DNA from: Daphnia carinata
Lineage: Eukaryota; Arthropoda; Branchiopoda; Diplostraca; Daphniidae
Direction: 5' to 3'
DNA length: 64,000 bases
NCBI RefSeq assembly: GCF_022539665.2
Contig: NC_081338.1
Location: forward strand, 62,001-126,000
Position numbers and translations under genes: made by a program. How positions within the stretch are numbered: position 1 is the stretch's first letter; each line of letters opens with the position of its first letter. Shown one piece after another: positions 1-64,000 of this stretch. The notes under the pieces were generated by a model. That model did not search any database. It saw nothing but the letters and a program-made list of their open reading frames with translations, and was not told where the DNA came from.

Positions 1-125
1 AGAAAAAAATTGAAATTTTAGTTATTTTAGATGTTACTGGTAAGTCACATGCCATATTTCACATATTTCTTGTCAAAATGGCAAAGAAAACCCTGACTTG
101 AAAGGAGAGTTTACAACAAACTCAC

Positions 126-771
126 TGCTGATCGACGTCCTCCAGCCTCCGATAAATTTCCTCGTCTTCTACTTGATGACGACTCTCAACAGATGGAAAT
201 CCTCTATTTTCATGTAAATAAGCATAAGACTTCGATTTATGAATGCGAAAAACTATGAAAATGAACTAACAACTCACTCAATTCCTTTTTGGGCAACTTT
301 AGGGCATTTAGAAAGCTTTGATAAGGTTTTTAAAACTTTGCCAAAGTCTGTGTAATCAAAAAGCATAGCAGGCTCAAACAAATCAGATTCACCAAGATCA
401 AACTTATTCCTACATGCTCGTAGGAATAGCCGAATATTCCTTAAGCTCATGTACTGTTACAAAGATAACATTTAGGAAATAATATTAAATTTAAAAAATG
501 ATTAATGTAAAGCTATGTAACCCAACACACGAAATATAACTGAACTGCTTACTTGAGACATTTGTGTTCGTTGACAAACATCATGAAAATCCAAAGCATT
601 TGGGTCAAGCTTCGAAACAAGATAACACAAAATGAATCCATCCCGGATGCATTGACCAAAATGAATCAGTTCTGAATTTGGAGGAAACTGATCACTCCTC
701 AGGATTTTTAGTCTGTCAAGCCAATCCACACACTCTCTCCATAAAGGAACACGCTGCAAGTTTCCAGCCAT
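126..771 (-). CDS. Vav: Vav-like Rho guanine nucleotide exchange factor, first three coding exons (gene continues off the left edge)
   Basis: Three exons on the minus strand: 771-553, 453-278 and 203-126, with GT donors at 552, 277 and 125 and AG acceptors before 453 and 203. Phases agree across all joins. The first exon begins at the ATG at 771 (MAGNLQRVPLWRECVDWL) and ends in RTQMSQ. Exon 2 starts YMSLRNIRLFLRAC and contains FDYTDFGKVLKTLS. Exon 3 contains VEDEEIYRRLED. The order CRDG/IRDG, QMSQ, LKNIR-like, DLF..DFGKV is the calponin-homology domain that opens Vav proteins, followed by the start of the acidic linker. Vav activates Rho/Rac GTPases downstream of receptor tyrosine signalling. 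The DH, PH, C1, SH3 and SH2 parts would lie further left, outside the window. The next exon (bases 1-115) could not be placed with confidence. An in-frame stop does not precede 771 at once, but upstream codons look like 5' UTR. Confidence 0.85.
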
Positions 772-1808
772 ATTATGTAAAGTAGTTGTCAATGAAACAT
801 GAAAACTTTGTAAAAGCACAAGTGTGTAAGTGCACAGCTTTATCACAAGCCCATTTAATAAAATGTGTCGGAGAACCTATTCAAATAATCAATGCAGTAT
901 GAAATACAACTTCCATTATATGATTACTAACTGTCAGTACGTAAGTATCTATGGATTATCCATATATAGTTTTTCCGTCATATTTTAATGTCTTTTTACC
1001 AAAACCCAAACTTGCCCAAACTGACAACCACAGATTGCGAAGCAAAGAGTAAAGACAACGATCGGTCCCATTAGGCATTAGCCTGAGCAGAATCAACTGA
1101 AGCTATGTGCTTGGTCTCATCGCTAGAGGTCATGTCATAGTGCTCTGAAAAATTTTCAGCTATTTTTTCTTTTCCTGCTTCTGCTTTGGTCGGAATCTAC
1201 TACCCTAGCAGAAACTTGGTGTCCAGATGGGGTCTGCGTCCGCGATACTCTAATTTTGACTCATTTTTTTGGTCAAGTTTGCGTACTGAATACGGAATCA
1301 ACTTCCTTAAGTACTTTCGGTTCGTGGTCTGGTACTAGCTTAGTACAAATCCGGTATTATGGACGCAAAAAAGAAGCGAAGCGCTTAAGTCCCTGGTACC
1401 AATGTTGGGCTCATTTTTTACTGGTCTCTTGTACGCTAGCACGAAAGCCGAGCGCTACAGCCCGTGGTACGAGTATTATACTCGTCTAATACTGGCCTTT
1501 GTTATGTCTAATACGTGCCTAATATGTCCTCAGAATTTTCTGCAAAAATTGGGATTGATGTGGATACAAAAAACCAGTATTAGACTCGTTTTTTCACTGG
1601 CCTATGTTCTTACAATTTTTTTGCTTCAATGTTTTTACACCGTTGAGGAGCTTTATTATCAGTTTTGGAGGCTTCAAATACACTGACTTGTATCTTGACT
1701 AATCTTCTCTAGTTAATAAATAAATTATAAATGCGGAATAATATTGGTACAATTTTAATAACGTTTTCCGGTTTGCGCATTCAGGCATGATCCAATATTG
1801 TTTAGCAT
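772..1808. other. Intergenic or 5' flanking DNA with no convincing gene
   Basis: This stretch lies between the Vav start codon and the Gypsy 5' LTR. Short open frames at about 1256-1489 and 1402-1686 overlap in different frames, show no family motif, and coincide with a degenerate repeat, so they are not called as genes. An AATAAA-like string occurs near 1714-1722. Nothing here resembles the 70-bp satellite found from 15194 onward. Confidence 0.6.
1255..1625 (+). repeat. Degenerate tandem repeat, unit about 70-100 bp
   Basis: Loosely related blocks recur. One is of the form 'ACTC(a/g)TTTTTT.ACTGG(t/c)CT.TTGT', seen near 1259, 1419, 1479 and 1580. It is interleaved with 'TTAAGT/ACAGcCC..TGGTAC', seen near 1307, 1385 and 1453. 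Spacing is irregular and identity low, so this may be an old minisatellite or chance similarity. Confidence 0.3.
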
Positions 1809-2009
1809 TGTAACGAGCCCACAGGCTATCCGAAGACGGCCACACCCTCAACATCCCTCAAGCGTTTCACAAGTGAAAGTGAACATGTCCCCTCCCATTT
1901 TACCTTCATTTTGTATGTGTGTTAGTAGTATAAATACTGCATTTTTGTAACATGTAATTCGGACTTGTTACGACAATCCACTGCAATACACAAGGTTTGA
2001 AACTTTACA
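1809..2009 (+). repeat. Gypsy element 5' LTR
   Basis: A 201-bp direct repeat of 14993-15193. It begins TGTAACGAGCCCACAGG and ends GAAACTTTACA, giving a 5-bp terminal inverted repeat. It holds a TATAAATA box and differs from the 3' LTR at eight positions. A short ATG-TAA lies at 1952-1957, close to or upstream of the expected transcription start. Confidence 0.95.
1929..1936 (+). promoter_or_regulatory. TATA box in the 5' LTR
   Basis: TATAAATA occurs once in the LTR, conserved in both copies. A start site about 30 bp downstream (near 1959) would leave a leader with no ATG until the gag start at 2152. Confidence 0.6.
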
Positions 2010-2011
2010 AT

Positions 2012-2029
2012 TGGAGGTCCCAACGAGAC
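2012..2029 (+). promoter_or_regulatory. Primer-binding site, probably tRNA-Gln
   Basis: TGGAGGTCCCAACGAGAC begins two bases after the LTR end. Its reverse complement ends in GGGACCTCCA and resembles the 3' end of eukaryotic tRNA-Gln plus CCA, with about two mismatches in 18 as recalled from general tRNA knowledge. The tRNA assignment is tentative; the site itself is well placed. Confidence 0.65.
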
Positions 2030-2137
2030 ACACACTTGTTGTCCAGTACAAAGTTTCTACCCGTACCTTATTTCAGTGATTGTGCTCTACACTTCCCCGA
2101 CGAGTCTCCAACAACTCTACCAGACCAAGGAACACCA

Positions 2138-2151
2138 TCAAAGGTAAGCGA
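2138..2151 (+). promoter_or_regulatory. Candidate 5' splice donor in the leader, just before the gag ATG
   Basis: ATCAAAG|GTAAGCG has the GT at 2144-2145 and matches the metazoan donor consensus closely. It lies 8 bases before the gag ATG at 2152, so splicing from here would remove the gag start and expose a downstream ATG. Confidence 0.6.
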
Positions 2152-4884
2152 ATGCCGCTTGATCATATTGTATCAGAGACTACTCGTAAGGAGAATACTT
2201 TGTATCCGAACATTGCTGACGAACTATCTCCACCGTTGTACCCCGTATTTCCCGAACCAGACACAACCACCCAAAATCCCAACTACTCTCGAGAAAATTT
2301 TTTAGACCACTGGAAAACTCTTGTGGACTTAGAATTTGAACAAGAAGTAGAACAAAACAAAACCTATCAGACTACCACGACAAAAGCAAAAATCCAACAA
2401 ATAGAATCCAAAAAACAAGAAGTTATTAAAGAGACCCACAACGCATTACAATTGTATTCATATACGTTGTTAGAACCATCGTTGCAAGTACCAAGTGGTA
2501 TAACAGCAGAAACTATTACAAACACCACAAAGACAGTCAAAAATTACGTAGAATCCCTTGGTGGCAACACCGAAAACCTTGACAGTTTATTACAGCAAAT
2601 TAGCATTGTACATGGTAAAGAGAAAGAATTCTTATTAGGTACCAGCCGTATTTTACAAAAAGAAGTAGTACTTGCGCATATTACAGAGAAAAAATGTTCG
2701 TCTGAACTCAATTTTGAGTTACAGAGCTTAAGAAAGCAGCTAGAGAGCAACAAGAAAAAGGCAAAGAGTTCCAAATACACCTTAAGTAGCTCCCTTGAAC
2801 AACTCCAAGAAAGTAACGAAACACTAAAAAACTCCCTTGAAAAAACTGCCAATCGAATAAGCGAATTAGAAACAAGCCTTGAAAGTGCCACAGCAACAGA
2901 AAACCAACTACAAAACCTGTTACGAAAAAAAGAAGCCAATATCATAGCAGTTGAGAGAGAAGGGCAAGAAATAATTAGCAAACTTGAAAGTGAAAGAAAA
3001 CAACTGGTTACGAAGTTAGAAACCGCCGAGCAACAGATAAAAGCAGCTTTAGAAACAAACAAACAACTTCAGACAGAAACAAAAGAAACAAAAGAGATCC
3101 TTGAAAAAACCTTAACAGAAAAAATCGCCTTACGAAGAAGTCTGATAGATATTACTACAAAGAATAAAAATCTTGAAACAGAATTACAAAAAATCAACGC
3201 ACAGACAATAGACCAAGAAGAAAAGATTAAGTATCTGGAGAACAGGATAAGAGAATATAGAAAGCAACAGGTAACATTCGCTGAAACCGAAGACTTAGAC
3301 AACTCCAACGAACCAGGAGAGATAACGAAATTAGTAAGTGAGATAAACGACCTAACCTCAATAACAGAAGGAGACAAATCCCTTCACTTCGAGTTAGAAT
3401 CTGAACAAGTTGAAAAACTACAGCAACTCAACAACGACCTACAGAACCAAATCGAGATCCAAAACAACAACCTTCTTCAACTAGAGCGAAAGTACCAAAC
3501 TCTCAAAAACAAAATCGAAATGGGACTTTCACACAAAGAAGCTTCAAGAATTGACCGCGACACAACAGATACCGATAGCCTTGATACATCCACAACCCAA
3601 CCAATTGTAAAAGCATTAGGAGAATTATTTTCCAGAGAAGACAAAAAGTCAATTCCAATCTTCAAAGGGAAAAGTACTGATAAACTAATAACAGAATGGC
3701 TGAAGGACGCCGAACATGTCGCACGCAACAACGACTGGGACGACAACCAAAAAATACGATTCTTCTCTGACAGACTAAAAGGCGATGCCTTAGAATGGCA
3801 TGGAAACTACGTGGAAGAGCAAGGTGACGAATTAAGTTATGACGAATGGAAAACTGCCATTATTGCAAGATTCCAGGATGCATACGACTTAGCAGCACAA
3901 AGAAAAAAGTTATCCACGCTAAAACAAAAACCTGAAGAGAAATGCAAAGCCTTTATTTCAAGAATCAACAGTCTCTACGAGTCCATTGAAGGCAAAGAAG
4001 AAAAATCTGACCAAAACCAGACCATAGTTGAAGGTCGACTCATAAACACAGTCAAAAGAATGAGAGATTATACCAAAATCAAAATTCTGATGCAAGGCAT
4101 TTTACCAAAATTCAGAGCAGAGCTATATTTTCGAATGCCCGAAGACCCTGAAGATTTTGATCAGCTTTGTAAACAATTAATCATATCCGAAGGTATCCTA
4201 TATAGCAAGGAAACTGCAGAAGATAAGGAAATAAATGCGGTGATAGCAGGGATAACGCACCACGAGAAACAACAAGACAACGAACTTTCACAACAAAAGA
4301 CAGAAATTGAATTCTTAAAACAAAAAATTCAGGAACTGGAAAAAACTAATAAAAACCGTAACTTGGCACAGGATACTGATATAACCGTAGCAGCAGCAGA
4401 TCGATACGAACCAAGATCCTCACGATCAAGTGATCGGTACCCCAGATCACAAAATCCGCGAGTTCGATTCGACGACAGTTCAAATAGCAGAGGCCCCAGT
4501 AGTGACCGAAATTTCGGCCGAAGCAGGGAGAACAGCCCATACCGCAACAATTATACTTCACCACGAAGACAAGGTACTTCCCCAGGGTATCGACAACCCA
4601 ATTACCCTTCATATCAACAAACACCGAGACCTTCATACAACAACGGACCGACCCATTACAATCAACCACACTTTCAACCGAGCAACAATCAACAAGCGTA
4701 TCACCAAAACCCAGGTTATCCACGACAATACCCGCAGCAACGACAAAACCAGCCGAACACCCACGACACTCTTGGAAATAAGATTATCATCTGTTACAAG
4801 TGCAATAAAAAAGGACACATTGCACGAGAATGTTGGACAGATATGGCACGTATCAACAACCCGAACCACCGTCCAATGCAGTAA
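2152..4884 (+). CDS. gag: Gag polyprotein of the Gypsy element
   Basis: The 910-residue reading starts at the first ATG of the leader (MPLDHIVSETTRK). The open frame extends upstream to about 2080 but has no ATG there. Residues about 60-470 are almost all Lys/Glu/Gln/Asn/Leu-rich heptad-type sequence (EKTANRISELETSLESATAT, for example), a very long coiled coil that is unusual for Gypsy Gag. Residues about 495-700 form a retrotransposon Gag/capsid-like domain with DKLITEWLKDAEHVA, the conserved GDALEWHG motif and a helix-rich tail. About 760-870 is an Arg/Pro/Tyr/Asn/Gln-rich, probably RNA-binding, linker. A CCHC zinc knuckle (CYKCNKKGHIAREC) lies near residue 880. The role is particle assembly and RNA packaging in the cytoplasm. 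The 3' end overlaps pol, which lies in the -1 frame. Confidence 0.92.
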   Translation: MPLDHIVSETTRKENTLYPNIADELSPPLYPVFPEPDTTTQNPNYSRENFLDHWKTLVDLEFEQEVEQNKTYQTTTTKAKIQQIESKKQEVIKETHNALQLYSYTLLEPSLQVPSGITAETITNTTKTVKNYVESLGGNTENLDSLLQQISIVHGKEKEFLLGTSRILQKEVVLAHITEKKCSSELNFELQSLRKQLESNKKKAKSSKYTLSSSLEQLQESNETLKNSLEKTANRISELETSLESATATENQLQNLLRKKEANIIAVEREGQEIISKLESERKQLVTKLETAEQQIKAALETNKQLQTETKETKEILEKTLTEKIALRRSLIDITTKNKNLETELQKINAQTIDQEEKIKYLENRIREYRKQQVTFAETEDLDNSNEPGEITKLVSEINDLTSITEGDKSLHFELESEQVEKLQQLNNDLQNQIEIQNNNLLQLERKYQTLKNKIEMGLSHKEASRIDRDTTDTDSLDTSTTQPIVKALGELFSREDKKSIPIFKGKSTDKLITEWLKDAEHVARNNDWDDNQKIRFFSDRLKGDALEWHGNYVEEQGDELSYDEWKTAIIARFQDAYDLAAQRKKLSTLKQKPEEKCKAFISRINSLYESIEGKEEKSDQNQTIVEGRLINTVKRMRDYTKIKILMQGILPKFRAELYFRMPEDPEDFDQLCKQLIISEGILYSKETAEDKEINAVIAGITHHEKQQDNELSQQKTEIEFLKQKIQELEKTNKNRNLAQDTDITVAAADRYEPRSSRSSDRYPRSQNPRVRFDDSSNSRGPSSDRNFGRSRENSPYRNNYTSPRRQGTSPGYRQPNYPSYQQTPRPSYNNGPTHYNQPHFQPSNNQQAYHQNPGYPRQYPQQRQNQPNTHDTLGNKIIICYKCNKKGHIARECWTDMARINNPNHRPMQ
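4807..4814 (+). promoter_or_regulatory. Likely -1 frameshift region joining gag to pol
   Basis: A run of six A residues (4807-4812) followed by GG lies inside the zinc knuckle codons AAA AAA GGA. The pol frame opens at 4809, directly after an in-frame TAA at 4806-4808, and gag ends at 4884. Slippage must therefore fall in 4809-4884, and this A-run is the only strong homopolymer there. The heptamer is not a perfect X XXY YYZ (it is preceded by T), so the exact mechanism is inferred. Initiation at the ATG at 4830 is the alternative. Confidence 0.45.
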
Positions 4885-7800
4885 ACACAATATCCCTACC
4901 AACCAACCCTTTAACACAAAATTTAGAAATAGCGATACCCAAACTAATCCGTATACCAGTAAGAATTTTTGGAAAAGAAATTAAGGCTTTAGTAGACACA
5001 GGAGCAGCAGCCAGTTTAGTTTCTGACAGCATATTTTTTAATCTAAAGGAGTATGAAGAACTTAAACATGTTAAAGACTCCCCTTCGCCAATATTTAGAA
5101 CGGTGTCAGGAGAAATACTAAAATCGAAAGGGAAATATGGGTTTTCAATCACCATTAACACCAATCACGTCATTAAGCATGATTTCTTTATCATGGAAAA
5201 CTTGAACGAAACTTGCATATTAGGATTAGACTTCTTATCGAGCAACAATGTAAAAATTAATACTAAAAACAGGCAGATCAATTACGATCATTCCGGAAAA
5301 GAACATAGCTTTGGTAAATACACACTCCCAGTATATAGCATAACTTTTGGCAAGACAGGTATTAATATTCCACTCCTCCCAGACCGTTCGTCAGATAGTA
5401 ACTACAACAACGATCTGACAGTAGCAGATTATCGCAGCCTAGAATCTTTCTCCCAATCAGAAATTAACAAGAAATCTAAGCGAATTGGACAAACCCAAGA
5501 GAGTGAAACGACTAACATCTCCGACGAGATACGCATTAAAATTGAAAATCTATTGAAGAAACACGAAACTCTATTTGCAGAAAGAGAATCAGATTTGGGT
5601 CTAGCAACTGATGTAAAACATTCCATTAACATAGGATACAACGCCCCAATTACTCAACGATTGCGTAGAACACCAGAAGCATTAAAACTAATTGTCAAAA
5701 CAAAGATTGAAGTAATGGTAAATAACAATATTATTAGAGAAAGTCACAGCCCATTTGCAGCAGCAATTGTAATGGTTCCCAAAAAAGATGGAGAAATGCG
5801 TATGTGTATTGATTATAGGGCACTTAACAAAATAACCGTAAAAGACAAATACCCATTACCAAGAATCGACGACACAATTGATGCATTGAGCGGATCAGTT
5901 TACTTCTCAACATTGGACTTACTAAGTGGCTACTGGCAGATCGAGATAGAAGAAAACGACAAACACAAAACCGCCTTCATTTGTGAACTTGGACAATACG
6001 AATTTAATAGAATGCCATTTGGACTAACAAATGCACCAAGCACTTTTCAACGAGCAATGAACAACATATTGAAATCAGTATTGTTCAGGTTCGCATTGGT
6101 TTACCTGGATGACATCATAGTGTTCAGTAATGATATTGCTGAACATGTGATACATCTAGAAGCAGTGTTTAAACTTCTTAAAGACGCAGGACTAAAATTA
6201 AAAAGAAAGAAATGCGAATTTTTCAAAGAAGAATTAGACTATTTAGGATATATTGTTTCGAAAAAAGGAATAACACCGAGTACAAAAAAGTTAGAAGCAA
6301 TCATCAAATACCCAGCTCCCAAAAACGTGAAAGAATTAAGCTCATTTCTAGGTTTGGCTAGCTATTACAGAAAGTTCATCAGGGCTTTTGCTGATAAAGC
6401 CCACCCACTGACAGCGCTAACGAGAAAATCAGCCGAGTGGAAATGGGGAGAGGAACAAAGGGACGCCTTTGATTGTATCAAGAACTGTCTCATAACTAGA
6501 CCTATCCTAGGGTATCCAGATTTCACGCGCGAATTTATCATCTACACAGATGCCTCAGGATACGGTATAGGAGCAGTCTTGGCTCAGATGCAAACTCTAC
6601 CTCAATCAGCGGATTCAGCGGAGTCCGACGTACAGGAACCCCGTGAATCAGACGGCGCGGAAGTCGTCATAGCGTATAGCTCTAAACATCTGAACGACCG
6701 CGAAGCCAAGTGGTCAACCACAGAGAAAGAGGCTTACGCCATCATCCACGCAATTGACGTATTTAGAACGTATCTATACGGACGCAGATTCACCGTATTT
6801 ACAGACCATAGACCTTTAGAATGGTTAATGAGCAAGACAGAACCCGCAGGAAGATTAGCTAGATGGGCACTAAAAATACAAGAATTCGACATCGTCATTG
6901 GGTACCGGCCTGGGAAGTCGCACCAAAATGCAGACACCCTAAGCCGTATTCCCATAGTGCCAATAGCACGAGTAGAAACAAGGGCAATGGAAAGAGGAAC
7001 TGTCATAAGAGAGCTAGAAAATATTCGAAAAGAAGGTGAAAATCTAAAAGAAAAACTAAGGATTGAAAGATTAAAGAAACAAGAACAGCTGGAGAAAGAA
7101 AACGAAAGTATTCAAAAAGAAAACGAAAGTTTTGAGAGGGAAAGTCAAAGGAAGAGCGTAGGTTTTGAAAGAGAAATTGGAAGTGAAAGTAAAAGGTCTG
7201 AGAAAGAAGACAGATGGATAGAATTACAGCAAGCAGATAAATATTGTCAAAAACTAATGATGGAAATACAAGAAGATAGCCAGAAAAATAGAAATAAAAA
7301 ATTCTCAAGCAACTTTATAATCAATGAAAAGGGTCTATTAACAGATAGACAAGGAAAATTAGTAGTCCCTGTACCGTTAATCGACGGAATTTTACGAGCA
7401 AATCATGATCACATGATGGCAGGGCATTTAGGAATCGAAAAAACAATAGCCAGACTTAGAGAACAATACTTCTTCCCATACATGCGACAAAACGTAACAG
7501 AACACATCAAAAATTGCCTTAAATGCGCAAAACGCAAGGCTGTGGGAGGAAGTAAAGCACCATTGCAACCTATGCCCCCAGCCGAAAGGGTGTGGGAAAG
7601 ACTTGCGATGGATATTGTGGGTCCCGTTCAAGAAAGCGCAAAGGGACATAAGTATATTTTAGTCCTATCAGATTATGCCAGTCGTTTCGTCTTCACGGTT
7701 CCAATGAGAGATCAAACTGCCCAAACAATTGCTACAATACTGGTTAATGATATTTATACAAAATATGGATCCCCCGAAGTAGTACTAACAGATCAAGGAA

Positions 7801-8690
7801 CTAATTTCCTGTCGAGCTTAATCCAAGATATTTGCAAATTATTTAAAATCAAACAAATCAGAACAACAGCATACCATCCCCAGACAGACGGATTAGTAGA
7901 ACGATTTAACAGAACCCTATGTGACATGTTGGCTTGCTACGTAACGGATGAACCAGAAAATTGGGACAAATATCTACCATTTGTCACATTTGCTTACAAC
8001 ACAGCGAAGCAATCAACACTGCAACAAAACCCATTCTTTCTATTCTTCGGGAGACAACCAGTGCTCCCAAACGACATCAAAATAGACAGGCGATACGAAA
8101 CATACGAGGATACCAGTGTAATGTACTCACACCAATGGAAGAAGGCTCAGCAACTAGCGAAGGAACACCTATTTCGGGCACAGACAAAACAAAAAAGATA
8201 CTACGACAAAGGAACACAAGCGATCAAATATAACATTGGTGACTTTGTGCTACTGAAAGCTCCACCAACTGCCGGAAAATTCATCAACAGGTGGAATGGA
8301 CCATTCAAAATCATCAGAAATTTCTCAAATCTCACTTATGAGATTCAACACGCGAGCAATGAAAAACTAAAATCAGTGGTACACGTCAACCGCCTAAAGC
8401 TCTACGTCCCGGCAAACCAAGAAACAGAAGAATTATCTAGTGTTCCACAACAACCAGGAAGTGAAACAGTGCGACGAGGACCAGGCAGACCAAGAAACAA
8501 CTTCATCAACAACAAAAGAATACCTGTCCGTAGAGCGTGTTGGCATCGGCATCATCATGCAGCAGAAACGGAAAATTGTAAAATCATCGCACCAAATCTC
8601 CCCGGTCCTATACCAATTAATCCTGCACACACTAGAATGACGAATCCACGATACAACTTACGGCAACGCAACGAAGTCTCGAGATTCTAA
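4830..8690 (+). CDS. pol: Pol polyprotein: protease, reverse transcriptase, RNase H, integrase
   Basis: The frame is 1286 residues from the first ATG; translation probably enters a little earlier by -1 frameshift. The aspartic protease has ALVDTGAAASLVS (about residues 52-65). Reverse transcriptase spans about 275-490 with MCIDYRALNKITVKDKYPLP and the YLDDIIVFS active site near 424. RNase H has IYTDASGYGIGAVLA near 570, and the segment after it includes a 30-residue acidic insertion. About 725-800 is a charged coiled-coil linker rich in Lys and Glu, not typical of Gypsy elements. Integrase shows the HHCC zinc module (HMMAGHLG, then CLKCAKRK), the catalytic triad (MDIVGP about 926, LTDQGTNF about 988, VERFNRTL about 1023) and a C-terminal GPF-type module (RWNGPFKI). 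All catalytic residues I looked for are present, so the enzyme looks intact. Confidence 0.95.
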   Translation: MLDRYGTYQQPEPPSNAVNTISLPTNPLTQNLEIAIPKLIRIPVRIFGKEIKALVDTGAAASLVSDSIFFNLKEYEELKHVKDSPSPIFRTVSGEILKSKGKYGFSITINTNHVIKHDFFIMENLNETCILGLDFLSSNNVKINTKNRQINYDHSGKEHSFGKYTLPVYSITFGKTGINIPLLPDRSSDSNYNNDLTVADYRSLESFSQSEINKKSKRIGQTQESETTNISDEIRIKIENLLKKHETLFAERESDLGLATDVKHSINIGYNAPITQRLRRTPEALKLIVKTKIEVMVNNNIIRESHSPFAAAIVMVPKKDGEMRMCIDYRALNKITVKDKYPLPRIDDTIDALSGSVYFSTLDLLSGYWQIEIEENDKHKTAFICELGQYEFNRMPFGLTNAPSTFQRAMNNILKSVLFRFALVYLDDIIVFSNDIAEHVIHLEAVFKLLKDAGLKLKRKKCEFFKEELDYLGYIVSKKGITPSTKKLEAIIKYPAPKNVKELSSFLGLASYYRKFIRAFADKAHPLTALTRKSAEWKWGEEQRDAFDCIKNCLITRPILGYPDFTREFIIYTDASGYGIGAVLAQMQTLPQSADSAESDVQEPRESDGAEVVIAYSSKHLNDREAKWSTTEKEAYAIIHAIDVFRTYLYGRRFTVFTDHRPLEWLMSKTEPAGRLARWALKIQEFDIVIGYRPGKSHQNADTLSRIPIVPIARVETRAMERGTVIRELENIRKEGENLKEKLRIERLKKQEQLEKENESIQKENESFERESQRKSVGFEREIGSESKRSEKEDRWIELQQADKYCQKLMMEIQEDSQKNRNKKFSSNFIINEKGLLTDRQGKLVVPVPLIDGILRANHDHMMAGHLGIEKTIARLREQYFFPYMRQNVTEHIKNCLKCAKRKAVGGSKAPLQPMPPAERVWERLAMDIVGPVQESAKGHKYILVLSDYASRFVFTVPMRDQTAQTIATILVNDIYTKYGSPEVVLTDQGTNFLSSLIQDICKLFKIKQIRTTAYHPQTDGLVERFNRTLCDMLACYVTDEPENWDKYLPFVTFAYNTAKQSTLQQNPFFLFFGRQPVLPNDIKIDRRYETYEDTSVMYSHQWKKAQQLAKEHLFRAQTKQKRYYDKGTQAIKYNIGDFVLLKAPPTAGKFINRWNGPFKIIRNFSNLTYEIQHASNEKLKSVVHVNRLKLYVPANQETEELSSVPQQPGSETVRRGPGRPRNNFINNKRIPVRRACWHRHHHAAETENCKIIAPNLPGPIPINPAHTRMTNPRYNLRQRNEVSRF

Positions 8691-8695
8691 AACGT

Positions 8696-8714
8696 CCAAA
8701 TTTTCTTTTCGCAG
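8696..8714 (+). promoter_or_regulatory. 3' splice acceptor directly before the envelope-like ORF
   Basis: A pyrimidine-rich tract TTTTCTTTTCGCAG ends exactly one base before the ORF3 ATG at 8715. With the leader donor at 2144 it would give a spliced mRNA whose first ATG is ORF3, the expression strategy known for env genes of Errantivirus-type elements. Confidence 0.65.
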
Positions 8715-11700
8715 ATGGAACTGATACTATCACTCATCCAATTACTCACCATCATTCCATCCACATATCCCATCTATTCAACCGTATGCGACTGCCAGAA
8801 CGTAAAGACCAGAGGAATTTTAGATATAGAGGCACCCTATTACTGCAATAACAAAGAATCAGATACAGCTCACTTACCCAGAATACCCACGTTGTACACT
8901 TTAAAAACAACACAAAAACCAGCAGCCTCTTGGAAAGGCTGGACCTGCAAGCAATGGATAAAAACGAAGAAAATAACTGGGTCATTCTGGATCGGATCTT
9001 TCGACACCATATATTCACAAGAAACTAAACTAATTTCCCCACTGGAATGCTGGAGAATGGTGAACGACAAGAAATGTGGCGATAATAACATGCAGACCGG
9101 ACCAGCGGGTCTGAGTTTCACAGCCACCCCGACAGGCGAAGGGCAATGGTATGCCATAAAAACATATCACACCCTCAACTGTGTTGCAGAACAAATCACC
9201 TTACGGCAGGAAAAACAAGACGACCCAATCGAGAGCCCATTTGGACCATTAAATACTACCCAGCAAGAAGGACACTTCATCCAAAATCAAAACACAATAG
9301 TATGGGGAGATAGGACAACAAATAATTCATATTCTCAAACCTTGATCAAAGGAAGCGGTTATCTGGAACTTCCGAGAATACCGGAACGCGAAAACACCAG
9401 CCGTCTTTACGACACCAATCGACAGATCGAGATTTCATTCTTCAACAAACCAGATCGGGACATAACACCACAAGGTTACAAAGTTGTGGGCGTACCGCTC
9501 ACATACCTAATCTTTCCAACCGAAACAACGAGAAAATTGTACGAGATGTTCAAAACAACTATACATACATGTATACAAAATACTCACATAGATACATCGG
9601 TATGCAAGGACTACAGGGAACTCCAGTTAACCAAGCGGAAACGATCCATTCAACAGGAAGTTACATTCTTGCTCAACGCCCCCTCGGAAGACTCAGGAAA
9701 ACGTCTGTACAGCATTTCGTACGCCTGGGGACCAATAAGAATGGGATATCAACAGGCAATCAGGATCAACGAAAAGGACCGGAGTGTAAATTACAACGCC
9801 ACTATATACATAATATACAAACCCGACGAAAACACTCAGTTAACCGCCCACTTTCGTCTCAAAGACGATGATCCACTTCCTCAAGGATCAGAATTCGAAT
9901 ACATCGTTGACCAAACAATAAGAATCCAGAACAGTAATATCTGTATCACGGAAGGAGAAGCAGGCCGACTAATTGTTGCTAAATGCTCAGAATTTTCAAC
10001 ACGGTGGATTCTAGATCAACAAAACCATCAATTAATTTCACAAGAATCGTATCTCTGTATTACACTAGGAACATACCAAACTATCATATTGACAGAATGC
10101 AGAGATGATAAGAACAGCGTAACACAAAAATGGATCTTTGAAACTGTCAACACCAATCCAGACATCATAGAAAATTTCCCAGACACAACTTTAGCAGAAA
10201 TGCAGGAAATTCAACAAGAACAACGGAAGGCAATCACAACCACGATTAATTCGCCGCTATTTGGAGGAATTTTAAAAACTAATCACGGTAGCGGAAATAT
10301 AATCTGGGATATGATTGCCTGGGGCCTATTGAAAAACGGAAAAACACCAAACGAAAAATGTCTAACACACCATGGAGTAAACAAGCAAATGACATTAGAA
10401 GAATGCGACAAAGAGTGGCCGCAATGTCAAGAAGAACTAAGAAAACTAATTAACAGCAACGATCCATTAGTACAATCACAAACAATGGTAGCCAACTGTA
10501 GCAAAGCAACAGAACGAGGACAAGCTTTCGAATATACATCTGATTTCACCATCAGACCGTTCAACACAAACACCTGTATCAAAGCCAATACGACAATGCT
10601 AGTACTTCAAGAGTGCGCTAGCACCAGCTCAATCTGGGGCACATTTGAGCACACAGGACAGCTCATGGCAACAGATAGAACTGGGCTACATTCACCCTCA
10701 TCAGACAGGAAGTGTCTCACACAGAGAGTAGGACGGGTGACCCTGGGGCATTGTCACAGCTCCAGCCAAAAACAGCACTTTAACTTTGAATATCGCAACC
10801 CACACCAAATACGGACTCTCTCAGCGGCAGCCATCATAGCACTGCACACTAAACAGCCATTGGACGGGAAAACACTCCCAACCATACCACCACTAATGAA
10901 AAGAGAGGATAACAACCAATCAGAGAACAGCAAAACTTTGGCCACACCCCCTGCCACGCCCACAACAGAAAAACACACAACAACGACAAGCGTTACAACG
11001 ACTACAAAGCCCACAATAAAAACCACACTGGGAACAACAGCAAAAACAACAGTAAAAAGCACTACGACAATTAAACCAGTTACAAGCACAGCAGCTAGCA
11101 AACCCACCACAACACAGAAAGTGACAACTAAACCCAGTATGACATCAACGTCAACAAAACCCACCACAACTACAAAACCAATAATCACATCGACAAGCAC
11201 TAAACCCACCACTACTACTAGACCTACGGCAACTGCTAAGATAACTTCAACTTCAACAACCACTACAACTACAAAACTTACGACAACAACAACAATGGCC
11301 ACTACAACAAGTTCCACAACAACAGAGAAAACAACAACGCCTACTACGACAAGTTCCACAACAACAGCGACAACAACGACGCACCAGCCAAGCTCAATAA
11401 CGCCGAGCACAAAAACAGTAATCGAAAGTTCGACTACCCAACAATCATCAACACATACTGCCGGAGTAACCCCTTTAGCACTAACGGGAACAACGTCTAC
11501 AACAGAAGGAACTCAAATTCAGGCCATCGAAGAAAGCAGTATTCGAAACTTGCCGTTAGCTGATTCTTTGATAATTTCAATGGATCAAAAAGCTGAAGAT
11601 ACATCAAATAATGAAAATTTAGAAGCCGATTTACCCAAAAACATTGAAGAATTCAACGACAAAATTAAATACGAAATAAGTAAAATGCACGACCAATATA

Positions 11701-12809
11701 AGATAAGCATCGAAACTGAACACGAAAACAAGTTGGCAAAAGAAATTCGGGACGTTTATTGTCAACTATCAGCAATCAAAAGAACACAAGCAGTTATATT
11801 AGCCCAAACCAACGGAATTTTAGCAGCAGCAGCAGTAGGTTTACCAATCTGCACAAGACTACAAGGCTTCGGTCAAGCAATGACACTTCAACAATGCGAG
11901 GCAAAAAGAATTTTTATATCAGCAAACGAAACCAAATGTGGATTTCAACCGTTTTTTACTTACGAAGGAAAAAACTGTACGATTGGAACAGATGGATGGT
12001 CAATTCATCCATATTCTGATTGTTTCTGGAAAACACCTTTGGTAAATTTAAATGGAAATCCACACACATGGGAACACAATTCTACGACAGGAGATTGGAT
12101 ACGCCAGAAACCTAGCATTCACATGCCTAATTTAGACCTCATTTCAGAATTTGAAGAACTCCATCTTAACGATTTCGACTTCGCGCTGAAAAGCCATCCA
12201 GCACACGAGACGATGGAAATGGAACAATTAAATATTCTAAATGACCTAGTTGGCAGAATGCAAGAAGGCAACTCCAATTCTGTTGGAGACATTGTAATGT
12301 CAGAACAACAAGATAATCAAATAGGAAACATGTTCTCATGGTTCGACAAACTAAAAATAATTGGTCTATCAGCGATAGGATTTGTACTATTCCTCGTATG
12401 TTTACGAATCTTCATTATTTGCAACCCCATCTCGAAGATAAAAGAACATATCCGCAGAAAACGGAACTTTACAACCAGATACGATGATGGCGTAGAGGAA
12501 GAACACGAACTCGCATCAATGATACCGGCACGAGAAACAAATTACCATTCGGAAATGGCAATCGAACAACCGTTCCTAAGAACAACCGCCCCTGCACAAC
12601 TAACAACAGAAAGACAAGGTCAAATGCGCCCTCCCCGACCAAGTGCACCAAATTCATTAATTTACCCCTCTATCGAAACAACTGACACAATCCCACAATG
12701 TACAGGAAAACACACCATGTGCACTTACGTCGTCGGATACGGCATGGTTTGGGAAGACCTATGCCGTTGCATGTCAGAAACAGACAATAGTAATTCAGCC
12801 AGAAAGTAA
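8715..12809 (+). CDS. env: Envelope-like membrane glycoprotein with ricin-B-like segments and a mucin-like stalk
   Basis: A 1364-residue ORF. Residues 1-22 look like a signal peptide. The ectodomain is Cys-rich with many N-X-S/T sites. A basic KRKR at 307-310 is a furin-type cleavage candidate. Residues about 400-477 and 610-695 each show paired 'CI/CL...hydrophobic..C....W' units ending in QKWIFE or QHFNFE, the spacing of ricin-B (QxW) beta-trefoil repeats. About 740-930 is extremely Thr/Ser-rich, probably heavily O-glycosylated. About 970-1035 is helical and charged. A second Cys-rich block (about 1046-1130, with GTDGW) precedes a transmembrane helix at about 1214-1236 and a long tail (about 130 residues) ending in a Cys motif near 1336-1352. 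The role is inferred: virion surface attachment and fusion. I could not assign it to the baculovirus-F type env of known errantiviruses; a rhabdo- or chuvirus-like origin is possible but unproven. The ORF is unbroken. Confidence 0.8.
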   Translation: MELILSLIQLLTIIPSTYPIYSTVCDCQNVKTRGILDIEAPYYCNNKESDTAHLPRIPTLYTLKTTQKPAASWKGWTCKQWIKTKKITGSFWIGSFDTIYSQETKLISPLECWRMVNDKKCGDNNMQTGPAGLSFTATPTGEGQWYAIKTYHTLNCVAEQITLRQEKQDDPIESPFGPLNTTQQEGHFIQNQNTIVWGDRTTNNSYSQTLIKGSGYLELPRIPERENTSRLYDTNRQIEISFFNKPDRDITPQGYKVVGVPLTYLIFPTETTRKLYEMFKTTIHTCIQNTHIDTSVCKDYRELQLTKRKRSIQQEVTFLLNAPSEDSGKRLYSISYAWGPIRMGYQQAIRINEKDRSVNYNATIYIIYKPDENTQLTAHFRLKDDDPLPQGSEFEYIVDQTIRIQNSNICITEGEAGRLIVAKCSEFSTRWILDQQNHQLISQESYLCITLGTYQTIILTECRDDKNSVTQKWIFETVNTNPDIIENFPDTTLAEMQEIQQEQRKAITTTINSPLFGGILKTNHGSGNIIWDMIAWGLLKNGKTPNEKCLTHHGVNKQMTLEECDKEWPQCQEELRKLINSNDPLVQSQTMVANCSKATERGQAFEYTSDFTIRPFNTNTCIKANTTMLVLQECASTSSIWGTFEHTGQLMATDRTGLHSPSSDRKCLTQRVGRVTLGHCHSSSQKQHFNFEYRNPHQIRTLSAAAIIALHTKQPLDGKTLPTIPPLMKREDNNQSENSKTLATPPATPTTEKHTTTTSVTTTTKPTIKTTLGTTAKTTVKSTTTIKPVTSTAASKPTTTQKVTTKPSMTSTSTKPTTTTKPIITSTSTKPTTTTRPTATAKITSTSTTTTTTKLTTTTTMATTTSSTTTEKTTTPTTTSSTTTATTTTHQPSSITPSTKTVIESSTTQQSSTHTAGVTPLALTGTTSTTEGTQIQAIEESSIRNLPLADSLIISMDQKAEDTSNNENLEADLPKNIEEFNDKIKYEISKMHDQYKISIETEHENKLAKEIRDVYCQLSAIKRTQAVILAQTNGILAAAAVGLPICTRLQGFGQAMTLQQCEAKRIFISANETKCGFQPFFTYEGKNCTIGTDGWSIHPYSDCFWKTPLVNLNGNPHTWEHNSTTGDWIRQKPSIHMPNLDLISEFEELHLNDFDFALKSHPAHETMEMEQLNILNDLVGRMQEGNSNSVGDIVMSEQQDNQIGNMFSWFDKLKIIGLSAIGFVLFLVCLRIFIICNPISKIKEHIRRKRNFTTRYDDGVEEEHELASMIPARETNYHSEMAIEQPFLRTTAPAQLTTERQGQMRPPRPSAPNSLIYPSIETTDTIPQCTGKHTMCTYVVGYGMVWEDLCRCMSETDNSNSARK

Positions 12810-13140
12810 AAGTCCCAAGGTCATTGAAATTAAAAGTAGCCACTAAACATAACCCCTGACAAATTTAATTAATTACAAAATAAATTAGCTCCCGGAAAAT
12901 AACACACTTATCAGCATTTTTTTTTTTTTTTTCTCTCGACCACTTAGGTGATTTTTAAAATATATCCCATACTCGTAACTTTATAGTAAAACAAAAGGTA
13001 GAGACAAAACCCGAATAACAATTTTGTATTCCAAACTAACATGAAATAAAAAAAATTCAAAATAGAAAACCTTTGGGATAGACAAAACAAAAATTACAAA
13101 CCCAAATAACATTTTTTTTTTTTTCCTCGACTAAAACAAA

Positions 13141-13174
<34 letters not shown>

Positions 13175-13536
13175 ATAACAAAATCACCGGAGAAAAAACA
13201 GTGTAGTGTAACAAAGAACGACAGAAACTAACGCACGAAGAAAAAGAGACGCAAGAACCCCTATAAGAAAAGACAATCACTTAAAAAGGGAAATAGAAAG
13301 TTCAAAATGTAACGGTATATTCATCAATTCGCCCCACGGCGAAATAGAAGACGGAACACATTAAAATAGAAGAAACTACCTGTTTTGAAATTAAGAAGAG
13401 GGGAACAAGAATTTATGAAAAACTCTGCAAAAGAAGACTTTTCAAAAAACTAACCTCTTCCCAGTGTTTCAACGACATAATTCAGACAAAGTTCTACAAA
13501 GAAAAGTGTCATCACAAGTCAACCTTTACTCTAAAA
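12810..13536 (+). other. Low-complexity non-coding spacer and leader of the ankyrin ORF
   Basis: AT-rich DNA without an ORF. It contains T-runs at 12917-12932 and 13112-13124 and a run of about 30 A at 13142-13171. The first T-run belongs to a strong polypyrimidine tract ending in AG at 12946-12947. A second acceptor, CTAACCTCTTCCCAG, ends at 13464. From there to the ankyrin ATG at 13537 there is no other ATG, so 13464 is the better candidate for an ORF4 subgenomic mRNA. The T and A runs could pair in RNA. Confidence 0.55.
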
Positions 13537-14778
13537 ATGGAAAACAACAACATCACTCAGGATAACGCAATGGACGTAACCATCATCCCACAAGAAGAAA
13601 AAGAATACGAATTAATATACATTAGTGATACTGAAAGTGAGAATAGCCAGCAGGAGTACAAAGAAAAGGAAAGTGCTAAAAATGCAGATGTGAACAAGCA
13701 GATAGTGAAAAATGTAGAATGGGACGGAATCAAAACCGAGAAAAACGATTTTTCCGAACTAGAGAGAAAAAGTAAAGACATCAGTGAATCAAGTGACGAC
13801 GACACCGAGGAGGTAAATGCCTATAGTGAAATGGAACCCGATCTGGATAATACCTACAGTACTGAATTTATATTGGAAAATAACAGTGACAACGGTTTCC
13901 AATATGACCCACCCCACGGTACCGAATTGGAAAATGTTAGTGACACCGACCTCCAATGCGAACCGCCCAAAAAACGGAGCAGACCGAATAACCAACAAAG
14001 GGAAACAGAAACATGCAAGAACTGTCGGATGAAGACAATAGCACCCCTTTCAACAGAACAAGCAGAGAAGATTCAACTGCACCGACAGGCTACTATTGAC
14101 TTGGAAGACGGAAAACTTTGTCTATCAATGATGGAAGCTACACTACCAACTATAAGAAGATGCATCCAAAAAAGATTAGAATCGCTAGGATGTTGGCCAC
14201 GACAAAAAATGGCCATATTCCTTAATAAAAGATATGAGGAAGGACGTACCCTGCTCCACACCAGTATACAAAAAGTAAGGTACGACATAACTGATGCTCT
14301 ACTTGCCTATGGGGCAAACCCCGAGATAATGTATCGAGGCAGCACAATTGGACACATGGCAGCGGAAAATAACGACTTATTCCTGGTAAGGATACTAAAA
14401 CACCACAACTGCGAGTTCACAAATCGCAATAAAGACGGAGAAACCCCGCTAATGACAGCAATATCACACGAACATGAGGAATGCGCACGCCTAATTTCGA
14501 CACCAACAAACATCAAAATAGCAACCAGCAAGGGCAGAACCATCTTGCATTACCTCGCCAGATACGGTCTCGAAGACTTGGCAACGCAAATCTGCACAAA
14601 AAGAATAATCGACGTCAACCAACAAGACGAAACGGGCACAACCGCCCTACACGATGCAGTGAGATACAAACAATCAGACATGATCGAGTTACTGCTTCTA
14701 CACGGAGCAGATACAAAAATAAAAGACAACCGTGGACATACAGCTATGTCAAACAATGACAGCACAAACGCACTATAA
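13537..14778 (+). CDS. Ankyrin-repeat accessory protein of the Gypsy element (IkB-like architecture)
   Basis: 413 residues. The N-terminal ~150 are acidic and Ser-rich (SDTESENSQQEYKEK, for example), ending in a nuclear-localisation-like PPKKRSRP near residue 145. A CXXC pair (CKNCRMKT) lies near 163. About 233-410 holds five recognisable ankyrin repeats (GRTLLHTSI, GSTIGHMAAE, GETPLMTAI, GRTILHYLARYG, GTTALHDAV..ELLLLHGAD) and a partial sixth. An acidic N-terminus plus about six repeats is the layout of IkB/cactus-type regulators and of viral 'vankyrin' proteins. A role in dampening host NF-kB signalling or retaining a host factor is a hypothesis only. The ORF is inside the LTRs, on the same strand, with its own upstream splice acceptor, so it belongs to the element. 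I do not know a described Gypsy lineage with this gene. Confidence 0.85.
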   Translation: MENNNITQDNAMDVTIIPQEEKEYELIYISDTESENSQQEYKEKESAKNADVNKQIVKNVEWDGIKTEKNDFSELERKSKDISESSDDDTEEVNAYSEMEPDLDNTYSTEFILENNSDNGFQYDPPHGTELENVSDTDLQCEPPKKRSRPNNQQRETETCKNCRMKTIAPLSTEQAEKIQLHRQATIDLEDGKLCLSMMEATLPTIRRCIQKRLESLGCWPRQKMAIFLNKRYEEGRTLLHTSIQKVRYDITDALLAYGANPEIMYRGSTIGHMAAENNDLFLVRILKHHNCEFTNRNKDGETPLMTAISHEHEECARLISTPTNIKIATSKGRTILHYLARYGLEDLATQICTKRIIDVNQQDETGTTALHDAVRYKQSDMIELLLLHGADTKIKDNRGHTAMSNNDSTNAL

Positions 14779-14977
14779 TCAAGACGAAGATAGAACCGGT
14801 TTATTCAACCATAGCCATCATTAGTATTCATAGAAGCAGCTGTAGTTGGTGACAGAAAAAGAAGAAGGAGAACAGTTTCTGCTAAAAATTCAGGTGAAGG
14901 AACAAGTTTTTTATATTATCCGTAAAACAATAGTCGGTGATGGAAACACACACATTGGAGGACCAATTCTTCTCATC

Positions 14978-14992
14978 GAAGAGGGGAAGGAA
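14978..14992 (+). promoter_or_regulatory. Polypurine tract
   Basis: GAAGAGGGGAAGGAA, 15 purines in a row, abuts the 3' LTR and would prime plus-strand DNA synthesis. The 200 bp between ORF4 and this tract (14779-14977) shows no supported gene. Confidence 0.85.
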
Positions 14993-15193
14993 TGTAACGA
15001 GCCCACAGGCTATCCGAAGACAGCCACACCCTCAACATCCCTCAAGCGTTTCACAAGTGAAAGCGAACGTGTCCCCTCCCATTTTACCTTCATTTTGTAT
15101 GTGTGTTAGTAGTATAAATACTGCATGATTGTAACATGTAATTGGGACCTGTTACGACAATCCACTGCAATACACGAGGTTTGAAACTTTACA
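14993..15193 (+). repeat. Gypsy element 3' LTR
   Basis: A 201-bp copy of 1809-2009 with eight base differences. It is followed at once by satellite sequence (CTATATTCAAATTGAATAC). Confidence 0.95.
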
Positions 15194-16788
15194 CTATATT
15201 CAAATTGAATACAAGTAAATTTGATGCTGTTTGCATGTAGATATTGAAACTCACTGTATCACACTATATTCACATTGAATACACGTATATTTGATACTGT
15301 TTGAATGTAGATCATGCAACTGATTCTATAACACTATATTCACATTGAATACACGTATATTTGATACTGTTTGAATGTAGATCATGAAACGGATTCTATA
15401 ACACTATATTCACATTGAATACACGTATATATGATGCTTTTTGAATGTAGATATTGAAACTCACTGTATCACACTATATTCACATTGAATATACGTATAT
15501 TTGATACTGTTTGAATGTAGATTATGAAACTGATTCTATAACACTATATTCACATTGAATACACGTATATTTGATACTGTTTAAATGTTGATCATGAAAC
15601 TGATTCTATAACACTATATTCACATTGAATACACGTATATTTGATGCCGTTTGAATGTAGATATTGAAACTCGCTGTATCACACTATATTCACATTGAAT
15701 ACAAGTATATTTGATGCTGTTTGAATGTAGATATTGAAACTCACTGTATCACACCATATTCACATTGAATACAAGTATATTTGATGGTGTTTGAATGTAG
15801 ATATTGAAACTGATTCTATAACACTATATTCACATTGAATACACGTATATTTAATACTGTTTGAATGTAGATATGGAAACTCACTGTTTCACACTATATT
15901 CACATTGAATACACGTATATTTGATACTGTATGAATATAGATCATGAAACTGATTCTATAAAACTATATTCACATTGAATACACGTATATTTGATACTGT
16001 TTGAATGTAGATCATGAAACTGATTCTATAACACTATATTCACATTGAATACACGTATATTTGATACTGTTTGAATGTAGATCATGAAACTGATTCTATA
16101 ACACTATATTCACATTGAATACACGTATATTTGATGCTGTTTGAATGTAGATATTGAAACTCACTGTATCACACTATATTCAAATTGAATACAAGTATAT
16201 TTGATGCTGTTTGAATGTAGATATTGAAACTCAATGTATCACACTATATTCACATTGAATACAAGTATATTTGATAATGTTTGAATGTAGATGTGGAAAT
16301 TCACTGTTTCACACTATATTCACATTGAATACACGTATATTTGATACTGTTTGAATGTAGATCATGAAACTGATTCTATAACACTATATTCACATTGAAT
16401 ACAGGTATATTTGATACTGTTTGAATGTAGATCATGAAACTGATTCTATAACACTATATTCATATTGAATACACGTATATTTGATACTGTTTGAATGTTG
16501 ATCATGAAACTGATTCTACAACACTATATTCACATTGAATACACGTATATTTGATGCTGTTTGAATGTAGATATTGGAACTCACTGTATCACACTATATT
16601 CACATTGAATACAAGTATATTTGATGCTGTTTGAATGTAGATCATGAAACTGATTCTATAACACTATGTTCACATTGAATACACGTATATTTGATGCTGT
16701 TTGAATGTAGATATTGAAACTCACTGTATCATACTATATTCACATTGAATACACGTACATTTGATACTGTTTGAATGTAGATCTTGAA
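15194..16788 (+). repeat. 70-bp satellite, array segment 1
   Basis: About 23 monomers. Each begins ACTATATTCACATTGAATAC and continues through a GTATATTTGAT(A/G)CTG block to TTTGAATGTAGAT. The last ~20 bp are variable and come mainly in two forms: CATGAAACTGATTCTATAAC (type A) and ATTGAAACTCACTGTATCAC (type B). GATACTG is common here. The segment ends with ATCTTGAA (16781-16788), the left copy of the KDZ target duplication. Confidence 0.97.
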
Positions 16789-16945
16789 GAACATGGTCTC
16801 CGTGGACGTCAAAAACGGTTTTGACATCCACGCCAAGTATTCTGATTGGCTGTTGTAGTCAGGTGACGAAGTCACGTGACCAATGTCACGTGACCCAAAG
16901 TTTTTGTTTTTATCGGCAGCCATTTTGTTTTTTCTGAAATAGGTA
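16789..16945 (+). repeat. KDZ element left terminal inverted repeat
   Basis: 157 bp, inverted and imperfect match to 22537-22693. Shared blocks include TGGTCTCCG, GACGTCAAAAAC, TGATTGGCTGTT, two GTCACGTGA palindromes, and CATCGGCAGCCATTTTGTTTT (ATCGGCAGCCATTTTG exactly). The CACGTG sites are candidate transposase or host-factor binding sites. Confidence 0.85.
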
Positions 16946-17108
16946 ATTTTGTTTAACAAAACAATCACCTAAGTGTAGCACTTTAAAATTTAGTTACTCG
17001 TATTTCGTGAGGTAAGTTAATGTATTAACCCTATATTACACTATTTAAAAGATTTCTTATAATATTTTGTTCTAAATCCTTTGCTTGTTATCCAAGGAAA
17101 CTGGCAAT

Positions 17109-19147
17109 ATGGATGATTTAGAACCCAAAACAAAACGAATGAAGATGGACGAATACAATGAAAGGAAAAAAATAGAAAGAAGCAAAAAAAATCCTTTTCC
17201 TGGTACCCGTGGGTATGGTATTTGTAGCTCCACGGTTCTTCTAAGCAAAAACGGTATTGAAACTAAGAACTTGCCTAAAGTTAGTAGGGAAAGAAGAACA
17301 CGAGAAAGTTATTTAAAGAATCTTGATCAACGTTCATGTTCTGGTAAGTCTATTTCAGATATATCATCAATTAATTTAAGTTTTTATTGTATATAGTTAT
17401 AAATATGTTTCCGTTGTCTGTTTGTGGTATTTTGTGAATTTTTTCTCCATCGTTTGTTTACAGGAAAAGATAACAATTCAAATATTCAAGACACAGAGGA
17501 AGATGCTGTTGCCTCTTCTTTGTCTTTTAAGGAGTATATGGAAACTACCAGTGGAATGGGTGAGTTACAAAGTTTATGAAGGAGAAACTTTTCGTCACAC
17601 GCATTTTATGCACGTTGATCTTCCGGAAAAAAAATGCTCTTTCTTTTGTGGCGATGTCATATGTCGTTATTGGAAGTGGGCTCAAAAAGTTGCGCTACTC
17701 TTCCCTGAATTTAAGTCGACGACTGAAGACATGAAACCATTTCTTGAAAGAATGCATGCAAAGGTGCACGTATGGTACTGTCAGGTAAATAATTAAATTT
17801 TTATAAATAAACTATGTTTTACAAGAAAACTTTCAATTTCAGATTCTCTGGGTTGGGCATTGGATGTTGAATGCTGTCCTGACACTTGGAGAAGAGCAGG
17901 AACAAGTGTTCTCTAAAATGTCAAGATATGGTAGCGTAACGAAACATATGGGAAAAGCAAGTAATCATATTTTTATTGTAACCAACAATTACAAATACAA
18001 TTGCCCTTACTATTATTCTTAGACCGCAGGGACCATATAACTGCTGCTGTTCTATTCTGGAACGTACAAAAGGAAAAAGGAATGGTCCACCAACTTGTTA
18101 AAAGAAGAGAGAGAGTATGGAATTTCTCATTTGTTTTATACTACGTTCAACCTTTATAAATTCACTTTTTAGGCTTTAAACCAAATAAAGGTTTCAAGTA
18201 AGCAGCTTAAAAGTGATTTTGAAACATATCATTTAAAATCTGAGGAGCTTCCCAGACTTCTTGAGGAACTCAGGAAGACGGCCGAAGAATACAAAGGTAT
18301 CATTGAAGTTACTTAATTTAAAACGTATCTGAAAGTTAATTCATTTATTCCTAAAAAGCGGGGAGGAAACAAAACAAAGATGCGGAATCTCTGTTAGAAA
18401 TGGCTCAAAAGACTCTGGAAGGATATAACGCGCATATCAAAATTCTTAAAAGTCGAGTCTCTAGGATTGCCACAACATCCGGACAAAGGATAAAAATCAG
18501 AAAGGCAATGGCGCTGTTGTCGAAAAAAATCACGGAACTTATGGCGTTCATTACTACAAACTCGAAGTACAACATTAACAAAGACCACTTGCTGAATGGT
18601 CACTTTCCGTGGCAAAACTCTGAGCCATCTACAACCAAAACAAAAAGTATTCCTGCATTCGCTCAAATAATTTAAAAACGTACTAAAAATTTATTTTTTT
18701 TCTTTTAGTGACCTTTCACGAAAAATTCCAGATAATCGATAACTGGATGTTGCTATTGCGATCAAAGGAAGAAATATTGCAGCCAGAAAAAGAGATGCGC
18801 AACTTCGTTAATGGAACAGAAAGTCTTACTCGAAACAGAAACAAAGTCACATGTTTCCTTGATAACGTCAACTAGTTCAACATAGAATCGCTCAACAAAA
18901 GGCCGTTCTTATATCGCATGAATTAGCTAGGCTGCATGAAATGTTGATTTCTGCTGTTACTACATTTCATGAAATCGACGAACAATTTGTAGATAAAACT
19001 GACACAAGGAGTTTAATTTCTTCCACCTCAAAAAGTGTCATCAGGAAAGAAACTAATAAGGAGCATGACTACAACTTTTCAGATTCAGAAATCCTAGAAG
19101 ATTCGTCTGATGAGGAAACGTCCGACAACTGGTCTGATAACGAATAA
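17109..19147 (+). pseudogene. KDZ transposase remnant, left copy
   Basis: Exon-like pieces with GT/AG borders: 17109-17343 (MDDLEPKTKRMKMDEYNERK), 17464 to about 17566, a block to 17784 (YWKWAQKVALLFPEF, MKPFLERMHAKVHVWYCQ), 17843-17960 (ILWVGHWMLNAVLTLGEEQE, SRYGSVTKHMGKA), 18023-18114 (RDHITAAVLFWNVQK), 18173-18296, and about 18360-18675 (coiled, Lys-rich). The last part (18711-19147) ends in an acidic tail, SDEETSDNWSDNE. The motifs MHAKVH.W.CQ, GEE.E.V.S..SR and TK.M are typical of KDZ transposases. The part between residues about 110 and the YWKWA block is missing: exon 2 runs out of frame at 17566, and only VYEGETFRHTHFMH precedes the core. The last exon has stops. It is judged inactive. 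Confidence 0.8.
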
Positions 19148-19320
19148 ATATCTTTTTGAAGTTGTATTGAAGAGATTGAATATGATATAAATATAATTGA
19201 ATTCTTCTTGTATCTATGTTGCATTTTAAAAGTAACCATAAGTAATGCTATATTGTTTTTGGGGTTAAATAAGATGTACCGTTATACATTTAAATTCCCA
19301 ATGAAAAAATGGCCGCCAGA

Positions 19321-19920
19321 TGCCAGCAGCTGATCCAAATTTAAACATAATTTGAAAAACTAATTGCTATTTATTTATTGTTCTAAAATTAACAAATTTT
19401 ATAGCAATTGATAGCTTTTAATGAGATCTATCGATTGGTGCCAAAACTGTAGTGGGAACAAGAAAAACAACAAATTCCCAAAAGCGTTTCTACTTTTTCG
19501 TTTTTGCGGGTCATCTCAGAACTCGACCTAACTGAGAAAACGAAAAAGTTACAACTTCTTTTGAAATTTTGGTTTTTCCATTTTTCCACTTTAAATCTTC
19601 AAAAAATCTTCGTAAACAGATTTCTATAGATCTCGTAAAGAGCTATACGTATTTATAAGATTTATTAAGTTTGGACTTATAATAAGGTAGCAATGAATTT
19701 TAAGAAATTTACTGAAATTTTGAGGGGAAGGGTAACTGTCAAAACAACGAAATTTTGCTGGGCTCGTTTGGGCATTAATCATCACAATTTCGATTCAACG
19801 TAGAGATTTTTAGAATTCCCATGATTCAGTGCATCTCGTGGTGCATTGGATTCTATTTTATTCGACGTACTTATCATATAAAATCCCAAAAATAATCGTC
19901 CAATCAGCTACTATCAATTG
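19321..19920. other. Central spacer between the two inverted KDZ copies
   Basis: About 600 bp of AT-rich DNA between the end of the inverted homology on the left (AAATGGCCGCCAGATG) and its start on the right. No ORF with support. GAGATCT and CTATAGATCT strings recur, but no further element was recognised. Confidence 0.5.
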
Positions 19921-20039
19921 TCGGCCATTTTGTAATTGCGGGGAATTTAAAAATATGACGGTACAGCTTATTTCACCCAAAAAACACTACACCATTACTT
20001 GTGGTTACTTAAAAAATTGTAACTAAGATACATCAAGAA

Positions 20040-21674
20040 ATCGATTATATTCTTATCATATTTAATCTCTTCAGTACAAGTTCAAAAAGATATTTCTTCG
20101 TTATCAGACCGGTTGTCGGACGTTTCCTCATCCCACGAATCTTCTAGAATTTATAAATCCTATGTTAAACTAATGTCCCTTATTAGTTTCTTCCGTGCTG
20201 AAAATTTTTTAAGTTTGAAGAAATAAAACTCTTTGTGCCAGTACTATCTACAAAATGTCCGTCTATTTCTTGAAAAGTAATAACGGCATAAGTCAACATT
20301 TCATGTAGCCTAGCTAATTCATGCGATATAAGAACCACCTTTTCTTGGGTGATTCTATGCTCTTTTCATGCTGAAACAGTTGACGTGATGAAGGAAATTA
20401 GAAGGAAATTGAAAGGAATTTATTTCTGTTTCGAGTAAGGCTTTCTGTCCCATGATAGAATTAACATAGTTCTCGCGCATCTCGTTTTCTGAATGCAATA
20501 CTTCTTTTTCGAAAAGCAATAGCAACATCCAATTGTCTATTATCTGCAATTTTTCTTGAAAGGTCACTACTAGCAAAAAAAAATTTCTTATTTCTTAGCA
20601 CGCCTTTCAATTTTTTAACCGAACGCATCAATACCATTTGTTTTGGTTGTAGATGGTTCAGAGTTTTGCCGAGGAAAATGACTATTAAGCAAGTGGTCTT
20701 TGTTGATGATGTACTCCGAGTTTTCAGTGATGAATGCTACAAGTTCAGTGATTTTTTTTAAACAATAGCGTCATTACCTTTCTCATTTTTATTCGTTGCC
20801 CAGATGTTGTGGCAATCCTAGAGACCCGACTATTAAAGATTTTGATTGTGCGTCATATCTTTCTACAGCCTTCTGAGCCATTTGTAATGGAGGTTCAGCA
20901 TCTTTGTTTTGTTTCCTTCCCGCTTTTAGAGAAATGAATGAATTACTTTCAGATACATTTTAAGTTAAGTAACTTCAATGATACTTTTGTAATCTTTCGC
21001 CGTCTTCCTGTGATCCATAAAATGTGTGTGACGAAAAGTTTCTTCCTTGATGCATATCAACTGCCTTTTCAGTAATGCCGTGTCTGCTTGTTCGCATCAT
21101 AATTCCAGTCTCATCCTATTTCTTATATTTTCCTGCATGGGATCTGGCTGCCTTGAAAATTGAATCACCACAAATTTCACTTGAAAGAAGAAGAAGAGAG
21201 AAGAAAAAATTGTATGCTGGTAAAAAAAAAAAACCCTGCTGGTTGTACCTTAACAAGTTTAGAGTCAATCAACGACGGATGTTTCTCCATGTCTTCAGCA
21301 TGAGAGATAACCACATTCCCGTACAAAGACGTCAGGGGTAAGCTGTGGAAATACTACAGACAAACAACAAAAACATATAATGATGACATACAATAAAAAT
21401 GTAATCTATTAATTATATGTCTGAAAGAAACTTACCAGAATACGAACATTGATTAAAATTCTTTAAATAACCTTCTCACATTCTTTTTTCTCCACATACT
21501 ATAGGCATATTCTTAGTTCCAATAACGTTTTTGCCCAGAAGAACCTGGAGCTGCGAATACCATACCCGTGGGTACCAGGAAAATGTTTTTTTTTTTTTTG
21601 CTTCTTTCAATTTTTTTACTTTCATTGTATTTGTCCATCTTCAATCGTTTGCTTTTGGGCTCTAAATCATCCAT
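20040..21674 (-). pseudogene. KDZ transposase remnant, right (inverted) copy
   Basis: Read on the minus strand it starts MDDLEPKSKRLKMDKYNESK at 21674, matching the left copy's first exon. It then carries a transposase N-terminal core absent from the left copy (DSIFKAARSHAGKYKK, stop, DETGIMMRTSRHGITEKAVD at about 21180-21050). It jumps from the THFM block straight to the late coiled exon (about 21030), so it lacks the MHAKVH.W.CQ core present on the left. The C-terminal piece (VTFQEKLQIIDNWMLLL, minus strand near 20570) matches 18711 onward. Stops and frameshifts are common. Neither copy alone has a complete core. Confidence 0.75.
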
Positions 21675-21912
21675 TTTGACAGTTTCCTTGGCTAACAAAC
21701 AAGGGATTTAGAACTAAATATCATTACAAATCCTTTAAATAATGTAATATAGGGTTAAAAAATTAACTTACCTCACGAAATACCAGTAACTAAACATTTC
21801 AAATGCTACACTTAGGTTATTGTTCTGTTTAACAATAAATACCTATTTCAGAAAAAAACAAAACAGCAGCCGACGATGACAAAAACTTTGGATCACGTGA
21901 CTTGCCGTGACA

Positions 21913-22536
21913 ACCATAAACAGTAAGCAAATGTTAGAAATATTAATTATTGCAACAATCAAATGTGTAATTCATATCTTAATTTACTTAAAGATATAAA
22001 CCAAAACACATAGGAAATCTATAATATATACAGTAGGTCTACAACTGATGTTAAACACAATCCGTAAAAACAACAATTCAGTGACCGTTCCAGCCAGGAA
22101 AACTAAGCTAATCTAATTCGAAGGAAATAAATACAATTAATTTTTTGAAAACGCCTTAATAATAATTATTAATAATTAATAAAGCAGAATTTTAAATTTT
22201 GTTCACGACGTTTCGCAAACAACCTACACAATATATCATTTACACATAATATACACATCAAATAACTGAAAAAAATTGTAAATTAAAAAAACTAACAACC
22301 TTTTAAAAGCAAAATTGGGTATGTAACTCATATTTCAATGAATATCAACAAAATTCGATTTTGACAGCTAGCTGTATCTAGCATACCTGTTTTCAGAAAC
22401 AATTCAGGGAACTAAATTAATTTAATAATCGTAAAATAGACAAGAAATGGGTTAATGTAATACCTTTTATCAATAAAACAGGACCTTGTTGCTTAAAAAC
22501 TCTTAATTTCGGTCACAATTTCATAAAATAAAACAT
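21913..22536. other. AT-rich segment between an inner and an outer KDZ terminus
   Basis: The right arm contains terminus-like sequence twice: about 21820-21912 (AACAGCAGCCGACGATGACA, GATCACGTGAC) and again at 22537-22693. The ~620 bp between them has no ORF and no left-arm counterpart, so it is an insertion or a remnant of another copy. Confidence 0.5.
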
Positions 22537-22693
22537 ACCTAATTAAGAAAAAAACAAAATGGCTGCCGATGAAAACAAAAACTAAAGATCACGTGACCTC
22601 CATCACGTGACATCATCACCTGACCTTAACAGCCAATCAAATACTCGGCATGCGAGTCAAAAGTGTTTTTGACGTCAAACGGAGACCAGGCTC
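22537..22693 (-). repeat. KDZ element right terminal inverted repeat
   Basis: 157 bp, inverted partner of 16789-16945. It ends GGAGACCAGGCTC just before the right TSD copy ATCTTGAA. Confidence 0.85.
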
Positions 22694-25600
22694 ATCTTGA
22701 AACTGATTCTATAACACTATATTCACATTGAATACACGTATATTTGATACTGTTTGAATGTAGATCATGAAACTGATTCTATAACACTATATTCACATTG
22801 AATACACGTATATTTGATGCTATTTGAATGTAGATATTGAAACTCACTGTATCATACTATATTCACATTGAATACACGTATATTTGATGCTGTTAGAATA
22901 TAGATATTGAAACTCACTATATCACACTATATTCACATTGAATACAAGTATTTGATGCTGTTTGAATGTAGATATTGAAACTCACTATATCACACTATAT
23001 TCACATTGAATACAAGTATTTGATGCTGTTTGAATGTAGATATTGAAACTCACTGTATCATACTATATTCACATTGAATACACGTATATTTGACGCTGTT
23101 TGAATGTAGATATTGAAACTCACTGTATCATACTATATTAGATTGAATACACGTATATTTGATACTGTTTGAATGTAGATCATGAAACTGACTCTATAAC
23201 ACCATATTCACATTGAATACACGTATATTTGATACTGTTTGAATGTCGATCATGAAACTGATTCTATAACACTATATTCACATTGAATACACGTATATTT
23301 GATACTGTTTGAATGTAGATCATGAAACTGATTCTATAACACTATATTCACATTGAATACACGTATATTTGATACTGTTTGAATATAGATATTGAAACTC
23401 ACTGCATCACACTATATTCACATTGAATACACGTATATTTAATGCCGTTTGAATATAGATATAGAAACTCACTATATCACACTATATTCACATTGAATAC
23501 AAGTATTTGATGCTGTTTGAATGTAGATATGAAACTCACTTTATCACACTATATTCACATTGAATACAAGTATATTTGATGCTGTTTGAATGTAGATATT
23601 GAAACTCACTATATCACACTATATTCACATTGAATACACGTATATTTGATACTGTTTGAATGGAGATATTGAAACTGATTCTATAACACTATATTCACAT
23701 TGAATACACGTATATTTGATACTGTTTTAATGTAGATCATGAAACTGATTCTATAACACTATATTCACATTGAATACACGTATATTTGATGCTGTTTGAA
23801 TGTAGATATTGAAACTCACTGTATCACACTATATTCACATTGAATACACGTATATTTGATGCTGTTTGAATGTAGATATTGAAACTCACTGATCATACTA
23901 TATTCACATTGAATACACGTATATTTGATGCTGTTTGAATGTAGATCATGAAACTGATTCTATAACACTATATTCACATTGAATACACGTATATTTGATG
24001 CTGTTTGAATGTAGATATTGAAAGTCACTGTATCACACTATATTCACATTGAATACACGTATATTTGATACTGTTTGAATGTAGATCATGAAACTGATCC
24101 TATAACACTATATTCACATTGAATACACGTATATTTGATACTGTTTGAATGTAGATCATGATACTGATTCTATAACACAATATTCACATTGAATACACGT
24201 ATATTTGATGCTGTTTGAATGTAGATATTGAAACTCACTGTATCACACTATATTCACATTGAATACACGTATATTTGATGCTGTTTGAATGTAGATCATG
24301 AAACTGATTCTATAACACTATATTCACATTGAATACACGTATATTTGATGCTGTTTGAATGTAGATATTGAAACTCACTGTATCACACTATATTCACATT
24401 GAATACACGTATATTTGATGCTGTTTGAATGTAGATCATGAAACTGATTCTATAACACTATATTCACATTGAATACACGTATATTTGATGCTGTTTGAAT
24501 GTAGATATTAAAACTCACTGTATCACACTATATTCACATTGAATACACGTATATTTGATGCTGTTTGAATGTAGATATTGAAACTGGTTCTATAACACTA
24601 TATTCACATTGAATACACGTATATTTGATGTTGTTTGAATGTAGATATTGAAACTGATTCTATAACACTATATTCACATTGAATACACGTATATTTGATG
24701 CTGTTTGAATGTAGATCATGGAACTGATTCTATAACACTATATTAACATTGAATACACGTATATTTGATGTTGTTTGAATGTAGATATTGAAACTCACTC
24801 TATCACACTATATTCACATTGAATACACGTATATTTGATGCTGTTTGAATGTAGATATTGAAACTCACTGTATCACACTATATTCACATTGAATACACGT
24901 ATATTTGATGCTGTTTGAATGTAGATCATGAAACTGATTCTATAACACTATATACACATTGAATACACGTATATTTGATGCTGTTTGAATGTAGATATTG
25001 CAATTCACTATATATCACTATATTCACATTGAATACACGTATATTTGATGCTGTTTGAATGTAGATATTGAAACTCACTGTATCACACTATATTCACATT
25101 GAATACACGTATATTTGATGCTGTTTGAATGTAGATATTGAAACTCACTGTATCACACTATATTCACATTGAATACACGTATATTTGATGCTGTTTGAAT
25201 GTAGATCATTGAAACTGATTCTATAACACTATATTCACATTGAATACACGTATATTTGATGCTGTTTGAATGTAGATATTGAAACTCACTGTATCACACT
25301 ATATTCACATTGAATACACGTATATTTGATGCTGTTTGAATGTAGATATTGAAACTCACTGTATCACACTATATTCACATTGAATACACGTATATTTGAT
25401 GCTGTTTGAATGTAGATATTGAAACTCACTGTATCACACTATATTCACATTGAATACACGTATATTTGATGCTGTTTGAATGTAGATCATGAAACTGATT
25501 CTATAACACTATATTCACATTGAATACACGTATATTTGATGCTGTTTGAATGTAGATATTGAAACTCACTGTATCACACTATATTCACATTGAATACACG

Positions 25601-28600
25601 TATATTTGATGCTGTTTGAATGTAGATCTTTAAACTCACTCTATCACACTATATTCACATTGAATACACGTATATTTGATGCTGTTTGAATGTAGATCAT
25701 GAAACTGATTCTATAACACTATATTCACATTGAATACACGTATATTTGATGCTGTTTGAATGTAGATCATGAAACTGATTCTATAACACTATATTCACAT
25801 TGAATACACGTATATTTGATGCTGTTTGAATGTAGATATTGCAATTCACTATATAACACTATATTCACATTGAATACACGTATATTTGATGCTGTTTGAA
25901 TGTAGATATTGAAACTCACTGTATCACACTATATTCACATTGAATACACGTATATTTGATGCTGTTTGAATGTAGATCATTAAACTGATTCTATGACACT
26001 ATATTCACATTGAATACACGTATATTTGATGCTGTTTGAATGTAGATATTGAAACTCACTGTATCACACTATATTCACATTGAATACACGTATATTTGAT
26101 GCTGTTTGAATGTAGATATTGAAACTCACTGTATCACACTATATTCACATTGAATACACGTATATTTGATGCTGTTTGAATGTAGATCATTAAACTGATT
26201 CTATTACACTATATTCACATTGAATACACGTATATTTGATGCTGTTTGAATGTAGATATTGAAACTCACTATATAACACTATATTCACATTGAATACACG
26301 TATATTTGATGCTGTTTGAATGTAGATATTGAAACTCACTGTATCACACTATATTCACATTGAATACACGTATATTTGATGCTGTTTGAATGTAGATCAT
26401 GAAACTGATTCTATAACACTATATTCACATTGAATACACGTATATTTGATGCTGTTTGAATGTAGATATTGAAACTCACTGTATCACACTATATTCACAT
26501 TGAATACACGTATATTTGATGCTGTTTGAATGTAGATCATGAAACTGATTCTATCACACTAGATTCACATTGAATACACGTATATTTGATGCTGTTTGAA
26601 TGTAGATATTGAAACTCACTGTATCACACTATATTCACATTGAATACACGTATATTTGATGCTGTTTGAATGTAGATATTGAAACTCATGTATAACACTA
26701 TATTCACATTGAATACACGTATATTTGATGCTGTTTGAATGTAGATCATGAAACTGATTCTATAACACTATATTCACATTGAATACACGTATATTTGATG
26801 CTGTTTGAATGTAGATATTGAAACTCACTATATAACACTATATTCACATTGAATACACGTATATTTGATGCTGTTTGAATGTAGATATTGAAACTCACTG
26901 TATCACACTATATTCACATTGAATACACGTATATTTGATGCTGTTTGAATGTAGATCATTGAAACTGATTCTATAACACTATATTCACATTGAATACACG
27001 TATATTTGATGCTGTTTGAATGTAGATATTGAAACTCACTGTATCACACTATATTCACATTGAATACACGTATATTTGATGCTGTTTGAATGTAGATCAT
27101 GAAACTGATTCTATAACACTATATTCACATTGAATACACGTATATTTGATGCTGTTTGAATGTAGATATTGAAACTCACTGTATCACACTATATTCACAT
27201 TGAATACACGTATATTTGATGCTGTTTGAATGTAGATATTGAAACTCACTATATAACAATATATTCACATTGAATACACGTATATTTGATGCTGTTTGAA
27301 TGTAGATATTGAAACTCACTGCATCACACTATATTCACATTGAATACACGTATATTTGATGCTGTTTGAATGTAGATCATGAAACTGATTCTATAACACT
27401 ATATTCACATTGAATACACGTATATTTGATGCTGTTTGAATGTAGATATTGACACTCACTGTATCACACTATATTCACATTGAATACACGTATATTTGAT
27501 GCTGTTTGAATGTAGATATTTAAACTCACTGTATCACACTATATTCACATTGAATACACGTATATTTGATGCTGTTTGAATGTAGATCATGAAACTGATT
27601 CTATAACACTATATTCACATTGAATACACGTATATTTGATGCTGTTTGAATGTAGATATTGAAACTCACTGTATCACACTATATTCACATTGAATACACG
27701 TATATTTGATGCTGTTTGAATGTAGATATAAACTCACTATATTCACTATATTCACATTGAATACACGTATATTTGATGCTGTTTGAATGTAGATCATGAA
27801 ACTGATTCTATAACACTATATTCACATTGAATACACGTATATTTGATGCTGTTTGAATGTAGATCATGAAACTGATTCTATAACACTATATTCACATTGA
27901 ATACACGTATATTTGATGCTGTTTGAATGTAGATATTGAAACTCACTGTATCACACTATATTCACATTGAATACACGTATATTTGATGCTGTTTGAATGT
28001 AGATCATGAAACTCATTCTCTAACACTATATTCACATTGAATACACGTATATTTGATGCTGTTTGAATGTAGATATTGAAACTCACTGTATCACACTATA
28101 TTCACATTGAATACACGTATATTTGATGCTGTTTGAATGTAGATCATGAAACTGATTCTATTACACTATATTCACATTGAATACACGTATATTTGATGCT
28201 GTTTGAATGTAGATATTGAAACTCACTATATAACACTATATTCACATTGAATACACGTATATTTGATGCTGTTTGAATGTAGATCATGAAACTGATTCTA
28301 TCACACTAGATTCACATTGAATACACGTATATTTGATGCTGTTTGAATGTAGATATTGAAACTCACTGTATCACACTATATTCACATTGAATACACGTAT
28401 ATTTGATGCTGTTTGAATGTAGATCATGAAACTGGTTCTATAACACTATATTCACATTAAATACACGTATATTTGATGCTGTTTGAATGTAGATATTGAA
28501 ACTCACTCTATAACACTATATTCACATTGAATACACGTATGTTTGATACTGTTTGAATGTAGATCATGATACTGATTCTATTACACTGTATTCACATTGA

Positions 28601-31600
28601 AAACAGCTATATTTGATGCTGTTTGAATGTAGATATTAAACTCACTGTATCACACTATATTCACATTGAACACACGTATATTTGATGCTGTTTCAATGTA
28701 GATCATGAAACTGATTTTATAACACTATAATCACATTGAATACACGTATATTTGATGCTGTTTGAATGTAGATCTTGAAACTCACTATATAACACTATAT
28801 TCACATTGAGTACACGTATATTTGATACTGTTTGAATGTAGATATAAAACTATATTCACATTGATTACACGTATATTTGATGCTGTTTGAATGTAGATAT
28901 TGAAACTCACTGTATCACACTATATTCAAATTGAATACACGTATATTTGATACTGTTTAAATGTAGATCATGAAACTGATTCTATAACATTATATTCACA
29001 TTGAATACACGTATATTTGATGCTGTTTGAATGTAGATATTGAAACTCACTGTATCACACTATATTCACATTGAATACACGTATATTTGATGCTGTTTGA
29101 ATGTAGATCATGATACTGATTCTATTACACTATATTCACATTAAATACACGTATATTTGATGCTGTTTGAATGTAGATATTGAAACTCACTGTATCACAC
29201 TATATTCACATTGAATACACTTATATTTGATACTGTTTGAATGTAGATATTGAACTGACTATATATATTCACATTGAATACACGTATATTTGATGCTGTT
29301 TGAATGTAGATATGAAACTGATTCTATAACACTATATTCACATTGAATACACGTATATTTGATACTGTTTGAATGTAGATCATGAAACTGATTCTATAAC
29401 ACTATATTCACATTGAATACACGTATATTTGATGCTGTTTGAATGTAGATATTGAAACTCACTATATAACACTATATTCACATTGAATACACGTATATTT
29501 GATGCTGTTTGAATGTAGATATTGAAACTCACTGTATCACACTATATTCAAATTGAATACACGTATATTTGATACTGTTTGAATGTAGATCATTGAAACT
29601 GATTCTATAACACTATATTCACATTGAATACACGTATATTTGATGCTGTTTGAATGTAGATATTGAAACTCACTGTATCACACTATATTCACATTGAATA
29701 CACGTATATTTGATACTGTTTGAATGTAGATCATGAAACTGATTCTATAACACTATATTCACATTGAATACACGTATATTTGATGCTGTTTGAATGTAGA
29801 TATTGAAACTCACTGTATCACACTATATTCACATTGAATACACGTATATTTGATGCTGTTTGAATGTAGATCATTAAACTGATTCTATAACACTATATTC
29901 ACATTGAATACACGTATATTTGATGTTGTTTGAATGTAGATATTGAAACTCACTGTATCACACTATATTCACATTGAATACACGTATATTTGATGCTGTT
30001 TGAATGTAGATATTGAAACTCACTGTATCACACTATATTCACATTGAATACACGTATATTTGATACTGTTTGAATGTAGATATAAAACTATATATCACTA
30101 TATTCACATTGAATACACGTATATTTGATGCTGTTTGAATGTAGATATTGAAACTCACTGTACCACACTATATTCACATTGAATACACGTATATTTGATA
30201 CTGTTTGAATGTAGATCATGAAACTGATTCTATAACACTATATTCACATTGAATACACTTATATTTGATGCTGTTTGAATGTAGATATTGAAACTCACTG
30301 TATCACACTATATTCACATTTAATACACTTATATTTGATACTGTTTGAATGTAGATATAAACTATATTCACATATTCACATTGAATACACGTATATTTGA
30401 TGCTGTTTGAATGTAGATCATGAAACTGATTCTATAACACTATATTCACATTGAATACACGTATATTTGATACTGTTTGAATGTAGATCATGAAACTGAT
30501 TCTATAACACTATATTCACATTGAATACACGTATATTTGATGCTGTTTGAATGTAGATATTGAAACTCACTGTATCACACTATATTCACATTGAATACAC
30601 GTATATTTTATGCTGTTTGAATCTAGATATTGAAACTGATTCTATAACACTATATTCACATTGAATACACATATATTTGATACTGTTTGAATGTAGATCA
30701 TGAAACTGATTCTATAACACTATATTCACATTGAATACACGTATTTTTGATGCTGTTTGAATGTAGATCATTGAAACTGATTCTATAACACTATATTCAC
30801 ATTGAATACACGTATATTTGATGCTGTTTGAATGTAGATATTGAAACTCACTGTATCACACTATATTCACATTGAATACACGTATATTTGATGCTGTTTG
30901 AATGTAGATCATGAAACTGATTCTATAACACTATATTCACATTGAATACACGTATATTTGATGCTGTTTGAATGTAGATATTGAAACTCACTGTATCACA
31001 CTATATTCACATTGAATACATTTATATTTGATGCTGTTTGAATGTAGATATTGAAACTCACTGTTTCATACTATATTCACATTCAATACACGTATATTTG
31101 ATACTGTTTGAATGTAGATCATGAAACTGATTCTATAACACTATATTCACATTGAATACACGTATATTTGATGCTGTTTGAATGTAGATCATGAAACTGA
31201 TTCTATAACACTATATTCACATTGAATACACGTATATTTGATGCTGTTTGAATGTAGATATTGAAACTCACTGTATCACACTATATTCACATTGAATACA
31301 CTTATATTTGATACTGTTTGAATGTAGATAGAACACTGTATTCACATTGAATACACGTATATTTGATACTGTTTGAAAGTAGATCATGAAACTGATTCTA
31401 TAACACTATATTCACATTGAATACAGGTATATTTGATGCTGTTTGAATGTAGATATTGAAACTCACTGTATCACACTATATTCACATTGAATACAGGTAT
31501 ATTTGATGCTGTTTAAATGTAGATATTGAAACTCACTATATAACACTATATTCACATTGAATACACGTATATTTGATGCTGTTTTAATGTAGATATTGAA

Positions 31601-31937
31601 ACTCACTGTATCACACTATATTCAAATTAAATACACGTATATTTCATACTGTTTGAATGTAGATCAAAACTGATTCTATAACACTATATTTACATTGAAT
31701 ACACGTATATTTGATGTTGTTTCAATGTAGATATTGAAACTCACTGTATCACACTATAATCACATTGAATACACGTATATTTGATACTGTTTGAATGTAG
31801 ATCATGAAACTGATTCTATAACACTATATTCACATTGAATACACGTATATTTGATGCTGTTTGAATGTAGATATTGAAACTCACTGTATCACTCTATATT
31901 CACATTAAATACACGTATATTTGATACTGTTTGAATG
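22694..31937 (+). repeat. 70-bp satellite, array segment 2
   Basis: About 132 monomers. The middle (roughly 23.7-28.5 kb) is very uniform, with GATGCTG and alternating type A and type B tails giving stretches of 140-bp dimers. A 71-bp variant (GATCATTGAAACTGATTC) and 'CACTATATAAC' tails recur. From about 28.5 kb to the right edge, monomers are more diverged and some are shortened to about 50-60 bp (GTAGATATAAAACTATATTC, for example). The last nine bases, GTTTGAATG, are the left TSD of the next transposon. Confidence 0.98.
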
Positions 31938-32112
31938 GATTGCCGGAGAAATAGGACCTGGAGAAATAGGACCCGGAGATTTAGGACCCCAAAATAGGAC
32001 CTGGAGAAATAGGACCCGGAGAATTAGGACCCAATCATCAATCATATTTTGAAGGGTCCTATTTCTCCCTCATAAGGGTCCTATTTCTCCAAAGTAATGG
32101 TCCTATTTCTCC
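31938..32112 (+). repeat. MULE-like left terminal inverted repeat with internal inverted 14-mers
   Basis: Starts GATTGCCGGAGAAATAGG. It holds about six direct copies of GGAGAAATAGGACC (some mutated) followed by three copies of its reverse complement GGTCCTATTTCTCC, so each end can itself fold. It matches 36250-36424 over its whole length in inverted orientation. Confidence 0.9.
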
Positions 32113-32680
32113 TTGGGAAATAGCACTAATGCCCGCTGTTATAAAGGAAGAACCGGACGGCTTATGTAGTTTTCCGCACTCCAAACCACGTTATCAATTG
32201 CTCGTGTAATCAGTCCATCATAACTTCTTTGTTTGAATTCATATTTGTATTTTTTTTGCACGATTACACGCATTATCTATTGCTTTACACAGCTCATGTA
32301 TAAAAGTTATGTTTATTTTTACACAATGTTTGATTTTTTGTCCTTGACCTTTCGTTAGTGGCGTTTCCAGTCCTAGTATCGCCCTCCCCCCTGGCTGATA
32401 TCCTTATTCCATGCGAATTCCCGGAGACGAGGGGCATGCTTTCCCCTAAGTACTCCTTAATACACTGATAAATAATAAAAAAATTATATATATATTATTT
32501 AAGACAAGCACATTTTTTAATAAAAAAAATATATGCCGCAAAACCATAAATAGAGACCTACGTGGCAAGAACGAAAATAATGAGTTCCGCTCGGATCATG
32601 GAAGGCATGCCAGTGTATTGTTATACAAAACTATCATGGCACGGCTTGTAAATAATGGAACACGAGGCAGCTCATCCATG

Positions 32681-33112
32681 TCAATATCGGCAATTCATAC
32701 GATAAGTTTGTTTTTTTTTCGCTAGTTTATTCAGTTTATGCTTTCCTTTCATTTTTCGTTTTCTTAATGTTGATTTATCCCTTTTCTGTTGTTGTTCCTT
32801 TCTCTTTTCTTGTTCTTCGATGCGTTCAACCAACTTCTTTCTCGTTTGTGATGTTGATTTTATTCTCTTTCCTAATTGGTTTATCAAGCTCGCAATCAAT
32901 TCCACATTTTTTTTAACCTATTGCGCTTAGTATTCTTTTATCTGTTAAAATACAGAAAAGTAAAATTAGTTGAAGGTCTATTTTTTTTTGTCGAAATCAA
33001 AGTTTACCTTGGCATCTGTTATTTTTCCTTTGTTTGTTTAGTTTCTTCTTCTCCAACTTATCTAACTTCCGTTTAAGTTGAGTTTTCATTTTATCAGAGT
33101 CCTGCTTTTCCC
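32681..33112 (-). pseudogene. Lys-rich coiled-coil coding pieces, two exons (unassigned)
   Basis: An acceptor-like CCAATTTCAG precedes a frame containing KMKTQLKRKLDKLEKKKLNK (about 33110-33010), followed by a GTAAAC donor. A second frame (32905-32681) contains LINQLGKRIKSTSQTRKK and KLNKLAKKKQTYRMNCRY, then a stop. The two pieces resemble each other near their C-termini. No family recognised. They are on the same strand as the JADE-like fragment and could be its last exons or a separate capture. Confidence 0.35.
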
Positions 33113-33189
33113 CTGAAATTGGATGGCATATGCTGGCTTGCCTTCCTTAAACAAAAAGATTATAGCACATACATACCCTACTAGCCTTT

Positions 33190-33470
33190 GTCCGTCCCAG
33201 GGACATCCCATCTACGTCCTGGCTGGCCGATCGGGACGTCCTATTCTGACGGCAGATGTACGTCACCAGGATGTCCTAATGTCCGGTTTTAGGGACGTCC
33301 ACTGGAGGACGTCCTACGGACGTAATTAATTGGAAGTCCTGGTAACGTCCTTATTTGGGAGTACTACGGACGTCCTTAGTTGGACGTCTGCAGGATGGCA
33401 AATCCGTACGTTCAGTGAACGTACGTATTGGAACATCCGCGGAATGTCCGGATCGCGGCAGCCAAAGGAC
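33190..33470. repeat. Cluster of ACGTCC/GGACGT palindromic motifs
   Basis: GGACGTCC-type octamers and half-sites (ACGTCC, GGACGT) occur more than a dozen times in about 280 bp, at irregular spacing and locally GC-richer than its surroundings. It reads as a degenerate minisatellite or foldback element within an intron-like region of the cargo. Confidence 0.55.
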
Positions 33471-33484
33471 GCAAGAAAATTTGT

Positions 33485-34998
33485 TTAAATTAAAATAAAA
33501 CCATAAATTTTTGGTAATTGATTTACATTTATTTTTACAAAATACAAACAATTAAACAAAAATTTAGCGGGTAACATCAAAAGCCTAAAAGGTCCCGCTT
33601 CTTCTTCACTGTCGGTGTAAATGAACTTGCCAGCTCTATCACTAGTTTTCGAACTGGCTTTTTTGGAACCAAGCTGTGTAATGGCTACATCGAAATCGCT
33701 GTCGACCGAGGTAATTGATGTTTGCGAAGGTGTTCTCACCTGGACGGAAAGAATAAAAAATGGGAAATTGTGATCGGCGTAGAAACTCGAACAGGAAGAT
33801 GATTTGAAATACCGGTCTCTTCCATCTACTGTTTGTTTCAGTATCAGAGGCAGCCGATTCGGCACTGATGGAAGATAGCGAGCGGAATCAACGACTTTCG
33901 CCCCCATTCATGTACGTGCGTTTGTATGGGTTGTCTTCCTTTAAATGATTGGGACGACCAACGATTCCATTTTTATCCTGCAACCAAATAAATTCAACGC
34001 ACACAGATTGAGAACTGTTTCCTTGTCATCGATAATTACGGAAAAGCCAAACCTTTTTCATTGCGGGGATGTTCGACTGTACGCCTGCTATGAGTTGAAT
34101 GACTTGTTCAAAGCCTTCTTTTTGGATCGTTTCCCCACGTAAATATACAAGGTCATAGACATTGGTGCCATGATTGGCGTCAGTTCTGCTGGGGTGATAG
34201 TTTTTTGTAGATCAGACAGAGACAAAATCGCTGTTGCTTGTGGAAGGTTTGTTCTCGCAATCGAAAATACGATCGTGATAATTTCTCTCTTCGGCTGACC
34301 ATGTAACACAAATTTCGAACCTACAGCGAAGAACAGTTTTTACTGACAACTCTGCATTTAACGAGATAAAATAATAAAGTTAATGAGAAGTATGTTCATA
34401 CCCTCTCTAGGTCTTGTCGTAGCTGTACAAACAATTTCATACGTTCCATATCTTGCTGTTGTTGCTGACTTAATCTTTCCGTTTCAGTGGTTTTGGGCGG
34501 TAGCAATGGTCTGTCTCGGTTGGACTGGAAATTTTAAAAAAGAAAATTGATTGCTTGTAGTAGAGACACATGAATTTGGGAGCACACACCTTTCGTTTAA
34601 GAACCCAAAAGTTGAAAATTTGATCAACGACAACGACATCGAGATCAAGATCTAGCGTCCGCGCCGTTTCATTAATGCTGGCATGCTTATAAAAGTCCGA
34701 TTCGATGAGTTGTAGCCTTTTCACACACAAGTAACTCTAAATAATTAAACGCAAAACGTAAAAATGTTTATGTATCCTATACTTTTGGGCACGGATTAAG
34801 TGCCTTTCTTCGACGGTCATTTCTTTTTTCAGCTTTCTAACGGATTGGGTGTTCTCCTCCCCCTCGCCTTCAACATGAGATCCCGTGATCCATATCCAAT
34901 ATTGATATCATGGAAATCAATAATAAGGAATAGTGTTACGTGCTCCTGGACATTTTCTTGGGCACTGCTCAGCGATGGTACCGATTTCGGTTTGCTAC
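33485..34998 (-). pseudogene. Captured fragment of a JADE/Rhinoceros-family PHD-protein gene, multi-exon, frameshifted
   Basis: Minus-strand exons with splice borders: from 34998 (acceptor TCGTCTTAG; GSKPKSVPSLSSAQENVQEH), a piece with VRKLKKEMTVEERHLIRAQ, then about 34732-34590 (ESDFYKHASINETARTLDL, VVDQIFNFWVLKRK), 34524-34402 (SNRDRPLLPPKTTETERLSQ, MKLFVQLRQDLER) and from 34320 (VRNLCYMVSRREKLSRSYF). The string WVLKRK..RPLLPPK...LRQDLERVRNLCYMVSRREK is diagnostic of the EPL1-like region that follows the PHD fingers in JADE/Rhinoceros proteins, chromatin factors of MYST acetyltransferase complexes. Later pieces (DKNGIVGRPNHLKEDNPYKR, TSVDSDFDVAITQLG) run to 33485. The frame changes after REQTFHK and again near ANHGTNVYDL, and the PHD fingers are absent. 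I therefore call it a pseudogene fragment. It keeps introns, so it was captured from DNA, not from mRNA. Confidence 0.8.
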
Positions 34999-35549
34999 CT
35001 AAGACGATAATAAATTAATGTAGTTACTAGTTGAAAATGCATCTAAGTGAAATGATAATTAAAGAATGGCTCTCAGATACTATCTAGCAGGAAGATTAGA
35101 ACGAAAAGCCTTTAAACCATAAAAATAAAATTAATTTAGATTCAATTACACATATGTGTCCATTCATAGCTGGGTGTGTAGTTGGTTTTCTCCTCAACAA
35201 CAGCATTGGATGTCTTGCTTCTGTAAATTGAAATCCGTTAAAGCTCAGTACTTGCATCTTGAGATTAATGTCTTGACGTAACTAACAGCTGTAATGCTGT
35301 TATTTTATCTGAACGATAAGAAAAATGATTACATAAATTTCACGAACAAAAAATCTGTGAAAATCTAGATTACCAGAAGGATGATAGCTATAAGGCAGCT
35401 AACAAGTTGGTTCCCAAATGGTTCATGGTAAATCATGCTCTAGTTTCATGATTCTCCTTGAAAGTAACCACCTAAGAAACATTTCGGATTAGTAATGTGT
35501 GTCAAATTTCCAACTGCAACTAATAAAATTATGTCTACACTTTAAATAC

Positions 35550-35780
35550 CTTTCCTTCCAAGTAAATTTTTTTCTTCTGTGGTGCTAATGCCAACATGAA
35601 TTTGAAATGTACCAAAACTGCCAAACCTAGGTAATAGAAAATTTTTAATTTTACTGAAACTAGCCACTTACCTGTCAAACAAACACCGCTTACAATAAGC
35701 AACTTCAACGATTCATAGAATTGTAGGATGTTGACACTTCGAGCTTGAAACAGTCGTCTGCTTGTAGTAACCGTTGCCAT
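35550..35780 (-). CDS. Possible two-exon 5' coding piece in the MULE-like element (unassigned)
   Basis: ATG at 35780 (MATVTTSRRLFQARSVNILQ). The exon ends at 35672 before GTAAGT. An acceptor TTTGGCAG leads into 35627-35550 (HFKFMLALAPQKKKIYLEGK) before a GTATTT donor, and the phases fit. No family recognised. It lies upstream of the JADE-like exons on the same strand and might be the start of a chimeric transcript. Confidence 0.25.
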
Positions 35781-36249
35781 ATATATCGTAAAAAACAATA
35801 TTTTGCGCAAGGGCAAACAGTGTTTTATTATGAAATTAACGTTTCTTAAATTATTTTTATATAATAATTTTCTTAGTTATCTGTGTATTAAGAGGTACTT
35901 ATGTGCCCTCCCAAGAATCCTCATTGAGGCACGAAGAAAAAAAAAGTGAATAGCGACACTAGTAAAGGGCGGGTGATGGTAGGCCTGAAAACACCAGTGA
36001 AATGCGAAAATCCAAATACTGTATAAACAAAATTACTTTTCTATTAAATGAGCTCTAAAAAGCAATAGAAAAAGCATATAATCCTGCAAAAATATTATGA
36101 ATGTAAATTTTTTTAAAAAAGTTATAATGCAGTGAAAAGGCGTCATATTGATAACGGTGTTTGAAGTGCAGAAACCAATATAAGCCGTTCGGTTTCTTTT
36201 TCAACATATCGGAAAATTAAGCCCATTACACATTTAATTTTTTTAACAT

Positions 36250-36424
36250 GGAGAAATAGGACCTCAAGGCTGGAGAAATAGGACCCTCAATAGGGAGAAA
36301 TAGGACCCTTCAAAAAATGTTTGAAGATTGGGTCCTATTTCTCCAGGTCCTATTTCTCCAGGTCCTATTTGTAGGTCCTAAATCTCCGGGTCCTATTTCT
36401 CCAGGTCCTATTTCTCCGGCTACC
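36250..36424 (-). repeat. MULE-like right terminal inverted repeat
   Basis: 175 bp, inverted partner of 31938-32112, with the same arrangement of direct and inverted GGAGAAATAGGACC copies. It ends CTCCGGCTACC, then the right TSD. Confidence 0.9.
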
Positions 36425-38008
36425 GTTTGAATGTAGATCAAAACTGATTCTATAACACTATATTTACATTGAATACACGTATATTTGATGTTGTTTCAAT
36501 GTAGATATTGAAACTCACTGTATCACACTATAATCACATTGAATACACGTATATTTGATGCTGTTTGAATGTAGATATTGAAACTCACTGTATCACACTA
36601 TATTCACATTAAATACACTTATATTTGATACTGTTTGAATGTAGATATAAAACTATATTCACATTGATTACACGTATATTTGATGCTGTTTGAATGTAGA
36701 TATTGAAACTCACTGTACCACATTGTATTCAAATTGAATACACGTATATTTGATACTGTTTGAATGTAGATCAAAACTGATTCTTTAACACTATATTCAC
36801 ATTGAATACACTTATATTTGATGCTGTTTGCATGTAGATATTGAAACTCACTGTATCACACTATATTCACATTTAATACACTTATATTTGATACCGTTTG
36901 AATGTAGATATAACACTATATTCACATTCAATACACGTATATTTGATACTCTTTGAAAGTAGATCATGAAACTGATTCTATAACACTATATTCACATTGA
37001 ATAAAGGTATATTTGATACTCTTTGAAAGTAGATCATGCAACTGATTCTATAACACTATATTCACATTGAATACACGTATATTTGATGTTGTTTGAATGT
37101 AGATATTGAAACTCACTGTATCACACTATATTCACATTAAATACACTTATATTTTATACTGTTTGAATGTAGATATAAAACTATATTCACATTGAATACA
37201 CATATATTTGATACTCTTTGAATGTAGATGATCAAACTGATTCTATAACACTATATTCACATTGAATACACGTATTTTTCATACTGTTTGAATCTAGATC
37301 AAAACTGATTCTATAACACTTTATTTACATTGAATACACGTATATTTGATGCTGTTTGAATGTAGATATTGAAACTCACTGTATCACACTATATTCACAT
37401 TGAATACACGTATATTTGATGCTGTTGGAATGTAGATCATGAAACTGATTCTATAACACTATATTCACATTGAAAACACGTATATTTGATGCTGTTTGAA
37501 TGTAGATATTGAAACTCACTGTATCACACTATATTCACATTGAATACATTTATATTTGATACTGTTTGAATGTAGATATAACACTATATTCACATTCAAT
37601 ACACGTATATTTGATACTCTTTGAAAGTACGTCATGAAACTGATTCTATAACACTATATTCACATTGAATACAGGTATATTTGATACTCTTTGAAAGTAG
37701 ATCATGAAACTGATTCTATAACACTATATTCACATTGAATACACGTATATTTGACGCTGTTTGAATGTAGATATTGAAACTCACTGTATCACACTATATT
37801 CACACTGAATACACGTATATTTCATACTGTTTGAATGTAGATCATGAAACTAATTCTATAACACTATATTCACATTGAATACACGTATATTTGATGCTGT
37901 TTGAATGTAGATATTGAAACTCACTGTATCACACTATATTCACATTGAATACACGTATATTTGATACTGTTTCAATGTAGATCATGAAACTGATTCTATA
38001 ACACTATA
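36425..38008 (+). repeat. 70-bp satellite, array segment 3
   Basis: About 22 monomers, more diverged than the middle of segment 2. Several short monomers (GATATAACACTATATTC) and variants such as GATACTCTTTGAAAGTAG occur. It ends in CTATA (38004-38008), the left TSD of the BEL element. Confidence 0.97.
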
Positions 38009-38402
38009 TGTCACCGATTTAATCGGTGGGGGTAGGACCCGATAGAGGTGCTCCCTTATGGGTCGACCGTCTTTTGTTTTTTTGTCCCTTTTTTTTTGTT
38101 TCTTTTGGGCACGACTGGTTCGACGGCCTCAGTACAATTTTGAGTATGTTTCCTTTAGTAACAATTTTCAGTTATCTAAAGAGTGTTCCAACAGCCCTTT
38201 CAAGCTGTTAAGAAAGTTGTCTTCATCTTGGAGTCTTCCTTGCCCTATTGTCAGCCGACATTCATGTCGAAACCCTCCTCAGTTTGTTTAAATACAGAGT
38301 CTAAAACCTTACGTAGCTCTCTAATTCTAAAAACCGGGAAGTCAGGGCTAAAGGACTGACTCAAATTAACGCAATTGCTATTCTCACGCGAGATACGCAA
38401 CA
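38009..38402 (+). repeat. BEL element 5' LTR
   Basis: TGTCACCGATTTAATCGG at the start, ACGCAACA at the end. Bases 38012-38028 form a perfect hairpin (CACCGATT, T, AATCGGTG). A TATA-like TTTAAATA lies at 38287-38294. Confidence 0.95.
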
Positions 38403-38404
38403 AA

Positions 38405-38422
38405 TGGTGCCGAAACCCGGGA
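38405..38422 (+). promoter_or_regulatory. BEL primer-binding site, tRNA-Phe
   Basis: TGGTGCCGAAACCCGGGA is the exact complement of the 3' end of eukaryotic tRNA-Phe plus CCA (TCCCGGGTTTCGGCACCA), two bases after the LTR. Confidence 0.85.
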
Positions 38423-38601
38423 CTCTGGAAATCGAATAGTGTAAATCTCCATTTCCAGCTGTCCAACCTTGTACTTTAGCGACCTCGTGTTGTTCACGTT
38501 CCGTAACCACGCTGGTCGACCAACCGTTCGAACTACATCCGTTGATATCGTCTACATCCTGCGTCTGTTAAGCATTTGTGCTACCTTACTTCAATTGCAA
38601 G

Positions 38602-41600
38602 ATGAGTGAGACCCAAGGAATCATCGAAGATCCTACCAAAAGGGAACCTACAACGGCCATAAAAACCGCTGAGTCGGGGCCTTTTCATGATGGAGGAAGT
38701 ATAGGAGTCATCTCAAGACCCACCAAGGAAGAAGCTGAAATGGCCTTACAAATCGCCGAGGCGGGGCCCAATCACCATGGTGGAAATTTGAGTCACGACC
38801 CATCAATTCCCAATCTCACTCAATCACGAGGCCTACGGAAGAGGGAGCATACCACGCTGTCGACCAGGATCCACGACTGTATCCGCCAACATCGTCAAGG
38901 CATTCGTCTCAGCAAGGGCCAATTGAGCATCTGGCGCATCGAACTCGTACGACTGTTCGATAGCACCATGGAACTCCACGAAAAATACGTGGAGACAGTT
39001 ACCAATCTGCCTGGTAAACGCCGAGCCGAGTGTGAACGCTGGGAAGTGCAGTTCACGACAGACCACCAAAGTGTACTGTCAGAAATCGACCAACATCTAG
39101 CATCGCGGTCGATTGCTTCATCATCACTTGCATCGTCAGTCACTATCAATTCAACAGTGGCGAAAGCAAGTGTTAAAGAAAATTCGACTGTATCTGTAAG
39201 GATCCAACAGCTCGAAACCCAAGCTCGCCACACTCAAGATGTCCTAAACCGACATGGGGAGCTTTTATCAGACATTGTAAATGACATCAAGAAGTCATCT
39301 CTGCAAGCCAAACGGCAAAGTGAGTCGTTACACGCGATCGAGCAAATTCTACAATCGATCCACGAGGTAAATGAAAAATCTTTAGCAACTGCCGAAAAGA
39401 AGATGGATATCCGACACAAGTCTGCGATGGGTCAAATGGTGGAAGAAAACGAGTCCAGTTCCAAGAAAGTTGAAGAGAAGCTAGAAGCCATGCAGAAAAC
39501 CAGTGAGTTGCAATCCAAAGAACTTGAAAGGTTAAAATGCCTTGTGCAACAGACATGTGCAAAATTGTCTAGACAATGCCCTGAGGGTGAAAATGTCTCA
39601 TCCCAAGGTCGTCTGAACACGTCGATACAAGGCATGCTGTCTCAACGTCGCAAAGCTTTAGGGTGGCCGCAAGGCATTACCCCAACTTCACCGCCACGGG
39701 CAGTCAACCTATTGGAACAATGCAAAAGAGGTGGAACAACGGGCGAGCAAATAGACAGTCTAGGGGCAACTATCGACATGTCCAACGATCCATCATTTAG
39801 CTGTCAACAACAGTCAAGAGGAGATCCGAAATCTGATTCTAGTCTCGTCTGCCAACTTGTCGACTCGTTGAAAATGTCAGCACTTCCACCTCTCACCATC
39901 ACCAAGTTCGACGGAAATCCACTGAACTATCAGATGTTTAAGTCGAAGTTCATGACGTTGTACCACAACCGGTGCAGTGACAATGGGATTCGACTAGCAC
40001 ATCTACAAGAGCTGCTTGCCACACATGTTCTCAACTCAGTAGCTGATTGTGTGCACGACCCAAGCAAATACGAAGTGGTTTGGCATCGACTCGATCAAGA
40101 ATATGGCCACACCACCATCATGGCTCAGACGCATCTGAACAACCTTCTTCGGCTTCCATCCGTGCATCCAAACGACAGCGCCAGTTTGAAGACATTCTCC
40201 AACAAGCTTCATGGAGCAGTCTCCGCCCTGTCAAATAGTGGGCTGGCGAGCGAGCTGGAATCGCTGTGCAACCTCATGCACGTCGTCACCAAACTGCCGA
40301 AGACCTTGAGGGAAAGATGGGGAGGAAAGGTGATGAAGATGCATCCTGCTGCGCCTTCAATAGTCGACCTAGACGATTGGTTAACTCTCCAGTCGAAGGG
40401 TTCGGACTTCGCAAAGCTTATGGCCGGTCCTCCAACACTTCTACCACCACCAGTCGTGCCCAAGAAGAATGGTAAGGGATATCCAACTCCCTATGTCTCT
40501 ACCATCAATCACGTCACCACCTCGACGCCTGAAACAAATTTGCCGCAAGCAAAAGGAGGAGGTTTGCGGGTGAGCCCACCCAATACAACCTCGTTTAGCC
40601 AAACAAGAGGCAACTCTACGTGCTTTGTTTGCAGAGGGGCGATACACAAGATCGAGGAGTGTAACGCATTCAAGCAGATGTCTCCAACGCAAAGGGGAGA
40701 GACAGTCTTCAAAGCAGGCAGGTGTCTCCGATGCCTTACAGGAAAGCACACCAGCCGAGCTTGCAGAGTCAAATCGATTCGATGTACGGTCGAAGAGTGC
40801 AAGTATCTAGGACACTCGACGTTGCTTCATGGTTCCGAGTTTTCCACAAGAAACAATGCAAGCACCTCTAGTGACTACAAGACCACACCAGAATCAACAC
40901 CACCGCGTCGAGTAACGTTCGACAACAAAGTTGACGAGGCCTTCCTTGGTGCCGTATCACGCACTGGGTTAAACTCACCACGGCAGGTGCTTTTCAAAAT
41001 TGTTCCTGTTCGCCTACAACATGGAGAGAAGTTCTTCAATACCTTTGGATTTTTGGACAGCGGAAGCGAATCCACCTTAATCCGAAGTGATGTAGCCAGA
41101 ACCCAACTAGGTTTAGCCGGGCCGACCACGAAGATTAATGTGACCTCTTACGACGGGGGAGTTACTCCAGTAAACGTTCACATCGTGGACTTCGTCATCA
41201 GCTCGCGAGATGGGTCGACTTCGTTCAAGGCAAGAAGAGCGTATGCAGTAGACAACCTCCAAGTCGCTCGAAATCCAACCTTCTCGAGCGCACAAGCCGA
41301 AGCATTCCCACACCTGCAAGGTCTGAAGCTCCCAGAAGTCCAATCCGACCAAGTTACGATTCTAATTGGCCTCGATGTAGCAGACGCTCACGACCATAGC
41401 GAATCACGTAAACCGATGGAAGGGTCGACTGGACCGGTAGCTTTTAAGACGCCCTTTGGATGGTGCCTGGGAGGCAAAGTGGGCCCGCAATGCGAACAGG
41501 AGCAAGCAAGCCGTTACGTAGCTCACATCGCATCGAAGGAAGAGGAAAGTAGCCTTTCCGAACTTGTCGAGCGTTTTTGGAGGCTGGAGGCGAAAGACGC

Positions 41601-44600
41601 TGTACAGCCTCCCCCAATCATGTCAGCAGACGATCGTCGGGGAGAGGAAATTCTGAAGAGGACCTCCAGATATGTCAAAAATCACCATCAAATCGGTCTA
41701 ATGTGGAAGGTCGATAATCCAGAGTTACCCGACAACCGGAGTATGGCGCTTAGCCGCCTTTTTCAAATTGAACGTCGCTTCAAGAGAGACCCCAGCTACG
41801 CCAAACGTTATGACGATGTCATACAAGAGTACATCAACCTTGGCCATGCTCGTCTCTTGTCTACTGAAGAAGCAAAACGGAGAACACCAAAGACAAATTA
41901 CATGCCTTATCATGGTGTTCAGAGCTCAACGAGCTCGACGACAAAAACAAGAGTGGTCTTCGACGGTTCGGCGGAGTGTGAAGGCACTTCCTTGAATAAA
42001 AATCTTCTTCGTGGTCCAAACTATCTCCTAAACTTGCTGGGAATAATCTTGCGCTTCCGCAAGCACAAAATTCCTATCAGCAGTGACATCGAGAAGATCT
42101 ATCATCAGGTTTTGGTTCCAGAAGAGGATCAAGATTCCTTTCGATTTTTGTACCGGTCACCAAACAGCGCGTTGCCACCGCTCACCTACAGGATGACAGT
42201 CCACGTCTTTGGGGCCGTCTCGTCACCGTCAACTTGTTTGTTTGCTTTAAACAAAACAGCAGAAGACCACAAAACGAAATTTCCAGATGCAGCAGCCAGC
42301 GTAAAAACAAGCTTTTACGTCGACAATTATCTGGATTCGTTCGAGTCGGAAGACGAGGCAATCAAACGGGCCCGCCAGCTAAAAGAACTGTTGCAGCTGG
42401 GGGGTTTTAATCTCACCAAGTGGTCATCGTCGTCAAGAAAGGTCCTGGCAGCGCTTAAACACTTAGGCTTGGCCAATCCAAAGCTGGATTTAGACCTGGA
42501 CAAATTGCCCATGGATCGAGCACTAGGGATTCTTTGGGACAGTGAAATTGACGCGTTCACGTTCAAGGTGGGAGAAAGGGTCCAGTCACACGCCACACCT
42601 ACGAAAAGAAATTTCGTAAGTGTGGTAGCTACAGTATACGATCCGTTAGGATTCGTTGCTCCAATGGTGTTCGCTATGAAAGTGATAATCCAGGAGGTAT
42701 GGCGAGCCAAGCTAGACTGGGATGAAGAGCTGCCCGAATCCTTGAAGTGCCAATTTCAAAGGTGGCGTCAAGGTTTGTCTAACTTAACAAGCATCACAGT
42801 TCCACGATGCTTAGTAAAGGAAGAGCGCCCAACAACCCAGCAAGTGCACATCTTCGCCGACGCCAGTCAACTAGGTTTCGGAGCAGTCGCATACGCGAGA
42901 ACAACGTACGCCAGTGAAAGGGTCGACGTGTCTTTCATCATGGCCAAAACGCACGTTGCACCGTTGAAGCAGCTTTCGATCCCTCGGCTTGAACTCCAAG
43001 GAGCCGTCGAAGCGTTACACTTGGCCATACTGATTTGCCGTGAGATGAACCTGGATTTGAGCCAAATCACGTTTCACGTCGACTCCCAGACCGTTCTTAG
43101 ATGGATTCATTCTGCCAATGTCAAATACGAAGTGTTTGTCGGCAATAGAATTGGGAAAATTCTAATGAACACCAATTGTCGGCAATGGCGTCACGTTCCA
43201 GGAACCATGAACCCAGCAGACGTTTGTAGCAGAGGACTGAATTCTGACAATCTTCAAGAGCTCCAGCAGTTTCATCAAGGGCCAGCCTTCCTATTGCGGG
43301 AACCCCCTTCATGGCCAAGGTGGGACCAGATTGATCAAGATGACCATCAAGATCCCGAAGCCATCCACGTCTACACAGTGAAAACGGAGCCGAGTGACAA
43401 CGTGATCGACCAGTGCGTAGAATACTATTCGAACAAAGTGCGCCTGGAACGAGTGCTTGCGTGGTGTGTGCGGTTTATCGTAAACTGTTGTGCCAAAGTG
43501 AAAAGGTCGAAGCTAATTTCAGGAGAGCTAACGCCGGTCGAAACTGAAACAACTCTGGCAATGTGCATTCGGCGTGCACAAGAAGTGGCATACCCCGAAG
43601 ATGTGTTGTTCTTAAAAAAGGGGAAAGAACTGCCAAACCGGTCAAAACTCAAGCAGTTTCGACCATTCATCGATGAACAACACCTGTTGCGTGTGGGCGT
43701 GCGAATTGGACAAGCACCTGTTGACTATGTCACAAGACATCCAGTGACTTTACCTCCAGAGGAACGCATCACAAGCTTGATAGTCTGGGATGCTCACGTT
43801 CGAAATTACCACATGAAGGCCGACCGCTTACTGTGCGAACTTCGAGCAATGTATTGGATAACCGGACGAAGGGTGATCAAGTCCATACTCAACAAGTGTA
43901 TTCCTTGCAAGCGGAGAGATGTACAGCCAATCACACCACTCATGGCTCAGCTACCCGTCCACCGCATAACGCCTTTCTTGCCTCCATTCGCCCATACAGG
44001 AGTCGACTATTTTGGTCCACTGACTGTCAAAGTAGGAGGGAGAGGGCGCTGGCATGAAAAAAGATGGATTTGCCTTTTTACGTGCCTTACAACCCGAGCA
44101 GTGCATTTAGAAGTGACTGCTAGCCTCAGTGCAGAGGCGTTTTTAATGGCCTTCTCTCGATTTTCCAGCATACGGGGAAAGCCAGTCGTTGTGTATAGCG
44201 ACAACGGTACGAATTTTGTAGCTGGAGAGAAGGAGCTGAACGAGGCAGTCGAGGAACTACGCAGCAACAAAGACTACCTGGAATCACAATTCACGTGTCG
44301 ACACATCGAGTGGCGCTTTTCCCCGCCGAGTGGACCTCATTTTGGAGGAGTTTGGGAGAGGCTCGTGCAATCGTACAAAAGAGCTATGAAAGTGACCCTC
44401 GGGAGTAGTGTCGTCAGTGATCAAGTCTTAAATACTGTTGTGGCTGAAGTAGGGGCATTACTCAATGCAAGACCACTAAGTCATCTCAGCGTAAACCCCG
44501 AAGATCCTGACCCTCTCACTCCAAACCATTTCCTGCACGCCAGACCAATGCCGTACTTCCCGCTGGCGTATGTCGATCTTAATAACACTGACATCTCGAA

Positions 44601-45003
44601 AAGCCAGTTTCTACATAGCCAACTTATTGTCAACCACTATTGGAAAAGATGGATCACCGAATGTCTACCGTACCTCACCGAAAGGAAAAAATGGGTCAAG
44701 AATCACAAAAACATCGAAGTGAATGACATTGTACTCGTTGTTTTTCCATTAAACCCTCGGGGGCAGTGGCCATTGGGAAAGGTAGTCGAAATTTTACCTA
44801 GTACATCCGACAATATAGTACGTGTAGCTAAAATAAAAATTTCCGGCGCAAAAAATACCTTGACTGTGACTAGATTATGCCTGCTGTTATCGCAAAATGA
44901 AATAACACTTGAAACTAGTCAGATGCCTTCTCTGCCAAAATCACTTAAATGTAAAGGGAAAGAAAAAAATCCATCCAATCACTGTAATCGACAATTAACG
45001 TGA
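38602..45003 (+). CDS. gag-pol: BEL/Pao gag-pol polyprotein
   Basis: 2133 residues from the ATG at 38602 (MSETQGIIEDPTKRE); the frame extends 24 bases further upstream without an ATG. The N-terminus has a duplicated ~30-residue segment (PTKREPTTAIKTAESGP, then PTKEEAEMALQIAEAGP). Coiled coil follows to about residue 330, then a Gag domain of the DUF1759 type (about 430-610) and a zinc-binding region (CFVCRGAIHKIEEC, CLRCLTGKHTSRAC, about 680-760). The A17-type protease has FLDSGSESTLI near 817. RT_pao has TRVVFDGSAECEGTSLN near 1113 and the active site YVDNYLDSF near 1238, where the second Asp of YVDD is Asn. RNase H has IFADASQLGFGAVAY near 1415. Integrase has an HHCC module (about 1730-1775), DYFGP, YSDNGTNFV and the Glu of VWERLV near 1917, followed by the DUF5641-type tail. 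Gag and pol are fused in one frame with no shift. The frame is intact. Confidence 0.95.
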   Translation: MSETQGIIEDPTKREPTTAIKTAESGPFHDGGSIGVISRPTKEEAEMALQIAEAGPNHHGGNLSHDPSIPNLTQSRGLRKREHTTLSTRIHDCIRQHRQGIRLSKGQLSIWRIELVRLFDSTMELHEKYVETVTNLPGKRRAECERWEVQFTTDHQSVLSEIDQHLASRSIASSSLASSVTINSTVAKASVKENSTVSVRIQQLETQARHTQDVLNRHGELLSDIVNDIKKSSLQAKRQSESLHAIEQILQSIHEVNEKSLATAEKKMDIRHKSAMGQMVEENESSSKKVEEKLEAMQKTSELQSKELERLKCLVQQTCAKLSRQCPEGENVSSQGRLNTSIQGMLSQRRKALGWPQGITPTSPPRAVNLLEQCKRGGTTGEQIDSLGATIDMSNDPSFSCQQQSRGDPKSDSSLVCQLVDSLKMSALPPLTITKFDGNPLNYQMFKSKFMTLYHNRCSDNGIRLAHLQELLATHVLNSVADCVHDPSKYEVVWHRLDQEYGHTTIMAQTHLNNLLRLPSVHPNDSASLKTFSNKLHGAVSALSNSGLASELESLCNLMHVVTKLPKTLRERWGGKVMKMHPAAPSIVDLDDWLTLQSKGSDFAKLMAGPPTLLPPPVVPKKNGKGYPTPYVSTINHVTTSTPETNLPQAKGGGLRVSPPNTTSFSQTRGNSTCFVCRGAIHKIEECNAFKQMSPTQRGETVFKAGRCLRCLTGKHTSRACRVKSIRCTVEECKYLGHSTLLHGSEFSTRNNASTSSDYKTTPESTPPRRVTFDNKVDEAFLGAVSRTGLNSPRQVLFKIVPVRLQHGEKFFNTFGFLDSGSESTLIRSDVARTQLGLAGPTTKINVTSYDGGVTPVNVHIVDFVISSRDGSTSFKARRAYAVDNLQVARNPTFSSAQAEAFPHLQGLKLPEVQSDQVTILIGLDVADAHDHSESRKPMEGSTGPVAFKTPFGWCLGGKVGPQCEQEQASRYVAHIASKEEESSLSELVERFWRLEAKDAVQPPPIMSADDRRGEEILKRTSRYVKNHHQIGLMWKVDNPELPDNRSMALSRLFQIERRFKRDPSYAKRYDDVIQEYINLGHARLLSTEEAKRRTPKTNYMPYHGVQSSTSSTTKTRVVFDGSAECEGTSLNKNLLRGPNYLLNLLGIILRFRKHKIPISSDIEKIYHQVLVPEEDQDSFRFLYRSPNSALPPLTYRMTVHVFGAVSSPSTCLFALNKTAEDHKTKFPDAAASVKTSFYVDNYLDSFESEDEAIKRARQLKELLQLGGFNLTKWSSSSRKVLAALKHLGLANPKLDLDLDKLPMDRALGILWDSEIDAFTFKVGERVQSHATPTKRNFVSVVATVYDPLGFVAPMVFAMKVIIQEVWRAKLDWDEELPESLKCQFQRWRQGLSNLTSITVPRCLVKEERPTTQQVHIFADASQLGFGAVAYARTTYASERVDVSFIMAKTHVAPLKQLSIPRLELQGAVEALHLAILICREMNLDLSQITFHVDSQTVLRWIHSANVKYEVFVGNRIGKILMNTNCRQWRHVPGTMNPADVCSRGLNSDNLQELQQFHQGPAFLLREPPSWPRWDQIDQDDHQDPEAIHVYTVKTEPSDNVIDQCVEYYSNKVRLERVLAWCVRFIVNCCAKVKRSKLISGELTPVETETTLAMCIRRAQEVAYPEDVLFLKKGKELPNRSKLKQFRPFIDEQHLLRVGVRIGQAPVDYVTRHPVTLPPEERITSLIVWDAHVRNYHMKADRLLCELRAMYWITGRRVIKSILNKCIPCKRRDVQPITPLMAQLPVHRITPFLPPFAHTGVDYFGPLTVKVGGRGRWHEKRWICLFTCLTTRAVHLEVTASLSAEAFLMAFSRFSSIRGKPVVVYSDNGTNFVAGEKELNEAVEELRSNKDYLESQFTCRHIEWRFSPPSGPHFGGVWERLVQSYKRAMKVTLGSSVVSDQVLNTVVAEVGALLNARPLSHLSVNPEDPDPLTPNHFLHARPMPYFPLAYVDLNNTDISKSQFLHSQLIVNHYWKRWITECLPYLTERKKWVKNHKNIEVNDIVLVVFPLNPRGQWPLGKVVEILPSTSDNIVRVAKIKISGAKNTLTVTRLCLLLSQNEITLETSQMPSLPKSLKCKGKEKNPSNHCNRQLT

Positions 45004-45223
45004 CTTGTAAAGCACCGCCCTCTAGTAGACACTTTTGTAATTGCCAAAGGGTAATTAAAATTATTCTTTCGAGCGTCGTCTGCCACTTTGTGAAATTCTC
45101 AGTCATCAGTGCCAGTCGACCTCTCAAATGTCCCAAATTTTCGTAGTGTCGAACCTGTGCCGAACTAATTGTGTTGAACCAAGTGCCAGTGTTTCATCCT
45201 AAATTGACAATCAAACAAGTAAA
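45004..45223 (+). other. Untranslated gap between the two BEL ORFs
   Basis: 220 bp without a supported ORF. A short pyrimidine-rich stretch and AG dinucleotides precede the second ORF, but no strong acceptor stands out, so how ORF2 is translated is unclear. Confidence 0.4.
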
Positions 45224-45811
45224 ATGAAAATTATAGACATCACAGAGATCGAAGATCGAAAAAAGGAGTTGTCGGCCCAGCTAAAAATCGCAATCCACAG
45301 CTACGAGGACGAAGAAAAGGAGGCCTGGAATCTCTTGACCTTTCGACCGTTAGATTCCAGCACAGTGCAACAAACAATAAGTGACATAGTTTCTACTCGA
45401 AACAAGAAGATTAAGTTGCTGTGTGAAGAGCTGATGAAAATTGGCTTCCCACGCTATCGCCCGAAGCAAGAATCGCCGCCATCAACGCCCACTCTCTCGC
45501 CACCAACAGTCACTGCCCCGCTGTTCACCCCGTCGGTGCCGTGCTTTGTCGACCACCCAGGACCCGTATTGCCCCATAACGTCGACCAATGTGATATCTT
45601 CATCAGCAAAATGACGGCCACTGAACGAGCACAATTGATTGCCCGGCGCTCGCTGTGCTTTCGGTGCTGGAAGAGAGGGGATTTTGTCGGGGAACAGAAA
45701 CATTTCGGGGCCAGTTGCACCCACATGCGACACTGCTCCCGCTGCAATAGTCCATCCCACCATCAGCTGCTTTGCAAAGCAAACTTCGTCACTCGTCAAA
45801 GCAACCAATAA
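45224..45811 (+). CDS. BEL accessory ORF: small zinc-knuckle protein resembling the element's own Gag zinc region
   Basis: 195 residues starting MKIIDITEIEDRKKELSAQL at the first ATG. The N-terminal ~75 residues are helical and charged, a Pro/Thr/Ser-rich linker follows (about 80-115), and the C-terminal ~65 residues contain CDIFISKMTATERAQLI, LCFRCWKRGDFV and CSRCNSPSHHQLLC. The order C..F..M..T.R, then LCFRC, C, C..C, HH.LL parallels the polyprotein's Gag region (CNAFKQMSPTQRGETVFKAG, CLRC, HSTLLH). It therefore looks like a separate, diverged Gag zinc module. Possible roles are RNA binding or interference with Gag assembly; both are hypotheses. The ORF is unbroken in a young element, which favours it being real. 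Confidence 0.75.
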   Translation: MKIIDITEIEDRKKELSAQLKIAIHSYEDEEKEAWNLLTFRPLDSSTVQQTISDIVSTRNKKIKLLCEELMKIGFPRYRPKQESPPSTPTLSPPTVTAPLFTPSVPCFVDHPGPVLPHNVDQCDIFISKMTATERAQLIARRSLCFRCWKRGDFVGEQKHFGASCTHMRHCSRCNSPSHHQLLCKANFVTRQSNQ

Positions 45812-45910
45812 CATGGCTTTCCGTCGACCTCCTTCGTCAAAATTTTCCCTTTTGTTTTCATGTTCCCCTTCTTTAAATGTTGTTTGTCGAAGCGTCAAAC
45901 AAGGGCCCGC

Positions 45911-46303
45911 TGTCACCGATTTAATCGGTGGGGGTAGGACCCGATAGAGGGCTCCCTTATGGGTCGACCGTCTTTTGTTTTTTTGTCCCTTTTTTTTTGT
46001 TTCTTTTGGGCATGACTGGTTCGACGGCCTCAGTACAATTTTGAGTATGTTTCCTTTAGTAACAATTTTCAGTTATCTAAAGAGTGTTCCAACAGCCCTT
46101 TCAAGTTGTTAAGAAAGTTGTCTTCATCTTGGAGTCTTCCTTGCCCTATTGTCAGCCGACATTCATGTCGAAACCCTCCTCAGTTTGTTTAAATACAGAG
46201 TCTAAAACCTTACGTAGCTCTCTAATTCTAAAAACCGGGAAGTCAGGGCTAAAGGACTGACTCAAATTAACGCAATTGCTATTCTCACGCGAGATACGCA
46301 ACA
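45911..46303 (+). repeat. BEL element 3' LTR
   Basis: 393 bp, matching 38009-38402 apart from one missing T (GAGG-GCTCCC) and two C/T differences. It is followed by the TSD CTATA and normal satellite. Confidence 0.95.
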
Positions 46304-49300
46304 CTATATTCGCATTGAATACACTTATATTTGATGCTGTTTGAATGTAGATATTGAAACTCACTGTATCACACTATATTCACATTGAATACACGTATAT
46401 TTGATGCTGTTCGAATGTAGATATTGAAACTCACTGTATCACACTATATTCACATTGAATACACGTATATTTTATACTGTTTGAAAGTAGATCATGAAAC
46501 TGATTCTACAACACTATATTCACATTGAATACACGTATATTTGATGCTGTTTGAATGTAGATATTGAAACTCACTGTATCACACTATATTCACATTGAAT
46601 ACACGTATTTTTCATACTGTTTGAATATAGATCAAACCTGATTCTATAACACTATATTTACATTGAATACACGTATATTTGATGCTGTTTGAATGTAGAT
46701 ATTGAAACTCACTGTATCACACTATATTCACATTGAATACACGTATGTTTGATACTGTTTGAATGTAGATCAAAACTGATTCTATAACACTATATTCACA
46801 TTGAATACACGTATATTTGATGTTGTTTGAATGTAGATATTAAAACTCACTGTATCACACTATATTCACATTGAATACACGTATATTTGATGCTGTTCGA
46901 ATGTAGATATTGAAACTCACTGTATCACACTATATTCACATTGAATACAGGTATATTTGATACTGTTTGAATGTACATCATGATGCTGATTCTATTACAC
47001 TATATTCACATTGAATACACGTATATTTGATGGTGTTTGAATGTAGATATTGAAACTCACTGTATCACACTATATTCAAATTGAATACACGTATATTTGA
47101 TACTGTTTGAATGTAGATCAAAACTGATTCTATAACACTATATTCACATTGAATACACGTATATTTGATGCTGTTTGAATGTAGATATTGAAACTCACTG
47201 TATCACACTATATTCACATTGAATACACGTATATTTGATGCTGTTTGAATGTAGATCATGATACTGATTCTATTACACTATATTCACATTAAATACACGT
47301 TTATTTGATGCTGTTTGAATGTAGATATTGAAACTTACTGTATCACACTATATTCACATTGAATACACGTATATTTTATACTGTTTGAATGTAGATATTG
47401 AAACTCAATGTATCAAACTATATTCACTTTGAATACACGTATATTTGATACTGTTTGAATGTAGATCATGAAACTGATTCTATAACACTATATTCACATT
47501 GAATACACGTATATTTGATGCTATTTGAATATAGATATTGAAACTCACTGTATCACACTATATTCACATTGAATACACGTATATTTGATGCTGTTTGAAT
47601 GTAGATATTGAAACTCGCTCTATCACACTATATTCACATTGAATACAGGTATATTTGATGCTGTTTGAATGTAGATCATGAAACTGATTCTATAACACTA
47701 TATTCACATTGAATACACGTATATTTGATGCTGTTTGAATGTAGATATTGAAACTAACTGTATCACACTATATTCACATTGAATACACGTATATTTCATA
47801 CTGTTTGAATGTAGATCAAAACTGATTCTATAACACTATATTCACATTGAATACACGTATATTTGATGCTGTTTCAATGTAGATATTGAAACTCACTATA
47901 TAACACTATATTCACATTGAATACACATATATTTGATGCTGTTTGAATGTAGATATTGAAACTCACTGTATAAACTATATTCACATTGAATACACGTATA
48001 TTTGATGCTGTTTGAATGTAGATATTGAAACTCACTTTATCACACTATATTCTTATTGAATAAAGGTATATTTGATACTGTTTGAATGTAGATCATGAAA
48101 CTGATTCTATAACACTATATTAACATTGAATACACGTATATTTGATGCTGTTTGAATGTAGATATTGAAACTCACTGTATCACACTATATTCACATTGAA
48201 TACACGTATATTTGATGCTGTTTGAATGTAGATCATGAAACTGATTCTATAACACTATATTCACATTGAATACACGTATATTTGATGCTGTTTGAATGTA
48301 GATATTGAAACTCACTGTATCACACTATATTCACATTGAATACACGTATATTTGATGCTGTTTGAATGTAGATCAAAAACTGATTCTATAACACTATATT
48401 CACATTGAATACACGTATATTTGATGTTGTTTGAATGTAGATATTAAAACTCACTGTATCACACTATATTCACATTGAATACACGTATATTTGATGCTGT
48501 TTGAATGTAGATATTGAAACTCACTGTATCACACTATATTCACATTGAATACACGTATATTTGATGCTGTTTGAATGTAGATATTAAAACTCACTGTATC
48601 CCACTATATTCACATTGAATACACGTATATTTGATACTGTTTGAATGTATATCATGAAACTGATTCTATTACACTATATTCACATTGAATACACGTATAT
48701 TTGATGCTGTTTGAATGTAGATATGAAACTCACTGTATCAAACTATATTCACATTGAATACACGTATATTTGATACTGTTTGAATGTAGATCATGAAACT
48801 GATTCTATAACACTATATTCACATTGAATACACGTATATTTGATGCTGTTTGAATGTAGATATGAAACTCACTGTATCACACTATATTCACATTGAATAC
48901 ACGTATATTTGATGCAGTTTGAATGTAGATATTAAAACTCACTGTATCACACTATATTCACATTGAATACACATATATTTGATGCTGTTTGAATGTAGAT
49001 CAAAACTGATTCTATAACACTATATTCACATTGAATACACGTATATTTGATGCTGTTTGAATGTAGATATTGAAACTCACTATATAACACTATATTCACA
49101 TTGAATACACGTATATTTGATGCTGTTTGAATGTAGATATTTAAACTCACTGTATCACAATATATTCACATTGAATACACGTATATTTGATGCTGTTTGA
49201 ATGTAGATATTGAAACTCACTTTATCACACTATATTCACATTGAATACACGTATATTTGATGCTGTTTGAATGTAGATCATGAAACTGATTCTATAACAC

Positions 49301-52300
49301 TATATTAACATTGAATACACTTATATTTGATGCTGTTTGAATGTAGATATTGAAACTGATTCTATAACAATATATTCACATTGAATACACGTATATTTGA
49401 TGCTGTTTGAATGTAGATCATGAAACTGATTCTATAACACTATATTCACATTGAATACACGTATATTTGATGCTGTTTGAATGTAGATATTGAAACTCAC
49501 TATATAACACTATATTCACGTTGAATACACGTATATTTGATGCTGTTTGAATGTAGATATTGAAAATCACTGTATCACACTATATTCACATTGAATACAC
49601 GTATATTTGATACTGTTTGAATGTAGATCATTGAAACTGATTCTATAACACTATATTCACATTGAATACACGTATATTTGATGCTGTTTGAATGTAGATA
49701 TTGAAACTTAACTGTATATAACACTATATTCACATTGAATACACATATATTTGATGCTGTTTGAATGTAGATATTGAAACTCACTGTATCACACTATATT
49801 CACATTGAATACACGTATATTTGATACTGTTTGAATGTAGATCATGATACTGATTCTATTACACTATATTCACATTGAATACACGTATATTTGATACTGT
49901 TTGAATGTAGATATTGAAACTCACTGTATCACACTATATTCACATTGAATACACGTATATTTGATACTGTTTAAATGTAGATCATGATACTGATTCTATA
50001 ACACTATATTCATCTTGAATACATGTATATTTGATGCTGTTTCAATGTAGATATGAAACTCACTGTATCAACACTATATTCACATTGAATACACGTATAT
50101 TTGATGCTGTTTGAATGTAGATATGAAACTCACTGTATCACACTATATTCACATTGAATACACGTATATTTGATGCTGTTTGAATGTAGATATTGAAACT
50201 CACTGTATCACACTATATTCACATTGAATACACGTATATTTGATGCTGTTTGAATGTAGATATTGAAACTGATTCTATAACACTATATTCACATTGAATA
50301 CACGTATATTTGATGCTGTTTGAATGTAGATATGAAACTCATTCTATCACACTATATTCACATTGAATACACGTATATTTGATGCTGTTTGAATGTAGAT
50401 ATTGAAACTCACTGTATCACACTATATTCACATTGAATACACGTATATTTGATGCTGTTTGAATGTAGATCATGAAACTGATTCTATAACACTATATTCA
50501 CATTGAATACACGTATATTTGATGCTGTTTGAATGTAGATATTGAAACTCACTGTATCACACTATATTCACATTGAATACACGTATATTTGATGCTGTTT
50601 GAATGTAGATATTGAAACTGATTATCACACTATATTCACATTGAATACACGTATATTTGATGCTGTTTGAATGTAGATATTGAAACTGATTGTATCACAC
50701 TATATTCACATTGAATACACGTATATTTGATGCTGTTTGAATGTAGATATTGAAACTCACTGTATCACACTATATTCACATTGAATACACGTATATTTGA
50801 TGCTGTTTGAATGTAGATATTGAAACTCACTGTATCACACTATATTCACATTGAATACACGTATATTTGATGCTGTTTGAATGTAGATATTGAAACTCAC
50901 TGTATCACACTATATTCACATTGAATACACGTATATTTGATGCTGTTTGAATGTAGATATTGAAACTGATTCTATCACACTATATTCACATTGAATACAC
51001 GTATATTTGATTCTCTTTGAATGTAGATATTAAAACTGACTGTATCACACTATATTCACATTGAATACACGTATATTTGATGCTGTTTGAATGTAGATAT
51101 TGAAACTCATGTATCACACTATATTCACATTGAATACACGTATATTTGATGCTGTTTGAATGTAGATCATGAAACTGATTCTATAACACTATATTCACAT
51201 TGAATACACGTATATTTGATGCTGTTTGAATGTAGATATTGAAACTCACTGTATCACACTATATTCACATTGAATACACGTATATTTGATGCTGTTTGAA
51301 TGTAGATATTGAAACTCACTGTATCACACTATATTCACATTGAATACACGTATATTTGATGCTGTTTGAATGTAGATATTGAAACTCATTGTATAACACT
51401 ATATTCACATTGAATACACGTATATTTGATGCTGTTTGAATGTAGATATTGAAACTCACTGTATCACACTATATTCACATTGAATACACGTATATTTGAT
51501 GCTGTTTGAATGTAGATATTGAAACTCATTCTATATCACACTATATTCACATTGAATACACGTATATTTGATGCTGTTTGAATGTAGATATTGAAACTCA
51601 CTGTATCACACTATATTCACATTGAATACACGTATATTTGATGCTGTTTGAATGTAGATATTGAAACTCATTCTATCACACTATATTCACATTGAATACA
51701 CGTATATTTGATGCTGTTTGAATGTAGATATTGAAACTCACTGTATCACACTATATTCACATTGAATACACGTATATTTGATGCTGTTTGAATGTAGATA
51801 TTGAAACTCACTATAACACTATATTCACATTGAATACACGTATATTTGATGCTGTTTGAATGTAGATATTGAAACTCACTGTATCACACTATATTCACAT
51901 TGAATACACGTATATTTGATGCTGTTTGAATGTAGATCATTGAAACTGATTCTATAACACTATATTCACATTGAATACACGTATATTTGATGCTGTTTGA
52001 ATGTAGATATTGAAACTCACTGTATAACACTATATTCACATTGAATACACGTATAGTTGATGCTGTATGAATGGAGAGATTGAAACTCACTGTATCACAC
52101 TATATTCACATTGAATACACGTATATTTGATGCTGTTTGAATGTAGATCATGAAACTGATTCTATAACACTATATTCACATTGAATACACGTATATTTGA
52201 TGCTGTTTGAATGTAGATATTGAAACTCACTGTATCACACTATATTCACATTGAATACACGTATATTTGATGCTGTTTGAATGTAGATATTGAAACTGAT

Positions 52301-55300
52301 TCTATCACACTATATTCACATTGAATACACGTATATTTGATGCTGTTTGAATGTAGATATTGAAACTCACTGTATCACACTATATTCACATTGAATACAC
52401 GTATATTTGATGCTGTTTGAATGTAGATATTGAAACTCACTGTATCACACTATATTCACATTGAATACACGTATATTTGATGCTGTTTGAATGTAGATAT
52501 TGAAACTGATTCTATAACACTATATTCACATTGAATACACGTATATTTGATGCTGTTTGAATGTAGATATTGAAACTCACTGTATCACACTATATTCACA
52601 TTGAATACACGTATATTTGATGCTGTTTGAATGTAGATATTGAAACTCACTGTATAACACTATATTCACATTGAATACACGTATATTTGATGCTGTTTGA
52701 ATGTAGAGATCATGATACTGATTCTATAACACTATATTCACATTGAATACACGTATATTTGATGCTGTTTGAATGTAGATATTGAAACTCACTGTATCAC
52801 ACTATATTCACATTGAATACACGTATATTTGATGCTGTTTGAATGTAGATATTGAAACTCACTCTATCACACTATATTCACATTGAATACACGTATATTT
52901 GATGCTGTTTGAATGTAGATATTGAAACTGATTCTATAACACTATATTCACATTGAATACACGTATATTTGATGCTGTTTGAATGTAGATATTGAAACTC
53001 ACTGTATCACACTATATTCACATTGAATACACGTATATTTGATGCTGTTTGAATGTAGATATTGAAACTCACTCTATCACACTATATTCACATTGAATAC
53101 ACGTATATTTGATGCTGTTTGAATGTAGATATTGAAACTCACTGTATCACACTATATTCACATTGAATACACGTATATTTGATGCTGTTTGAATGTAGAT
53201 ATTGAAACTCACTGTATCACACTATATTCACATTGAATACACGTATATTTGATGCTGTTTGAATGTAGATATTGAAACTCATGTATCACACTATATTCAC
53301 ATTGAATACACGTATATTTGATGCTGTTTGAATGTAGATATGAAACTGATTCTATAACACTATATTCACATTGAATACACGTATATTTGATGCTGTTTGA
53401 ATGTAGATATTGAAACTCACTGTATCACACTATATTCACATTGAATACACGTATATTTGATGCTGTTTGAATGTAGATATTGAAACTGATTCTATAACAC
53501 TATATTCACATTGAATACACGTATATTTGATGCTGTTTGAATGTAGATATTGAAACTCACTGTATCACACTATATTCACATTGAATACACGTATATTTGA
53601 TGCTGTTTGAATGTAGATCATGATACTGATTCTATAACACTATATTCACATTGAATACACGTATATTTGATGCTGTTTGAATGTAGATATTGAAACTTAC
53701 TGTATCACACTATATTCACATAGAATACAGGTATATTTGATGCTGTTTGAATGTAGATATTGAAACTAAATGTATCACACTATATTCACATTGAATACAC
53801 GTATATTTGATGCTGTTTGAATGTAGATCATGAAACTGATTCTATAACACTATATTCACATTGAATACACTTATATTTGATGCTGTTTGAATGTAGATAT
53901 TGAAAATCACTGTATCACACTATATTCACATTGAATACACGTATATTTGATGCTGTTTGAATGTAGATATTAAAACTCACTGTATCACACTATATTCACA
54001 TTGAATACACGTATATTTCATACTGTTTGAATGTAGATCAAAACTGATTCTATAACACTATATTAACATTGAATACACGTATATTTGATGCTGTTTGAAT
54101 GTAGATATTGAAACTCACTGTATCACACTATATTCACATTGAATACACGTATATTTGATGCTGTTTGAATGTAGATATGAAACTGATTCTATCACACTAT
54201 ATTCACATTGAATACACGTATATTTGATGCTGTTTGAATGTAGATATTGAAACTCACTGTATCACACTATATTCACATTGAATACACGTATATTTGATGC
54301 TGTTTGAATGTAGATATTGAAACTCACTCTATCACACTATATTCACATTGAATACACGTATATTTGATGCTGTTTGAATGTAGATATTGAAACTCACTGT
54401 ATCACACTATATTCACATTGAATACACGTATATTTGATGCTGTTTGAATGTAGATATTGAAACTCAGTATATAACACTATATTCACATTGAATACACGTA
54501 TATTTGATGCTGTTTGAATGTAGATATTGAAACTCACTGTATCACACTATATTCACATTGAATACACGTATATTTGATACTGTTTGAATGTAGATCATAC
54601 AACTGATTCTATAACACTATATTCACATTGAATACACGTATATTTGATGCTGTTTGAATGTAGATATTGAAACTCACTTTCTCACAATATCTTCACATTG
54701 AAGAAACGTATATTTGATGCTGTTTGAATGTAGATATTGAAACTCACTGTATCACACTATATTCACATTGAATACACGTATATTTGATGCTGTTTGAATG
54801 TAGATCATGAAACTGATTCTATAACACTATATTCACATTGAATACACGTATATTTGATGCTGTTTGAATGTAGATATTGAAACTCACTGTATCACACTAT
54901 ATTCACATTGAATACACGTATATTTGATGCTGTTTGAATGTAGATATTGAAACTCATTCTATCACACTATATTCACATTGAATACACGTATATTTGATGC
55001 TGTTTGAATGTAGATATTGAAACTCACTGTATCACACTATATTCACATTGAATACACGTATATTTGATGCTGTTTGAATGTAGATATTGAAACTCACTGT
55101 ATCACACTATATTCACATTGAATACACGTATATTTGATGCTGTTTGAATGTAGATCATTGAAACTGATTCTATAACACTATATTCACATTGAATACACGT
55201 ATATTTGATGCTGTTTGAATGTAGATATTGAAACTCACTATATAACACTATATTCACATTGAATACACGTATATTTGATGCTGTTTGAATGTAGATATTG

Positions 55301-58300
55301 AAACTCACTGTATAACACTATATTCACATTGAATACACGTATATTTGATGCTGTTTGAATGTAGATATTGAAACTCACTTTATCACACTATATTCACATT
55401 GAATACACGTATATTTGATGCTGTTTGAATGTAGATCATGAAACTGATTCTATAACACTATATTCACATTGAATACACGTATATTTGATGCTGTTTGAAT
55501 GTAGATATTGAAACTCACTGTATCACACTATATTCACATTGAATACACGTATATTTGATGCTGTTTGAATGTAGATCATGAAACTGATTCTATAACACTA
55601 TATTCACATTGAATACACGTATATTTGATGCTGTTTGAATGTAGATATTGAAACTCACTGTATCACACTATATTCACATTGAATACACGTATATTTGATG
55701 CTGTTTGAATGTAGATCATTGAAACTGATTCTATAACACTATATTCACATTGAATACACGTATATTTGATGCTGTTTGAATGTAGATATTGAAACTCACT
55801 GTATCACACTATATTCACATTGAATACACGTATATTTGATGCTGTTTGAATGTAGATATTGAAACTCACTGTATCACACTATATTCACATTGAATACACG
55901 TATATTTGATGCTGTTTGAATGTAGATATTGAAACTCACTGTATCACACTATATTCACATTGAATACACGTATATTTGATGCTGTTTGAATGTAGATCAT
56001 GAAACTGATTCTATAACACTATATTCACATTGAATACACGTATATTTGATGCTGTTTGAATGTAGATATTGAAACTCACTGTATCAACACTATATTCACA
56101 TTGAATACACGTATATTTGATGCTGTTTGAATGTAGATCATGAAACTGATTCTATAACACTATATTCACATTGAATACACGTATATTTGATGCTGTTTGA
56201 ATGTAGATATTGAAACTCACTGTATCACACTATATTCACATTGAATACACGTATATTTGATGCTGTTTGAATGTAGATATTGAAACTCACTGTATCACAC
56301 TATATTCACATTGAATACACGTATATTTGATGCTGTTTGAATGTAGATCATTGAAACTGATTCTATAACACTATATTCACATTGAATACACGTATATTTG
56401 ATGCTGTTTGAATGTAGATATTGAAACTCACTATATAACACTATATTCACATTGAATACACGTATATTTGATGCTGTTTGAATGTAGATATTGAAACTCA
56501 CTGTATCACACATTCACATTGAATACACGTATATTTGATGCTGTTTGAATGTAGATATTGAAACTCACTTTATCACACTATATTCACATTGAATACACGT
56601 ATATTAGATGCTGTTTGAATGTAGATCATGAAACTGATTCTATAACACTATATTCACATTGAATACACGTATATTTGATGCTGTTTGAATGTAGATATTG
56701 AAACTCACTGTATCACACTATATTCACATTGAATACACGTATATTTGATGCTGTTTGAATGTAGATCATGAAACTGATTCTATAACACTATATTCACATT
56801 GAATACACGTATATTTGATGCTGTTTGAATGTAGATATTGAAACTCACTGTATCACACTATATTCACATTGAATACACGTATATTTGATGCTGTTTGAAT
56901 GTAGATATTGAAACTCACTGTATCACACTATATTCACATTGAATACACGTATATTTGATGCTGTTTGAATGTAGATCATTGAAACTGATTCTATAACACT
57001 ATATTCACATTGAATACACGTATATTTGATGCTGTTTGAATGTAGATATTGAAACTCACTATATAACACTATATTCACATTGAATACACGTATATTTGAT
57101 GCTGTTTGAATGTAGATATTGAAACTCACTGTATCACACTATATTCACATTGAATACACGTATATTTGATGCTGTTTGAATGTAGATCATGAAACTGATT
57201 CTATAACACTATATTCACATTGAATACACGTATATTTGATGCTGTTTGAATGTAGATATTGAAACTCACTGTATCACACTATATTCACATTGAATACACG
57301 TATATTTGATGCTGTTTGAATGTAGATATTGAAACTCACTGTATCACACTATATTCACATTGAATACACGTATATTTGATGCTGTTTGAATGTAGATATT
57401 GAAACTCACTGTATCACACTATATTCACATTGAATACACGTATATTTGATACTGTTTGAATGTAGATCATTGAAACTGATTCTATAACACTATATTCACA
57501 TTGAATACACGTATATTTGATGCTGTTTGAATGTAGATATTGAAACTCACTATATAACACTATATTCACATTGAATACACGTATATTTGATGCTGTTTGA
57601 ATGTAGATATTGAAACTCACTGTATCACACTATATTCACATTGAATACACGTATATTTGATGCTGTTTGAATGTAGATATTGAAACTCACTTTATCACAC
57701 TATATTCACATTGAATACACGTATATTTGATGCTGTTTGAATGTAGATCATGAAACTGATTCTATAACACTATATTAACATTGAATACACGTATATTTGA
57801 TGCTGTTTGAATGTAGATATTGAAACTCACTGTATCACACTATATTCACATTGAATACACGTATATTTGATGCTGTTTGAATGTAGATCATGAAACTGAT
57901 TCTATAACACTATATTCACATTGAATACACGTATATTTGATGCTGTTTGAATGTAGATATTGAAACTCACTGTATCACACTATATTCACATTGAATACAC
58001 GTATATTTGATGCTGTTTGAATGTAGATATTGAAACTCATTCTATCACACTATATTCACATTGAATACACGTATATTTGATGCTGTTTGAATGTAGATAT
58101 TGAAACTCACTGTATCACACTATATTCACATTGAATACACGTATATTTGATGCTGTTTGAATGTAGATATTGAAACTCACTATATAACACTATATTCACA
58201 TTAAATACACGTATATTTGATGCTGTTTGAATGTAGATATTGAAAATCACTGTATCACACTATATTCACATTGAATACACGTATATTTGATACTGTTTGA

Positions 58301-61300
58301 ATGTAGATCATGAAACTGATTCTATTACACTATATTCACATTGAATACACGTATATTTGATGCTGTTTGAATGTAGATATTGAAACTCACTGTATCACAC
58401 TATATTCACATTGAATACACGTATATTTGATGCTGTTTGAATGTAGATCATGATACTGATTCTATTACACTATATTCACATTGAATACACGTATATTTGA
58501 TGCTGTTTGAATGTAGATGAAACTCACTGTATCACACTATATTCACATTGAATACACGTATATTTGATGCTGTTTGAATGTAGATATTAAACTCACTGTA
58601 TCACACTATATTCACATTGAATACACGTATATTTGATACTGTTTGAATGTAGATCATTGAAACTGATTCTATAACACTATATTCACATTGAATACACGTA
58701 TATTTGATGCTGTTTGAATGTAGATATTGAAACTCACTATATAACACTATATTCACATTGTATACACGTATATTTGATGCTGTTTGAATGTAGATATTTA
58801 AACTCACTGTATCACACTATATTCACATTGAATACACGTATATTTGATGCTGTTTGAATGTAGATATTGAAACTCACTTTATCACACTATATTCACATTG
58901 AATACACCTATATTTGATACTGTTTGAATGTAGATCATGAAACTGATTCTATAACACTATATTCACATTGAATACACTTATATTTGATGCTGTTTGAATG
59001 TAGATATTGAAACTCACTGTATCACACTATATTCACATTGAATACACGTATATTTGATACTGTTTGAATGTAGATCATGAAACTGATTCTATAACACTAT
59101 ATTCACATTGAATACACGTATATTTGATGCTGTTTGAATGTAGATATTGAAACTCACTGTATCACACTATATTCACATTGAATACACGTATATTTGATGC
59201 TGTTTGAATGTAGATATTGAAACTCGCTCTATCACACTATATTCACATTGAATACACGTATATTTGATGCTGTTTGAATGTAGATATTGAAACTCACTGT
59301 ATCACACTATATTCACATTGAATACACGTATATTTGATGCTGTTTGAATGTAGATATTGAAACTCACTGTATCACACTATATTCACATTGAATACACGTA
59401 TATTTGATACTGTTTGAATGTAGATCATTGAAACTGATTCTATAACACTATATTCACATTGAATACACGTATATTTGATGCTGTTTGAATGTAGATATTG
59501 AAACTCACTATATAACACTATATTCACATTGAATACACGAATAATTGATGCTGTTTGAATGTAGATATTGAAACTCACTGTATCACACTATATTCACATT
59601 GAATACACGTATATTTGATGCTGTTTGAATGTAGATCATGAAACTGATTCTATTACACTATATTCACATTGAATACACGTATATTTGATGCTGTTTGAAT
59701 GTAGATATTGAAACTCACTGTATCACACTATATTCACATTGAATACACGTATATTTGATACTGTTTGAATGTAGATCATGAAACTGATTCTATAACACTA
59801 TATTCACATTGAATACACGTATATTTGATGCTGTTTAAATGTAGATATTGAAACTCACTGTATCACACTATATTCACATTGAATACACGTATATTTGATG
59901 CTGTTTGAATGTAGATATTTAAACTCACTGTATCACAATATATTCACATTGAATACACGTATATTTGATGCTGTTTGAATGTAGATATTAAAACTCAGTT
60001 TATCACACTATATTCACATTGAATACACGTATATTTGATGCTGTTTGAATGTAGATCATGAAACTGATTCTATAACACTATATTCACATTGAATACACGT
60101 ATATTTGATGCTGTTTGAATGTAGATATTGAAACTCGCTTCTATCACACTATATTCACATTGAATACACGTATATTTGATGCTGTTTGAATGTAGATATT
60201 GAAAATCACTGTATAACACTATATTCACATTGAATACACGTATATTTGATACTGTTTGAATGTAGATCATGAAACTCATTCTATAACACTATATTCACAT
60301 TGAATACACGTATATTTGATGCTGTTTGAATGTAGATATTGAAACTGATTCTATAACACTATATTCACATTGAATACACATATATTTGATGCTGTTTGAA
60401 TGTAGATATTGAAACTCAATGTATCACACTATATTCACATTGAATACACGTATATTTGATACTGTTTGAATGTAGATCATGAAACTGATTCTATTACACT
60501 ATATTCACATTGAATACACGTATATTTGATGCTGTTTGAATGTAGATATTGAAACTCACTGTATCACACTATATTCACATTGAATACACGTATATTTGAT
60601 GCTGTTTGAATGTAGATCATTGAAACTGATTCTATAACACTATATTCACATTGAATACACGTATATTTGATGCTGTTTGAATGTAGATATTGAAACTCAC
60701 TATATAACACTATATTCACATTGTATACACGTATATTTGATGCTGTTTGAATGTAGATATTTAAACTCACTGTATCACACTATATTCACATTGTATATAC
60801 GTAAATTTGATGCTGTTTGAATGTAGATATTGAAACTCACTTTATCACACTATATTCACATTGAATACACGTATATTTGATACTGTTTGAATGTAGATCA
60901 TGAAACTGATTCTATAACACTATATTCACATTGAATACACGTATATTTGATGTTGTTTGAATGTAGATATTGAAACTCACTGTATTACACTATATTCACA
61001 TTGAATACACGTATATTTGATGCTGTTTGAATGTAGATATTGAAACTCACTCTATCACACTATATTCACATTGAATACAGTATATTTGATGCTGTTTGAA
61101 TCTTGCTATTGAAACTGATTTTATAACACTATATTCACATTGAATACACGTATATTTGATGCTGTTTGAATGTAGATATTGAAACTCACTATATCACACT
61201 ATATTCACATTGAATACATGTATATTTGATGCTGTTTGAATGTAGATATTGAAACTCACTGTATCACACTATATTCACATTGAATACACGTATATTTGAT

Positions 61301-64000
61301 GCTGTTTGAATGTAGATCATGAAACTGATTCTATAACACTATATTCACATTGAATACACGTATATTTGATGTTGTTTGAATGTAGATCATGAAACTGATT
61401 CTATTACACTATATTCACATTGAATACACGTATATTTGATGCTGTTTGAATGTAGATATTGAAACTCACTGTATCACACTATATTCATATTGAATACACG
61501 TATATTTGATACTGTTTGAATGTAGATCATGAAACTGATTCTATAACACTATATTCACATTGAATACACGTATATTTGATGCTGTTTGAATGTAGATATT
61601 GAAACTCACTGTATCACACTATATTCACATTGAATACACGTATATTTGATGCTGTTTGAATGTAGATATTGAAACTCGCTCTATCACACTATATTCACAT
61701 TGAATACACGTATATTTGATGCTGTTTGAATGTAGATAATGAAACTCACTGTATCACACTATATTCACATTGAATACACGTATATTTGATGCTGTTTAAT
61801 GTAGATATTGAAAATCACTGTATCACACTATATTCACATTGAATACACGTATATTTGATACTGTTTGAATGTAGATCATAAAACTGATTCAATAACACTA
61901 TATTCACATTGAATACACGTATATTTGATGCTGTTTGAATGTAGATATTGAAATTCACTGTATTACACTATATTCACATTGAATACACATATATTTGATG
62001 CTGTTTGAATGTAGATATTGAAACTCACTGTATCACACTATATTCACATTGAATACACGTATATTTGATGCTGTTTGAATGTAGATATTGAAACTCACTG
62101 TATCACACTATATTCACATTGAATACACGTATATTTGATACTGTTTGAATGTAGATCATGAAACTGATTCTATAACACTATATTCACATTGAATACACGT
62201 ATATTTAATGCTGTTTGAATGTAGATATTCAAACTCACTATATAACACTATATTCACATTGAATACACGTATATTTGATGCTGTTTGAATGTAGATATTT
62301 AAACTCACTGTATCACACTATATTCACATTGAATACACGTATATTTGATGCTGTTTGAATGTAGATATTAAAACTCACTGTATCACACTATATTCACATT
62401 GAATACAGGTATATTTGATGCTGTTTGAATGTAGATCATGAAACTGATTCTATAACACTATATTAACATTGAATACACGTATATTTGATGCTGTTTGAAT
62501 GTAGATATTGAAACTCGCTCTATCACACTATATTCACATTGAATACACGTATATTTGATGCTGTTTGAATGTAGATATTGAAAATCACTGTATCACACTA
62601 TATTCACATTGAATACACGTATATTTGATGCTGTTTGAATGTAGATCATGAAATTGATTCTATAACACTATATTCACATTGAATACACGTATATTTGATG
62701 CTGTTTGAATGTAGATATTGAAATTCACTATATAAAACTATATTCACATTGAATACACATATATTTGATGCTGTTTGAATGTAGATATTGAAACTCAATG
62801 TATCACACTATATTCACATTGAATACACGTATATTTGATACTGTTTGAATGTAGATCATGAAACTGATTCTATTACACTATATTCACATTGAATACATGT
62901 ATATTTGATGCTGTTTGAATGTAGATATTAAAACTCACTGTATCACAGTATATTCACATTGAATACACGTATATTTAATGCTGTTTGAATGTAGATCATT
63001 GAAACTGATTCTATAACACTATATTCACATTGAATACACGTATATTTGATGCTGTTTGAATGTAGATATTGAAACTCACTATATAACACTATATTCACAT
63101 TGAATACACGTATATTTGATGCTGTTTGAATGTAGATATTTAAACTCACTGTATCACAATATATTCACATTGAATACACGTATATTTGATGCTTTTTGAA
63201 TGTAGATATTGAAACTCACTTTATCACACTATATTCTTATTGAATAAAGGTATATTTGATACTGTTTGAATGTAGATCATGAAACTGATTCTATAACACT
63301 ATATTTACATTGAATACACGTATATTTGATGTTGTTTGAATGTAGATATTGAAACTCACTGTATTACACTATATTCACATTGAATACACGTATATTTGAT
63401 GCTGTTTGAATTTAGATATTGAAACTCACTGTATCATACTATATTCACATTGAATACATGTATATTTGATGCTGTTTGAATGTAGATATTGAAACTCACT
63501 GTATCACACTATATTCACATTGAATACACGTATATTTGATACTGTTTGAATGTAGATCATGAAACTGATTCTATAACACTATATTCACATTGAATACACG
63601 TATATTTGATGTTGTTTGAATGTAGATCATGAAACTGATTCTATTACACTATATTCACATTGAATACACGTATATTTGATGCTGTTTGAATGTAGATATT
63701 GAAACTCACTGTATCAAACTATATTCATATTTAATACACGTATATTTGATACTGTTTGAATGTAGATCATGAAACTGATTCTATAACACTATATTCACAT
63801 TGAATACACGTATATTTGATGCTGTTTGAATGTAGATATTGAAACTCACTGTATCACACTATATTCATATTAAATACACTTAATTTTGATACTGTTTAAA
63901 TATAGATATTACACTATATTCACATTGAATACACGTATATTTGATTCTCTTTTAAAGTATTTTATGAAACTGATTCTATAACACTATATTCACATTGAAT
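46304..64000 (+). repeat. 70-bp satellite, array segment 4 (runs off the right edge)
   Basis: About 253 monomers. Roughly 50.1-58.2 kb is very uniform (GATGCTG, type B tails dominant, with A/B dimers in places). 46.3-50 kb and 58.2-64 kb hold more GATACTG monomers, AACTGATTCTATTAC tails and indels, with some short monomers at the far right (63.9 kb). Three-monomer (210-bp) periods give open frames of about 68 codons on the minus strand, which are not genes. Confidence 0.98.

What the first reader, a model, noticed from the sequence alone, without database searches (positions are those of the whole stretch)
1809..15193. Four-ORF Gypsy-type element: gag, pol, giant env-like glycoprotein and an ankyrin protein
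Seen directly: intact LTRs, tRNA primer site, polypurine tract and four uninterrupted ORFs on one strand. Known: some Metaviridae (Errantivirus) carry a third env ORF. Inference: a fourth ORF with ankyrin repeats inside the LTRs makes this a retrovirus-like element with an accessory gene, a combination I do not recognise as described. All ORFs are open despite about 4% LTR divergence, which hints at selection or recent exchange.
Basis: partly seen in the sequence, partly recalled or inferred. Interest (0 to 1): 0.88.

Follow-up and report, generated by a model that had tools for sequence, protein, structure and literature searches.

The report
Water-flea retrovirus-like element with ankyrin gene
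A water flea's genome carries many recent copies of a retrovirus-like element that, besides the usual core genes, has a sugar-binding coat gene and an extra ankyrin gene that selection preserves, which would be an uncommon accessory gene in an invertebrate relative of retroviruses.

Summary
It holds a 13.4 kb Ty3/gypsy provirus-like element: 201-bp LTRs, a tRNA-Thr(AGT) primer site, gag, pol, a 1364-aa env and a 413-aa ankyrin ORF4, all open. ORF4 belongs to the element: the 20 3' LTRs recovered (the window's included) all have ORF4 just upstream, and in 20 of 20 fetched copies env precedes ORF4. Of 14 LTR pairs, 9 have exact 4-bp target duplications and 7 are identical, so movement was recent. 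dN/dS is 0.12-0.31 for window ORF4 against 19 copies and 0.11-0.34 for env: purifying selection. Six D. magna gene models also contain env plus ORF4. Env has beta-trefoil lectin domains, a mucin-like stretch, a transmembrane segment and possibly a class III fusogen fold (weak model). The 4% LTR divergence is not age: this copy is a chimera, with unmatched flanks and a breakpoint inside ORF4 (140:1 sites, then 1:35). Ankyrin repeats in a gypsy element have precedent (planarian Burro); a separate ankyrin gene after env was not found in my literature searches. Likely role, inferred: a nuclear, host-directed accessory protein made from spliced mRNA.

The parts
1809..2009 (+). 5' LTR (201 bp)
   Evidence: direct repeat, TG..CA
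2012..2029 (+). primer binding site for tRNA-Thr(AGT)
   Evidence: complementary to the 3' end of tRNA-Thr genes of the same genome plus CCA
2141..2148 (+). splice-donor-like site AAG|GTAAGC in the leader, just upstream of the gag ATG
   Evidence: consensus match; splicing not shown
2152..4884 (+). gag, 910 aa from first ATG: Ty3-type capsid, CCHC zinc knuckle
4809..8690 (+). pol: protease, RT, RNase H, integrase; overlaps gag in the -1 frame (first ATG 4830)
   Evidence: no canonical slippery heptamer found in the overlap
8701..8714 (+). splice-acceptor-like site TTTTCTTTTCGCAG directly before the env ATG
   Evidence: splicing not shown
8715..12809 (+). env-like glycoprotein, 1364 aa
9633..9644 (+). 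furin-like site KRKR|S (env residues 307-310)
9693..10175 (+). first ricin-B-type beta-trefoil lectin domain (env ~327-487)
10311..10799 (+). probable second beta-trefoil domain (env ~533-695)
   Evidence: strands in the model; two-domain lectins align across 328-695 with rmsd 15-18
10992..11504 (+). Thr/Ser-rich mucin-like stretch (env 760-930, 61% S+T)
12342..12443 (+). transmembrane segment (env ~1210-1243)
   Evidence: hydropathy, helix in model
13454..13464 (+). candidate splice acceptor for ORF4 mRNA (first ATG after it is ORF4's)
   Evidence: another T-rich acceptor-like site ends at 12947 (read)
13537..14778 (+). ORF4: 413-aa accessory protein; acidic N part, basic PKKRSRP stretch, CKNCRMKT motif, ankyrin repeats
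14014..14037 (+). conserved C-x-N-C-x-MKT motif (ORF4 160-167)
14239..14748 (+). ankyrin repeats (ORF4 ~235-404)
14562..14565 (+). recombination breakpoint between two ORF4 allele types
   Evidence: 177 informative sites; 140:1 before, 1:35 after
14978..14992 (+). polypurine tract
   Evidence: read; the last 12 bases precede all 20 3' LTRs fetched, one with a 1-base change
14993..15193 (+). 3' LTR (201 bp), followed directly by 70-bp satellite

Best explanation
This is a recently active, env-carrying Ty3/gypsy retrovirus-like family of Daphnia with four genes. Shown: env and ORF4 lie in fixed order before the 3' LTR in many copies (gag and pol were read in full in the window only); ORF4 and env are under purifying selection; the env-ORF4 pairing is shared with D. 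magna gene models; copies exchange ORF4 segments. Inferred: gag and pol come from full-length RNA with a -1 shift. Env and ORF4 come from spliced mRNAs that join the leader donor (2143/2144) to acceptors before env (8714) and before ORF4 (13464 or 12947). Env is a furin-cut, lectin-bearing membrane glycoprotein, possibly a class III fusogen, that binds glycans and lets the element pass between cells. ORF4 is a nuclear, host-directed accessory protein (acidic N part, basic NLS-like stretch, C-x-N-C-x-MKT motif, ankyrin binding surface) that helps replication or blunts a host response. The window copy is a mosaic made by template switching between co-packaged RNAs, or by recombination between copies.
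For: ORF4 has 108 matches in the genome (101 of 509 candidates scored); the top 22 rows are 83% or more identical over at least 89% of it, 21 of 22 without stops. 40 of 41 LTR matches were fetched: 20 3' LTRs, 19 5' LTRs, 1 solo LTR; ORF4 precedes all 20 3' LTRs. Exact 4-bp duplications in 9 of 14 pairs, identical LTRs in 7 of 14. Env before ORF4 in 20 of 20 copies; ORF4 open for 405 aa or more in 18 of 20. Of 20 further loci, 1.4 kb each: env in 18, pol in 1, neither in 1. ORF4 dN/dS 0.12-0.31 for the window against 19 copies; p 7e-25 for window-L061. D. magna relatives with the motif, six models with both env and ORF4. Env fold. Mosaic.
Against: No transcript, protein or infection data. The env model is weak (mean pLDDT 61.8, pTM 0.35) and the gB and mononegavirus matches have TM-scores of only 0.11-0.17 on the model. 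Only 5 of 20 fetched copies have a full-length env frame, though 4 of the stretches begin inside env. NLS, splice sites and function of ORF4 are read from sequence only. The acceptor at 13464 is modest, with a branch-point-like CTAAC very close. No slippery heptamer was found for the -1 shift. ORF4 relatives of the 46%-identical metagenome envs were not identified, so ORF4 may be missing there.
Confidence: 0.75

Rival explanations
1. ORF4 is a Rev/CERV-like regulator: a nuclear protein that exports the unspliced genomic RNA, needed because the element also makes spliced mRNAs.
For: Splice-like sites before gag, env and ORF4; acidic N part and basic stretch; precedent: CERV of the C. elegans element Cer1, made from a spliced mRNA and needed for gRNA export (PMC10309623, abstract read).
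Against: Pfam shows only ankyrin repeats above cut-off, no RNA-binding domain; ankyrin repeats usually bind proteins (recalled).
Confidence: 0.25
2. ORF4 is joined to Env by splicing, so that ankyrin repeats form an extension of the Env cytoplasmic tail (a matrix-like or trafficking part).
For: Six D. magna gene models contain both env and ORF4; in four of them (P0136, P0150, P0152, P0154) the join falls after the same env tail residues GYGM (my reading).
Against: The other two (P0145, P0153) do not join there. These are gene predictions from closely related repeats. In the window the donor-like ATG|GTTTGG is weak, and ORF4 has its own ATG, kept in most copies read. P0155 and others begin with their own start.
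Confidence: 0.1
3. ORF4 is a passenger captured from a host gene, without function for the element.
For: Ankyrin repeats are common in host proteins.
Against: dN/dS 0.12-0.31 between the window and copies that differ by up to dS of about 2, a saturated value, and relatives in D. carinata and D. magna. No separate host relative was seen among the matches, of which 40 neighbourhoods were examined.
Confidence: 0.05
4. The chimeric features of this copy (different LTRs, no target duplication) are an assembly misjoin between near-identical copies and not a real recombinant.
For: The flanks do not match. The 3' LTR at C9:1272773 is 201/201 identical to the window's 5' LTR, its 3' flank starts with gcat like the end of the window's 5' flank, and the stretch fetched from that copy holds 100 N.
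Against: There is no N in the window. Other copies also differ in ORF4 type with env about 97-100% alike, so exchange within ORF4 does not depend on this one join.
Confidence: 0.35

Closest known systems
Errantivirus / env-carrying Ty3-gypsy elements (gypsy, ZAM; metazoan set of Chary and Hayashi)
   Same: gag-pol-env order, LTRs, env as a separate ORF; PMC13172572 (passages seen) says such elements are widespread in metazoans and, in figure legends, that some gypsy and BEL elements have type III fusion glycoproteins
   Different: An extra ankyrin ORF4 and lectin domains in env. The defining paper (eLife 108449) was not held and could not be checked for Daphnia elements
Burro / GYPSM1 giant gypsy elements of planarians
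   Same: Ty3/gypsy with env homology and ankyrin repeats plus other host-like domains (PMC6431247, section 7 read)
   Different: In Burro the extra domains, ankyrin included, lie in one giant ORF1 polyprotein; here ORF4 is a separate small gene after env
Cer1 with CERV (C. elegans)
   Same: LTR retrotransposon with an extra regulatory nuclear protein from a spliced mRNA (PMC10309623, abstract seen)
   Different: CERV is described there as a novel protein; no ankyrin repeats mentioned in the abstract
Bdelloid rotifer Juno/Vesta/TelKA elements with captured ORF3s
   Same: LTR elements with additional ORFs downstream of pol (PMC5408684, passages seen)
   Different: Their captured ORFs in the passages seen are env-like, GDSL esterase or DEDDy exonuclease; 'ankyrin' does not occur in the main text
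D. magna elements behind P0136, P0145 and P0150-P0164
   Same: Homologous env and ORF4, most with the C-x-N-C-x-MKT motif
   Different: Known here only as gene models; ORF4 32-42% identical over the aligned parts

Membership tests
Ty3/gypsy (Metaviridae) | LTRs, tRNA primer site, polypurine tract | tested here: met
Ty3/gypsy (Metaviridae) | gag with Ty3-type capsid; pol order PR-RT-RH-IN | tested here: met
Ty3/gypsy (Metaviridae) | short fixed target duplication | tested here: met
   4 bp, exact in 9 of 14 pairs; absent in the window copy and in C104
Errantivirus | third ORF coding an env-like membrane glycoprotein | tested here: met
   (sequence features only; fusion not tested)
Errantivirus | insect-type env related to baculovirus F protein (recalled) | tested here: inconclusive
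   the only Pfam family for env at E up to 1 is Ricin_B_lectin; the 50 rows shown of each Foldseek list hold gB, lectins, mononegavirus and entomopoxvirus proteins, which does not exclude others
Errantivirus | RT groups with the gypsy lineage | not tested
   no reference RT set was used
class III viral fusion glycoproteins (gB, rhabdovirus G) | shared fold over the ectodomain | tested here: inconclusive
   Foldseek E 2e-10, probability 1.00 to HSV gB but TM 0.15-0.18; model pLDDT 61.8
ricin-B beta-trefoil lectins | beta-trefoil fold | tested here: met
Burro elements | giant single ORF1 carrying host-like domains | tested here: not met
   four separate ORFs
ORF4 family of Daphnia elements | C-x-N-C-x-MKT motif before ankyrin repeats, gene next to env | tested here: met

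The most novel reading that the evidence does not exclude
ORF4 is a true accessory gene of an invertebrate retrovirus lineage: a nuclear ankyrin protein that disarms a Daphnia defence or rewires host transcription, kept by selection since before the D. carinata - D. magna split and traded as a module between co-replicating element lineages, much as complex vertebrate retroviruses use and exchange accessory genes.
Probability: 0.3. Interest if true: 0.85.

Novelty: new variant of a known kind. Interest (0 to 1): 0.62.

Why it matters
As far as I know (recalled), accessory genes beyond env are rarely documented in invertebrate retrovirus relatives. Here one is found in two Daphnia species, under purifying selection, in a family with copies young enough to have identical LTRs, and in a genus used in laboratory genetics. 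The family makes a direct test possible of whether Metaviridae evolved host-directed accessory proteins on their own. The lectin-bearing, possibly class III env adds to the diversity of captured glycoproteins. The clean ORF4 mosaic is also a readable record of recombination between element copies.

Tried and rejected
Host-gene reading of ORF4: rejected where tested. tRNA-Gln as primer: my first guess from memory (it stands in the notebook), rejected by ARAGORN, which calls tRNA-Thr(AGT). LTR divergence as age of this copy: rejected. Diversifying selection as the cause of ORF4 divergence: not supported, dN/dS 0.12-0.31. IkB-like identity of ORF4: considered; among the 60 of 352 solved-structure matches shown none is named IkB, so no support. 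gB in the second structural look: the 50 VIA rows shown are all lectin-type and gB is not among them, which neither supports nor excludes the class III reading. Viral contigs (IMG/VR) with ORF3 or ORF4: no match to the exact peptide patterns. Solved structures by sequence for env: one match at E 4.3, not meaningful. Literature searches; no description of this element was seen in the listings. In the D. pulex LTR survey (PMC2996953, passages seen) 'ankyrin' does not occur. Also seen as passages: PMC12992720 and PMC12859917. Pfam on the two other ORFs of the window. Not done: RT tree; whole-genome count of env copies. Rows dropped: the 88-base LTR fragment; L069 (broken ORF4) from the dN/dS set.

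Full report
WHERE IT IS. The window is C8:62001-126000 of a 108-Mb, 106-contig genome. ORF4 is 98% identical over its whole length to a Daphnia carinata protein cluster, and the longest-contig lengths listed with P0005, P0158, P0008 and P0009 (13273426, 7871635, 9910348, 10897450) equal those of C3, C2, C9 and C6. I take the host as D. carinata.

ANATOMY. Two 201-bp LTRs (1809-2009, 14993-15193), TG..CA, 193 of 201 alike. Two bases after the 5' LTR lies TGGAGGTCCCAACGAGAC, complementary to the 3' end (plus CCA) of tRNA-Thr(AGT) genes of the same genome: the pattern search gave 61 matches with up to one mismatch, 28 of them exact, and ARAGORN calls tRNA-Thr(agt) in the three loci examined. A polypurine tract precedes the 3' LTR. 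Gag (first ATG 2152) has a Ty3-type capsid and a CCHC knuckle; pol overlaps it in the -1 frame and has protease, RT, RNase H and integrase in that order. No XXXYYYZ heptamer was found in the overlap. A donor-like AAG|GTAAGC stands before the gag ATG, and TTTTCTTTTCGCAG ends at the base before the env ATG. For ORF4, CCTCTTCCCAG ends at 13464, after which ORF4's ATG is the first ATG; a longer T-rich acceptor-like site ends at 12947 (read). Splicing itself is not shown.

ORF4. 413 aa: an acidic N part (27% D+E in 1-150), PKKRSRP, CKNCRMKT, then ankyrin repeats. A profile search finds a Daphnia family (149 proteins at E up to 1e-10, of which 120 were listed; most listed below about the first 20 look like generic ankyrin proteins). 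Of 196 proteins checked, the window's own included, 17 carry the C..C.(M/L)K motif, all from D. carinata or D. magna except P0151 from an unnamed source; two other D. magna members (P0153, P0160) have lost the first cysteine. Six D. magna models contain both env and ORF4. P0011, from an unnamed source, is 37% identical over 175-403, including the part before the repeats, but lacks the motif.

COPIES. ORF4: 108 matches in the genome, counting fragments and scoring 101 of 509 candidates; the top 22 rows are 83% or more identical over at least 89%, 21 of 22 without a stop. LTR: 41 matches; 40 were fetched (one 88-base fragment was dropped): 20 preceded by the polypurine tract, 19 followed by the primer site, and 1 solo LTR with gcgc on both sides. 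By coordinates all 20 3' LTRs, the window's included, have an ORF4 match 0.2-0.43 kb upstream. Of 14 LTR pairs, 9 have exact 4-bp duplications (acta, ctat, cacg, gtac, acgc, aacc, attg, aata, atat); in two an LTR end is truncated; one differs by a base; the window and C104 do not match. Seven pairs are identical over 201 or 202 bp. Of 20 fetched copies (18 beside those 3' LTRs, 2 more diverged) env precedes ORF4 in all 20; ORF4 is open for 405 aa or more in 18; env is open for 1364 aa or more in 5, but four stretches begin inside env. In 20 further loci that I picked from lower rows, env lies in the 1.4 kb examined in 18 (one, L080, only weakly), pol in 1, neither in 1.

SELECTION. ORF4 dN/dS is 0.12-0.31 for the window against 19 copies (L069, broken, was left out). 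Two near-identical pairs gave 0.33 and 0.49 on 7 and 3 changes; the other 7 pairs among copies gave 0.14-0.28. Env: 0.11-0.34 in 15 pairs of 6 full-length copies. The excess of synonymous change is significant in the four comparisons tested, from p 8e-5 to 1.5e-31.

MOSAIC. L061 and L066 are 97-100% identical to the window over env, 93-99% in the spacer after it, 78-90% from 13665 to 14565, then 99-100% again; L056 is 97-100% up to 14565 and 87-89% after it. Of 177 sites that separate L056 from L061, the window follows L056 at 140 of 141 before 14565 and L061 at 35 of 36 after it. The two ORF4 types differ by dS 0.53, while env differs by dS 0.006-0.022 among full-length copies (L061's env, which is broken, was not in that set). 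The window copy's flanks do not match (gcat / ctat). A 3' LTR at C9:1272773, identical to the window's 5' LTR, is followed by gcat, so the two may be halves of one insertion, by recombination or by misjoin; the stretch fetched from that copy holds 100 N. The sequence 9-15 kb upstream of that LTR shows no similarity to the window.

MECHANISM AND NOVELTY. The element identity is firm. ORF4's role is inference: I favour a nuclear host-directed accessory protein, with a CERV-like RNA export role second. CERV of Cer1 is made from a spliced mRNA and needed for gRNA export (PMC10309623, abstract). Ankyrin repeats with env in one gypsy element are known from Burro (PMC6431247, section 7). ORFs captured after env are known in general (same paper, passage seen). 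A separate, selected ankyrin gene after a lectin-bearing env was not found in the searches listed, but the main survey of metazoan env-carrying elements (eLife 108449) was not held and may contain Daphnia elements. I file it as a new variant of a known kind.

Noticed in passing
window 15191-16788, 22697-31937, 36425-38014, 46301-63910: Large arrays of a 70-bp satellite; several copies of the element have satellite letters at their flanks.
   Followed up: partly
window ~38050-46250: BEL/Pao element with direct repeats at its ends (300 nt compared, 99%) and one 2141-aa open frame at 38578-45003 (Pao peptidase, RT, DUF1759, DUF5641).
   Followed up: partly
window 16843-22639: Long foldback: ten pairs of inverted arms, 70-90% complementary, nested around about 19.6 kb.
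   Followed up: no
window 31931-36431: 190-nt inverted ends (87% complementary) rich in GGAGAAATAGGACC repeats, 4.1 kb apart; looks like a DNA transposon or foldback element.
   Followed up: no
G000:C9:8291550-8306921: Tandem tRNA-Thr-like sequences mostly about 325 bp apart, in two main variants of the acceptor stem.
   Followed up: no
L038 (G000:C7:2273990-2274190): Solo LTR of the family with a 4-bp duplication gcgc.
   Followed up: yes
P0136, P0150, P0152, P0154: Four of six D. magna gene models join env to ORF4 after the same tail residues GYGM; may hint at a conserved splice.
   Followed up: partly
P0011: 591-aa protein from an unnamed source, related to ORF4, with a long extra C-terminal part; 51 member sequences.
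   Followed up: partly
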